Of a stretch of DNA of 64,000 bases, positions 1 through 64,000 are shown in pieces. The stretch is from positions 124,001 to 188,000 of the forward strand of contig CALSFV010000375.1 of assembly GCA_943737045.1 (NCBI GenBank), in the 5' to 3' direction. Numbering within the stretch: the first letter of the stretch is position 1; each line of letters begins with the position of its first letter. The notes below the pieces were generated by a model that worked only from the letters and a program-made list of their open reading frames with translations, was not told the DNA's origin and made no database searches. Made by a program: the position numbers and the translations under genes. The DNA comes from Parapristionchus giblindavisi (lineage: Eukaryota > Nematoda > Chromadorea > Rhabditida > Diplogasteridae).

Positions 1-60
1 TGGTATTTAAATGAATTGTTTAAAATTTCAATCATTTTCACGGTTTCAATCAAATTACAG

Positions 61-863
61 ATATTCGTCGGTTTTTTCTGCATCTTTTCCCTGGCTGCCG
101 TTGAGATTGTGAGTGCATGAGTCTTGGTGTACTCTAATTACAGTATCCATGAGCTACCGTATCCCTAGTCTACCATATATAAGCAACCGTAATTTTCAGC
201 ATGTTTTTGGGCAAGCGCAGCTTGGAAAAGTGCTCACATGTCTTCAGCTCGTTTGTCTACTGTATCAGGTACAGTTCCCGATCGACAAATGATCTTTTTT
301 TGCTAATCCATTTTCTCTCTCAGTTTATTGTCCTCTGCCACCTGTACGGCGTACAACGAATTTTGGTCAATATCAAGGTATATTTGCACAAAATTCACTT
401 AATTATTTTAAAAAATTGTCTCATTGCCTCGGGTAATTGGCAGATTTAATCGCGATCCGAAAAAAATTAGAAATATCTTTTTCGATTTTTCCCCATGAAA
501 TAAGACCCTGCACATCAAATGCGCCATTCCAAGAAACGCGCGGCAATTCAAATCTTGAATGTTTCCTTTAAGGTGCTCTTCCGGGTTGACATGTCCACCC
601 TCATATTCTACTCTCGTCTAACTCCATTCCTTAGTCTTCTCTACAGTCGACTCATTCCCTCGTTCATCTTGGTGATGCTCCCCCCCCCTCAGACTCCGCC
701 CACTAATCAATACTTTTTGCAGCTCGGGTTCAGCTATGTCTTGCCTCGAAGCAATCCCACCGAGATGACTGCACTCAATATCACCTTTGAGTTCTTCATC
801 TACTTACCATTCATCTGGTTCTTCTACAAGGTTGGTACAAAGGAAGACAAATGTGAGGAATGA
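61..863 (+). CDS. SLC6-type sodium:neurotransmitter symporter, 3' end (partial)
   Basis: The three exons 61-108, 200-268 and 324-377 join in phase 0 across good GT/AG sites and give hydrophobic helices ending in a Tyr-Gly-Val-x-Arg...Asn-Ile segment, which resembles the TM10-11 junction of SLC6 carriers (YG.[ER]R..DDI). A last exon region (about 538-863) encodes a Tyr/Pro loop and a final helix ending in IWFFYKVG, like SLC6 TM12, then a short charged tail with stop at 861-863. An alternative is a donor after codon AAG near 832 and a final exon at about 1420 ending GKVIEVEVAN; that intron would hold the foldback repeat at 905-1400. The 5' exons lie outside the window. The join between 377 and the last exon is not resolved. 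The family call is by pattern only and substrate is unknown. Confidence 0.5.
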
Positions 864-904
864 GAATGCAAATTTCAATTGAGAAACGAATTATGTGGAA
901 AAAA

Positions 905-1400
905 CAATGAGAGAAATGAGATAAGTAACGACCGAATGGGAGAGGGCAAAATGTGAGGAATGATCTAACAATAAGAAATAAAATAATAAAATAATAATAA
1001 TAATAAGAAATAAGAATTGTAAGAAATGTTTAATTGAAAATGGAAGACGTGAGAAGTGACATTTGAAAGAAAGCATGGAAAGCGACATTTGGGAAAATGT
1101 GGTTGGAAAATGAATGTTTCAGAAAACTCTAATTAGAATCGGTGTTTTAATTAGAATAATTAGAATCGGCATCTAATTCACATCGGTATTTTCGCAGAAG
1201 TTTTTTTTCTTGAAAATCGTTTTCTAATTAGAGTTTTCGGAAATAGTCATTACCCAATCACATTTTTCCCGAAATATCGCTTTCCACGCTTTCATTTCAA
1301 ATGTCATTTCTCACGTCTTCCATATTCAATTAATCATTTCTCAGATCATTCCTCTCATACGCCTTCTCACATTCAGTCGTTTCCATTCACATCTATCACA
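905..1400. repeat. Degenerate foldback (MITE-like) element
   Basis: The left half (about 912-1150) and right half (about 1215-1396) are imperfect reverse complements, for example GACGTGAGAAGTGACATTTG at 1046 against its complement near 1300-1317. The centre is AT-rich. No coding potential is seen. Confidence 0.75.
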
Positions 1401-2365
1401 TTTGTCGTATCACCAGGGGAAAGTCATAGAAGTCGAAGTCGCCAATTGATAAAATACCAATCGATTCACCATGAAGAATTATATACTAAATACACAATTC
1501 GATTTGCACGCGTTCACTGGTTGTCAGCAAAGATAAACAAAAAATTCGTTTTATAAGTTTTAATATCGATTGGAGGATGTATTATTCCAATTGGCCACTT
1601 CGGCTTCTGTGACTTGCGAATCATCGTTAATCTAGTATTGTTAACGAGACTCCGCCCCTTAAGCTCCGCTTCCTCATTTCAGATCTCTGCCCATGCTGAG
1701 AATCATCACTCAATCATTACGATGTTCCGTCCTCTATCGAGTTTCGGTCCATCGGCGGTCTCCGATCGAAAGCAAGCGGCTCTTGAGGAGAATAAGATGG
1801 GCGCTCTTATGTAGCCACGCCCACTTATTTGGCCACGCTCACTTTTTACTGTTGTGTGACATGATCGAGTGCAAAGTACTGTTGTCAAGCAGATCTGCGT
1901 ATGACTGTATGATAAACTTCTTTGAGAAAACAAAGTTCTGGTCAAGTTTTCATGGTTTGAGTTTGTGGTGGGTTCGACAATTCAAAGCTTGTAAACATAA
2001 AAAATGAATGAATATTGTACAAGAGGTACAACAATAAGTCGGGATTACACAGTATATTATAACACAATAATCGTTGATAACCGAAGGATTACGGTATTCA
2101 GCTAAAAGTGAAATATCTCCGAGCATCAGGGATATACGACATGTAGAAGGCGTCCGAGAGCTCCCAGTGATCATGAAGGGAACGACGACTACGAGGCTGA
2201 GAAATATCAAAGATTAAACTAGAATAGACTAGTCCACTCTCTCTCATTTTTTAAAAGGTAAACTATTCAAGGAACACGAAGTCCTGCGGGTGATCACTGC
2301 TATGTCAGTGAGATTTTATTTGTTGTGATGGAAATAAAGAACGAAAATAGGAATACGGATAGATA
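1400..2365. other. Intergenic stretch, no confident gene
   Basis: Contains a possible acceptor at 1680 followed by an open frame to 1814 that ends in EENKMGALM. There is no signal peptide, no recognisable domain and no upstream exon that can be joined with confidence, so no gene is called. Confidence 0.4.
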
Positions 2366-2489
2366 TGAAAAATCAACACTTGGTCGAATGATAAACGACT
2401 GGATGAGAACTATTTTCATCTATTGATTACCGCTTATTTCTCATATGCAAATAGTCATCCAGGTCATTCGACCTAGTGCTGAAAAATCA
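2366..2489. repeat. Inverted-repeat MITE, family 3 (GGTCGAATGA ends)
   Basis: Ends TGAAAAATCAACACTTGGTC and its near complement at 2462-2489 enclose an AT-rich centre. Related copies with the core AGGTCGGATGAGA lie at 16766-16957 and 22961-23120. It sits 4 bp beyond the stop codon of the neighbouring minus-strand gene, so it is probably part of that gene's 3' UTR. Confidence 0.65.
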
Positions 2490-2493
2490 AAGT

Positions 2494-4414
2494 TCAAGGA
2501 CTTTCACTGTGCACCTTGTGAACCACTCCACAGACATCCTTGAGGCAGTCCTCGATAGTGTCTTGTGCCTGGAAAGATCAAAGATCAAGCTATGAACGTT
2601 CAAAAGATCAAAGATCAAACTACAAAAGATCAAAGATCAAACTATAAAAGATCAAAGATCAACCTTGTTCTTCCTCTCGGGTGACAGTCGACTCATGTAC
2701 TCGCCCAGTCTACGTCGACAAAGTGCTCGATCGAGTTGAGCGATCCCTTTCAGGATATTTCTCTGAATTAAACTATTTAAAAATTAGTATTTAACATTTC
2801 TGTAAACAAAAATATTTGAAAAAGATATATTATTATATTATTTACATTTAAGAATATTTATGCATTAAATTAAAATAAAATAAACATACTTCCTCCAGAG
2901 TAGTAACTTCTTCGTACCATGTATCACAACTCTTTATCTTCTTCTTGTCGCCGTCCATGACATACGACATTAGTCTTTAATAATAATTGTAGTAATAACG
3001 ATATTTACTTTAAAACATTCGCACAGTGGATGGCAAGAAGCATGTCAATATTTAATTAAACTGTTTAGTAACCTCTGATTTTTAATTAATTTTTTATAGT
3101 TCATAAGAAGTTCATTGTACTTTTGTCTAATTTGACAATGGTTACACAATGTATCAAAGTAGATATTGCAATAGAATATTATTAAAAGCACATCCGAGCT
3201 ATTTGAAACTTTCCACTCTGGGAATACCCTGGTTGACAAAGAAAACAAGAGAGCATTGTCAGATGCTAGAATTTCATATTAGCTCGAGGTTTGTCTTCAA
3301 ATATTACAATAAAATAAATAATACAAAACAAATCGTACTTCTTTTTGATCTCAGCTAAATCCTCTCCATTTTTCTTCATGGTCCTAATCACTTCTTTCTG
3401 TTCTTCAGTCAACCAATGAAGATGCTTCTCAATCAGTGAATCGACGTCTCGACGGAGACGAAGGCTAAACTTTTATTTTTATTTTTTTTAAATATTTTTA
3501 ATTTTTAAATTGTATTTTTAGGATTTAATTTGTATTTTAAACCCAATTTCCCCCTCTTCGTATTTGAGTTTATGTGAGATTCTTGACCACAGCTCTGTCC
3601 TTGACTGATTTTAAATTCTCCGCTCTGGCAATGCTCTCACGTTTTCTTTGTTTACAAGAGAGTTGTGTCAGAGCGGAGAGTTTCAAATCAGTTTTAATGA
3701 ATTAATATTATAAGATATAAATGTGAAACTGACTCATGATTCGATCGATGCTGATAGTGATGCTGAAAATAGGAACAATTCCATATTGAACCATCGGAAG
3801 GATTTTGAAAACAAAATCATATTTTCTATCTGCATATGTTTCATATGAGAGTCAAAAGCTACGCCAGAAAGGGTAAAGCAATAATATAGAAAATTTTAAC
3901 AAACATTATTCATCTTTAAAAAAAACCTACTTAACTGAATGTCAAAAGATAGGAATTGTGTTGATTGACCCTTTCACAAATTGAAATGACCAAATATTAG
4001 CTGTGCTAGTTGTGCAAGATACTCGTCCAGATTTTAAACGCATTTCCCGGTTGTTTTGGTTGACATACAATGCCACCACCGCATGGGTTTGGTCAGTTTT
4101 ATCAATATTCCATCGCCAGAAAAGTTTAGTTGTCATGGAAGTCACAAACAAAATGCCAAAACGTCAATTACTCTTCAAAATATTCAAATTATGGTATTTT
4201 AAATATAAAACATAAACACTGTTTCTTTCTAAACGTTTTAACGGTTTTAACGGTCTTTCAGTTTGCTCTGCCTTGAATCTAATTTTAAGAGTGCAAACGT
4301 TCTATCGTTTAAGGCTTTAGAATATTGCTTTTAAAACCCCTTTAGAACTCATAAGTCACTCACCGATGCGAGAGTTACGGTGAATAGCAGAAGAAGTGGA
4401 AGAAGTCTATTCAT
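2494..4414 (-). CDS. Secreted NPA/ABA-1-type lipid-binding protein (single unit)
   Basis: Six exons in consistent phase: 4364-4414, 3734-3762, 3339-3464, 2890-2974, 2664-2762, 2494-2568; 154 residues. Residues 1-17 form a signal peptide (MNRLLPLLLLFTVTLAS). The segment HLHWLTEEQKEVIRTMKKNG matches the start of the nematode polyprotein allergen (NPA) fold, whose units begin HL.WL..EQK. It is followed by a K-rich helix, and two further helices hold four Cys, two of them in a CLKDVC motif near the C-terminus. NPA proteins of Ascaris and Dictyocaulus are polyproteins of many ~130-residue units cut apart after secretion; here there is one unit and no furin-type linker array, as in a single-domain carrier. 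Expected role: extracellular fatty-acid/retinoid transport. The 29-nt second exon uses a weak GTCAGT donor. MITEs occupy two introns. Confidence 0.75.
3183..3300. repeat. MITE family 1 copy
   Basis: About 115-bp imperfect palindrome of the consensus GGCACACCCGAGCTAATTT ... CTCCGCTCTGGCAACGCTC and its complement. It lies in an intron of the NPA-type gene. Confidence 0.75.
3600..3695. repeat. MITE family 1 copy, degenerate
   Basis: Carries TCTCCGCTCTGGCAATGCTC and the complementary CAGAGCGGAGAGTTTCAAAT; the outer ends are decayed. Also intronic in the NPA-type gene. Confidence 0.65.
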
Positions 4415-4859
4415 GGTCACGGAGAGGAAGAGAATGAAGGACAAATGTTATCAATGTTATTTTGATACTTGTTATTCATTCGAGACCCAATAATATGGTC
4501 TTATCAAGTAATGGTGTACTGAAATGTGAATGAATATACATAACAAAAACTATGGAACACAATTTCGAATGATACTCACAAGTCAAAAATTTTAGATTTT
4601 TAATGGCACAAGAGGACATGAAATACAACACTTCTTGAACTGTGTGAGAGCAGATGTTACGAAGAAGTAGGCTTCATGGTTCAGAACGTTTCGGAGACTA
4701 TCTATTTATAAATCATCATGAATCAATGAAGCTCCTCAACAAATTGAACAAATCAACATCAAATGAAGTTAATACAGTACTCACCGATGCACATATATTC
4801 ATATTACCTGAAATAGTGAGCGTGACATATCCTTTGACATACACGACACATACTGCATA

Positions 4860-5035
4860 GCTATTGTCACTGCCATTAGGTGTCTCTGCTATTGTCACTG
4901 TCACAAATATTCTCTGCTGTTGTCATTGTCATAAGCAGCCTGCGCTACTGTCACTGTCATACGCGGTCTCTTCTACTGTCACTGTCATAAGTAGTCTCGT
5001 CTATTGTCACTGTCATAAGTAGTCTCTGTCACAGC
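4860..5035. repeat. Minisatellite, ~33-bp unit
   Basis: About five imperfect direct copies built on CTACTGTCACTGTCATAAGT with TCTC spacers, between the NPA-type gene and the galectin-like gene. Confidence 0.8.
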
Positions 5036-5712
5036 ATGACCCAATTTCTATCATCATGGCTTATGCATATGTTCAGGATCTATTATGAAACCATCCCTTT
5101 GTGTACTCAACCCCTTACTCACACTCTCCTCGATTGCCACACTCTCTCGTCAGATTTACCCAAGACTCTCTCCATTCCACACACTCTCTCGCCTGTCTCT
5201 GACTTCTCTGGTCTATCTCGTATCAATGTGATCTCTAGATGTGCTTATCACCTGCGATCACAAGCTCCATTGCTCATTCATCGATTGCCCTCACTACACA
5301 ACCATGGAACAACGCTTCACTTTACCGGTAATTTTGTTCATTTGATAAATCAATAAATCGATATTTCAAGCCTTACTCTGTGTCGCAGTATTTCCATAAT
5401 ACATTGTTCTTACAATAAATGATTTTTTTTATAATGCACAAACTTTGGTTGAAGCTAGGTAATGTTAATACATTAAATTAATAATTGTAAGGTGTTTCGG
5501 ACGTATAAACGTAGATCAATCGATAAAATGTTTTTCATAATCAATCGCTGGAGTTTATGTATACTTGCCACCAACATCTTAGCAGTTGCACAGAATGATA
5601 TATCTCATTTATTGATTGATCACTTAGTTATGTGAAAAATCAATCAATAATTCGAACAAGTATTACATAATGCCATGAAATTCAGGGTGACTCATCAAAC
5701 GATGAATATATT
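5036..5712. other. Upstream region of the galectin-like gene
   Basis: AT-rich DNA with a pyrimidine-rich CTCTC stretch at 5120-5215. A 106-codon open frame (5036-5356) has skewed Leu/Ser/His composition and no domain; it is not called. A 5' UTR or first exon of the downstream gene could lie here. Confidence 0.3.
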
Positions 5713-8700
5713 ATGAATCTCTTATTCATCACAAATCAATCGATAATTCAGGGTCTTCCATTTCATCGTGATCTACAGAATTCATGCATCACTGGTACGC
5801 AATTCTCGGTCAGGGCACAACCAGTGGATGATCTGAAAAAGTATTGCATTTCTTTCTTTCTTCCACGAAGAGTTTTTAGGACACAACTAATTTTTTAATT
5901 AAATATGCATTTTAAAGAAGCTATTTGAAACTCTCCGCTGCGAGAGAGCATTGCCAGAGCGGAATTTTTCAAATTAGCTTGGGTATCGCTTTAAAGGCAC
6001 ACCCTAAGCTAATTTTACTCTCCGCATTGGCAATACTCTCTCGTAGAGAAAGAAAGCGAAAGCGCATTTCCAGAGCGGAGAGTTTCAAATTAGCTCGGGG
6101 TGTCACTACAAACATAAATTTTCCTCAAGTCAATTTCTCCTTTGCCAACGACAGCTTCCTTCAGTTTCAAAATATCTGTCTAAATACTAAACTTACTATC
6201 AAAAATCAATAAAATTATGAATCTTATTATTGCAGACCTATTTGCTTCACACTGGTCACTGGAAAGAACGAGGCAGCTCTCGAGATCAGTTTGTACGTCG
6301 GAAGCAAAGGACGACCAACCAAGATGAAGTGTCTATCTAGATTGGTTAGTTTAATATGTAAAAATAAATAAAAATAGTAAAAATATTATTATTATTATTA
6401 TTGTTAATTTTCATACTAGTTTTTACAATACATTTCATAATTGTGTTTCCGAGAATCTGTAAGAGAAAGCTGAAACTAAACTGAACATTTCTTATTTATT
6501 TATCTTTTTGTGCAACATTGATTTGTTGATACGATAACAAAATATTGTCAGTTACTTCTTTTTGATGGGTAATAATATACATATTTGATTTGTAGGTGAC
6601 TCTGGAATCGAGTGCTCTCGAGAAAGAAGTCGAGACTATGGCATGGAAGAAGGAATTCGTATTGAATGTTGTTGTCAAAGAACACGTATTTGAGGTCATT
6701 TTTGGAAAATATTTCGTTTATTAAGTTAATAATTATTAGAGCGTACACATATATTTTATGCAGGGAATTTTAGTAATAGTGAAAAATGTTCTTCATGGAA
6801 TTATTTTGTCGGATCCGGTGTGAGACATGATCAATGACCCCTCAATCGAGCTAGAGGGATGAGTTGTCCTTATAGAGTGATGGTGGGGGGGGGTGAGCGG
6901 TTTGTGTCGGGTGTCGTATGAGTTAGCCGATATTTTCAATCTCCGTCGACCTCACAACATTTGCTAGTTGCTCTGCTACAATTTGTGTAGATTTTGTTTA
7001 TCCTTTATGTCGGAAAAATACAAAAAAAATGATGGCATTATTTTTATCACTGATGAGTCATAATTCATCATTGAATACATCAGCTGATAAGTCCATCGAT
7101 CCGAAATATCCTCGATATTTGTGATTTTGGTTGTATTTTTTAAACTAAGACATATAGTTAGAATCACTTCAGTAATTTGGAGTACACGTCGCTAAAATAA
7201 GATAAAATCAGATAAAACTATTCTTTTTGCAACAATTTCGCCAATCGATCCATAATTTCCATGTCTATTTATCAACATCTTTTAAGATATCGATCGATAC
7301 AGTATTCCTGATGCCCTTTGTTCATCGAGTAAACCCAACAGAGATCAAGAAGATCGTTCTAGATGGACCGATCATATGCAATGAAGTCGTCATTATTCCA
7401 GCCAAGACCGGTAAATAATGTTTTTTTAATAATAATAATATTTATATTTATAATACAACTTCAGACATGCCTCCTCTTCCACTCTATTCGGAGGTTTCTC
7501 AATCGACTACCACGTCCCTACCTCCTCCTCCTACATCTACAGCCTCCGTTGCCCAGGTTTGTCGGTTAACCATTTGACTACCCAAAAATCAACCAACACA
7601 GTTTGTTTGCCAATTTTCACTTGGTTAAACTCTTTGCCCAATATTCCATGAACCACCATGATTAACCATTTCCCACTGCGATGGTCTATTTCCCACTTTT
7701 TGCACATAACCCGATTTTCAGTCGACTCCTCCATATCCACTGGGTACGGTTCATCCGGTTCCATCCGGTTCTACCGGTTCTACCGGTTCTACCGGTTCTA
7801 CCTACAATCCTAACGTCGGAACCATCCCCGCTCATCCCATGTTGGCCAAGGAAGCTGGCGTGCCCTATGATAATGATGTAATTATTTTTGATTTATTTTA
7901 TTATTAATATCTTATTATTATCTGTTTTTTTTTAGAAAAAGAAGGTTCCCATGAGCTCGAGCTCGATCCCTCCGCCACTGCCTCCTCGAACTGGTCCAGC
8001 TGCCCCGCAATATCAAGCCCCTCAGGGAGCTCCAGTAGCTCCACCAGCTGCACAGGGAGCTCAGGCCACTCGTCAACCAGCTCCACCACCACAACAAGCA
8101 GTGCCTATTGGAGCCGGTAATACTTATCATTTAAAATTGTACTCGGAATTTTAAAACGAAATAAGTTTGAATTTAATTTTCAAATGGATGTATGCGATCC
8201 GATTCGGAAATCGAGCCTGATCAATGCTTGCTGATGAGATAAATAATAATAATAATTTATTTATTTATTATTATTATTGCATCACCAGGAGCCGTCCCAA
8301 TCTCGTCAGCTTCAGCAGTTCGTCAGACTCCCCCAGCTGGAGCTCCCTCGGTAGCTCCCTCAGCTCCAACTCCAATTATCACCGAACTGCCCTACAGTCC
8401 CACGCCACCACAACAGTCTGTTGTTCCGGTTCGGCCAGGTACTGTGTCCACAAATAAGTCTAATAAAATATTTCAAAAGCCCACTCGAGCTCTCCTCTCC
8501 GAACTCAAAACTGAAACTCCTATGATCACAATCAATATTGCTCGGAACATTCCTATTTTTAAACTTTATTAGACTTGCTTTTTTAAAGGTGGAGACTACC
8601 CGTCGTTCCCTTAGCGTAGTGGTAAAACTTCTGACTAGAAAGCGCATGGTCGCGGGTTCGAATCCTATTGCCGAACTTTCTTATTTTCAAAAAGCGCGCC

Positions 8701-9781
8701 TTTGCCTGAGTTTGATAGCATGATTCATTCATAATTCTAGCGATCAATATGCTGAATTAGCATAAAATAAATATTGTACGGTATGTAGAATAATTTTTGC
8801 TATCATTCTGTCTTCACAGTTTGTTCGCGAAAATATTCGCGGGAGTCCACCTTTAAGTAAATAAATATTTATCGAATATTTTTAAGGCTCCTCCAATGTG
8901 CAGCCCGTGCAGCCAATGCAATATGGCGCCCCACTTCCTCCCCAAGGATACCCTCACAATCCCCAACAGGGCATGGTCAACCCACAGTTTCAGAATGTTC
9001 AGGTACCAATTTATATTTTAATAAATTAGAAAAAACAAAAATATTTAATATTTAAAATTAAAATTATTGATTTCAGCAAATCCAGGGCTTATCGTATCCG
9101 ACGGCGTATCCTCAGCAGCCAGGCACTGCGTATCCGAGTCCGTACTATTATGGTCACTTTTTGGTCTTTGAAAGGGAGCGTTACCTCACTCTATTGTCTC
9201 TTCATTGAGTACACTATTTTTCTGTTCTCTAACAACGAGAGAGCAATCGAAGAGACCATTGAGTGAGGTTACGCTCCCTTTGAATATGCATGCCTGAGCT
9301 ACTTGAAGTTATTTACAAATGCTGGGAGTTTGAATGCGACTTTGATTCAAACGACTACTTTATTAACGTCCAAACAAAAATCATCTACTTTATTGCCCAG
9401 TTTGTGACTGACAAAAATTCTTCTATTCCGGTGCAACTTCGGGTGATACAGTAACCATCCCGAGGAACCGGAGTTGATGTCAAGCAAATCTACTGTATTA
9501 CCCATATTGTGGTTGATAAAAGTGCTTCCATTCGGGTGCACTTTTTCCGGGTTCTAAAGTAACCCAAAGAACAATATCAAGCATTTTCAGTCACTCCCCA
9601 GGCGTACTCCTACCCACAGCAATATCAGTATCAGCAGTATGCCTATCCAGCTTATCCGGTAATACTTAAAAATATTATAATTAATAATTTTAATAAGTGA
9701 ATTAATTAATTAATTAAGGCGGTCTACATGGAGGGATGCTATGATTACTATCCCCATCATCATCATCACCATCATTGCTGA
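5713..9781 (+). CDS. Divergent galectin with long Pro/Gln/Tyr-rich C-terminal tail
   Basis: Proposed exons: 5713 (or 5752)-5840, 6236-6344, 6596-6694, 7287-7410, 7465-7556, 7722-7877, 7936-8116, 8289-8438, 8887-9002, 9077-9152, 9591-9658, 9719-9781; all phases agree. The first four exons encode a galectin beta-sandwich: ITGTQFSVRAQPVDD, FTLVTGKNEAALEISLYVG, WKKEFVLNVVV and FVHRVNPTEIKKIVLDG align in order with galectin strands. The sugar-binding signature is lost: HxNPR is replaced by EISLYVG and the WGxE region by ALEKEVE. The remaining eight exons encode a low-complexity tail rich in Pro, Gln, Tyr, Ala with a GSTGSTGST run, and end PHHHHHHHC. The start is uncertain: ATG 5713 reads through, but TTCAG at 5747-5751 could be an acceptor for an upstream exon. 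No signal peptide is seen, as is usual for galectins. Confidence 0.7.
5911..6108. repeat. Two MITE family 1 copies in tandem
   Basis: A short copy (5911-5995) abuts a fuller copy (5994-6108); both have the TCTCCGC...GCGGA palindrome and TTAGCT ends. Intronic in the galectin-like gene. Confidence 0.75.
8584..8856 (+). mobile_element. tRNA-headed MITE/SINE-like element (TTAAAGGTGG ends)
   Basis: About 270 bp, ends TAAAGGTGGA and TCCACCTTTAA. A tRNA-like block at 8603-8680 has an A-box (TTAGCGTAGTGG) and a B-box (GGTTCGAATCC). Two relatives lie back to back at 42131-42735. Inserted in an intron of the galectin-like gene. Confidence 0.7.
9171..9281. repeat. Palindromic MITE family 2
   Basis: A 111-bp near-perfect palindrome beginning AAAGGGAGCGTTACCTCACT; a second copy is at 45652-45762. 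Intronic in the galectin-like gene. Confidence 0.85.
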
Positions 9782-9786
9782 ACAAT

Positions 9787-9902
9787 TTAAAGTACACCCG
9801 AGCTTATTTGAAATTCACCGCTCTGGCAACGCTCTCTCGTAGACATAGAAAACGAGAGAAAGTTGTCAGAGCGGAGAGTTTCAACTTAACTCTGGGTGTT
9901 AA
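9787..9902. repeat. MITE family 1 copy
   Basis: Palindrome with TTAAAGTACACCCGAGCTTA end and central CGTAGACATAGAAAACGAG loop, 6 bp after the galectin-like stop codon, so likely in its 3' UTR. Confidence 0.75.
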
Positions 9903-10318
9903 AAGTGACAATTTGTCTGTTATCTCGTCATTTATCCTATTATTTCTATTTTGTTTGTCAACGAAAATGCATTACAATTATATTACATAGCAATACATGT
10001 GCAATTCCTAAATGTTTCATTACTGTTTCTGTCCCGGTCGCCCTCAAACCTCATTGGTAACGGTTAAAATCCATAGAACCAGTGACCGAAATCAATCAAT
10101 AATCATTCCATAGCAATCAATATGTGCCAGTATTCGATCGATCCAATCAATAATTATGTCTTTATTCAACCATGATAAACATTGCAATAAATATATGTAT
10201 GGTAAAAAATCGATAAATAAAGCTTATTACAGAATTGTGTCGATATGTACAGACTATGTGGGATAAATACAGTAAGTTTCTAGTGGGCTAGAGACACTAA
10301 GTACCTAAGAAGGGGTCC

Positions 10319-10430
10319 TTAAAGGCACACCCCTAGCTAACTTTACTCTCCGCTCTGGCAACGCTCTCTCGTAGACAAATCAAGCGAGAGAACAGGCCAG
10401 AGCGGATAGTTCGAAGTGTGCCTTTAAAGG
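10319..10430. repeat. MITE family 1 copy
   Basis: Well-preserved outer ends: AAAGGCACACCCCTAGCTAA and the complementary GTGTGCCTTTAAA. Confidence 0.8.
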
Positions 10431-10499
10431 GACGTCTCGGTTTACAGTGAATCCTAAGTCGTAAGATGGACGACTTAGCTGTTAAGTCTTAGGTTCTTC

Positions 10500-13400
10500 T
10501 TAACTTCTTAAGTATTTCCTTCCTCCACTCTCGTGTCTTCTTCGTGTATTACGATGATTACCAGATTCGATCAAGGCTATGTATGCATTCTGGTAGAATT
10601 TCTTCAAGAAATAGGCCATATCTTCTGAAATTTTTTCAAGTAGCTGCATGAATAATGATACTATTTATTCATATGAAGTTATTTAATCATGCATACTTCA
10701 ATATTAGGAAATTATCATGATATTATGATATTTAGTCTCCGAATCATAATTCTAACCTGTTTGCCCGAGTCGTGATTGGTAGTCGTTCGCAAGAATCTCG
10801 AACTTGGTCGCTCGATGCTGCAATATTGCAATAATATTATTTCTATTCATTTATTTATTTGCTATTTTCTCTTGACAATAAATACATCTATTATTTGATA
10901 TTCATTCCAACATTTTTTCAGATGCTTGAAGCATTTAAAAATTATCATAATTGATTTCTCACATTTTGCTGTCGTCCATTTCTGAACGGAGCCGTGGTTA
11001 TGGTTTCGATCGGCGGTAGAGCCTCTACACTCTGATCATCTGACGGAGGTACGGTAGTTGTCGTGGTGGGATCGATATCAGGATGATGGAAAGGCGCAGA
11101 ACGAGTCGTGTGACCAAGAAGTGGAGGGAGCGTGGCTTAAAGAAATTATTGATTGATTGCAAATATTTAAATGTTTTTTTTAAAATTTAGAACACCATCT
11201 AAATGAACTCTACAAGAGTTTTGTCATCGTCTCTCGTGCTAGTATTTTGCACGTAATTAATTAATTACTTTAAAAAACGTACTTATGGCCCTAATTTCTT
11301 CTCTTCTTTTATCGTTGAGATTCAATAGAAGAAGGTCACCTCCTTCATCTCCTTCATCGTACACTTCTGTCAGATCTAGTGGGGCACCTGATTTAATAAA
11401 GTTATTAATTATTAATATTATTTATTATCGTTTTGATCCAGATGAAATGTTTATAATTTAAAATACTGTCATTAACATGTGTCTAAAGCATTTAAACAAA
11501 ATCTCTCCTTATATCTTTCGTAAACGTATTCAAAATCAAGTAAGACATACCTGTAGCGGGTTGATAGAATACTCGACTCTTCTCACTTGCCTGAAACAAT
11601 TGATCATCACGATTTTTTTTGAAATTTAAACCATCTTGGTTTTCGATATATTCTTTAATGAGTATCATTCAGTCTCGGTAAAGGCCTATTATATAAATAC
11701 AAATATAAATAAATAAATAAATAATAATAAATATGATTTCATGCCTGATGCACTGGTACTACATCATAATCATTTGGGTAGGCAATTCTCCTGGCTGAAG
11801 TTAACAACGACGCGGCTGCTTCGGTATCAGGACGATATTGGATTGGTCTACTCGAATCATTGATCAGATCCAGATCCTATAATTTTTATCGATTTATTGA
11901 TTGATTTATTGGGAAAACTATTTTTTTCATTATCGATCGGTGCCCAAATAGTCAAATTCACTTCAATTAGGGAAAATGATGACTGATGAGTATCGATTGA
12001 AATATCGATTGATCAATGTCCACCGTACCTCCTCAAAATCTCGTTTCACATTGTGAACGTATCGCGTTGGCAGTCGTGGTTGTGATTCGCGAATCTCCTT
12101 CTCTACAGTACTCACGCGGAATACGGTAGGTTCTTCCTGCAACGAATTACGGTAGCTAGAGTAATTACGGTAATTGCGATACGGTAGCAAGAGCGTACTC
12201 AACGGGAATTAGTCCCAGTAAGAATAGGGAATCTATTTCCCCCAAAATTTCAATTTCCAACAAATCCTTTACGTTGTGTGTGAGTTAAGATTACGGTAAC
12301 TCACGTCGATCGATTCAGAGATAGGAATGGAACGGATTATTGATCGACCAGAGTATTGATTGTGCTTCTTCTGCTTCTGTTCCAGTGATTTCAACGTTGT
12401 TTTCTGAAATAATTATTGGTTTAGGCATGAAATATTAGATTGAAAAGCTGACAATGAACTCAAAAACCGCATTCAAATAGTAGCATGATGAAATATGTTT
12501 CGCAAATTCTTTATCATTCAACAGGAGTATGCACAAGCAATAATTTCAAGTTGGTTTTTTAATGTATTTATGAATTTACCTATTAATTTGATATACCCGT
12601 GACAAATACAGAATTTTCTACCTCTTCAGGCAGTGTGATTGGTATGGTCGTAGACAGAAAATCAGACGCGAACACTTGAATTTGCTCATGTACCGATTTC
12701 AACGGAGCGGTAGACTGAATCATTATTTTTAATATACATTTTATTTAAAAAAAAGATATGTAATTAGGATAAGATTTCTTGTACCTCGGCCTTAGTCTCT
12801 GTCTGGGTTACGGTAGAACTGGACGGGGTGGGAGCCTCGGTAGGTACGGTAGGTACGGTTGTCAATCCCTCGGTTGTGGTCACAGGTTCCGTTGTGGTTG
12901 ATGGGGATTCGGTAGGTACAGTAGTCGTAGGGGGTACGGTAGTTGAAGGGGGCTCAGTCGTGGTGGGTACGGTAGTGGTGGTATGGTGCGGAATAGGTGG
13001 AGGCGGGGGAGGCGGTGGACCAACCTCGTTCAGCAATTTGCGCGCGATTTCGGCTCGAAGAAGCTGAAAACGAATTTTGAAGGAATATGAAAAAAAAATA
13101 AATAGGAAAAAAAATGTCTTCTACAGTTTGATCGACCGCTCTGGTATTTCGAAACTTAAAGTCTACTTAAACTACGTCACAGACTTAAAGTAGACTTTAA
13201 GTAAACTTAAAGTGAAAGAACATTTGACGAAATGCATTACAGTATACCACACCACTTTAAGTAGACTTACGTTTTACTTTAAGTAGACTTACAAGTCTAC
13301 TTCAAGTGAAAACTTTAAGTAGACTTTAAGTTTCGAAATACCAGAGCGAATGCAGAATCTATTCGTGCGCTTGTTCTTTCTAGTGTAATCTAATAAATGC

Positions 13401-15405
13401 ACACCCGCAGCTAATTTGACCATCCGCTATGGCAACAGTCCACGAAGAAAACGAGGGTGTAGTGCCAGAGTTCAAATTAGCTATGAGGGTAACAAGAAAC
13501 CGATTAGAACTAATATCCAGGCGTATCTATGGAATGAACAGTGCGAGAGCAAAGCGATTAAACTTTGCTTCCGTAATCGAAGAGAATCTTTGATCTTTTG
13601 ATAATATTTGAGATCCTATTGCAAGATACAAACCTCTTCTACTCTTGAAACAATCGCCTTCTTCTCCTTCTCATTGAGATTGAGTTTATCAAAGATATCA
13701 AATGCCCCGAGGCCATCAGATGCTCGCTGAAATTGTAAATTAAATTCTATTTTTAGTAACTCACTGAAATTGTTTTGGTCTTCAAATTAGGACGGTAATT
13801 GAATAAACCATACAAATCAATCAATAACCTGAGGTCGTTCGACCTGCTTCGTCGTTGTTGTAGGAGCTACCGTAGTCGTTGTCGTGGAAATCGTGGTAGG
13901 ATCCTCAGGGACTACAGTGGACGATGAAGTGGCATTGTTCTTTTGTGCAGAGGACAGCGTTTCTTCGAGAAGCTTTCGGATAAGGCGAACTTGCTCGCTC
14001 TCTAAAAAAAGGTTCTTTATTAAGTCAAAATTGTTTTAGAAGGGTAGGTTTTCTGAAATTCTCGCGAAAACACTGTTTTAAAAAAATATTGTAAAATTTA
14101 CATATAAACTAGCCTTCAGTAGAAACCGTAGTCGCACGTGGTGTTGTCGATACGACCGGTGCAGTCCACAGTGCCGGCTCAACTACCGTAACCGGCGGAA
14201 CTTGAGGTACCGTAGTCTGTACGTGCTCCGGAAGAGCCTGGGGTACTGTAAGTCCAGCACCAGTGAGATGATTCTGACCGGGGAAGCCATATTGCTGAAA
14301 TATTGAGTTGTCTCTATCTTTACAACTTTTTTAATAAAATTATTCCAATTACATTTATGCCGGCAACCGACAGATCGGAGATTTGGGGAGGTGCAGCAAC
14401 TCCTGTTATAGGATCGAATAGTTGCCCTAAAAGATGAAAGATCAAAATATCAAAGATCAAATATCAAACCGTTAAAGGTGGTGAAAGGCTGGTTGAATAG
14501 GTCAATATTGGACTGAGGAGGGATAAGGCCTGGAGGACTGAAGTGATTGAGAGAAGGCTGAGGAAGACTGAAATAATCGATAAATGTCCAATAAGACACG
14601 AAAAGAAAAGAAAAGCAGAGAAAACTCTCCTCGTTTTGCATACTCCCTCGTCTATTTTTGCTTTTCTTTTCGTGACTCTTCAACTGTCACAGTATTTAAT
14701 TTCAACATTATTCAAAAAGTAAATATGGCAAAAGTTTACCATAGCCAGAACGAAGAAAAATAGGATTTTCCTAAGCATTTCAAGTTTGTTTTCGAAAATA
14801 ATAAAAAAACAGAAAAATATATAAAAAATGGTCCTGTACTTTTGTTGAAGAAGTCGCTGATTCTGAATGAGAATCGCCTGATTCAATTGTGCCTGATTAT
14901 TCAGAAATTGATTGTAGAATGGGTCTATGCCATATGTCTGCAATGATTGCCTATAAGTACATAAGAGAGATAATTTTAAAGCCCACCCCGGGCTAATTTT
15001 AACTCGCTTACTCTGAAACTATCCGCTCTGACCACGCTCACTCGCTTTGTTTGTCTAAGAGAGAACGTTGCCAGAGCGGAGAGTTTTTCAAATTGTGTCT
15101 ATAGTGGAGAATGGACAATTGGAATGAGGAAGTTGAAGATACTCAAGGAGGTCTTAATAACGTGTTCTCAAGTGCGAAGATCAAAGATCAGAGTGGGATC
15201 AATAATGTTGGATGGATGAGAAATGGATCACATAAGTCAGCGCGGACAGAACTGCATCAGAAGGGTTTATTTCTATTTTCTGAAAATTTTTTGAAAAAAA
15301 GCATACATGACCGGAGTTGAGATTGGATGATGGCCGTGAATTGAGCTGCGCGAGCGTAGAAATAGTGAACAAAGTCCAAGGAATTATAAATTGTATCACT
15401 CTCAT
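10500..15405 (-). CDS. Secreted Thr/Pro-rich mucin-like extracellular protein
   Basis: Seventeen exons join in phase: 15307-15405, 14840-14937, 14470-14567, 14353-14426, 14114-14294, 13829-14001, 13634-13726, 12785-13063, 12622-12714, 12305-12403, 12029-12136, 11745-11876, 11551-11590, 11283-11387, 10963-11135, 10757-10817, 10500-10624; 676 residues. Residues 1-20 look like a signal peptide (MRVIQFIIPWTLFTISTLAQ). Then comes a Gln/Asn-rich part, Thr-Val-Pro-rich blocks that are likely O-glycosylated, a Pro run (GPPPPPPPPIP), short charged helices (LNLNEKEKKAI, LNLNDKRREEI) and a basic tail RNTRRRHESGGRK. No named domain is recognised; a matrix or cuticle role is inferred only from composition. 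A TTTTTCAG acceptor 2 nt before the ATG suggests trans-splicing. Introns 5 and perhaps 12 appear to use GC donors (GAAG|GCTAGT; CAG|GCATGA, or GTGCAT 9 nt upstream). Confidence 0.75.
13137..13348. repeat. Foldback MITE (CGCTCTGGTATTTCGAAAC ends)
   Basis: A 212-bp element with long terminal inverted repeats and internal runs of AAGTAGACTT / AAGTCTACTT. Intronic in the mucin-like gene. Confidence 0.85.
13395..13490. repeat. MITE family 1 copy, degenerate
   Basis: Starts ATGCACACCCGCAGCTAATT and ends TTCAAATTAGCTATGAGGGT; the inner palindrome is decayed. Intronic in the mucin-like gene. Confidence 0.65.
14977..15105. repeat. MITE family 1 copy with small insertion
   Basis: Carries CCACCCCGGGCTAATTTTAA, a small extra segment, then TCCGCTCTGACCACGCTCAC and its complement. 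It lies in intron 1 of the mucin-like gene. Confidence 0.7.
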
Positions 15406-15418
15406 CTCTGAAAAAAAA
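15406..15418 (-). promoter_or_regulatory. Putative spliced-leader (trans-splice) acceptor
   Basis: On the minus strand a T-tract followed by CAG ends 2 nt before the ATG at 15405, with no evident upstream exon. This is the usual context for SL addition in nematodes; a cis-spliced leader exon is the alternative. Confidence 0.5.
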
Positions 15419-16361
15419 AATTTTTATTAAGTTTATAATGTTTGAATGCGACCGAATGATGATCAAAACGATTTTATGTGAGAAAAAAACGGAATATGCG
15501 ATAAAAATAAGGAAATGTTCAAGATTAATTTGTCCCCTTAGGGAACAGAAGAAATGATGGTACTCTTGAATTACTTGAGCATGTTAACGTAAGATTTGCG
15601 ACTTCATTAATCATTAAGTTTTTTTTATTGAAAAAGGTCCCAAAACAGCCCATAAACATTGCGGAACAACAATATATTATGTAGATGCGAAAAAGTGTGA
15701 TTAATAGCCGAAGAAATGAGTGGAAGTGACCTTGAGTGAGTGTTGTATGTAACAATCCGGAACGAGAAGATAAAGGAAAAGCGCGCATGATTACTCAGAG
15801 TTACAGCAAAACAACACAGAGCGATCAGTTTTGGACGGACAGTGATGTACCATAAGGTACCAGAATTGGAACACTAACGCAAATTTCAAACTTTCGGGAA
15901 AAATGGGAAAAAATGATGAAACCCATCACGTTTGGACAGAAAGGAAAATGATGCTACACAGTCCTATGCCTATCTTCCTAAACAACAATAATAAAGCTTA
16001 TTCACATTCAAGTGAGAATAAAATGCGCATTTTGTGAGATAACTATTTGTAATTATAAGTAAAGTTTAAGGTCATAACGAGCCAAGATCAGAACCAACTC
16101 ACTACAAAGGGAGGTCGCATCAGTTCATCAGTGCCTATATATCAACTCTCGATATTCTCACGAATTGTCTCTTACCATCTACTGTAATGTTATCATGTTC
16201 GATCTAACGGGGAGGAACAAGGGAAGGTCATCGCGAGTCAAATGATTGCGCCAGTGATTGTGCAATCGTTGAACGACATATACACAAACATAGGAAAAGC
16301 TTGATAAAGATTACGTTTACGTAATACTAAGGATTGGTCCATTTCATGCTGGAAAAAGACT
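15419..16361. other. Gene-free upstream region
   Basis: Presumed promoter side of the mucin-like gene. An 87-codon open frame on the minus strand (15525-15788) has no domain and poor composition and is not called. Confidence 0.4.
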
Positions 16362-16478
16362 CCTTAAAGGCACAACCCGAACTAATTTGAAAATCTGCGC
16401 TCTGGCAATGCTCTCTTGGTTTCTTTGCCTGCTAGATAGCGTTGCTAGAACGTATAGTTTCAAATTAGCTCGGGTGTA
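16362..16478. repeat. MITE family 1 copy
   Basis: TTAAAGGCACAACCCGAACT and complementary TTCAAATTAGCTCGGGTGTA flank the decayed palindrome. Confidence 0.7.
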
Positions 16479-16765
16479 GATTATCAGTAGTTTTTTCTCG
16501 ATTGAGCCTTTTATAAAACGTAGTGACATGTTCGAAAATAATAAATAATGAATGGTGATACACTTTCGCTTCTCTTATCTCGACCATCTATGCAACACAC
16601 CAAAGCCTCGCGCTGTCGCCGTTAAAATCGGCCTAAATCGAAAACAATTTGGAGAGCCTAATCGCAGAGGACATCTTATTTTACGGCGCTTCCCCTAAAG
16701 CAGTCACTGCAACACCAGTGATACTGAACAAGTGACAGTTACGATTTCGAAAGATGAAAGCGGCG

Positions 16766-16957
16766 TTAGGTTGGATGAGAACCGTTGGATGAGAACAGTA
16801 AAATGAGAACCGTAAAATAAGAATAGACAACTGTGGAATGAGAACCGACTGGATAAGAGCTTTTTGCATATGAGAGACAGGCGCTAATGTCTAGACAAAG
16901 TCTGTAAATTCTTATCCAGTCGGTTTTCATTCTATGGTTCTCATCCGACCTAGTGCT
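16766..16957. repeat. Inverted-repeat MITE, family 3
   Basis: Ends TTAGGTTGGATGAGAACC and GGTTCTCATCCGACCTAGTG, with internal direct copies of ATGAGAACCG and a GCATATGAGAGACAGG centre. Confidence 0.7.
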
Positions 16958-17261
16958 TATGAAAGCTGCAGAAAAAATGTCGCAATAATACCAACTGTTA
17001 CTTTTTTGATAAATGTAACATTTGAATATTTGCATATTTAATTATACATATTATTAAATTTATATGTGCGTATTTTAAACTTGAATGCCTAAATATTAAA
17101 ATGACAGTTACTACATTGACAATTATACGGAGAGAGGGGAATACATGCTTTCACTTTCTAACTGCACTATGGGAAGAAAACAGGACTAGACTGAGGAACT
17201 GTAAATCTTATTGATGTAAAAGCGACTGGACAATTCTTGGCAGAAGTTGTCAGACAAATCC

Positions 17262-17336
17262 GCATTAGTGTCCGGGCTAATTTGACGCTCTCCGCTCTGG
17301 CCACGATCTCTCGCTTCCTTTATCCGTGAGAGATTA
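17262..17336. repeat. Truncated MITE family 1 copy
   Basis: The left half is recognisable (GTGTCCGGGCTAATTTGAC ... CGCTCTGGCCACGATCTCTC) and stops just before the foldback element at 17350; the right half is not found beyond 19772. Confidence 0.55.
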
Positions 17337-17349
17337 TTACTACTGCTAA

Positions 17350-19772
17350 TATATTATCGTACGCGAAACAAATTCCGCCCCATTTCACAAACTATTTGTA
17401 AAATCAACAATCAGTTTGTAAAAATTTGTTGTTTTTACAAACTCGTTCCAAATTTCGCTCCCTGTGGGCTGAATGAATTTTTCATTACTTATTTTTGCTA
17501 GAATATGATATTTTGATCAAAATCCAATCATAAAATAATGAAAACAATGTACTTTGAAGCCTGAAACATTTATTTCGTTTCTGGAAAAGTCAGTTCGCGA
17601 TAGAGTTGCAAAGCTACAAACTACAATTTCGTATTTCCAGCTTGTCGGCTTAGTCTTTTTTGTTTTCTCCGTTGTTTGTTGTTTATGTGCTCATAATTTC
17701 GTTATTTTGTCTAAATGTGTTGTACACTATCACTTCTAGGTCTACTGACGTCGGCCATTCTCGGAATACGAAGACCAACGCGGAACAAGGATAAACTTCA
17801 GCAGTTAACATATCAGAGACGTTTTTCTTCCGTTCATTTCCATTTTCCTTTTGACTTTCTCCTTATTTTACTTCAATATTCAATAGAATGTAACGTAATG
17901 TACTCTTGATACTTTGTGTTTCCTTTGAGGTACTACGGATGATGTGTTGCTCCGTCGTCCTGCTCCGTCGAGGCTTCGATCGAGGTCAACGTCATTGTCG
18001 TCAATTTCATCGAGGTTGGTATCAATTCATAATATTCAATCACGTTTGATGCTTACCAGTATGCACTCAAGACAGAGATACATGAATTTCACGCCAAAGT
18101 TCAGAGATACTTGTGATTTGTTATCGAATTGGGGACAAAATTGTACAAAAAGGGGTAGTTGAAGATTAGGCATCTACTCTGACCCATGAAAGACTACAGC
18201 AACAAATTGGATTCATGCCACTAATGTATTCACGTTTCAGAGTACACTTCAATATGTTCGCGTGCTAACTCATAGAGATGTCGATTGAATTCAATCTTCA
18301 TTCAGGTTTGTATCAATCGATAACACCTTTGTGAATACTGTATCTCATTCTAGAAGAGTTCATTTTAGTATGTCGTATCTCGAGGACAACGTCATAGCGT
18401 CTCAGACGCAATCGGAGATCCAAGATTTCTCTTTGTTTAATAAAAATATTCATTTATATTCTACCAGTGTTCATAACATGCTTTATCCAACAGAACAATA
18501 CAAGATTCATGAATGTGAATGAATTAACGAATGACAGCAAAAGAAACGAGAAAGATACCACCTTATTGAAAATCATATCTGTTCACTTCGACATCGTTGG
18601 CGTTTTTAGAGCTGGAAAAACAGCTTTCATTTTATTTGCAATGAATCATAATATTCCGTAATTAATTAATTTATATTTTTTTAACTTGCGCATGCCGGCT
18701 GATTAGTCAATTCAACGCATATATATATCTGCAGACCATACTAATATTTCAATAGTGAAATATTAAAACTTACTGTGACGATAATTGCAGAATTAACCAT
18801 TAATTTACACCAACCTTACTTATTAAACTGAAAGATGACATCACCTGTGTTGATGGATCAGTAGTTGAAGAGTTTACGAGTACTCTGAAACGTGAATACA
18901 TTAGTGACATGAATCCAATTTGTTGCTGTAGTCTTTCATGTGTCAGAGTAGATGCCTAATCTTCAACTACCCCTTTTTGTACAATTTTGTCCCCAATTCG
19001 ATAACAAATCACAAGTATCTCTGAACTTTGGCGTGAAATTCATGTATCTCTGTCTTGAGTGCATACTGGTAAGCATCAAACGTGATTGAATATTATTAAT
19101 TGATACCAACCTCGATGAAATTGACGACAATGACGTTGACCTCGATCGAAGCCTCGACGGAGCAGGGCGACGGAGCAACACATCATCCGTAGTACCTCAA
19201 AGGAAACACAAAGTATCAAGAGTACATTACGTTACATTCTATTGAATATTGAAGTAAAATAAGGAGAAAGTCAAAAGGAAAATGGAAATGAACGGAAGAA
19301 AAACGTCTCTGATATGTTAACTGCTGAAGTTTATCCTTGTTCCGCGTTGGTCTTCGTATTCCGAGAATGGCCGACGTCAGTAGACCTAGAAGTGATAGTG
19401 TACAACACATTTAGACAAAATAACGAAATTATGAGCACATAAACAACAAACAACGGAGAAAACAAAAAAGACTAAGCCGACAAGCTGGAAATACGAAATT
19501 GTAGTTTGTAGCTTTGCAACTCTATCGTGAACTGACTTTTCCAGAAACGAAAAAAATGTTTCAGGCTTCAAAGTACATTGTTTTCATTTTTTTATGATTG
19601 GATTTTGATCAAAATATCATATTCTAGCAAAAATAAGTAATGAAAAATTCATTCAGCCCACAGGGAGCGAAATTTGGAACGAGTTTGTAAAAACAACAAA
19701 TTTTTACAAACTGATTGTTGATTTTACAAATAGTTTGTAAAATGGGGCGGAATTTGTTTCGCGTACGATATA
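17350..19772. mobile_element. Long foldback element with ~885-bp arms
   Basis: Ends ATCGTACGCGAAACAAATTC and its complement. The left arm (17350-18235) and right arm (18885-19772) are nearly identical in inverse; the 650-bp centre (18240-18885) is unique. Each arm holds the same 72-codon open frame (LLRRPAPSRLRSRSTSLSSI...) plus 61-64-codon frames. These repeat because the arms repeat and show no transposase motif. Small arm differences show real divergence. Confidence 0.85.
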
Positions 19773-19856
19773 GTTTTCAAGTTTCACATAGCCAACTAGA
19801 AAGGAAGATTTGATTGTAATGATTCAGGAAATTTTGAAAAAAATTTGTAGAAACTT

Positions 19857-20358
19857 CCGTACTATCGTACATCGAAAAATTATTGGATCATGATTCGTTT
19901 GAACCATTCTGAATGGTTCTAGAAAATCAAAGGCAATTATGACCGAATGAGGCATTTTTGTTCTTATTCTTTCTTTTCATTGTTTTTATTTCACTCTAAT
20001 CTAGTTAGTCCGCGAGAATCATGATAAAATAATGCGTTTTCATAAAATCATGGTGATTCGTAAATGAATAAATCGTTCCGAAGATTTAAAATTAGGATGG
20101 GCTATTTCGGATTATTTCCCGGTTTGGCCTTCGGCTCTGCGTTTCCTTTGAATTATGTTTTAACTTAAGTTTGCGAAAACGCAATATTTTGGCATGATTC
20201 TCGCGGACTAACTTGATTAGAGTGAAATAAAAACTATGAAAAGAAAGAATAAGAACAAAAATGGCTTATTCGGTCAGAATCACCTTTGATTCGCTAGAAC
20301 CATTCAGAATGGTTCAAACGAATCATGATCCAATAATTTTTCGATGTTCGATAGTACT
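19857..20358. mobile_element. Foldback MITE with ~190-bp arms
   Basis: Left arm 19857-20045 (ACTATCGTACATCGAAAAAT) mirrors 20165-20358, with a ~120-bp unique centre. The outer ATCGTAC motif is like that of the adjacent larger foldback element. Confidence 0.8.
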
Positions 20359-20359
20359 G

Positions 20360-21018
20360 TTCATTTCTCTATATCAAATCCGAACTGTAAGAATAAATAT
20401 GCTTTTCATAAATAATAATTCATAATAATATTGTTATTATTATAAATTATGCGGTCCAAAAACAAAAGTATAATAGTTGACAAATTATATGAAAGGCAGC
20501 ACAAATTCGCATTTTCGGATCTGTTTATTCCAGATAGAAACCTGTTTAGGAACAGCTGTGTAGCAATAAAAACCGCTGTGTTCTGAGAAGAAATGTTCTT
20601 TTGATCAGACAATTACTCTCCCCAAAAACGAATCACTTGGTGATGGCGGAGGGATCGAGAGAGAAAATTCCGAAAACAGTTTTTATTTATTATTTATATT
20701 ATATAAATAAATAAATAAAAATTTCTATAACAATTGCATTGTGGAATACTTTTTTATTTATTTTATATAAATATAATAAAACAACTTGGTGCATTCCACT
20801 TGACAATTGTTATGGAATGAACAAGCGGACAAAGGATCTAAAGCACAAGGTGGTACTCGTAAAACATCACAAGGACTAGATAGCTACCACAAAACGAGGA
20901 AGAAACGGTATAATAAGGAATGATGGCCATTGAATTTGAATGATGTAAGGCTGGAATGGCACACTTAAAGGGCCACTGGTACCGAACCTATGGAATAACC
21001 TAATCACGTAGAATAGGG
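20360..21018. other. Gene-free AT-rich stretch
   Basis: Contains a short TAAATAAATA-rich inverted pair at 20680-20790 and nothing that looks coding. Confidence 0.4.
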
Positions 21019-21210
21019 AGAGGTAGAGGGAGAGGGAGAGAGAGAGGGAGAGGGAGAGGGAGAGGGAGAGGGAGAGGGAGAGGGAGAGGGAGAGGGAGAG
21101 GGAGAGGGAGAGGGAGAGGGAGAGGGAGAGGGAGAGGGAGAGCTAGAGACAGAGGTAGAGGTAGAGGTAGAGGTAGAGGTAGAGGTAGAGGTAGAGGTAG
21201 AGGTAGAGAT
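21019..21210. repeat. Hexanucleotide arrays (AGAGGG)n then (GTAGAG)n
   Basis: Purine-only array, GAGGGA type to about 21140, then switches to GTAGAG units to 21210. Read on the minus strand it gives a Leu-Tyr run with no meaning as protein. Confidence 0.95.
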
Positions 21211-21852
21211 ATAAGTGAACGAAAAGAGGTAGAGGAAGAGCTAGAGAGCTAAAGGATGGCCTCCTTTTGCTTTGACTCATCCCACCCCTTAAAGGGCACA
21301 GAACTTGATCTTGGCAATCCGTAATATGAAAAGCAATGGGGGCATAACAAGTAACGGAAACGTGTAAGAGATCATGTGAGAAGACTAGATAGAGATTACT
21401 TTCTTTGGTTGATCGCCATACGGTGATGAAAAGATCCACCTACGGTAATGCATATCACGCGTGTCGCGTAAGAATCGAATAAACGGTGGCACATTGAAAA
21501 AATCGAAAATGAGCAGAGGTCATTTTTTGGTAGTCCATATGGTCCCTAAGACGGCTGCACGAGCTTTTTTGTATATCTTCATTTTCGGCGTCGAGAGACG
21601 CCGTCAAACTTTTTTGACGCCGAAATTGGCCAACTTTGGAGCTCTGTAGCTCTTCGGAGAGTGGTTTTGGTATCGAGTCATCAACAGAAGAATTTACTGG
21701 AATGACCAGGAGAATACATCTGCATTATTGGCAGATCGCTATTTTTATTAGTACTTTTGTAAATCGATTTTATTGATTTATGCAAAACACATATCGAAGC
21801 CAAAGGTTTTCAATAGCTCAATCGATAGAACTCGACGCCAGCTTTTCATTGG

Positions 21853-22306
21853 TACTGTACAGCAGATTCCCCCAATTAAAATGCGGTACGCGGGGTGACC
21901 CCGGATGACTCCTCATATCCCATCTAATTATTACTCAGTGAATATTGAATATCAGGTGTCGAAATTATTTTTGTTGTGTTACTCTGTATCTGAACTATTT
22001 TATCACATAAAGTTTGGAATTAAAAAAAATAGCTTGATAAATTAAATAATACTGCAAATTACAGTATGCCCTAATCGAGTCATACTGTAATTTGCAGTAT
22101 TATTTATTTTATCAAGCTATTTATTTTATTTTAAATTCCAAACTTTATATGATAAAATAGTTCAGACACAGAGTAACAAAACACAAATAATTTCGACACC
22201 TGATATTCAATATTCACAGAGAAACAATTCGATGGGATATGAGGAGTCACCCGGGGTCACCCCGCGTACCGCATTTTAACTGGGGGAATCTGCTGTACTG
22301 TACAGG
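21853..22306. mobile_element. Foldback element with ~215-bp arms
   Basis: Outer ends TGTACAGCAGATTCCCCCAA and the complement at 22285-22306. The arms carry GCGGTACGCGGGGTGACCCC and ATACTGCAAATTACAGTAT; the loop is about 15 nt, so the unit is nearly a full palindrome. Confidence 0.9.
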
Positions 22307-22489
22307 TAACAGTAATTTCAATAATCAGCTTAAATTGAATTTTCAAAGTTTTTAAAAACTGTGAACACTAAAAAGAATTTTCATACTCTTCTCCAGGTTA
22401 AATAGAATTGGAAATCGAAAGGGATATATAAACTGTGAACTGGAAATCATAGGATTGAATAAAACGAAGCAAGAGTTAGAGCTAGGAGG

Positions 22490-22545
22490 CGAGGAAGAGG
22501 AAGAGGAAGAGATAGAGGAAGAGGAAGAGGTAGAGGGAGAGATCG
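22490..22545. repeat. GAGGAAGA-rich simple repeat
   Basis: Imperfect AGAGGAAGAGG array. The 66-codon Glu-rich frame across it is a product of the repeat. Confidence 0.75.
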
Positions 22546-22960
22546 TAAGAATTGGAGAAAACTGCGTTAAGGTATGGACAAGAGTTATTGAGGAGCATTG
22601 TACAGCACATGAAAGAGGCGATGATGATCAAGGTTCCCGGACTTATGCTCGTTAGAGGATACATCACAGACGCTGCTGTAATTTGTACGTTTTGATGGAC
22701 TCTGCAGGTAGGCATGGACCGGAATACGACGGAACACTTAATTGGATCATGCGAGATTTACCATCCTTTGCGGGCTGTAAACTATCAATACGATACCGGA
22801 ATTCGGGTATTTATGGGATTTACCTTGAGAGTTTCTAAATGTTTTCACCTTTGAACGATCTATTGATCGGTTTCTCTCAGTCATGAAACAAATGAATATT
22901 GAAAATAATTTCATCATGAACCTAGAGCCAATTATTATTCGAGGGTCGGGGGGGGGGGGG

Positions 22961-23120
22961 ACTAGGTCGGATGAGAGCCGAAGAATAATAGCCGACTCGG
23001 TGATAACCATTTGTATATGAGAGACAATGGTGATGAATAGATAATAGATGAGTAGATGCGAATGGTTATCGTCCAGTTGGTTATTGTCTGCTAGGTTCTC
23101 ATTTGAGGTAGTACCACCTA
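22961..23120. repeat. Inverted-repeat MITE, family 3
   Basis: ACTAGGTCGGATGAGAGCCG at the left and CTAGGTTCTCATTTGAGGT at the right; a poly-G run (22949-22960) abuts the left end. Confidence 0.6.
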
Positions 23121-23487
23121 GAGCCAGATATTCATTGATTCTTAGATGTATTAAGTTCACAAGGAGCACTTTGTCATATATGATATTAAATAAAATATTT
23201 TAAGGTATGTATTATGTGTTTTGATCATGACCATTATGCAATCGTGATAAAGTGCTGTTGTACATGTTGTACATGTACATGAGATGTAAATGTAATGTAA
23301 ATATTGTATTGTATTGTGTTTTAATCAAATCAAAACAATCAATTTGCCCTTGAGCCATTTTATCTTATTAAATCAGTTGGAGTGAGTATCAGGTGAGTAG
23401 GGCTCAAAGGGCGGAGTCAGTAAGGGGGGGGGGGCTAACTTAGACCTTGGTCCTTAAAGAACCTAAGTCATAAGTCAGAAGGGGAGT

Positions 23488-24857
23488 TTACTTCTGTTGA
23501 GCGGGCTCGGGAGCATATGGTGCCGACGATCCAAGGAGAACGAAAGACAGAGCCTGGAATTTCATGGGTTATCCTTTAAGGTAGGCATTTATGGCTACCG
23601 TACCTTAACGTAGAAGTATGCCGTGAGGTATCCGAGCATGTAGAGATGCGTGGGAACACCCTCAGACTTGACGTTCTGGAAGAGAGCGACAAGAACGGCG
23701 TATGAGGCGACAGCATAGAGGACAGCCATGACGAGGTACGAGGTGGAGAGAGCGCCTGCAATATGGTAGGGTTACGGTAGACATGGAGGGTCACGGTACT
23801 CACCAGTGAAAAGTCCGAGGACGATGTGGAGTCCAAGTCCACCACCAATAGCGGCACCAAGAAGAGTCATACGGCTATTTCCAAGGGCAGGGGCACCATA
23901 GGCAAATGCTAGAGCTACGGTCAGAGGAGACAGAAGAGCAAGCGGCTCGGAACTGAAAATGAACAAGTGAACTACGGTATATTTGGTTCCAGTAAGAGTA
24001 CTGTATCATTGGGTACTATACTGACTAGAAATATGTAGAGTTAAAACCAGCTCCGAGGAGAACTCCACTTCCGAGCGCGACGGCTACAAGAAGAGCACGA
24101 TTTTCGTAATCTCCTTGGGCCTCCTGAACGGAATGTTTGAGGGATACTGTAGTTGATGACATATCGATCGTTACCTTCTGTCCCGTGATCGAGTAGTAAG
24201 CATAGGCAGGCAGTCCAACTAGAACGGCTGCAGCAATAGCGAAACCTGAGAGATCAATCGATAATTAATCGATAATCAATAATGAGGGTTACAGTACCTC
24301 CAAGGAAGAGATGAACAGCGCCACCGAAAACGTTGGCTCCAAGATAGAACGAGAGCGAGGCCATCAAGGTAAGCACAGTCGAGAAGAGGAAAGTCGAGAC
24401 AACCTGAATTAGGGTCAGTCATAGATCTGACACATCGGACCCCACAATTAGACTACCGTACCACTGAGGGTGGGGTCTGGACGTCAGACTTGTCCTCGAC
24501 AGCTGATTGGACGGTCTGCTTGAGCGATTCGACGATGGAGCTCGATGAAGCAATTTGCTGTTGCACTGTCTGAAAAGAATTAATTGGAACGCTTCAAGCA
24601 ATACTTATAAATCTCAAAGATTGCGTGCTAACCTCTTGGAGCTTGAGTCCACGTTGACGAAGACCCTCGGAGGCGGCAGTAGCCTCGGCCTGGTACTGTT
24701 GAAGCAGTTGAACAGGGTTGACGGAGATCGCGGCACCAGTGGGAGCTACAGCGGCAACAGTGGGAGCTTCAACGGCAGGAGCTGGAGCTTCAACGGCAGG
24801 AGCGGGAGCTTCAGCGGCTACTGCGGCCTTCACTGATGGAGAAGATTCGTCGGCCAT
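23488..24857 (-). CDS. Multi-pass membrane protein, Bax-inhibitor-1/TMBIM-like (copy A)
   Basis: Eight exons in phase: 24633-24857, 24462-24569, 24298-24403, 24175-24245, 24026-24123, 23804-23952, 23604-23755, 23488-23553; 324 residues. The first 50 residues are an Ala/Pro/Val-rich cytosolic stretch (EAPAPAVEAP repeated), followed by a helical, probably coiled segment. From about residue 112 there are six or seven hydrophobic helices. The order ENRALLVAVALGSGVLLGAG, LSPLTVALAF, LLGAAIGGGLG, YAVLVALFQNV and a last helix parallels BI-1-type proteins, which modulate ER calcium and cell death; the match is by pattern only and another membrane family is possible. ATG 24857 is preferred because a TTTCCAG acceptor lies 2 nt upstream. 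Copy B lies about 3.2 kb away. Confidence 0.6.
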
Positions 24858-24873
24858 TTCTGGAAAGAAGAAG
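24858..24873 (-). promoter_or_regulatory. Splice acceptor immediately before the start codon (copy A)
   Basis: Minus-strand CTTCTTCTTTCCAG lies 2 nt before the ATG. It could receive a spliced leader, or a cis-spliced leader exon ending near 24965 (AAAG|GTCGGT). Confidence 0.5.
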
Positions 24874-25409
24874 GGCTTAGAAGAGCTTAGAAGAGTATTA
24901 GAGCTTGGAGTGAGCTCGAGCTCAGACTCGAGCTCGATATATTGAGACAAAAAGACCGACCTTTACGAGAAGTAAACGAAGAAGTGATAACGGGATAGAG
25001 AATGATTCTAGTGATAAACTGAGCCCTTTTATACCCTCTTGATTTTTTATTTGAATGTCTATAATAGCGATAACTAGTTCATACATAGTTGGCAAATACT
25101 TTTATGCTGATTTTGATTATAATTTTTATGTAAATCGAAAAATTCCATTTGGTCTATTCAGATCGATTGAAAAATGTCTTTTCTATGAAGAGGACGCTGA
25201 TTATGAATGAGAATCGATAGATTCAATTAATTATTCAGAAAATTATTGTGCAATGGACCGAAATCGTATGCCTGAAAACATTGCCTATAAAAGTACAGGA
25301 GAGAAGATAACTCAGTCTACAGTTTAAAAAAAAACTTGATCTTGCCGATCCTGACTATGAAAAGGACATTTTTACATTACATTACAACAATTTTATCAGC
25401 ATTGGGATG

Positions 25410-25660
25410 TTATTTTAGCTGGGTTAGGGTTCTACAGAGAGTCCGATCGTGTCTTGCTATTTCCATGAATTGAGCGACCTTTACGAAGTCATCTCTCCAT
25501 CTCTTTGCCGGCTTTCCACGCTTCCTTTTTATCCATGCGGAGTCCATTCGAGCATTTTTAGACTCCATTGATCATAACACGATTTCTAGAGCCTCTCGAC
25601 CCACATCCATTTCCGAATCTCCGCCTCCCTCAGCACGTCCTTTGGTCTCGTCATGCCATG
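25410..25660 (-). pseudogene. Non-LTR retrotransposon relic (reverse transcriptase C-terminus)
   Basis: The minus strand encodes KRKRGKPAKRWRDDFVKVA ... EIARHDRTLCR before a stop at 25410. This matches the RGRP.KRW.DD...W...A.DR..WR tail of RTE-type reverse transcriptases. Upstream there are stops in frame. A relative (TPVKRWRDDFVKAAG) occurs at 54790 and 59553 in the giant palindrome. Confidence 0.6.
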
Positions 25661-26489
25661 TCCATGAAAAGGAATGGGGGCATAACATGTAACGGAAAAG
25701 TGTACGAGATCGTGTGGGAAGATTGACAAGACTATCATGTGAGAAGACCTACCCTTTCAATAGACTTGGTAGATCGACCAACGGTGATGAACAGAACCAC
25801 ATACATACGTTATCGTTAAGAATTTAGCAATTCATTATTCGTTTTATTCATATCAGAGTGAAATCACTTTTGTACTTCGGTAATTTTGGCCGATGTAAAA
25901 AGTTACAGATCGACATGAATTGATGTGTATGTGATTCATATTTTTTCCTCTTTCACAGGGTGTATGAATCGATAAGTATCGTTGAGAAGTTAGCACGTCA
26001 TGAATTATTTTGTTCATTTCAAAGTGAAATTACTTTTGTGGTTCTGTCTACTTTTCTGCATGTGGTCTCTAGCAATACCCCTTTCGGGCGGCTTGTGGTT
26101 TCCACATGGTGTATGACTCGAACTGTATCCATTCAGTCATTCTTACATCACAATTCACTCCAAAGGAGCCGTGTGTATATGATATTAAATATGATTATTA
26201 TGATTAACCTGACATACATACATATATTATGTGTTTTGATCAGGACCCACCGAACCAATAGGCGAATATTAAATCCGTATAAAATGTACTTGCATAATTG
26301 CATTGCTACTGCTGCTAAACAGAGGAAGAACTATCGATTAACTCCCCACTCTTTCCTCCTTTCCTTCCTCGCTCTCTCTGATATGCCTACTCTCTCACCG
26401 GTGCGCTCTCTCTAAACCTAGAAATTCATTGTGGCAGTGGTTGGCTACTCTCGTACCAAATAAACAAGTGTATTTTATACGGTCAATAT
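25661..26489. other. Gene-free spacer between the tandem copies
   Basis: A 151-codon open frame on the plus strand (25960-26415) has no domain, signal or exon structure and low-complexity ends; it is not called. Confidence 0.35.
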
Positions 26490-28205
26490 TGTGTTGTTTT
26501 CTGTTTTGATCAAAGCAAACAATCAATTTGCCCTTGAGCCATAATTTATCTTATTAAATCAGTGGGAGTGAGTATCAGGTGAGTAGGGCTCAAAGGGCGG
26601 AGTCAGTAAGGGGGAGGGGCTAACTTAGACCTAGGTCTTAAGTCAGGAGGGGAGTTTACTTCTGTGGAGCGGGCTCGGGAGCATAGGGTGCAGACGATCC
26701 AAGGAGAACGAAAGCCAAAGCCTGGAATTTCATGGGTTATCCTTTAAGGTAGGCATTTATGGCTACCGTACCTTAACGTAGAAGTATGCCGTGAGGTATC
26801 CGAGCATGTAGAGATGCGTGGGAACACCCTCAGACTTGACGTTCTGGAAGAGAGCGACAAGAACGGCGTATGAGGCGACAGCATAGAGGACAGCCATGAC
26901 GAGGTACGAGGTGGAGAGAGCGCCTGCAATATGGTAGGGTTACGGTAGACATGGAGGGTCACGGTACTCACCAGTGAAAAGTCCGAGGACGATGTGGAGT
27001 CCAAGTCCACCACCAATAGCGGCACCAAGAAGAGTCATACGGCTATTTCCAAGGGCAGGGGCACCATAGGCAAATGCTAGAGCTACGGTCAGAGGGGACA
27101 GAAGAGCAAGCGGCTCGGAACTGAAAATGAACAAGTGAACTACGGTATATTTGGTTCCAGTAAGAATACTGTATCATTGGGTACTATACTGACTAGAAAT
27201 ATGTAGAGTTAAAACCAGCTCCGAGGAGAACTCCACTTCCGAGCGCGACGGCTACAAGAAGAGCACGATTTTCGTAATCTCCTTGGGCCTCCTGAACGGA
27301 ATGTTTGAGGGATACTGTAGTCGATGAAATATCGATTACCTTCTGTCCCGTGATCGAGTAGTAAGCATAGGCGGGAAGTCCGATGAGAACGGCTGCAGCA
27401 ATAGCGAAACCTGAGAGATCAATCGATAATTAATCGATAATCAATAATGAGGGTTACAGTACCTCCTAGGAAGAGATGGACAGCTCCACCGAAAACGTTG
27501 GCTCCAAGATAGAACGAGAGCGAGGCCACCAAGGTAAGCACAGTCGAGAAGAGGAAACTCGAGACAACCTGAATTAGGGTCAGTCATAGATCTGACACAT
27601 CGGACCCCACAATTAGACTACCGTACCACTGAGGGTGGGGTCTGGACGTCAGACTTGTCCTCGACAGCTGATTGGACGGTCTGCTTGAGCGATTCGACGA
27701 TGGAGCTCGATGAAGCAATTTGCTGTTGCACTGTCTGAAAAGAATTAATTGGAACGCTTCAAGCAATACTTATAAATCTCAAAGATTGCGTGCTAACCTC
27801 TTGGAGCTTGAGTCCACGTTGACGAAGACCCTCGGAGGCGGCAGTAGCCTCGGCCTGGTACTGTTGAAGCAGTTGAACAGGGTTGACGGAGATCGCGGCA
27901 CCAGTGGGAGCTACAGCGGCAACAGTAGGAGCTTCAACGGCAGGAGCTGGAGCTTCAACAGCAGGAGCGGGAGCTTCAGCGGCTACTGCGGCCTTCACTG
28001 ATGGAGAAGATTCGTCGGCCATTTCTGGAAAGAAGAAGGGCTTAGAAGAGCTTAGAAGAGTATTAGAGCTTGGAGTGAGCTCCAGCTCGAGCTCGAGCTC
28101 GATATATCGAGACAAAAAGACCGACCTTTACGAGAAGTAAACGAAGAAGTGATAACGGGATAGAGAATGATTCTAGTGATAAAATGAGCCCTTTTATACC
28201 CGGTT
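26490..28205. repeat. Tandem segmental duplication, unit B
   Basis: Counterpart of 23310-25040, in the same orientation. Confidence 0.9.
26655..28022 (-). CDS. Multi-pass membrane protein, Bax-inhibitor-1/TMBIM-like (copy B)
   Basis: Same eight-exon structure as copy A shifted by about 3165 bp (first coding exon 27798-28022, last 26655-26720). The reading frame is intact. Visible coding changes are few: the C-terminus ends EPAPQK instead of EPAQQK, and ALSF becomes ALAF in the last exon. The intact second copy, with substitutions also in introns, suggests both are expressed. Function as for copy A is uncertain. A splice acceptor at 28025-28038 again lies 2 nt before the ATG. Confidence 0.6.
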
Positions 28206-28596
28206 GACTTTTGATTTGAATGTCTATAATAGCGATAATTAGTTCATTCATCGTAAGCAAGGACATTTTATGCTGAATTAGATTGTATGATAATTTTTTG
28301 CAAGATTATCCATTTCTCGTTTGTATTTTAGAAAGAATCGGTTTTTTGTACCACGCTCCTGAAAAAGCGCGCGAATTTTAAAATCGAGCGATTGTAAATT
28401 TGTATGATTTTTGGAAAAAAAACATCTCTCATAGTAAATCAATAACTTTTCGTGTAGCAAGCTTATCATACTCAATAATCGTGACTATAAACATATTTTT
28501 ACTTAATTATTTAGTACATGAACCGAAAGCGAGATCGGTCGAGTAGATTTTAAAAATCGGCATAAATGTATTTTACAAAATCGACAAAAAAGAAAT
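28206..28596. other. Gene-free AT-rich spacer
   Basis: No coding signal is seen between the duplication and the tRNA gene. Confidence 0.4.
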
Positions 28597-28668
28597 GCCA
28601 CGAGCCGGGATCGAACCGGCGACCTTATGATCTTCAGTCATACGCTCTCCCAACTGAGCTATCATGGC
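28597..28668 (-). tRNA. tRNA-Phe (GAA)
   Basis: On the minus strand a 72-nt cloverleaf: acceptor GCCATGA/TCGTGGC, D-loop AGTTGGGA, anticodon loop CTGAAGA, T arm GCCGG-TTCGATC-CCGGC, discriminator A. Four full copies of this gene occur in the window. The ~150 bp upstream of this copy (28669-28820) resemble the flank of the copy at 44344. Confidence 0.95.
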
Positions 28669-28820
28669 TGATAAGAGAAACGCTCAGGGTTACATCAATA
28701 TCCATCCACTAGAGAGTACTGCTCACATTTTCGTTGGCTCGAAAATCTCGGGATATTCATGATTTAAAAAAAAGAATAAGGGGGTAAAACAGAGTATACT
28801 GCTTGCCACATCTATGCATA

Positions 28821-29174
28821 CGAAAGAATTTGTCTGAGAATATATTATGACCTCCTAAAGTGTCTATTCATTCATTGATTTTTGATCTTTGAGAATTCAT
28901 CATTGATGTAGATCCGTTCTCCTTTCTATTTCCCAAAATAGACCAGATATTGATCTTCTTATCATTATGACTCTTATTAGACAATTTCCGGTGTTTTCTC
29001 TACCTCTCTAACCTCTTCACCGTCTCTTCTATCGTTTCTTCTCTCTCGTCGAGCTACCCAGTCTTATCGGTATGATCACATGTTTTCCATTAATCACGGG
29101 TAGATCTTGACCAGAGAATTTGAATATAAAGCATTGAAAGGAGGCCTGTGTCATCAGATTGTTCAGACATTTGC
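28821..29174. other. Gene-free stretch
   Basis: Pyrimidine-rich in the middle (CTCTACCTCTCTAACCTCTTC near 29000). No gene seen. Confidence 0.4.
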
Positions 29175-29285
29175 TCTTTAAAGACGCACACCAAGCTAAG
29201 TCTCTGGTCTATCAATGTTCTATCGCGTTCTTGGTTAACGAGAGAGTATTGCCAAAGAAGAGAGTAAAATTAGCTTGGAGTATGA
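29175..29285. repeat. MITE family 1 copy, degenerate
   Basis: TTTAAAGACGCACACCAAGC start and AATTAGCTTGGAGTATGACT end; the inner palindrome is weak. Confidence 0.6.
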
Positions 29286-29288
29286 CTT

Positions 29289-29412
29289 TAAAGACACACA
29301 TCAAGCTTGTTTCAAACTCTCCTCTCTGGCAGTGTTCTATCGTTTTATTTGTTTATATTATACGAGAGAGTGTTGCAAATGAGGAGATCAAGATTAGCTC
29401 GGGTGTGCCTTT
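29289..29412. repeat. MITE family 1 copy
   Basis: TTTAAAGACACACATCAAGC to TTAGCTCGGGTGTGCCTTTG, directly following the previous copy. Confidence 0.7.
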
Positions 29413-29525
29413 GAACGACCTCATTTTCACTATTATTCATTTTTAAATATTTCATTTTCCTGAACTTTTTATTTGATAAATATTGTTCTTGTAACTCTGG
29501 TGGTTCATTTTTGAACGATTGCTCT

Positions 29526-29539
29526 TTGATCTTTCTCAG
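29526..29539 (+). promoter_or_regulatory. Putative spliced-leader acceptor
   Basis: TTGATCTTTCTCAG ends exactly at the ATG of the next gene, with no upstream exon in view. Confidence 0.55.
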
Positions 29540-31326
29540 ATGCAGAAAGTTCTTCTCTTCACCCTCTTCCTTATTTCACTCTCCTCAGCGTTTCCTTCGA
29601 GAGATGAAATGAGAAATAGAATGACCATTAGGCAACAACGACCTAGAGGTACTTAACCCATAAAAAATATTTTTTAAATATAATTTTTAAAACCTTATGA
29701 CTTTCAAACTTTTGGCCATCATTTGACTATAATTTCACTTTTTGGGTGTAAAATTTAAATTGAATTAAATTATTAAATTATATGCTCTGTCAATATTATC
29801 TAGCATTTGTTAAGTTTGAAAATTTGCAGAATTATTAACCACCATAATCAATAATCGATTGAAATCTTTAGTAGGTCATCATGGACGTCATGGGCTTCAT
29901 CTAATGCCCGAGTTCCTCATGGTAGTTTCTGCCGAGGCCAAGGAGGTAGATCTAAACATATTTTCAATCCCTTTATTATATTAATTACTTTGGAAAGTTG
30001 AATAATATTTAAATGATTTCAGGAATTTTTCAAGATCAAGAAAGACGATGAACTCTCTAGAGAAGAGAAGAAAGAGTTGATGGGAGAATGGGCAGCGAAG
30101 AATGGATTGGAGGTTGGGAGCCTTCTTTTTCATTTATGCATTTATATCGCTATTGACGTTAGACTTTTGGAAATGTATCACGCGGTATGGCGCCGCATAA
30201 CGCCCCATAATTTCGGGTTAAAATTTTTGGTGACACATTTTTTACAGCATTTTCTGCGATTTAATCAATATTTTACTCTGTCTTTAATAAAATTATACAT
30301 AAATTACAATTATTTTATTTCAGTCTGAAATTGCCGCATACTTCGATGAGAAGAGATCATTGATTGACGAACACAAAGAAAAGATGCTCCAGGCCATTGA
30401 TGATCTACCGCAAGCTTATTCAAAGGTACAACTTATGCATTTGTTATCCATGAGACGTTTCAAAAAATCCTCATTGCACGCTCACAACGTCATTTTTGTA
30501 GTTAATCTCCTTTATCAAGCTTTACAGATTTGTGACAGATTTTTACAGATTTTAGAGCTTTATGGGATCATTTGATTATCTTCCATTTGACCGTCGCTCA
30601 AAGAATCCTTTTTTAACTTATCAATTTTTAGGTTCGTGAAATCTTCGAAGATGATTCACTTTCTCGTAAGGAACGAATGGAAATGTATGAGGAATCAATC
30701 AAAGATTACTCTGAACAACTCAAGGTACGACATTAGAATCTGTTGAAAAGTCATGAAAAGGGAGTCAATCAATAAATCAATAACATCTGTTCGATTACGA
30801 TCTAAATACATACGATTGATTATTTAACATAATACTTTCCGTTCTTTACAACGTTTTTTCCAACTTGAACACCACTCCTATCTATAAGCGGTATTATATT
30901 TATTTATCGCATCTTGGAGAAACAAGAAAAGAGCTTATTCATAAGCAATTAAATTTTAAAACAAGAAGATGCGATCAACTAGTTGCAATTACTGGATTGC
31001 AACTTTCATAGAATTACTAAATAAATGAGATTTATTACCTGACAGCTGATGATGGACAAATCATATTTGATATCTTTTTAGTCTCTAATTCATGCCACGA
31101 GACCGAAATTCAACAAGGTTCAGAAGAGAGGACTTGCCAAGTATAGATATTTTTATTTATTTGTTTATGTGATCTAAATATAATCAATCATAAAAAATCA
31201 TAAATTACATCAATGTATTTTTATAAAAAAAATAGAATATTTAATTAAAGATACGAGTCGCGTTGGCCTTCTCGACGCTTCGGAAACAATGAACAATCAT
31301 TCGTCGATCAAGATTCGTTCCTGTAA
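29540..31326 (+). CDS. Secreted SXP/RAL-2-like (DUF148-type) nematode protein
   Basis: Seven exons in phase: 29540-29648, 29872-29945, 30023-30112, 30324-30425, 30632-30724, 31082-31140, 31251-31326; 200 residues. Residues 1-18 are a signal peptide (MQKVLLFTLFLISLSSAF). After a His-rich linker (GHHGRHGLH) comes a helical domain: EEKKELMGEWAAKNGLE, AAYFDEKRSLIDEHKEKML, LSRKERMEMYEESIKDYSEQ and RPKF. The acidic D-x-L-S-[RK]-x-E repeats and the xxEWAxKxG motif resemble the SXP/RAL-2 (Ani s 5-like, cation-binding) domain found only in nematodes, usually secreted; function is poorly known. The family call is from pattern memory. The acceptor at 29872 could instead be 29875, dropping one residue. 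Confidence 0.65.
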
Positions 31327-31329
31327 ATC

Positions 31330-32450
31330 CCTTCTATTTAAATAAATGGTCAATTATAAGACGACGACTCTATATTTAATACATATTTCCTGTTGACCTT
31401 CTCCTTTGTTGTGGCATAAAGCATGATGAAAATAGATTCTACACAGAAACACAACATAGAGAATTTTATCTATTATAATTAAAAAGACTGCGACAAAAAT
31501 CGCATTAGAACAGTTAAAATAGGAAGTTTCAAAATTGGCGGGGCCGATTAAAAGTTCTTTAAAATAGAAGAACAAACTTCTTTCTGCATCACCGAAACAC
31601 GAAACACGTGGAGACAAAGATTAATCACATCATTCTAGTTTTTAGTTTCCACTTTGTAGTCTCTGTTCTTGAAGTAGGATTAAGTCGGATACATTGCACG
31701 TAGGCTGCACACATTACACTGCTTTTGAAATATCCGATTTGTCACGTACACATTGACAAGGGATTCATTTCGTTTTGGAATATTAAAAAAAACAATATCA
31801 CACGAGAATCCTTACCACCGGAACCTCACAATCAGCTCACCATCAGTCTAATCAATCATGTACATATAATTATTTATTTAATTATTTCTTTATTTTTAAT
31901 CATTCAATCAGCGTTTTTTTGCTTGTAGCACTTATCGGTAGCGGTAACAATTCCATGTTGTACTTGAAAAGTGTCATTGAATTGTTTTATAAGTTGCATT
32001 GTTGATCTACCTTACAATCAGACCATGCGAACAACTTGCCTAAAGTATCCTCTCTATGATGCCATAAAGAAAAAGACAAACAAATGAATTTAAAAGTGCC
32101 TAAATTATCTTACTGCTTTGCGGGCCCTAAATGTTCTTGGACATTCCTAAAAACCAAAATGGTTCTAGTATCTTCAATGAGATTTTTTATCACCATGTGT
32201 TTGCCAATGTCATATCATTCAATCTCATACGAACGTGCTACCTGCCTAGAGTGTATACAAATCACAAAAGATCACTGAAAACGCGTATTGCGCACTACAA
32301 AACTAACCAAGTCACACTCCTCCGCAAATCTATCGCGATATACATAAACGATTCCCACGTCGTCTCTTTACTCAGGTAAACCATTGCTAGCTGTTCTTAA
32401 TCTGGAAAACATTTCCCATTTCCATTTCCACTCTGGATAACCACTCCCAT
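31330..32450. other. Intergenic, with a possible P450 exon relic
   Basis: GCTTGTAGCACTTATCGGT at 31922-31940 is identical to part of exon 1 of the downstream P450 gene. At 32131-32230 an open stretch with SIFNEIFYHHVFAN weakly resembles P450 exon 3 ([13 protein letters not shown]). This may be a decayed P450 copy. Nothing else is seen. Confidence 0.35.
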
Positions 32451-32455
32451 TTCAG
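32442..32455 (+). promoter_or_regulatory. Putative spliced-leader acceptor of P450 copy 1
   Basis: CACTCCCATTTCAG ends 17 nt before the ATG at 32473. Confidence 0.5.
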
Positions 32456-32472
32456 AGCCCATTGAGCCAACC

Positions 32473-35400
32473 ATGATCGCGTTTTTCACAGTGCTTGTAG
32501 CACTTATCGGTGCAGCATACTTGTGAGTTTCTTGTACAATTGATTTACCCGACTGACGATTTTGGTCAAAAAAAGGTTTCCTTCCAGTTATTTCCTGCGG
32601 AAATCCACGTATTGGAGTCGAAGAGGAATCGTACAGGTTCCGTTCGATTCGATAATCTTTGGAAATTCACCGGAACTCTTTAAAAAGAATGAACCCCTGA
32701 TACTCAAGCAACGAGAATGGACAAAGGTTTGTGAACCTCAATTTATTCTTGTTCTAATCTGCGAAATAAAAATAAGTAAATTTGGCAAGTTTACAATTAT
32801 AGATGGAAAAACTTAGTATACTTTATTCTCCTTTATAGACCGTTTTAGGTTTAGTTTCTATAATAAATAGATCAATATAATAATATTATTATTTATTTGT
32901 GTTACTCTGCATTTACAGCAATACGGACCAGTGTATGGCCTTCGTGAAGGATCCAAGAATGTTCTGGTTACTTCCGATCCAGATATGGTCAATGAAATAT
33001 TCTTCAAGCAATTTGACAACTTCTACTCGAGAAAGGCACGTTCTCTTGATAATCAACAAAGCAATACGAAATGCGCGTTCATTATGTTTACAAAAAATGT
33101 TTCCAACCTTGGACTAATTCAAAATGATTGCAAAGTAATGTACTTTTGAAATATTTTATAACCTTACAAAAAGTTTACTGTACACCCTTCAGGACGCCAC
33201 TATCGGGCCTGATGTCGACAAGGATCCACGTGTTCATCTATTTCTTGCGAGAGGAGCACGATGGAAACGTCTGAGGTTGGACCCAATATCCGAGAACCAA
33301 ACTTCCCAACCGTACTTACCCTGGTGCCTCGAACCACATATTACTTTCCCAGTGATAATTTTGCACTACGGGTATTTTTAAAGTATTAAAAGAAGATTTA
33401 TAGAGCGATATCCGCACCGTCTTTCTCTACAAATTCACTGAAGAAGATTCGTCCGATCGTTGAGGACTCTGTATTGAATATGATCGAGATTATGGAGAAG
33501 CGACATCTGAACAAAGGACCTTTCAATATTCATCAGTCAGTCTCATTGTTTTCAGTTCAAAAGCTAGGAAAATAAGAGATGGGGAATGAAAGCTCTCCGC
33601 TTTTTACACGCTCTATCGCTACTTTAGGATTTCATCCTTTTACTCTTGCGGTTGTCCTGTATTTAAAAAAATCAATATCTGACATTTGAGATAGTTTTAA
33701 CTGCGAGATTTACGCTTCTTTCATACTAAACACAAATGTTAACGAGTTCGAAATAAGATAAAAAATATTTTTCTAGATTCTACATGGAATATACGATGGA
33801 TACGATTAGTCGATTGGTAATGGGACAAAAGGATTCGAGATACTTCAATAATCCTAAAGTTGCGGCTGTTGAAGCGGTATGTCAGCAAAACATTTCTCGA
33901 CATAACGTCGAAACGAGTTATACAATTTACAATTACATTTTTTTGCTATTTTCCAACAACTTTTATTGATGAGTTTAATTTACACTTTTGAAATCTAAAA
34001 AAATGAAATTTACATAATTGATAAAATCCAGGTATTCATGCGCGACTTCGACGTACCGATAGTTCATATCAAATCAGCATTCCCATTCATTCTGCCGTAT
34101 CTTCGAATGGCGATGCTCAAAGTAAGTACTTAAGTTTGTTCATTGTATTTACTAGTTTATTTTAGTAAATTAATTATTGAACTCATTCAATCCTATTTAT
34201 CTTCAAAATTTGACGAAATCACTGTGATTGAGTGGTATTGATTGATATTGATTGATATTGGTTGATATTGATTGATATTGATTGATATTGATTGATGTTC
34301 TCAGCTGAAATCTCCGATAACTCGACCATTGCTCGAACTTCGTGAAGAAATGGCACGAACCGTCAGAGAACGCATAAAGCAGAGGGTGGGTCGGCTTCTT
34401 GGGATATTATTGATTGATTTTTGAAAAAAAGAAAGTCCGTTCAGGAGAAGAATCCCGATGGATACAGTGGTGACCCCGAGGATTTCATCGATCTCTTCCT
34501 TGACATGACCACAGATGACTCCATTGAGAACGATAATGATTTCAAACTCAGTCAATCAAAGGTATGAAAAGTGGCAAAGGGGCGGAGTCTTATTGCTTAA
34601 TTTATCGATTTTCTAGGTCTCAAAATCGTTGACTGTCGAGGAAGTTGTAGCACAAGCTGTTGTTTTCATAGTTGCCGGTTATTTTGCGATTTGGTCCTCT
34701 ATGGAATACATGGATTACGGTAGTTTCCTTTAAGGTTTCGATACAACAGCAAATGCACTTGCTTACACATCATGGATGTTGTCGAAGAATCCAGAAGTTA
34801 TGAGAAAATGTCAAGAAGAAATTGATGAAATCTGTCAGGATGAAGTAAGTTTCAGAGATGAGACAAATATCATGACGATTATTCTTTATTGATTTGTCAG
34901 CGTTAAAATTACCTTTTAGAAAAAAATATAAAAATGCAGTATTAAAAATATAGTAGTAAAAGGGAAGGTGTGATCCATTAGAAAGGAAATACTGGAAAAA
35001 GTACGTGAAATAAAGATAAAATGATTTGGTGATGAAAACCACAAAGATTTCCGAGATGTCATGAAGCACTGTATCATCTGGGCAAATATCCGCCACCTTG
35101 GCTTAGGGGCAGAGCGTCGCTCTCGTAAAGCGAAGGTCGCAGGTTCGATTCCTGCAGGTGGCAATTCTTTTGTTCCGAGGCAAAACACATTATTATAAAA
35201 CGAACGCAAATATTACTAATAACATATGCATATGAAATATTCTTTTTCCATTCTGAGGCAATTTTTCTCCACCCCACTTTTCTCATTCCATCATCAAGAG
35301 TATACTATTATAACTGAAGATCACATATTGTAATATTCAAACAAAAAAGACTTGACATTAATGTCATACAAAGTTCATGTCACAACTCCTCTGTCATTGA

Positions 35401-36356
35401 AAAATCGAGATTGCATCTAACGTTTTCTCAGATTTATTCGATATATATAATATTATTATTTATCTTAATTTCAGTCAATTTCGTTCGAGGACCTAGCAAA
35501 TCTGAAATATTTGGAAGCCACTTGCAAGGAAACTCTCAGATTCTTCCCGCTTGGAGCTTTGTATGTTCTTTCTTCAAATTTAAACTTCATCTTTCTATAA
35601 TGCTTATTTTTCTATTTTTATCTTATCTTATCTTTTTTCTATTTTTCTTTTTCTTATTTTTCTATTTTTCTTTGAGGTACAATGACTTTGTTTATAATAT
35701 TTAATGACTTGTTAATGCATTAAATTTTATGAGAATTTATAAAAAAAATAATTCATATTTAATATCAAGTTTTCATTTAGTGCAAATTCCCGAATTTGTA
35801 TGAAAACAACACAAGTTTGTGGATATGAAATAGAAGAAGGGACAGATATTCAAGTTGATACATTTACTCTACATTTCAATAAGGAAATCTATGGTGAAGA
35901 TGCTGAAGAATTCGTACCTGAAAGGTTTGTGATCTTTGATCTTTGATCTCTTCATCACTAATCGTTGATATTTGATCTTTTCATAATTGATCTTTGATCT
36001 TTCTTAGATGGCTTGACGATAGTCATCGAGTACCACCAAATGCTTATATTCCATTCGGAGCTGGACCAAGAATTTGCATTGGCATGAGGTTAGTGTGATT
36101 TGATTATTGATTGATTATTGATCTATAAATTGAAAATCTTTTCAGACTAGCGTTAATGGAGGAAAAGATGGCACTCGCTCATCTTCTGAAACGTTTCAAT
36201 TTCGTCAAAGGAACCACGGTAAGATTTTACTGATCTCAAACGAAATTTTAACGCGAAATATAGATTATTTCAATACAGGCCGATAAGCTCGATCTGCATG
36301 GCTCACTAACACTGACGCCGAAGACTGTTCCTATCAAAATTGTACCTCGATCTTAA
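32473..36356 (+). CDS. Cytochrome P450, CYP3-clan/CYP13-25-like (copy 1)
   Basis: Sixteen exons: 32473-32522, 32588-32726, 32919-33035, 33193-33275, 33404-33535, 33777-33876, 34032-34121, 34305-34385, 34445-34561, 34617-34677, 34735-34844, 35475-35560, 35781-35924, 36008-36088, 36146-36218, 36279-36356; 513 residues, normal for the family. Seen in order: N-terminal membrane anchor, YWSRRGI near residue 25, I-helix AGFDTTA (exons 10-11), ExxR as KETLRFFP (exon 12), PER motif region FVPERW, and haem-binding loop [10 protein letters not shown] with the thiolate Cys (exon 14). It is a microsomal monooxygenase; nematode relatives act in detoxification and lipid metabolism. Intron 3 starts with GC (AAAG|GCACGT) where copy 2 has GT. 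Intron 11 contains a tRNA-Thr gene on the same strand. Confidence 0.92.
34223..34300. repeat. Short tandem repeat (ATTGATTGAT/ATTG units)
   Basis: About six copies of TGATTGATAT in intron 7 of P450 copy 1. Confidence 0.85.
35092..35162 (+). tRNA. tRNA-Thr (CGU), intronic in P450 copy 1
   Basis: 71-nt cloverleaf: acceptor GCCACCT/AGGTGGC, anticodon stem TCGCT/AGCGA with loop CTCGTAA, T arm GCAGG-TTCGATT-CCTGC, discriminator A at 35163. Anticodon at 35124-35126. It is identical in sequence to the copy at 38341-38411. Confidence 0.95.
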
Positions 36357-36597
36357 TAATTTCCTTATATAGGATTCTAGTTTCATTGTTTTCTTTCAAT
36401 TTTAGTTGTTTCTTTCTATATTAATACGAGTAATAATGATATTCAAATCTCTGAACAATTGTTCGCATATCACTATAAACATCGACTACTAACACGTAAT
36501 ATCGTGTACATTAGGATATTTAGGCATTGTACAATTCAAATAGAAGAAAATAATTGAAGCAGTCATATAGAGAAACCTCTGAGCGTCAAATACAACT

Positions 36598-36669
36598 GCC
36601 ATGATAGCTCAGTTGGGAGAGCATATGACTGAAGATCATAAGGTCGCCGGTTCGATCCCGGCTCGTGGC
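36598..36669 (+). tRNA. tRNA-Phe (GAA)
   Basis: Same cloverleaf as the other tRNA-Phe copies with one change just after the D arm (GAGCATATGA instead of GAGCGTATGA). It lies 241 bp after the stop of P450 copy 1 and faces the copy at 36996. Confidence 0.95.
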
Positions 36670-36796
36670 ATTCCTTTTTGTTGATTTTTACGAGAAAACT
36701 TATTTGATGATATCTGTTCATACGACTACGACTAAATAAATAATCTTTTCCTAACACCTCATCTTTTCATTTGTTCATGCAGAACTTTGGCTATCG

Positions 36797-36816
36797 TTCT
36801 TCCCGGCTCGTGGCAT
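36797..36816 (+). pseudogene. tRNA-Phe 3'-end fragment
   Basis: TTCCCGGCTCGTGGCATTC repeats the last 15 nt of the tRNA-Phe plus its 3' flank, at the centre of the P450 palindrome. Confidence 0.7.
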
Positions 36817-36995
36817 TCTTTTGCGATAGGCTGAAATTGGCCGGGATGAAAATTTAATTAAACGAAATACATTTGCAAAATTTCTTTATTCTCTTAATTA
36901 TTTTTTCAATATAAGAAGATGGAATGCGAGTAGGAAAACGGCGAAAATAGAGATCATCAGTCTAATATTTCGCATCATTTTCTGCAAAAGAGAAT

Positions 36996-37067
36996 GCCAC
37001 GAGCCGGGATCGAACCGGCGACCTTATGATCTTCAGTCATACGCTCTCCCAACTGAGCTATCATGGC
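36996..37067 (-). tRNA. tRNA-Phe (GAA)
   Basis: Full cloverleaf on the minus strand, convergent with the copy at 36598 across a 326-bp spacer; downstream of P450 copy 2. Confidence 0.95.
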
Positions 37068-37348
37068 AGTTGGAAGCACTCACGGATACACCTATTGTAT
37101 TATTTTCATTTGCATTTCTCCCTTGAAATGTTGAAATGTATGAAACAAAGATCAACTTACACAACATAATGTATTTATTTCTTATATAATAGCAGCCTAG
37201 CAGTGATCACTCGCAGGACTTCGTGTGCTTTGAATAATGGGTTGTACCTTTTACTTTTTTTATAAAATACGAACATATTATCTTTATCATCATAATTACA
37301 CGTATTGTCAACAAGTAAAACCACAAAAAATGAATCATGAAGAGATTT

Positions 37349-40300
37349 TTAAGATCGACGCACAATTTTGATCGGAACAGTCTTTGGCGTCAGTGTTAGT
37401 GAGCCATGCAAGTCGAGTTTATCGGCCTGTATTTAAATAATCGATATTTCGCGTTCAAATATGGTTTGAAATCACTAAAATCATACCGTGATTCCTTTGA
37501 CAAAATTGAAACGTTTCAGAAGATGAGCCAGTGCCATCTTCTCCTCCATTAACGCTAGTCTGAAAAAAAAAATTTCATTTTCGGTTTGTGCATAAATAAT
37601 CAATCAATAATCATATCACACTAACCTCATACCAACGCAAATTCTTGGTCCGGCTCCGAATGGAATATAAGCATTTGGTGGTACTCGACGACTATCGTCA
37701 AGCCATCTTAGAAAGATCAAAGATCAAAGATGAAGAGATCAACGATCAGTGATGAAAAGATCAAAGATCAAAGATCACAAACCTTTCAGGTACGAATTCT
37801 TCAGCATCTTCACCATAGATTTTCTTTTTGAAATGAAGAGTAAATGTATCAACTTGAATATCTGTCCCTTCTTCTATTTCATATCCACAAACTTGTGTCG
37901 TTTTCATACAAGTTCGAGAATTCGCACTGAAAGCAAAACTTATTGAGAAAAAATGCTTTTAAAACTTAATGTAATTAGTATTTAAAAGAAGTCTGATAAA
38001 AATATGCAGCGTTAATTTGAAGAAAGAAACTTACAACGCTCCAAGCGGGAAGAATCTGAGAGTTTCCTTGCAAGTGGCTTCCAAATATTTCAGATTTGCC
38101 AAATCCTCGAACGAAATTGACTGAAATAAGGATAAATTTAAAAAATTTTACCGTTGAAATCTTTAAAACGTTAGAATCATTCCAGAGTTATCAATGGTAG
38201 AAGAGTAGTAGTATAATTTTATGATCTTTGAATGTTGTTTCCTTTGTTCATTTCATTAGTGAAAATACGCGAAAAATGAAAAAAATGAAAAATTCTTTTC
38301 GTGTTCTAATAATGGGATTTATCTCGGTTCAAAAGGAATTGCCACCTGCAGGAATCGAACCTGCGACCTTCGCTTTACGAGAGCGACGCTCTGCCCCTAA
38401 GCCAAGGTGGCGGATATTTGATCAGTTGATACAGTGCTTCATGACCTCATGCAAAATTGTGATGGTTTTCATCAATATTGCATTTTATTTCTATGTCTAG
38501 TTGCATACTTTTTCCAGTATTTATTTTTTCCCTTTTACTAATATATTTTAATATTTTTACAGAATGATTGATCTTGAAAAGATTGATTAATAGTAGTCAT
38601 GATATTGAATTTGTCTAGTACTTTCGTACTTATCAAAACATTTTCTCTCCTTTTTTCTGATATATTTTATATTTTTTATAGAAGCCTTGGTATTCTCAAA
38701 AAATTAATAAAGAATAATCGTCATGATATTTCTCTCATCTCTGAAACTTACTTCATCTTGACAGATTTCATCAATTTCTTCTTGACATTTTCTCATAACT
38801 TCTGGATTCTTCGACAACATCCATGATGTGTAAGCAAGTGCATTTGCTGTTGTATCGAAACCTTAAACGGAAACTACCGTATGGCGGATATTCGTATTGG
38901 GACTGAAACAGGTACAAACCGGCAAGAAGGAATACGATGCATTGGGAAACAACTTCATCTACCGATAGCGATTTTGACACCTGAAATTGCAGAGATCTTG
39001 ATTTGCATTTCCTTATCGTTCTAAATCATATTAATCGTCAATAATATCTCTCCACATCCACTCTAAACTCACTCAAAAGCTATTCAAAATCGATTAAATC
39101 TATCACATATGCTTTTTAATCAATTACTAGTTGATAATTGAACTAATTGCCACGATGAATAAAAATAGGGAATAATTTTTCACATTTTGCAAGAAATGTG
39201 CACATTTCTATAATGTTTTAGCAATATGAGACTCGAAAATGTGTAGATTATAGCTCACCTTGGAATCGCTCAATTTGAATTCATTGATCTGTTCAATAGG
39301 CTCTGGATCAGCCGAATAGTTGAGGAAGATATCGATAAAGTCTTGAGTTCCCGTAATCGTCGCTTTAGGATTAGATTCCTGAAATTACTTTTTCTATGGA
39401 CTTTATATATTATTATATTAAGAGGCATGTTCCCTAAGACTCGATCATATTCGACCACCCCCGGACACGTGCGCTAGCAATGAGAACTGGGGGTCCATAC
39501 TTGGGTGTTAGGAGTGTCACCGGCCCTTATTACACAAAACAGCAGAAATTTCCGGTTTGTGCCCTCAGGCTATTAAAAAAAATAATTTTAATAAAAAACG
39601 TTAAAAAATCATAATTTTTCAAATTGTTGAGATGAAGTCTAAATATCATTTGCGATGCGTCTAGGGTGCACAGAGGTTGCTAATACACTATTAGCATCGA
39701 ATGTGCGTTGATTCCTAAACCACTTTTTTGACTCAAAATTTTGGTTTTTTCGGACAAATTATCGCTTGTTGTAGATTGCTGCAAAGATTTCCGACCAGGT
39801 ATTATAGCCTAAGCAATTCTGCATTGATTTCACTTAAAACCGGGTTCTTCCCGTTAGACCATCTTGCCGAAATTTTCGTTCGAATTTCCGTCATCGATGG
39901 TTTTCCCGAACAAATGTTTTTTCCAAACGTATTTTCCAAACGATTGGTGGGGAATTGTGCTCTAGACAAAGTTTCGATATGAGACCAGTAACATGACACA
40001 CGAAGCCCATCACTTGGATCAATTTGAAAATTTCGATTTTCATGACCCCGGGGTCATGGTCTGAAAATTTCAAAATTTCTCAAGTTTGAAATGTTTTCAT
40101 TTATGTGGCTTATCGGGAAGTACTAATGTTGTGAATAATATTCAGCCAATGCTCAATGGCTGATCTAAATTTTCAACCATTTTTTCGAAAATTTTCTTTC
40201 TAAATGAATGCGAAAAATCAGAATTGTGCTTGAATAAGTTTCCAACTTGCTTTCTGTAACATTCTGTCATAGTACTTTGCAATGTACATTATCAATATGA

Positions 40301-43300
40301 AAATCCTTTATTTTCGAAAATTCATAAAATTCAATTTGAGTGCCTACTTTCACGGCAAATTGCTAAAATATTGCAGTTTTTCGACTCGAATGCTGCGACA
40401 ATGAGCAAATGACAATGACAATGTGAAGTTTCATGATGAGTAAAATATAGTAGAACTGAAATCACGGCATTCGGCTCACTTTTGAAAAATCGATTTCCAT
40501 GACCCCGGGGTCATAGTAAAAAATATGAATTTTCGAAATTGAACGATTTTCATATTGATTATGTACATTACAAAGTACTATGACGGAATGTTATAGAAAG
40601 CAAGTTGGAAACTGATTCAAACACAATTCTGATTTTTCGCACGCATTTAGAACGAAAATGTTCGAAAAAATGGTTGAAAGGATAGATCAGCCATTGAGCA
40701 TTGGCTGAATATTATTCACATCATTACTACTTTACAATAAGCTGCATAAATGAAAACATTTCAAACGTGAGAATTTTTGAAATTTTCGGACCATGACCCC
40801 GGGGTCATGAAAATCGAAATTTTCAAATTGATCCAAGTGATGGGCTTCGTGTGTCATATCACTCGTCTCTCCTCGAAAGTTTGAGTAGGTCACAATTCCG
40901 CACCAATCGTTTGGAAAATACAGCATTTGTTCGGGAAAACCATCGATGACGGAAATTCGAACGAAAATTTCGGCAAGATGGTCTGACGGGAAGAACCCGG
41001 TTTTAAGTGAAATCAATGCAAAATTGCTTAGGCTACAATACCTGGTCGGAAATCTTTGCAGCAATCTACAACAAGCGATAATTTGCCCGAAAAAACCAAA
41101 ATTTTGAGTCAAAAAAGTGGTTTAGGAATCAACGCACATTCGATGTTAATAGCGAATTAGTAAGCTCTGTGCACCCTAGACGCACCGCAAATGATATTTA
41201 GACTTCATCTCAACAATTTGAGAAATTATGATTTTTAAAAGTTTATTTTTGAAATTAATTTTTCTAATAGCCTGAGGGCACAAACAGGAAATTTCTGCTG
41301 TTTTGTGTAATAAGGGCCGGTGACACTCCTAACACCCAAGTATGGACCCCCAGTTCCCATTGCTAGCGCATGTGTCCGGGGGTGGTCGAGTCTTAACGGC
41401 CATCTCTCTTAATATATTTTCAGGATATTAGTCTAAGACAATAAGGGTAGAAAATAGATGTACCCTTTGTTTGATTCGATCCCTCACTGCATTCTCCATC
41501 TCTGTTCTAAGTGCTTGGAAAGCTCGCGTCAAGGGAGTGTTAACCTGTAAATCCAGTCATTTAGATGGTAAAACATTCCATAGTAATTTACAGCATTTAC
41601 ATTATTATCCTATCACAAGCTCACAGCGGAGACTTTTACATTACCGCTATGGCTATACTCGCTCTTCTTGACTTTTTCGATGTCCACAACTACCTATACT
41701 TATGCTACCCCGTTGTGGCATAGTAAATTATGTATCCAACCATTTTTCTTGTTTATGTCCTATGTATTGTTCATTACGTACCAGCATAATAAAGTTATTA
41801 TTAATAATTTGTCTGCAAGATATGCCGAGTCACCTTTCATTTATTACTTTCTTCTAGATAGCGAAGTCAATATCATCACCTATTTATTTTTGTTCATATC
41901 ATTTTCATGTGTCGTTGCATGCGTGTGCATGTAGATAAAATATAAATATATGTGTGGCCAGGGTAGAGTCAAAATAGCATGAGTGATGGTTATGGGAAAT
42001 TAGACCTCCGACTTACCCTGTGTAAAACCATTCGAAGAATGTAAACAATGAAGGGAAAGGCGTATTTGAGATGGATGATGGCTATATCGAAGTCCTTCAT
42101 GAACATCTACAAGACATTTATTTTCTGTGTTTAAAGGTGGACTCCCGCGAATATTTTCGTGAACAAACTGTGAAGACAGAAGGTTAGCAGTTATTCTACG
42201 CACAGTACACTATTTACTTTATGCTAATTCAGCTTATTGATCGCTAGAATCATGAATGAATCATGCTTGCAATCGCAGGCAAAGGTGCGCTTTTTGAAAA
42301 TAAGAAAGTTCGGCAATAGGATTCGAACCCGCGACCATGCGATATCTAATCAGAAGTCATACCACTGCGCTAAGGGATTGACGACCTTTAAAGGTGGACA
42401 CTCGCGAATGTTCATTCAAATCTCTTGTATCTCGCTTATGCAAGTGAAAAGTGATATACAAGAAGAGTGAGTCACCGCTCGTCAATCCCTTAGCGCAGTG
42501 GTAACACTTCTGTCTAGATAGCGCATGGCCGTGGGTTCGAATAGTATTGCCGAACTTTCCTATTTTCAAAAAGCGCCCCTTTGCCTGAGATTGCAAGCAT
42601 GATTCATTCATGTTTCTAGCAATCAATAAGCAGAATTAGCGTTAAATAAATGATGTACTGTATGTAGCATAACTTTTGCCACCTTTCTGTCTTTACAGTT
42701 TGTTCACGAAAATATTCGCGGGAGTCCACCTTTAAAGGCATTATAGTTAGAATATATTTATTACACCCTGAGGAAATTTGAAATTTTTAAATCGTGGACA
42801 AGGCAAAATTGTTAGCTTTGAAGAGATGAAGATCTGTCATGATTGGGGCGTTAAAGAAGGGGACCCATGAGTTGGCATGACTGACTCAAGCCACGATAAG
42901 CATGCTGGCTATTGTTTATATTATATGGTAATTGGCGTAAGGGATAATGAGAAAATGAGAGAGAAAGTATGTAAATTCGATGAGCACTCTCTACATGCCT
43001 TGAAAGTTGTACTTTCAATGCTCATAGTGAGCTTTAAACATATCGGGAATCAATATCAGATATGTCTTTCGATTCGTGTGATGAATCTCTATCATACTAT
43101 CCGAACAGTCTTATTACGAAAAAACTTGTGGGTCTCCATCTTTAAACCGAAAAATTCGAAAAACGTGTTTTTTTCGGTTTTAAAATAAATAAATAAATGA
43201 AAAAAAAACGAAAAAAACATCTTGAGGTGAAAAAGAGATATACCTCCTTCACAATTGGCAAACGATGATTATTGAAGAGTGTGGACTCCTTTTGTCCCAT

Positions 43301-45958
43301 TACCAATCGACTGATTGTATCCATTGTGTACTCCATGTAGAATCTAATTGTAAGATGTGTAAAAAATTAAAATTTAATTGTATAATTTTTGCAGCATCTA
43401 TACAAGACTGGCTGCGTTATGCATTATAGCGTGTACTCGAGCCAAGTTTTTTTTTCAGCTCTTTACTTATTTCGCTTCGTAAGGATATTTTTGATTCTCA
43501 AAATCTATATCAGTGATATCAAGTACTTTTTATAACTGCGCATCCATGGAAAATAGTTACATTACTGTAAACAAACAATTAAATAGAACACAAAAGCGGA
43601 TGTGTAGACCTTGAATTCGTATTTTCCCGCCCTTTATTTTATGTGTATCTTGCATATTTCAATTCAAATTTTCATTGGCATATTGCTTCTTGAGTTTAAA
43701 ATCTGACTGAAAATTCGCGAATCAAAAGAACAAACAACATTTAAAAAACTGAAATTACTCACTCATGAATATTGAAGGGTCCCTTATTCAGATGTCTCTC
43801 CTCCATTATTCTCACCAGATTCATAGCAGAATCTTCGATGATAGGACGAATATTCTTCAATGCCGAAGTGGAGAAAGATGGAGCAGATATTGCTCTGGAA
43901 TCAGTTATTGATTTAAAAATATATTTTTGGATTTATTTATTTATCGTTTTATCAGTCACTTACTGGGGGAAAATTATGCGATTTGCGAAATTTTAGATCA
44001 TCAGAATACATTTGAGTCATACACGGATTACCCCTGATCGTACAACATTTTCAAATTCCAAAAGTAACGAGTTTTTTGTATCATCATAGTAACATGAGAA
44101 ATAAACACTGCAAGATGATTATCCAGAAACACTGCAAGATGATTATCCTAATAAAAAATGGAAAAATGAATATTACCGTAATCTCTTCCATCTGGCTCCT
44201 CTTGCGAAGAATAGATGCACTTTCGGATCTTTGTCCACATCGGGACTCAGTATGGCGGTCTGAAAATACCGTATCAGTGAGACAAAACGAAGAAATACTG
44301 TGTAAAATGAAGAGAATGTATTTGGAAAATGCGCAAAAAGACTGCCACGAGCCGGGATCGAACCGGCGACCTTATGATCTTCAGTCATACGCTCTCCCAA
44401 CTGAGCTATCATGGCTGATGGGGATAACTCTCAGGGTTACATTAATATTCATTCAGCCTAGATCAGCACTACATTTTTCGGTTGTTCGAAGAAAGACGCT
44501 CTCAGGATATTCATGATAAAAAAGAATAAGCGGGTAAAATAGAGTAAACTGCTTACAGCCTATGTATCTATCCACACGTTTAATCTTTCTGATTTTGATC
44601 CTCTTTTTTTAAACTATCGCATCATTTAAAAAAAAATCTCCATTTTCAATGTCAAAATACTACGATCGAAACAATTCCTTGAAAGGCACATGCGGTCTGA
44701 ACGTATTAAACGTCGAAACACGGACTCACACTTTTCCTCTCAACGATGACGAAACCCATGCTTACCTTTCTCGAGTAAAAGTTGTCAAACTGCTTGAAGA
44801 ATATCTCATTGACCATATCAGGATCGGACGTTACCAGAATATTGGTTGAGCCTTCTCGGAGACCATAAACTGTGCCATATTCCTGTAATTGAATCGATAT
44901 TGATCTACACTTGACAGTTTTTTTCGAGACTCTTACAGTTCAACGAAATTTTGCCATTTATTTTTGAAATTCATGCATTTTATTTTCTGATATTGAGAAT
45001 AGTTGTTTTTAGCCCAATAAAGTTTTGCCATTTATTTTTGAAATTCATGCATTTTATTTTCTGATATTGAGAATAGTTGTTTTTTTTAGTTTTTGTTTAT
45101 ATATATATATTGCAAATAACCAAAAGTGCGCAGAACTCTTTTGGTCATGCCAATAAGACCCTATAAGAATAGAGTGAAACATATTTGATCGCGCAAGAAA
45201 AAATTGCCATCACATGTCAAAAGGCAAACAAGGCAAAAGAAGATTTGTTTTCGAGACTGGTTATTCTAGTCACACGATGTCTTGTGGGAGATCACTGCTT
45301 GTGACAATTCAAGGCCAATTCAGTCCGGAGGGCCTAATCTCTTCTTCGGACTTACTTTACTTTATGTTAGGGTAACCAGAGAAATATCTATTAGATCTAG
45401 CTCCAACGAACCTTTGTCCACTCTCGTTGTTTGAGAATTCTCGGTTCGTTCTTTATGAAGAGTGATTTGGAGTTTCCGAAGATTATCGATTCTTGTCGCA
45501 CTTGTGGTACTCCCCGTCGAGTCCAGTAGGTCGATTTGTGCAAGAAATAACTAGAATTTGTTTATCATTGACATGATCGAGATGATTACATTGGTTTATT
45601 GATAGACATCATTGACAGTGTGTCCTCCGTCTGATAAGTCTATGTGAAATTAAAGGGAGCGTAACCTCACTCAATGGTCTCTTCGATTGCTCTCTCGTTG
45701 TTAGAGAACAGAAAAATAGTGTGCGCAATGAAGAGACCATTGAGTGAGGTAACGCTCCCTTTAAGTGAACTGTGGTCGAGCTATTTTCTCCCTCCGCTCT
45801 GGCAATTCTCACTCGTAGATTAAGAAAGCAGGAGAACGCTGTCAGGGCGGAGAGTTTCAAATTTGCTCGGGTGTGACTTTAAAACTTCCGTTCAAAAAAA
45901 AAACTCACAAGTACACAGCTGCAGTCAGTGTGGCTATCGCCACCAAAAATGCTATCAT
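37349..45958 (-). CDS. Cytochrome P450, copy 2 (inverted duplicate, exon 7 missing)
   Basis: Fifteen exons with the same phases as copy 1: 45909-45958, 45412-45550, 44766-44882, 44177-44259, 43763-43894, 43244-43343, 41464-41544, 39259-39378, 38920-38980, 38752-38861, 38035-38120, 37783-37926, 37626-37706, 37487-37559, 37349-37426. Haem loop [11 protein letters not shown]-helix AGFDTTA and ExxR are present and all frames are open. The equivalent of copy 1's 90-nt exon 7 ([20 protein letters not shown] region, helices F-G) was not found in 41545-43243, which instead holds two tRNA-headed elements. Skipping it keeps frame but removes 30 residues of the substrate-access region, so activity is doubtful. 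Intron 8 holds a 2-kb foldback and intron 3 a tRNA-Phe. 484 residues as joined. Confidence 0.85.
38341..38411 (-). tRNA. tRNA-Thr (CGU), intronic in P450 copy 2
   Basis: Identical over 71 nt to 35092-35162 and located in the equivalent intron 11, on the host gene's sense strand, although the intron sequence around it has diverged. Confidence 0.95.
39418..41408. mobile_element. 2-kb foldback element in P450 copy 2
   Basis: The left arm from 39430 (ACTCGATCATATTCGACCAC) and the right arm ending near 41395 are inverse copies for about 800-900 bp with scattered mismatches. Blocks such as GGGCCGGTGACACTCCTAAC and TGACCCCGGGGTCATG recur in both. The centre is near 40400. No transposase frame is seen. 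Confidence 0.85.
41545..42130. other. Intron 6/7 remnant of P450 copy 2
   Basis: No P450 exon, repeat or gene is recognised here. Confidence 0.4.
42131..42393 (-). mobile_element. tRNA-headed MITE/SINE-like element
   Basis: TTAAAGGTGGACTCCCGCGA at 42131 to GACCTTTAA at 42393. A minus-strand tRNA-like block at 42307-42381 has A-box TTAGCGCAGTGG and B-box GGTTCGAATCC. Same family as 8584-8856. Confidence 0.75.
42386..42735 (+). mobile_element. tRNA-headed element, second copy in opposite orientation
   Basis: Shares the CCTTTAAAGGTGG junction with the previous copy and ends GGGAGTCCACCTTTAA. The tRNA-like block at 42481-42557 has its B-box (GGGTTCGAATAG) partly decayed. Confidence 0.75.
44344..44415 (-). 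tRNA. tRNA-Phe (GAA), intronic in P450 copy 2
   Basis: Full cloverleaf in intron 3, same strand as the host gene; absent from intron 3 of copy 1. Its upstream flank (44416-44560) is homologous to that of the tRNA at 28597, so the gene moved with flanking DNA. Confidence 0.95.
44949..45090. repeat. Direct tandem duplication, 74-bp unit
   Basis: TTTTGCCATTTATTTTTGAA ... GAGAATAGTTGTTTTT occurs twice in a row in intron 2 of P450 copy 2. Confidence 0.9.
45652..45762. repeat. Palindromic MITE family 2
   Basis: Near-identical to 9171-9281 but in the opposite orientation; intron 1 of P450 copy 2. Confidence 0.85.
45772..45880. repeat. MITE family 1 copy
   Basis: TCCGCTCTGGCAATTCTCAC and complementary GGGCGGAGAGTTTCAAATTT; 10 bp from the family 2 element. 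Confidence 0.75.
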
Positions 45959-45963
45959 TATTC

Positions 45964-45973
45964 CTGAAATTCG
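45964..45973 (-). promoter_or_regulatory. Putative spliced-leader acceptor of P450 copy 2
   Basis: Minus-strand CGAATTTCAG ends 5 nt before the ATG at 45958. Confidence 0.5.
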
Positions 45974-47112
45974 AATTATTTAAAATTAACAGAAAAAAAG
46001 TGAGCATGCAGTCGGTACAAGTGAATGAATAGTATTCGCTTCGGACTATCACATAATATTGAGGGAGGAGTTGTTGTGAGCCATGATCTGTGCACTACAT
46101 TGTATCTAGATATAGAGAGGGTATGGCGAAATGGGCAGTTCCTGTTAAAGGGACAAACATCGATAAGAAATATTTCGTTCCTGAAAATTATTAACAAAAC
46201 ATTTAAAGGTATCCCAATGGCGCTTCACTTTTCAACGGATTTGTGGTACATGTTTCGATGTATAAGTTATAATAAAAGCACGCTCCAGCTAATTTTACTC
46301 CGCGCCTTGGCAATAAATACTCATTTGCAGACAAAGGAAAGAGAGTGTGGCCGGAGCAGAGAGTTTCAAATTAGCTCGGGGTGCGTCTTTAATTGATCAC
46401 AAACTATAGACTATTCTAGATTGTGCGAGTATGTGCAGTATCGCACGTGTCTCTACATTAATTGTTTACCATTGACCTGTGCATTTGTGCCAAAATGTGA
46501 CTTGCACTTGTCGGTTACTAACCTTGTGAAATACACGATCAAGTAGATTTTTATTTAAAAAACTTACTAATAATCAATTCTTCCTCGGGATACGATAGAG
46601 GTTCGATTTTTTCTTGATTGTGAGAGACCGGATTATCACAGAATTCTACTGTTGGCCACACAAGCGGGAGAGCACAGAGATTAAATTTGCCCGAATAACG
46701 TTAGTTGGCGAGCGATTTGCTCATATTCTGGTAAATGTTAGCCTGTATATGGGTAAATCGATGGTTTTTGGGATAACATTTGCCCAAATGGGCAAATCGT
46801 TTAGATAAGTAGTGGAAGTTGGCAAATCTAGTACCCATATTTGGGCAATTTTGCTCTCTGTGAGTATTCATTTTGAGAAAAAAATTGGCTCACCTTTATA
46901 ATTATCACTCTCCCGCAGTACTTCGTGCGCCTTGAAATTATTTTCCCTTACCCATATTAATTGATTCACGTTTGTGAAATATGTTCTATTGGAATAATTT
47001 TATTTTTCGCCATCATTAATTAATTTTTTCTGTGTGAAATATAATTTGTCAAAGTATGCAACGCGTGATAGTATTTGTACAATTCATTTTTTAAACCAGT
47101 TTCATTGTGTTA
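45974..47112. other. Gene-free intergenic region
   Basis: Holds a MITE (46277-46392) and a stretch of degenerate TTTGCCCAAATGGGCAAAT-like motifs (46670-46860) in style like the edges of the giant palindrome. The 123-codon plus-strand frame 46025-46396 runs into the MITE and is not called. Confidence 0.4.
46277..46392. repeat. MITE family 1 copy
   Basis: AAGCACGCTCCAGCTAATTT to TTCAAATTAGCTCGGGGTGC. Confidence 0.75.
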
Positions 47113-47706
47113 TACCGTCAAAAAGAAAAAAAGTGAAACATTTTTCAAAAATTTTGAAAAATTTTGACAAAAGTTCACAAGATTCCCTGTTTGAGCATTT
47201 TTCACGATCTTGATGATGTGTTATCTAAGCTTTTTCATTGTGGATGTTTTTACCCAATACAGTTATGCACGACACAAGTGAAAAAATTAATCGGGAACGC
47301 TCCACAGCAGAATTGGTATACTGTAGCATACTGTAGAATCTTACTGTAAAACTGCTGCCATCGAGCTTTTTTCGTCTAATAATAGTTATATATAGCATTA
47401 CCTGACTTCCTATAGCGAATTGGCACTGTTTGGATATTGGCAAAGATCAGGCTGCAAAAGTGGTATACTGTAATAATTCCTACCGTATACCATTTTCTCA
47501 AAACAGCGTTCACAGTTATTTATTTCAAAATTATTCTTCACAGGTAAATTAGGCAAGCTCAGTGATGCTCAAATACCCTATTATCTAATAAAAAACTAGC
47601 AACCCCATTTAGATATCATGATTCAAAATTTTCAAAATCTTGTGAACTTTTGTCAAAAGTTTCAAAATTTTTGACAAATGTTTCACTTTTTTTCGTTTTG
47701 ACGGTA
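47113..47706. mobile_element. Foldback element, TACCGTCAAAA ends
   Basis: The left ~85 bp (TACCGTCAAAAAGAAAAAAA ... CACAAGATT) are inverted at 47620-47706. The ~420-bp interior is unique. It is flanked by TA. Confidence 0.75.
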
Positions 47707-47876
47707 TTTTCAACATTTTTTTACAAAAGCGAAAATTTAAAAAAAAACTTTTGAATTCAATAACCAATCTTATTCTTCATCCTCTTGTAGTAATTCATAC
47801 GAGAACATAGTGAAAATACTTTATAAAGTTCTTTACATTCTTTATTATAAATAATAATCTTTCCAAAGACTAATGT

Positions 47877-48801
47877 CTAGCATTTATCGGCTTTGATATC
47901 AACGTAAACTCCATTATAAACATTCTTTTCGTCCGACGAGAAGACGATTTTTCCAGTAGCACTTCCGAGTTCAAATTTAGTACCAGAATCATTATGTCCA
48001 GTTAATCTATAATCCTTCTATTATTTATTTTTTCTTCTATTCCAACGTTCAAAGTGGAGAAAAGCAGAGAAAATTTATCCTCTTCCTTCTATCCTTCCTT
48101 CCTTCTTCCATCTTCCTTTTTCTTTTGTATATATACAAAACAAAAAGGAAGATGGAAGTGTTTTTTTAAACTTTTCGTAATTACAATACATGCATATTGA
48201 ATAAACAAAAAAAACCAATACTCACCTAGCAACTTCCGATCCATCTTCTCTATAAATCGTCACGAAATCTTTTCCTGTTTCCAGATCATAATAAACAGTC
48301 AGACACACATTTTCAACGGGGCTGCCTGTTCCATCCTGTACATTAGAGCACATGTATTATTTACAATTCTATCTCATCGAATATTGCTTGGAAAACATGT
48401 CATTTTCCTATTTAAAGGAACACCCGATCTAATTTGAAACTCGTAGACTAAAAAAATGAGAGAGTATGAGAGCATTGCCAGAGAGAGTTTCAAACTAGCA
48501 AAGAGTGTGCCTTTAACTATTATATCAACCGCTAGTCAGAATACTCACTTTTGTGATCAAAACTGTTGTATCTTGGAAGTTACAGTATCGATTGATTGAA
48601 TTCCAATTGATTTTATCATCATTTGATTTCTTTCCGTTATAATATGGAGGGATTGAAATATTCTTCTGTAATTACATTCATGAGACGGAAAAGTAAAGTT
48701 AACATTTTAATGATATTTTATTTTACTTGTATTTTAACTCACATTGTCCAGTTTCCCACTCAATGTAATAGTCGTCTCCTCTTTCTTGTTTTGGCAATTG
48801 A
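47877..48801 (-). CDS. CUB-like secreted protein, C-terminal exons (5' end not found)
   Basis: Exons 48743-48801, 48549-48665, 48226-48335, 47877-48006 join in phase and give about 137 residues ending VDIKADKC. Features fit the nematode CUB-like domain: an early Cys (NCQNKKEETTITLSG), IPPYY, a central Cys pair, a VxVYYD.ETG...TIYREDG turn and FSSDEKNVYNGVYVDIKA, like the SD..NGF.. end of CUB domains. Such proteins are secreted and often pathogen-induced in nematodes. The first exon listed needs an upstream exon ending in phase 1. None with a signal peptide is seen in 48802-49042, and the giant palindrome begins at 49043, so the 5' end may have been displaced. Confidence 0.55.
48412..48514. 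repeat. MITE family 1 copy, short
   Basis: TTTAAAGGAACACCCGATCT to AGTGTGCCTTTAA, intronic in the CUB-like gene. Confidence 0.7.
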
Positions 48802-48837
48802 CTGAAATTTCAAAAAAAAAATAAAATGTTGAATGTC

Positions 48838-48943
48838 AGACACCGAGCTAATTTGAAACTCTGACAAAGCTCTCTCGCTTTCTTTGTTAACGAGAGAGCG
48901 TTGCCAGAGCGGAGAGTTAAATTAGCTCGCGGTGTCTTTAGAA
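48838..48943. repeat. MITE family 1 copy
   Basis: GACACCGAGCTAATTTGAAA to TTAAATTAGCTCGCGGTGTC with a clear central palindrome. Confidence 0.8.
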
Positions 48944-49122
48944 TTATAAGTAATCTTCGATAAGAATAAACGAACGTTCATCAGAAGAGTCTACAAGATA
49001 TTTTGAAATGAAATTGTTGATATCATTGCCATCGTCTTGATATAAGAGGGGTTAGGATAAGCCCACCGGAAAATATTGAGTTGGTTCTTTTTTCTGCCAT
49101 TTTTTACGGCTGCAAATGTGGC

Positions 49123-49520
49123 AAATGCTCGTGCCATATTTTACGTGTGTATTATTGGCAGATTGATAAAAATAATTTATCTCCAAATTTGAACAGTGAA
49201 AATATGGCGGAGAAAAGATCATTATAAATGGCATAATTGACGGATGAAAATATGGCTAGAGGTAAGTTGACAAATATTACGGGTGAAATATTGGCTATAA
49301 GGTGATGGCGTCTACATTTTGAAATGTGGCAAATAATCAAGCTGCATAAATGGCATGACATGGGCATGCCAGAAAATCACAGGTAAAAGTTGGCAATAAA
49401 GTTTGAAAACAGTTAAGCCAGAATTGCAAGTGTAAAATTTGTCGGAATGAGGGCAACCAAAAATGATCGGTGCAAAATTGGCAGGTCGCAGAAACAAAGT
49501 TGTTGTCAGATCTGACAGCG
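49123..49520. repeat. Degenerate edge of left satellite array
   Basis: Diverged units around TGGCAAAT and GTAAAATATGG motifs. The corresponding right edge (63297-63782) has the same style but does not align well with it. Confidence 0.6.
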
Positions 49521-50655
49521 TAAAATATGGTTCGCCATTTTTTACAGTGTAAAATATGGTTCGCCATTTTTTACAGTGTAAAATATGGTTCGCCATTTTT
49601 TACAGTGTAAAATATGGTTCGCCATTTTTTACAGCGTAAAATATGGTTCGCCATTTTTTACAGTGTAAAATATGGTTCGCCATTTTTTACAGTGTAAAAT
49701 ATGGTTCGCCATTTTTTACAGTGTAAAATATGGTCCGCCATTTTTTACAGCGTAAAATATGGTTCGCCATTTTTTACAGTGTAAAATATGGTTCGCCATT
49801 TTTTACAGTGTAAAATATGGTCCGCCATTTTTTACAGTGTAAAATATGGTTCGCCATTTTTTACAGTGTAAAATATGGTTCGCCATTTTTTACGGGGTAA
49901 AATATGGTTCGCAATTTTTTACAGTGTAAAATATGGTCCGCCATTTTTTACAGCGTAAAATATGGTTCGCCATTTTTTACAGTGTAAAATATGGTTCGCC
50001 ATTTTTTACAGTGTAAAATATGGTTCGCCATTTTTTACAGTGTAAAATATGGTTCGCCATTTTTTACAGTGTAAAATATGGCTCGCCATTTTTTACAGCG
50101 TAAAATATGGTTCGCCATTTTTTACAGTGTAAAATATGGTTCGCCATTTTTTACAGTGTAAAATATGGTCCGCCATTTTTTATAGTGTAAAATATGGTTC
50201 GTCATTTTTTACAGTGTAAAATATGGTTCGCCATTTTTTACAGTGTAAAATATGGTCCGCCATTTTTTATAGTGTAAAATATGGTTCGTCATTTTTTACA
50301 GTGTAAAATATGGTTCGCCATTTTTTACAGTGTAAAATATGGTTCGCCATTTTTTTACGGGGTAAAATATGGTTCGCCATTTTTTACAGCGTAAAATATG
50401 GTTCGCCATTTTTTACAGTGTAAAATATGGTTCGCCATTTTTTACAGTGTAAAATATGGTTCGCCATTTTTTACAGTGTAAAATATGGTCCGCCATTTTT
50501 TACAGTGTAAAATATGGTTCGCCATTTTTTACAGTGTAAAATATGGTTCGCCATTTTTTACGGGGTAAAATATGGTTCGCCATTTTTTACAGTGTAAAAT
50601 ATGGTCCGCCATTTTTTACAGTGTAAAATATGGTCCGCCATTTTTTACAGCGTAA
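49521..50655. repeat. 29-bp satellite array, left arm
   Basis: About 39 units of ACAGTGTAAAATATGGTTCG + CCATTTTTT. Variants are TCCGCC or CTCGCC for TTCGCC, and CAGCG, CGGGG or TAGTG for CAGTG. The core TTTTACAGTGTAAAA is itself palindromic. Confidence 0.97.
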
Positions 50656-52024
50656 AATCTGTCAGAATAAAACAATTAATGGGGTATATGGCTAAACAAG
50701 AAAAAATGAGTGATTCCAAAGATTAGGAGGGATGGAAATGGGGAAGCGGGATAATACAATGATGATACACATAATATTGCTAGATAATATACATATAATA
50801 GAAGATGCACAAATGCGAGTGGATTCGTTGCCGACCTCGACCAACTGGAAACAAATAAATCAATAATTGTAATTCGTAATCGTAGCTGTGTGTGACCCGA
50901 TTGAACCGCTGAAAGATTTTTTTTTAAATCAGTTCAAAATGCACCAGTAATTAATTGTTGTTCAGGAGTGAGCTTGGGTCGGACATCGATTGCTCGGCTG
51001 ATGTTTTTTAGCGCTCTTGCCTAGGATAGCGAAATTGTAACACAATCATGCACAGTGTTTCCAGAGTTGCGACAGAGTAACGAGGTAGAAAGAAACGCCA
51101 GTTACAGTAGCGCCGGAAAGTCAGTGCCAACTTTTTGTTTTTGTTATATTTAGTGAACCAAGCGTGCTATGGGGCCGCTCTCGCGAGTTCTTATGGGAAA
51201 TTTATCAAGGAATCCGGCCCTGATATTGTGGACTCATGAAAATTTCTCGTGATTGCGTAATGATGACGCAATCGAAGTCTGCGATTTTTATCAACCGCAG
51301 CGGCCTTGATGCAAAATGGCGGCAGCAAACTCATATCTCAGCTCCAAGACATGCTAGAGACTCGTACTTGGGATCAAAATGATCCTTATGATGTCCCAAA
51401 TACGCCGTGAAAGTTTGGTATTGATCGGACCACAATTGCCTTCAGTTCACCAAAAAAATAACTTTTTCAGATGACCAAGACTGATGTTTGCCGTGAAGAT
51501 GGGAAGCAAGTTGCTTTCACCAAAGTGTGAGGATGACTTCTGGGATGGATTTGGTCTATTTTAGCACATGTACCATATTTTTAGAAAAATCACTCTCATA
51601 ATTGTAGGCCCTCAAAGTGAGGTTATCTGAAAAAGTTACTTTTTGGTGTACTGAAGGCAATTGTGGTCCGATCAATACCAAACTTTCACGGTGTATTTGG
51701 GACATCATAAGGATCATTTTGATCCCCAGTACGAGTCTCTAGCTTGTCTTGGAGCTGAGATATGAGTTTGACGCCATTTTGCATCAAGGCCGCTGCGGTT
51801 GAAAAAAAATCGCAGCAACCTAACAAGGGAACCACAAATGTCGCGGACACTCAGTGCTAAATTCGTTGACACAGGTCGACTAGGACCCCCCAGGGGGTCA
51901 CAGAACTGTTTTGAAATGTCCGCATATTTTCTTCTTTGGTACCGAAAATCGATTATGAAAATGTGATGGAAATTTGGGCGCGAGCCCAGTGGAATAGTGT
52001 CAAACACTCAAAGAACACAGTCTG

Positions 52025-52099
52025 TGTCCTCTGTAGCCAAGTGGTTAGAGTGCGGGATTAGCTTTTGGAATGTCGTGGGTTCGAATTACCCCTTGTACA
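52025..52099 (+). pseudogene. tRNA-like block in left arm of the TAA-flanked element
   Basis: A-box GTAGCCAAGTGG and B-box GGGTTCGAATT with tRNA spacing, but the acceptor stem does not pair. The mirror copy is at 52986-53060. Confidence 0.6.
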
Positions 52100-52330
52100 A
52101 TTTCTTTTGCTGTATTTTTTCTTTGCTTTCCAACATGCGGTTTCAAAGTCAAACTTCATCTTCAACAACAACGATTGGCGGGCATCGTGCCTGAAACAGG
52201 ATCCATGGACGCTATACGGTAGAATTGACGGATTTCGGTATAAGTGGTGAATACGATAGCTTTTGTTGCGTAGATCGGATACGGTAGCATGGATAGGATA
52301 CAGTAGTATAGAACTGGAAGGGCCAGTACC

Positions 52331-52860
52331 TGTCTTGCCGTAGTAGGTGAGCGCCTCGATGTCCTTGGCGCACTTGATCCACCTGAACTCCCTGTTCATG
52401 ACTGCTAGACTCTTGCATCCTTCTCCTTTGTTGTTCCTCTTCCTCTTGCCCGAGCGATAGAAGGTGTATGCTTCGTCCTTCTGGGAAATACATGTCGTGA
52501 GGGAGAATAAAAACAATCAATCACAAACAATAAAATACTCACCATCGCCTTTGTCCACAGATGCCGTTGGTTCTTCAGTAGAGCACTCGGTTCATCGAAG
52601 TCCCACTCCACATCACTCTCTTCTCCCGTGTCTTCCTTGACCGTCTCCACCTTTTCACGCACCGTCAACTCTCCCGCCTCCGCTCCACGAAGCATCATTA
52701 CGATGCGATCAACCCACCTCATCTCCGACGCTTTGAGGGAGTCACGAGTGAAATGGGAGGAGAGGGAGAGGTCGAAGGTGAGGGCGATCTGGACAGAAAC
52801 AGCCTTGGCAGACACTGGGTCATAGTCGAACTCCATTCGAGAAGAAAAAAAATCCGTCAA
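52331..52860 (-). pseudogene. Captured gene fragment inside the TAA-flanked element
   Basis: Two exon-like blocks with splice signals on the minus strand: about 52543-52840 (FDYDPVSAKAVSVQIALTF ... SDVEWDFDEPSALL) and 52331-52481 (KDEAYTFYRSGKRKRNNKGE ... EFRWIKCAKDIEALTYYGKT). The codon usage is more GC-rich than the surroundings and the protein looks real, but the family is not recognised. It is probably host exons captured between the element's arms. Confidence 0.5.
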
Positions 52861-52985
52861 TTCTACCGTATAGCGTCCATGGATCCTGTTTCAGGCACGA
52901 TGCCCGCCAATCGTAGTTGTTGAAGATGAAGTTTGACTTTGAAACCGCATGTTGGAAAGCAAAGAAAAAATACAGCAAAAGAAAT

Positions 52986-53060
52986 TGTACAAGGAGGGAT
53001 TCGAACCCACGGCATTCCAAAAGCTAATCCCGCAATCTAACCACTTGGCTACTGAGGACA
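52986..53060 (-). pseudogene. tRNA-like block in right arm of the TAA-flanked element
   Basis: Same block as 52025-52099 in inverse, with a better B-box (GGGTTCGAATCCC). Confidence 0.6.
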
Positions 53061-53575
53061 CAGACTGTGTTCTTTGAGTGTTTGACACTATTCCTCGGGG
53101 CTCGCGCCCAAATTTCCATCACATTTTCATAATCGATTTTCGGTACCAAAGAAGCAAATATGCGGACATTTCAAAACAGTTCTGTGACCCCCTGGGGGGT
53201 CCTAGTCGACCTGTGTCAACGAATTTAGCACTGAGTGTCCGCGACATCTGTGGTTCCCTTGTAAAACAATTTTTCTGAGTAGCCGAGGCGTAGATCTCAA
53301 ACTTATAGAAGAACGGTAGGCTGGAAAAAAATTTTCCGCGGAGTTATGATTTTTCAAAAAAGTGGACTTCGATTGCGTCATCATTACGCAATAACGAGAA
53401 ATTTTCATGAGTCCACAATATCAGGGCCGGATTCCTCGATAAATTTCCCATAAGAACTCGTGGGAGCGGCCCCATAGCACGCTTGGTTCACTAAATATAA
53501 CAAAAACAAAAAGTTGGCACTGACTTTCCGGCGCTACTGTACACCCATAGGTCGAAAAGCTTGTTACACATTACC

Positions 53576-53725
53576 AAGTCTGACCGCATTTTGAGCCAAA
53601 ATTTCCCAAAAATCGAAAAACGTGACAGCATTTTGAGCCAAAATTTCACAAACATCGAAAAACCTGACCGCATTTCGACCAAACTTTGCTAAAAATTGAA
53701 AAAAACCTGACCGCATTTTGAAAAC
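53576..53725. repeat. Short tandem repeat, ~47-bp unit (mirrored at 60620-60770)
   Basis: Three to four units around CTGACCGCATTTTGAGCCAA and AATCGAAAAA. Confidence 0.8.
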
Positions 53726-53874
53726 TGATAACCTAGTTATTCGACCTATGGTTACACCAATGCTTTGTTGGAGGATGACTGAATAAGCCAAGAAAATAAC
53801 AAAAAATTGCAAATAAAGCATATTAAACAATTCCAACCTATAGTTACATGATTAGTCTGCGGGGGTGCTAGACG

Positions 53875-56800
53875 TCAGTCAGAAGAATCTTCCTTGGACG
53901 CTGCGGCATCAGCTCCATCTGCGCACGAAGTCATGGATTCCTTCTCGGAATGCTGCACTGAAAAAATCAATATATGAGATATCAACTACAGTATACAGCG
54001 TTCGGTCAATATATAATGCCCTAACCTATCCTAAACGAATCAATCAATAAGTAGTATTATACGAATCCCCCAATAACCAACCCAAGTCGCCTCGAGGCAG
54101 CTCATGACTATAATTTTCTGTAAGTACACTCAGAAATTGCCTATTGACAATAGGCAATTTTCGACGAAGCACAATCGATATTTAAGGATTTAAAAAGTCA
54201 CTAAATGAAGGGCAAAAATCAATCGAAAATAATTCACTACCGTCCCTTTTTATGCTCATCCCATATTGATACTAAAACAGATTATTATAAGAAATAAATA
54301 TTTCATCCACCGTGCCTCCTTCAGACATGGTCTATGGTTATCCCTTGGGATAGACCCACCCACAAAAATTTGCCTATCATGGGTACCCACCCGCAAAATT
54401 GGACCATAAATTGACGATTTTCTTGAAATTTTCACGATTTTGGGGTACCCACATGCGTTTTTTCTCAAAATCTGGTTACCCACAGGCGTCTTTGACACAA
54501 AATCTAGGTACCAACACGCATTTGAAGGGTCTGGGATATTGATAGACCATCACTGACCTCCTCATTCAGCTTTCCACTCAACGAAAACTTGATCTTCGCG
54601 TGCATTACGTCACCAATCGAATTATCTGTAAAAAATTGTTTAAACAAGTACAACATGTAATATAAGGTGTTTCACAACCCGGGAGCCCGTTCTGTTACGT
54701 GGGTTACGATTTTCAATATCTAGTGGATTATTTTCTGGATTTTACTACGTTATTAGCGTCGATTTAGAAAGAACATCAAGATATTATATAACATGATGAC
54801 CGATGCAAGAAGAAACAGAGACGCCAGTCAAGAGATGGAGGGACGATTTCGTGAAGGCAGCTGGTCCACAATTCATGCAAATTGCGAGGCACAATCGTTC
54901 GGAATGGAGAAATGTCATGGCAACCCAGCTACGAAACACCCATTACCTGATAAAGTTGTTCAATGTCAATGTCAAGTGACCAATGAAAAGAGGAAAGGAA
55001 CCCCATTGATCTGCGAAGGACCCTTGCCATGATCACCGCATCAATATGCGATTTGACCCACTATGGATTACTCAAGTCACGTTTCAAACAAAATAACTAC
55101 CAAGTAACCATGACTGTCTATGAATCGATAAATCAATCAATCAATAAATCAATAACTACAGTATACCTTGCATTGGAATACGGTGAATTGCATCAGCGGC
55201 TACCATCCATCCCACATCCGCGATTCAAAGGCAGTGTGTCGATCATTAGCTGAAATGAGAGATCGAAATTAAGAGGCATACGGTAGCAGTAAGATACGGT
55301 AGGGCCAGGATACGGTAAGATGTGAATACGACACGATACTGGTACTATCATCGAGAATAGCTTTTTTATAATTAAGTTTAGTGCATAGGTGGGCACGCTG
55401 GGGGGGGGGGGAGGCTGTGCACAAACCGGAGAATTGTAAGGCAAGGCTATGCGCTTGGCCATTTTTTAGCAGCTTTGATTGGGAATTTTCCAATTTTTGC
55501 GAGGCAAAGCTATGCGCAAAGCCCACGCAAGGGAAGGCAAGGCTGTGTGAAAAAACGAATTCGTTTTCACGCGCCCACCTATTGTTTAGTGCAAGCATAT
55601 TTTAAAATGTACATTGTAAGTATGAATTAAAACTACACTCAAAAACAATTCCCTAGTTAAGGTACCCCAAGAGAATTGTTTTTTTAAAGTGTTCGATGAG
55701 AAGCATACTCTGCATTCCTCTAGATTAGTGTTCAATGAACAAATCAATCAATAAAATATTATACCGAACACTCTTCCTACTCCCATCCAAGTATTCGCTC
55801 GGAAGATGCTCTCCTTGACCTGTAGTCAATCGATATTAGATCATTATCTAAACACTCATCTTTGTCCTTCTACCTTAATCATGCTCTTAGATCTCATACC
55901 GTTACCTAATATTAAATCTTCTACAGTAACCCTAATATTTAATCTTCTACAGTAACCCTAATATTTAATCTTCTACAATAACCACGACTGATCTTTGATA
56001 TTTACCTGAGGCAGAACATTATGTGTGCTTCGATCCTATTCAGTTCGAGCAGTATGTTCTCCGCAATATAGTCGCGATTTCGCTTTGTGACTAAAAAGAC
56101 AAAAATGATCAATGACGCCTAAAACCATACGTGGGCACCATCCGGGAAAATCAGGATAGCAGGCTGGCCGCAGCTAATTTTAAATTTTTTAAAGAAAACG
56201 TTTCGTAAACCAGAACAGAAGTAAGACGTGAAATCAATCGTGAATACCGTATACCTCTAATCGGTCCAGGTTATTCTACTTATGATGGCATCTTCAGTCA
56301 GATCGATATTCGGATTTCCAACTTCTTCGTCTCACCAGCATCCGTTCGAACTCTACGAGATTATTGATTGATTGAATGAAAAGTCGATTGTTCATCTGTC
56401 AACAGTTTCTTGATTTAAAAGCTGCCCTATTATTGATCAATACACTTCGAAAGGTTAACTTTAATCCGGTGAATATTGATTGACTGAATACATATTATTT
56501 TATATCTCTCTAATCTGTACTTACGAATTCATCGAAAGATCTTCGTAGCCTGTGTACAGCTGCTCAGGTCCAGTCATATCGATTATCTGAAAGTACTATT
56601 ATGAATTAGTGGCAACATACAACAATCCTCAGTCTTACAATGAAATGAATAAAGGTGAGCTAGACCGTATTTTTTCTATGACAATCAATCAATACCCGGC
56701 TACCGTAAGCTCAAAATAGCGTAATCATTCGTCAATAGAATATCCAAACCTTTGTTACTGTGTACTCAAAATACGATCGTTTTTGGATAGGAAGTTATTG

Positions 56801-57275
56801 GAAGAAGTGCCAGAATGTCTACAACATAGAACGAAAACAAGGTACTCACTCTTTTAACGACCATTTCCTCTATAAAGACTTCCAGATCATCATCCGCTCC
56901 TCTTCCATCATCACCGGCAATGGCTACTAGAACAGATAAAATAGAAAAGTTAGAAAATGCAACAATATATAATCAATTAAAAGGAAAATCACAATGTTTT
57001 TCGAGAACATTTTCCATACGTCAGTTCGCGATAGAAATTGCATACTTCGTATTGTACTCAAAAACATCAAACTTTAAGCCTAAACCCCAGTCGTGAGCTA
57101 CAATTGAAATATACGTACCATAAAGAGCTTGTCCTGTGGACCGAAAATTGCGTAGGGGATTGAATGCGTAGTACACGCTTCGGTCGTCGATAGAGAACGG
57201 TATCTTAGTGGTACATTTTAGAAGGAGAAAAGAAAGTAAAATAAACTGAAATCGAAGCTTTGATGCAAAACGCAT
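53875..57275 (-). CDS. Secreted protein gene starting in the loop of the giant palindrome (3' part uncertain)
   Basis: Exon 1 (57119-57275) lies in the unique loop and encodes a signal peptide (LRFQFILLSFLLLKCTTK after MRFASK). Exon 2 (56850-56926: AIAGDDGRGADDDLEVFIEE) and exon 3 (56525-56586: IIDMTGPEQLYTGYEDLSM) join in phase. A tiny 17-nt exon (56336-56352) and an exon at 56006-56090 (KRNRDYIAENILLELNRIEA) also fit by phase. Further exon-like blocks at 54558-54625 (MHAKIKFSLSGKLNEE) and 53875-53957 (final SKEDSSD and stop) are plausible but their order could not be closed. No family is recognised. The right arm carries a mirrored copy without exon 1. Confidence 0.5.
54790..54971 (+). pseudogene. 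Non-LTR reverse transcriptase C-terminal relic (left arm)
   Basis: TPVKRWRDDFVKAAGPQFMQ ... RHNRSEWRNVMATQ then a stop at about 54971: the conserved tail of RTE-like reverse transcriptases. It is mirrored in the right arm. Confidence 0.6.
55384..55584. repeat. Short element with TAGGTGGGC ends (mirrored at about 58759-58959)
   Basis: ATAGGTGGGCACGCTGGGGG with a G-run at one end and CGCGCCCACCTATTG at the other; internal AAGGCAAGGCT and AGGCAAAGCT direct repeats. Confidence 0.65.
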
Positions 57276-57491
57276 AGAAAATTAAAAGCAGAATACGAAA
57301 ACGAAACTACGACCGTAAATCTACGACTGGGTTTTAGGCTTAAAGTTTGATGTTTTTAAGTACAATATGAAGTATACAATTTCTATCGCGAACTGACGTA
57401 TGGAAAATGTTCTCGAAAGAGATTTTGATTTTTCCTTTTAATTGATTATATATTGTTGCATTTTCTAACTTTTCTATTTTATCTGTTCTAG

Positions 57492-60470
57492 TAGCCATTG
57501 CCGGTGATGATGGAACAGGAGCGGATGATGATCTCGGTCTTTATAGAGGAAATGGTCGTTAAAAGAGTGAGTACCTTGTTTTCGTTCTATGTTGTAGACA
57601 TTCAATCCATTGACGAATGATTACGCTATTTTGAGCTTACGGTAGCCGGGTATTGATTGATTGTCATAGAAAAAATACGGTCTAGCTCACCTTTATTCAT
57701 TTCATTGTAAGACTGAGGATTGTTGTATGTTGCCACTAATTGATAATAGTACTTTCAGATAATCGATATGACTGGACCTGAGCAGCTGTACACAGGCTAC
57801 GAAGATCTTTCGATGAATTCGTAAGTACAGATTAGAGAGATATAAAATAATATGTATTCAGTCAATCAATATTCACCGGATTAAAGTTAACCTTTCGAAG
57901 TGTATTGATCAATAATAGGGCAGCTTTTAAATCAAGAAACTGTTGACAGATGAACAATCGACTTTTCATTCAATCAATCAATAATCTCGTAGAGTTCGAA
58001 CGGATGCTGGTGAGACGAAGAAGTTGGAAATCCGAATATCGATCTGACTGAAGATGCCATCATAAGTAGAATAACCTGGACCGATTAGAGGTATACGGTA
58101 TTCACGATTGATTTCACGTCTTACTTCTGTTCTGGTTTACGAAACGTTTTCTTTAAAAAATTTAAAATTAGCTGCGGCCAGCCTGCTATCCTGATTTTCC
58201 CGGATGGTGCCCACGTATGGTTTTAGGCGTCATTGATCATTTTTGTCTTTTTAGTCACAAAGCGAAATCGCGACTATATTGCGGAGAACATACTGCTCGA
58301 ACTGAATAGGATCGAAGCACACATAATGTTCTGCCTCAGGTAAATATCAAAGATCAGTCGTGGTTATTGTAGAAGATTAAATATTAGGGTTACTGTAGAA
58401 GATTAAATATTAGGGTTACTGTAGAAGATTTAATATTAGGTAACGGTATGAGATCTAAGAGCATGATTAAGGTAGAAGGACAAAGATGAGTGTTTAGATA
58501 ATGATCTAATATCGATTGACTACAGGTCAAGGAGAGCATCTTCCGAGCGAATACTTGGATGGGAGTAGGAAGAGTGTTCGGTATAAAATTGTATTGATTG
58601 ATTTGTTCATTGAACACTAATCTAGAGGAATGCAGAGTATGCTTCTCATCGAACACTTTAAAAAACAATTCTCTTGGGGTACCTTAACTAGGGAATTGTT
58701 TTTGAGTGTAGTTTTAATTCATACTTACAATGTACATTTTAAAATATGCTTGCACTAAACAATAGGTGGGCGCGTGAAAACGAATTCGTTTTTTCACACA
58801 GCCTTGCCTTCCCTTGCGGGGGCTTTGCGCATAGCTTTGCCTCGCAAAAATTGGAAAATTCCCAATCAAAGCTGCTAAAAAATGGCCAAGCGCATAGCCT
58901 TGCCTTACAATTCTCCGGTTTGTGCACAGCCTCCCCCCCCCCCAGCGTGCCCACCTATGCACTAAACTTAATTATAAAAAAGCTATTCTCGATGATAGTA
59001 CCAGTATCGTGTCGTATTCACATCTTACCGTATCCTGGCCCTACCGTATCTTACTGCTACCGTATGCCTCTTAATTTCGATCTCTCATTTCAGCTAATGA
59101 TCGACACACTGCCTTTGAATCGCGGATGTGGGATGGATGGTAGCCGCTGATGCAATTCACCGTATTCCAATGCAAGGTATACTGTAGTTATTGATTTATT
59201 GATTGATTGATTTATCGATTCATAGACAGTCATGGTTACTTGGTAGTTATTTTGTTTGAAACGTGACTTGAGTAATCCATAGTGGGTCAAATCGCATATT
59301 GATGCGGTGATCATGGCAAGGGTCCTTCGCAGATCAATGGGGTTCCTTTCCTCTTTTCATTGGTCACTTGACATTGACATTGAACAACTTTATCAGGTAA
59401 TGGGTGTTTCGTAGCTGGGTTGCCATGACATTTCTCCATTCCGAACGATTGTGCCTCGCAATTTGCATGAATTGTGGACCAGCTGCCTTCACGAAATCGT
59501 CCCTCCATCTCTTGACTGGCGTCTCTGTTTCTTCTTGCATCGGTCATCATGTTATATAATATCTTGATGTTCTTTCTAAATCGACGCTAATAACGTAGTA
59601 AAATCCAGAAAATAATCCACTAGATATTGAAAATCGTAACCCACGCAACAGAACGGGCTCCCGGGTTGTGAAACACCTTATATTACATGTTGTACTTGTT
59701 TAAACAATTTTTTACAGATAATTCGATTGGTGACGTAATGCACGCGAAGATCAAGTTTTCGTTGAGTGGAAAGCTGAATGAGGAGGTCAGTGATGGTCTA
59801 TCAATATCCCAGACCCTTCAAATGCGTGTTGGTACCTAGATTTTGTGTCAAAGACGCCTGTGGGTAACCAGATTTTGAGAAAAAACGCATGTGGGTACCC
59901 CAAAATCGTGAAAATTTCAAGAAAATCGTCAATTTATGGTCCAATTTTGCGGGTGGGTACCCATGATAGGCAAATTTTTGTGGGTGGGTCTATCCCAAGG
60001 GATAACCATAGACCATGTCTGAAGGAGGCACGGTGGATGAAATATTTATTTCTTATAATAATCTGTTTTAGTATCAATATGGGATGAGCATAAAAAGGGA
60101 CGGTAGTGAATTATTTTCGATTGATTTTTGCCCTTCATTTAGTGACTTTTTAAATCCTTAAATATCGATTGTGCTTCGTCGAAAATTGCCTATTGTCAAT
60201 AGGCAATTTCTGAGTGTACTTACAGAAAATTATAGTCATGAGCTGCCTCGAGGCGACTTGGGTTGGTTATTGGGGGATTCGTATAATACTACTTATTGAT
60301 TGATTCGTTTAGGATAGGTTAGGGCATTATATATTGACCGAACGCTGTATACTGTAGTTGATATCTCATATATTGATTTTTTCAGTGCAGCATTCCGAGA
60401 AGGAATCCATGACTTCGTGCGCAGATGGAGCTGATGCCGCAGCGTCCAAGGAAGATTCTTCTGACTGACG
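57492..60470 (+). pseudogene. Mirrored 5'-truncated copy of the palindrome gene (right arm)
   Basis: The right arm repeats the exon blocks of the left-arm gene from exon 2 on. It lacks exon 1, which exists only in the loop, and exon 2 here has a 2-nt deletion (GATCTCGGTC against GATCTGGAAGTC on the left) that shifts the frame. It is therefore read as a non-functional copy. Confidence 0.65.
59372..59553 (-). pseudogene. Non-LTR reverse transcriptase C-terminal relic (right arm)
   Basis: Mirror of 54790-54971, identical at the protein level over the block compared. Confidence 0.6.
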
Positions 60471-60805
60471 TCTAGCACCCCCGCAGACTAATCATGTAAC
60501 TATAGGTTGGAATTGTTTAATATGCTTTATTTGCAATTTTTTGTTATTTTCTTGGCTTATTCAGTCATCCTCCAACAAAGCATTGGTGTAACCATAGGTC
60601 GAATAACTAGGTTATCAGTTTTCAAAATGCGGTCAGGTTTTTTTCAATTTTTAGCAAAGTTTGGTCGAAATGCGGTCAGGTTTTTCGATGTTTGTGAAAT
60701 TTTGGCTCAAAATGCTGTCACGTTTTTCGATTTTTGGGAAATTTTGGCTCAAAATGCGGTCAGACTTGGTAATGTGTAACAAGCTTTTCGACCTATGGGT
60801 GTACA

Positions 60806-62027
60806 GTAGCGCCGGAAAGTCAGTGCCAACTTTTTGTTTTTGTTATATTTAGTGAACCAAGCGTGCTATGGGGCCGCTCCCACGAGTTCTTATGGGAAAT
60901 TTATCGAGGAATCCGGCCCTGATATTGTGGACTCATGAAAATTTCTCGTTATTGCGTAATGATGACGCAATCGAAGTCCACTTTTTTGAAAAATCATAAC
61001 TCCGCGGAAAATTTTTTTCCAGCCTACCGTTCTTCTATAAGTTTGAGATCTACGCCTCGGCTACTCAGAAAAATTGTTTTAGGTTGCTGCGATTTTTTTT
61101 TCAACCGCAGCGGCCTTGATGCAAAATGGCGTCAAACTCATATCTCAGCTCCAAGACAAGCTAGAGACTCGTACTGGGGATCAAAATGATCCTTATGATG
61201 TCCCAAATACACCGTGAAAGTTTGGTATTGATCGGACCACAATTGCCTTCAGTACACCAAAAAGTAACTTTTTCAGATAACCTCACTTTGAGGGCCTACA
61301 ATTATGAGAGTGATTTTTCTAAAAATATGGTACATGTGCTAAAATAGACCAAATCCATCCCAGAAGTCATCCTCACACTTTGGTGAAAGCAACTTGCTTC
61401 CCATCTTCACGGCAAACATCAGTCTTTCCCGCACGCATTCACTGTGCGTGCGCGCGCCCCTCCCCTCCCTCCCCTCCCCTGGACGTGCGCCTCCGAAACG
61501 AGTGCATGCCCGCTTAACGTTTGCCGTGAAGATGGGAAGCAAGTTGCTTTCGCCAAAGTGTGAGGATGACTTCTGGGATGGATTTGGCATATTTTAGCAC
61601 AAGTACCATATTTTTTAGAAAAATCACTCTCATAATTGTAGGCCCTCAAAGTGAGGTCATCTGAAAAAGTTATTTGTTTGGTGAACTGAAGGCAATTGTG
61701 GTCCGATCAATACCAAACTTTCACGGCGTATTTGGGACATCATAAGGATCATTTTGATCCCAAGTACGAGTCTCTAGCATGTCTTGGAGCTGAGATATGA
61801 GTTTGCTGCCGCCATTTTGCATCAAGGCCGCTGCGGTTGATAAAAATCGCAGACTTCGATTGCGTCATCATTACGCAATCACGAGAAATTTTCATGAGTC
61901 CACAATATCAGGGCCGGATTCCTTGATAAATTTCCCATAAGAACTCGCGAGAGCGGCCCCATAGCACGCTTGGTTCACTAAATATAACAAAAACAAAAAG
62001 TTGGCACTGACTTTCCGGCGCTACTGT
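60806..62027. mobile_element. Nested foldback with CAGTAGCGCCGGAAAG ends (right arm)
   Basis: Uninterrupted counterpart of 51104-53542. Its centre has duplicated TTGCCGTGAAGATGGGAAGC-type sequence on both sides of a GC-rich core (GTGCGTGCGCGCGCCCCTCC). Confidence 0.8.
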
Positions 62028-62471
62028 AACTGGCGTTTCTTTCTACCTCGTTACTCTGTCGCAACTCTGGAAACACTGTGCATGATTGTGTTACAATTTC
62101 GCTATCCTAGGCAAGAGCGCTAAAAAACATCAGCCGAGCAATCGATGTCCGACCCAAGCTCACTCCTGAACAACAATTAATTACTGGTGCATTTTGAACT
62201 GATTTAAAAAAAAATCTTTCAGCGGTTCAATCGGGTCACACACAGCTACGATTACGAATTACAATTATTGATTTATTTGTTTCCAGTTGGTCGAGGTCGG
62301 CAACGAATCCACTCGCATTTGTGCATCTTCTATTATATGTATATTATCTAGCAATATTATGTGTATCATCATTGTATTATCCCGCTTCCCCATTTCCATC
62401 CCTCCTAATCTTTGGAATCACTCATTTTTTCTTGTTTAGCCATATACCCCATTAATTGTTTTATTCTGACA

Positions 62472-63296
62472 GATTTTACGCTGTAAAAAATGACGGACCA
62501 TATTTTACACTGTAAAAAATGGCGAACCATATTTTACCCCGTAAAAAATGGCGAACCATATTTTACCCCGTAAAAAATGGCGAACCATATTTTACACTAA
62601 AAAATGGCGAACCATATTTTACACTGTAAAAAATGGCGGACCATATTTTACACTGTAAAAAATGGCGAACCATATTTTACCCCGTAAAAAATGGCGAACC
62701 ATATTTTACACTGTAAAAAATGGCGAACCATATTTTACACTGTAAAAAATGGCGAACCATATTTTACACTATAAAAAATGGCGGACCATATTTTACACTG
62801 TAAAAAATGGCGAACCATATTTTACACTGTAAAAAATGGCGAACCATATTTTACACTGTAAAAAATGGCGAGCCATATTTTACACTGTAAAAAATGGCGA
62901 ACCATATTTTACACTGTAAAAAATGGCGAACCATATTTTACACTGTAAAAAATGGCGAACCATATTTTACACTATAAAAAATGGCGGACCATATTTTACA
63001 CTGTAAAAAATGGCGAACCATATTTTACACTGTAAAAAATGGCGAACCATATTTTACACTGTAAAAAATGGCGAACCATATTTTACACTGTAAAAAATGG
63101 CGAACCATATTTTACGCTGTAAAAAATGGCGAACCATATTTTACACTGTAAAAAATGGCGAGCCATATTTTACACTGTAAAAAATGGCGAACCATATTTT
63201 ACACTGTAAAAAATGGCGAACCATATTTTACACTGTAAAAAATGGCGAACCATATTTTACACTGTAAAAAATGGCGAACCATATTTTACACTGTAA
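62472..63296. repeat. 29-bp satellite array, right arm
   Basis: About 28 units of the same monomer in inverse orientation, one unit shortened at 62597 (TTTTACACTAAAAAATGG). It has about 11 fewer units than the left array. Confidence 0.97.
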
Positions 63297-63860
63297 AATA
63301 TGTCATGCCAGAATTGCCGGTGTCTATTATGTCCGGTCTCAACTCTGCCATTTTTGCAACCGTCAAATATGGCAAAAACTAATTTCGAAAAAAATGCCAA
63401 TTTTTCACTTTGCATTTTTGGATTAAAAATCGTGTGACAAATATGACACCTTCAATTCTGGCAATTCATCTCCCTTTCAATTCTGCCACTTTTGCTCCTC
63501 TCCATTCTGGTTCAAATTATTTCTGCCTAATTTTACGAAGTCATAAATGGAATGCCAGTTTTTCCCTCTGCATTTCTGCCATTAAATTGTCTGCCAAATT
63601 TGCATCTTGATTTTATGGATAATTGTTTTGTTCCCAGAATAGCCAAATTATCACATTGTAAATATGGATCTCTCCAAGTTTTCACCTCGTTTTTTTGTCA
63701 GAAGTTATCTCTCCAAATAATAAAGTGTAAAATTTGGCATCTTCACATCTGACAATTTTGCAACAAGAAATTATGGCATGCCACATTTACAGTCGTAAAA
63801 AATGGCAGAAAAAAGAGCCAACTCAATATTTTCCGGTGGGCTTATCCTAACCCCTCTTAT

Positions 63861-64000
63861 ATTTATAATGAGACATCACGTTGTACTCCTAGAGAATCAT
63901 ACATTGATTGGATATTCTAACATTGGAATGATCTTTGATCTTTATTCATGAAGGACCTCAGCGGGGACGAGGTGATCTTTGATATTTATTCGTCAAGGGC
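63861..64000. other. Right flank, no feature
   Basis: 140 bp with TGATCTTTGATCTTTA motifs of the kind seen in several introns of this window; no gene is visible before the window ends. Confidence 0.4.

Follow-up and report, generated by a model that had tools for sequence, protein, structure and literature searches.

The palindromes of the human Y chromosome have arms that are kept alike by gene conversion. Arm likeness in the palindromes of a willow sex chromosome is maintained in the same way (PMC7023750). Among mobile elements, Galileo of the P superfamily in Drosophila has foldback-like long inverted repeats which can hold tandem repeats; these inverted repeats are ~0.3–1.26 kb in length (maximum 1,264 bp), insertions carry 7-bp duplications and sequence exchange among copies has been proposed (PMC3573991). 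Tetris, a foldback element of Drosophila virilis, is apparently non-autonomous, with a terminal domain followed in each arm by a domain of tandem repeats, with arrays that resemble satellites and with a related MITE that shares its ends (PMC4079207). Root-knot nematodes harbour Tm1, a foldback-like Mutator/Foldback family with a host-like motif and both MITE-like and transposase-bearing classes (PMC3169594). Sola elements, some of which exceed 15 kb, make 4-bp duplications and have inverted repeats of 11–1124 bp, and Tc1/mariner elements duplicate TA (PMC10741241).

The window (the whole 64-kb stretch of Parapristionchus giblindavisi DNA analysed here) contains a nearly palindromic unit of 14,815 bp (49044–63858). 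The family to which it belongs resembles Galileo, Tetris and Tm1 in several of the features named above, but differs from Galileo in its mirrored arms of ~5–9 kb and in a 4-bp rather than 7-bp duplication, from Tetris in that the latter has arms of at most 1,735 bp, a ~220-bp repeat and 8–10-bp duplications (PMC4079207), and from Tm1, for which class averages of 0.4–2.6 kb, 9-bp duplications and a known transposase are described (PMC3169594). The duplication length is in common with Sola, but palindromic arms are not among the Sola features described in that source (PMC10741241), and full 4-mers (ATTT, ATGT) are duplicated here, not TA as in Tc1/mariner. The palindromes of sex chromosomes are fixed in the chromosome, whereas this family transposes. 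A preliminary description of the locus held that Drosophila FB and nematode Tc4-like elements, which have repeat-rich arms, are far smaller, and that the family could be undescribed. The unit also far exceeds the maxima given for Galileo (PMC3573991) and Tetris (PMC4079207). As to the family being undescribed, a search of the literature, with Repbase and Dfam outside its scope, found nothing that contradicts this.

Structure of the element in the window

The features of the unit are as follows.

49040–49043, no strand: left target-site duplication, ATAT, identical to the 4-mer at 63859–63862
49044–49123, plus strand: L terminal inverted repeat, starting AAGAGGGGTTAGGATAAGC, 77/80 against the R end
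49124–49514, plus strand: L-specific subterminal block; L-type sequence also in other copies, weak short matches to the R block
49515–50658, plus strand: left-arm 29-bp satellite array, 39.4 copies, one ATAT in the consensus unit
50659–51823, plus strand: outer left arm, mirror of 61079–62472
51823–53262, no strand: nested element of 1.4 kb, its inverted ends 413 bp long, present in the left arm alone
53262–56739, plus strand: inner left arm, 99.77% identical to 57606–61081 over 3,478 columns
56813–57094, plus strand: innermost left arm, 95.8% identical to 57323–57603
57095–57322, no strand: single-copy palindrome centre, 228 bp, once per element in all seven A-type copies
57323–57603, minus strand: innermost right arm, 95.8% identical to 56813–57094
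57606–61081, minus strand: inner right arm, 3192/3198 against the left over the reference part
58245–58346, plus strand: exon-like piece, mirrored at 55999–56100, open until a splice-like border
59711–59797, plus strand: exon-like piece, open, mirrored at 54546–54632, 61–69% amino-acid identity to C656, C658 and C155
59788–60021, right arm, no strand: short interspersed repeat, mirrored at ~54322–54555 on the left, missing in both C206 arms
61079–62472, minus strand: outer right arm, mirror of 50659–51823
62473–63302, minus strand: right-arm 29-bp satellite array, 28.7 copies
63303–63778, minus strand: R-specific subterminal block, compared with the L block and other copies
63779–63858, minus strand: R terminal inverted repeat, 77/80 against the L end
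63859–63862, no strand: right target-site duplication, ATAT, direct repeat of 49040–49043

The preliminary description had recognized inverse termini of ~80 bp with about three mismatches, in agreement with the 77 identical positions found. The unit that it placed at 49043–63860 is real, with limits that were off by one to two bases, and the flanks that it read as ATAT/TA are present on both sides as a 4-bp duplication of ATAT. Sequence common to the L and R ends is limited to these ~80 bp, and the blocks further inward match weakly and briefly. The satellite-bearing mirrored arms were likewise located, with both 29-bp arrays and mirrored blocks at 97.9–99.8% identity: 49826–51476 matches 61655–63302 at 97.9% and 51477–51823 matches 61079–61426 at 99.7%, the right-arm segment 61427–61654 being without a collinear counterpart on the left. 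A fuzzy count gives 39 and 28 of the 29-bp units inside the element and none elsewhere in the window. Opposite the nested 1.4-kb element, the right arm has an empty site with one TAA. Further palindromes are common within the window.

Copies of the family in the genome

Other copies of the 80-bp end, for which the preliminary description proposed a search, are present: the 24-bp terminus occurs at 42 places in 251 Mb compared with none for the reversed control, and the end is thus not a chance sequence. Besides the AAGAGGGGTTAGGATAAGC ends, AAGAAGGGTAAAGATAAGC ends are also present, and pairs of 8–46 kb belong to a sister family (C33, C234, C29, C261, C132, C238:418004–453840 and C42). There are 16 complete elements of 1.4–59 kb, inserted between flanks that are unlike among copies. 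The flanking 4-mers are equal in 16/16 (the C270 pair being outer ends and C397 judged without its interior), and one L and one R end are found in 15/16, the remaining copy being unclassified. Two of these duplications, ATTT and ATGT, are diagnostic because they are not palindromic. Palindromes make up 10 of the 11 examined copies longer than 11 kb; in two short copies (C292 and C232) the palindrome is small or absent.

Empty sites with one ATAT were found for at least three of the 14 junctions searched. For the C81 copy, contig C120 runs across the junction (222 bp at 100%); the C431 and C292 copies lie in repeats, other members of which cross the junction at 98–99% and mostly at 96–99%, respectively. 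Among the matches listed, none is an empty counterpart of the window copy's own junction; the empty site proposed as a check was found for three sister copies but not for the window copy. The 14.8-kb unit is a transposon. Its earlier reading as a transposed foldback unit is borne out by the 42 ends, the equal 4-bp flanks and the sister empty sites. The family combines features of TIR DNA transposons (conserved termini at unlike sites, a fixed 4-bp duplication and empty sites) with those of foldback elements as a structural class (long inverted arms that contain tandem repeats).

Comparison of the arms

Arms were compared in seven A-type elements (window, C431, C205, C663, C270, C206 and C81), the B-type copies being left out. 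Within one element the arms are 98.9–99.9% identical (window 3192/3198, C431 3140/3142, C205 3100/3112, C663 3082/3101, C270 3081/3100, C206 2096/2105 and C81 3126/3162), whereas between subfamilies they differ by 4–19% (A1 and A2 are 95–96% identical; identity to C206 is 81–82%). Counted as differences in both arms, side-specific differences and others, the window differs from C431 (left end at 316) by 142/0/8 and from C206 by 368/0/14. Inside A2, single-arm differences outnumber those in both arms (C663–C205 2/0/30, C663–C431 16/0/21; C270 likewise), and C663 and C270, which lie at separate loci, have identical arm-specific differences in common and differ by 0 both-arm, 18 side-specific and two other sites. 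Between the two arms of C81 there are 36 differing sites, of which 29 fall within the inner third. In a tree, pairing of the two arms of an element is strong in three of the seven (window, C431 and C206), weak in C81 and C205, and contradicted for C663 and C270, as expected for recent whole-unit copies.

Inserts are distributed differently between arms. The repeat at reference 2183–2416 is found on both sides in all six A1/A2 copies; C206 lacks it in both arms, and the empty site shows an 8-base overlap. An insert of 457–469 bp occupies the L arm only in C663 and C270, both arms in C205 and neither arm in C431, C81, C206 and the window, and inserts of 3.8 and 2.0 kb are confined to the right arm of C81. 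Since arms are alike within an element and unlike between subfamilies, and inserts occur in one or both arms, the near-identity of the arms is likely to be maintained by gene conversion between them, with the arms evolving in concert. To judge from the one-arm differences in A2 and the arm divergence of C81, this conversion is apparently slow or patchy.

The palindromes could instead have been made anew in each lineage from single-armed elements, by template switching or inverted dimers at transposition, with arms that are alike because they are young. This explanation likewise predicts near-identical arms in each element, and the short copies C292 and C232 and the other palindromes of the window are consistent with it. 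It is nevertheless rather doubtful, as the same 228-bp centre occurs once in each of seven copies with arms up to 19% apart, and the one-arm and two-arm states of an insert are most simply explained by copying between existing arms. The centres of the other six copies are 76–97% identical to that of the window; one centre is common to all seven, and the palindrome therefore predates their split. The orientation of the centre relative to the ends is flipped in two of the seven (C663 and C205), which could be due to arm recombination or mis-assembly.

Exon-like pieces and transposase searches

The exon-like pieces of the window arms are open and edged by splice-like signals. The piece at 59711–59797, whose three relatives lie outside elements, is interrupted by a stop in C206, and a second piece is likewise interrupted in the relic C231. 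The innermost is open on the left arm and frame-shifted on the right. A stop reported for 58245–58346 sits in the splice-like border and the query contained artificial joins, so a reading of decay from stops in these pieces was dropped. C231:172710–173569 was rejected as a donor gene; with a stop in its exon-like piece, it looks like a decayed relative. A genome search with the joined exon-like protein returned a single short match in each of C656, C658 and C155 and no host gene that was intact. The host genes attributed to the unit in the preliminary description are thus short exon-like pieces, one of which resembles three outside loci, and no intact gene was recognized.

A Pfam search of the six stop-to-stop frames of window positions 51000–57652 gave no match, and the stop-to-stop frames of a C651 segment (L050) contained no transposase, only a sub-threshold RING match; such frame scans would miss spliced genes and families without a model. 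No Sola-type DDD transposase was recognized in the scanned frames, no Sola model being sought by name. Maverick/Polinton elements carry polymerase, integrase and capsid genes and make a 6-bp duplication, unlike the 4 bp found here, and none of these genes had a Pfam match in the scanned frames. The ends in C286, C36, C244 and C652, which lack satellite in the parts examined and were considered as candidate autonomous copies, yielded no transposase by frame length and inspection by eye; one frame near such ends proved to encode a MATH-domain protein. A 205-residue frame in C238 and C651 with a DNA-binding appearance belongs to a separate repeat (952 candidate places, 150 scored) and had no relative in the protein collection searched. 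A C297 stretch with several open frames is composed of other high-copy repeats. A Pfam scan of the frames of a sister-family element inserted in the C297 satellite at ATAT revealed a piece of mariner, with Transposase_1 matching in L035 and HTH_48 below threshold in L034, as well as traces of Tc3-type helix-turn-helix domains, also below threshold; these were taken for nested elements. The scanned parts of the plus strand of segments L036 and L037 gave a protein-kinase exon. The mobilizing transposase is likely to be encoded elsewhere.

The 4-bp duplication and the size would also fit an autonomous element of a known superfamily such as Sola (PMC10741241), with an unrecognized transposase in the small arm exons, and the open pieces with splice-like borders are compatible with this. 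Such an origin is improbable given the lack of a transposase match in the scanned frames, the likeness of one piece to loci outside elements and its stop in C206, the stop in C231 and the right-arm frameshift. An assembly artefact, in which hairpin or chimeric reads folded back one arm, is very unlikely: palindromes are difficult to assemble and C423 does resemble a fold-back (its two flanks are perfect inverted copies of each other over 502/502 positions, both of its ends are of the R type, and its 4-mers, ACAT/ATGT, are inverted), but ten palindromic copies have unlike flanks with equal direct 4-mers, the window's left arm (nested element) and C81's right arm have private inserts, the L and R ends are dissimilar, and the arm-specific differences of C663 recur in C270 although the two lie at separate loci.

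Proposed mechanism and significance

The window unit is best read as one of at least 16 complete copies of a palindromic transposon whose transposase is encoded elsewhere and whose arms undergo conversion, a joint reading to which we assign a probability of roughly 0.7. A DDE-type transposase acting in trans would recognize the L and R ends and target ATAT-type 4-mers, of which the satellite offers one per consensus unit. A nested element landing in one arm may then be written into the other by conversion, and such doubling would lengthen both arms in step; an insert seen in one arm in some copies and in both arms in another would represent stages of this copying. We lean slightly towards regarding this mobile palindrome, with arms of ~5–9 kb under continual conversion, as a symmetric accumulator of cargo that leads from a 1.4-kb satellite MITE to 20-kb palindromes, the asymmetric L and R ends keeping it transposable.

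To our knowledge, work on the concerted evolution of palindrome arms has focused mainly on those of sex chromosomes, in which every palindrome represents a single locus. A near-perfect palindrome of 11–21 kb can spread as a transposon, at several times the foldback arms of 1–2 kb described for Galileo and Tetris (PMC3573991, PMC4079207). A transposing palindrome provides many replicates per genome, with related copies and intermediates that have an insert in none, one or both arms, and such replicated palindromes make it possible to measure how fast and in which direction conversion proceeds and how long its tracts are.

Terminal sequences, copies and target sites

The window element belongs to a transposon family. 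A search of the genome assembly (251 Mb in 703 contigs; the window is C375:124001–188000) with its 24-bp terminus, tolerating up to two mismatches, produced 42 matches, 21 per strand and every one exact, while the reversed pattern used as a control produced none. Convergent pairs of ends delimit 16 complete elements, named here by contig.

Complete elements of the first family (lengths in kb)
C292 1.4; C232 1.4; C280 2.3; C214 5.4
C431 11.4; C663 13.0; C270 13.6; C205 14.6
window 14.8; C262 19.7; C206 19.9; C238 20.9
C651 20.9; C81 21.4; C297 38.9; C397 59 (examined at its two end stretches)

An identical 4-mer borders all 16 on both flanks (ATAT in 14, ATTT in one and ATGT in one); since ATAT is its own reverse complement, it is the ATTT and ATGT copies that show a 4-bp duplication. 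The two distinct end types, L and R, are paired in 15 of the 16, the left end of C651 being unclassified by the pattern used. The C270 copy is delimited by its outer ends, with a second R end 0.6 kb inside, within satellite. This extra end, two ends in C423 and seven single ends (two in C652 and one each in C295, C244, C36, C286 and C68) are the ten lying outside complete pairs.

The C423 element (C423:152222–158985, stretch L027) has two R ends. Its flanks repeat each other exactly in inverted orientation over 502 bp, and the bordering 4-mers are inverted as well; it is likely to be an assembly fold-back, or else a real inverted duplication. The R ends at C652:27122 and C652:107004 (stretches L041 and L042) lie 80 kb apart, have a 30-base flank in common and are free of satellite in the parts examined; the one with more sequence examined adjoins a tandem coding-like repeat.

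Empty sites were sought by joining flanks with a single 4-mer; 14 such junctions, the window's among them, were searched, 13 in full and one over most of its length. Among the best 40 of 5,868 candidates, in which repeats predominate, matches across the joined junction were found for the C81, C431 and C292 copies. The last two are inserted in repeats, many members of which are continuous across the junction. The empty site of the C81 copy (C120:133460–133681, 222 bp at 100%) may be the alternative allele at a site polymorphic for the insertion, which would indicate recent movement.

A sister family is represented by an element with ends AAGAAGGGTAAAGATAAGC that is inserted at ATAT in the C297 satellite, with ATAT on both flanks (C297:281212–299438). 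Its 21-base terminus gave 30 exact matches and five with one mismatch; at three mismatches the reversed control gave 61, and the three-mismatch rows, many of them first-family ends, were discarded. Convergent ends form 15 pairs including C297, spanning 1.1 to 46 kb, those other than C297 being defined by position alone. In C234, the 3 kb examined contain a 26-bp satellite (45.8 copies, one ATAT in the consensus) related to that of C297.

Structure of the window element

Features of the window element
49044–63858, whole element, 14,815 bp, bordered by ATAT on either side
inside the two ends, L-specific and R-specific blocks, about 0.4–0.5 kb each
internal to the L and R blocks, 29-bp satellite arrays, 39.4 and 28.7 copies
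from the satellite arrays inward to the centre, mirrored arms
51823–53262, nested 1.4-kb element, left arm only, TAA duplication, 413-bp inverted ends starting CAAGGGAACC
57095–57322, single-copy centre of the palindrome, 228 bp

The two ends match at 77 of 80 positions. The inner arms are 99.8% identical over 3,478 columns. Identity is 97.9% between the outer arms, including part of the satellite, the consensus unit of which contains ATAT. The nested element, which we take to be Tc5-like, is mirrored in the right arm by an empty site with one TAA; a tRNA-like stretch inside it received no call from ARAGORN or Rfam. The splice-like borders (GTAAG, TTTCAG) and repeats of the window appear nematode-like.

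Elsewhere in the window, two further nested palindromes (32582–45556 and 34610–38986) appear older, with matches of about 73–97%, and contain mirrored pairs of tRNA-Phe and tRNA-Thr genes (36597/36994 and 35092/38340). An 891-bp inverted repeat (17355–18245 versus 18880–19770, 99.1% identity) and a hexamer array (AGGGAG, 32 copies, 21015–21208) are also present.

Palindromes and concerted evolution of the arms

Ten of the 11 examined copies longer than 11 kb are palindromic, the mirrored part ranging from about half of the element (C81) to most of it; the C297 copy is a composite with the sister-family element within it.

Subfamilies, defined by sequence in common
A1: window, C81; 98%
A2: C663, C270, C431, C205; about 98%
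C206: about 84–86% to A1/A2 copies
B: C238, C262, C651; about 98–99%

What the B interior has in common with A is chiefly the ends, the satellite and the spacer next to it. The centre occurs once in all seven A-type copies (A1, A2 and C206), and the palindrome therefore predates their split. In two of them, C663 and C205, the centre spacer is inverted relative to the L and R ends, possibly through recombination between arms.

The arms of an element evolve in concert. Both arms of every A-type copy, 14 in total, were aligned as colinear BLAST pieces, each spanning more than 40 reference bases, to part of the right arm of the window element (57606–60803, along which reference positions are counted). 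Arm-to-arm identity is 98.9–99.9% within elements; between elements it is 95–96% for A1 versus A2 and 81–82% versus C206. Variable sites were scored in 21 element pairs.

Variable sites in selected pairs (both-arm differences / side-specific, where L arms agree and differ from R / other)
window–C431: 142 / 0 / 8
window–C206: 368 / 0 / 14
window–C81: 21 / 1 / 40
C663–C431: 16 / 0 / 21
C663–C205: 2 / 0 / 30
C663–C270: 0 / 18 / 2

If the arms had been independent since a common palindrome, both-arm differences would be expected to be rare, yet they are the great majority between subfamilies. Side-specific differences occur in two of the 21 pairs, with 18 of the 19 in C663–C270, a pair which shows that the unit reached a new site by copying while its arms were distinct from each other. 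Between close copies it is one-arm differences that prevail, which means that transposition outpaces homogenisation. The arm tree agrees in part with concerted evolution: pairing of arms by element is strongly supported for the window, C431 and C206 and weakly for C81 and C205, and those of C663 and C270 pair by side.

Inserts give the same picture. A short repeat at reference 2183–2416 occupies the two arms of each of the six A1/A2 copies and is missing from both C206 arms; it recurs at 21 or more places outside elements among the best 40 of 3,252 candidates. The C206 alignment pieces overlap by eight bases at its site, as would be expected from the sequence of an empty site with one target copy. 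A 457–469 bp insert at reference 2464 is absent from the arms of C431, C81, C206 and the window; C663 and C270 have it in their L arm alone, and C205 has it in both arms. At reference 928, both C206 arms have 3,839 bp and both arms of A2 have 187 bp. The simplest reading is insertion in one arm followed by copying to the other; separate insertions at mirrored positions are unlikely. The 457–469 bp insert could possibly have been lost from one arm in the C663/C270 ancestor, an event that would itself amount to conversion or to precise excision.

Coding content

Members of the family contain host-like pieces, with no working gene recognised in the frames scanned. Six-frame scans covering the left arm and centre of the window element revealed neither a transposase nor any other recognisable gene, and the same was true of stretch L050 of C651, where one RING match fell below threshold (18.1 bits, cut-off 27.3). 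Exon-like arm pieces recur across A-type copies, and one (59711–59797) has 61–69% amino-acid identity to three loci outside elements. All four pieces checked in the right arm of the window element are open; one contains a stop in its C206 version and another in its version in the relic C231. For the innermost piece, the reading frame is open in the left arm of the window element and shifted in the right. The C297 copy contains a protein-kinase exon fragment. An open frame of 213 residues encoding a MATH domain (MATH_2, E 3.1e-17) lies on the minus strand of stretch L053 (2507–3145; C286), about 4.5 kb inside the lone R end, and may belong to an element.

Mechanism and relation to known elements

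Equal 4-bp flanks, empty sites, the same unit at separate sites and concerted arms are all observed. A transposase probably acts in trans and requires both L and R ends, gene conversion probably homogenises the arms, and the copying of inserts would let them grow symmetrically. According to the title of one report, the long inverted repeats of Galileo contain THAP-domain sites bound by the transposase (PMC3688188). The satellite of the present family might be a transposase-binding sequence of a comparable kind.

No earlier account of such a family was found among the open-access papers listed. The length of its duplication, 4 bp, sets the family apart from Galileo/P (7 bp; PMC3573991), Tm1/Mutator (9 bp; PMC3169594), Tetris (8–10 bp; PMC4079207) and Tc1/mariner (TA). 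A 4-bp duplication is shared with Sola (PMC10741241); no Sola transposase was seen in the frames scanned. The family behaves as a foldback element does and matches that class in structure.
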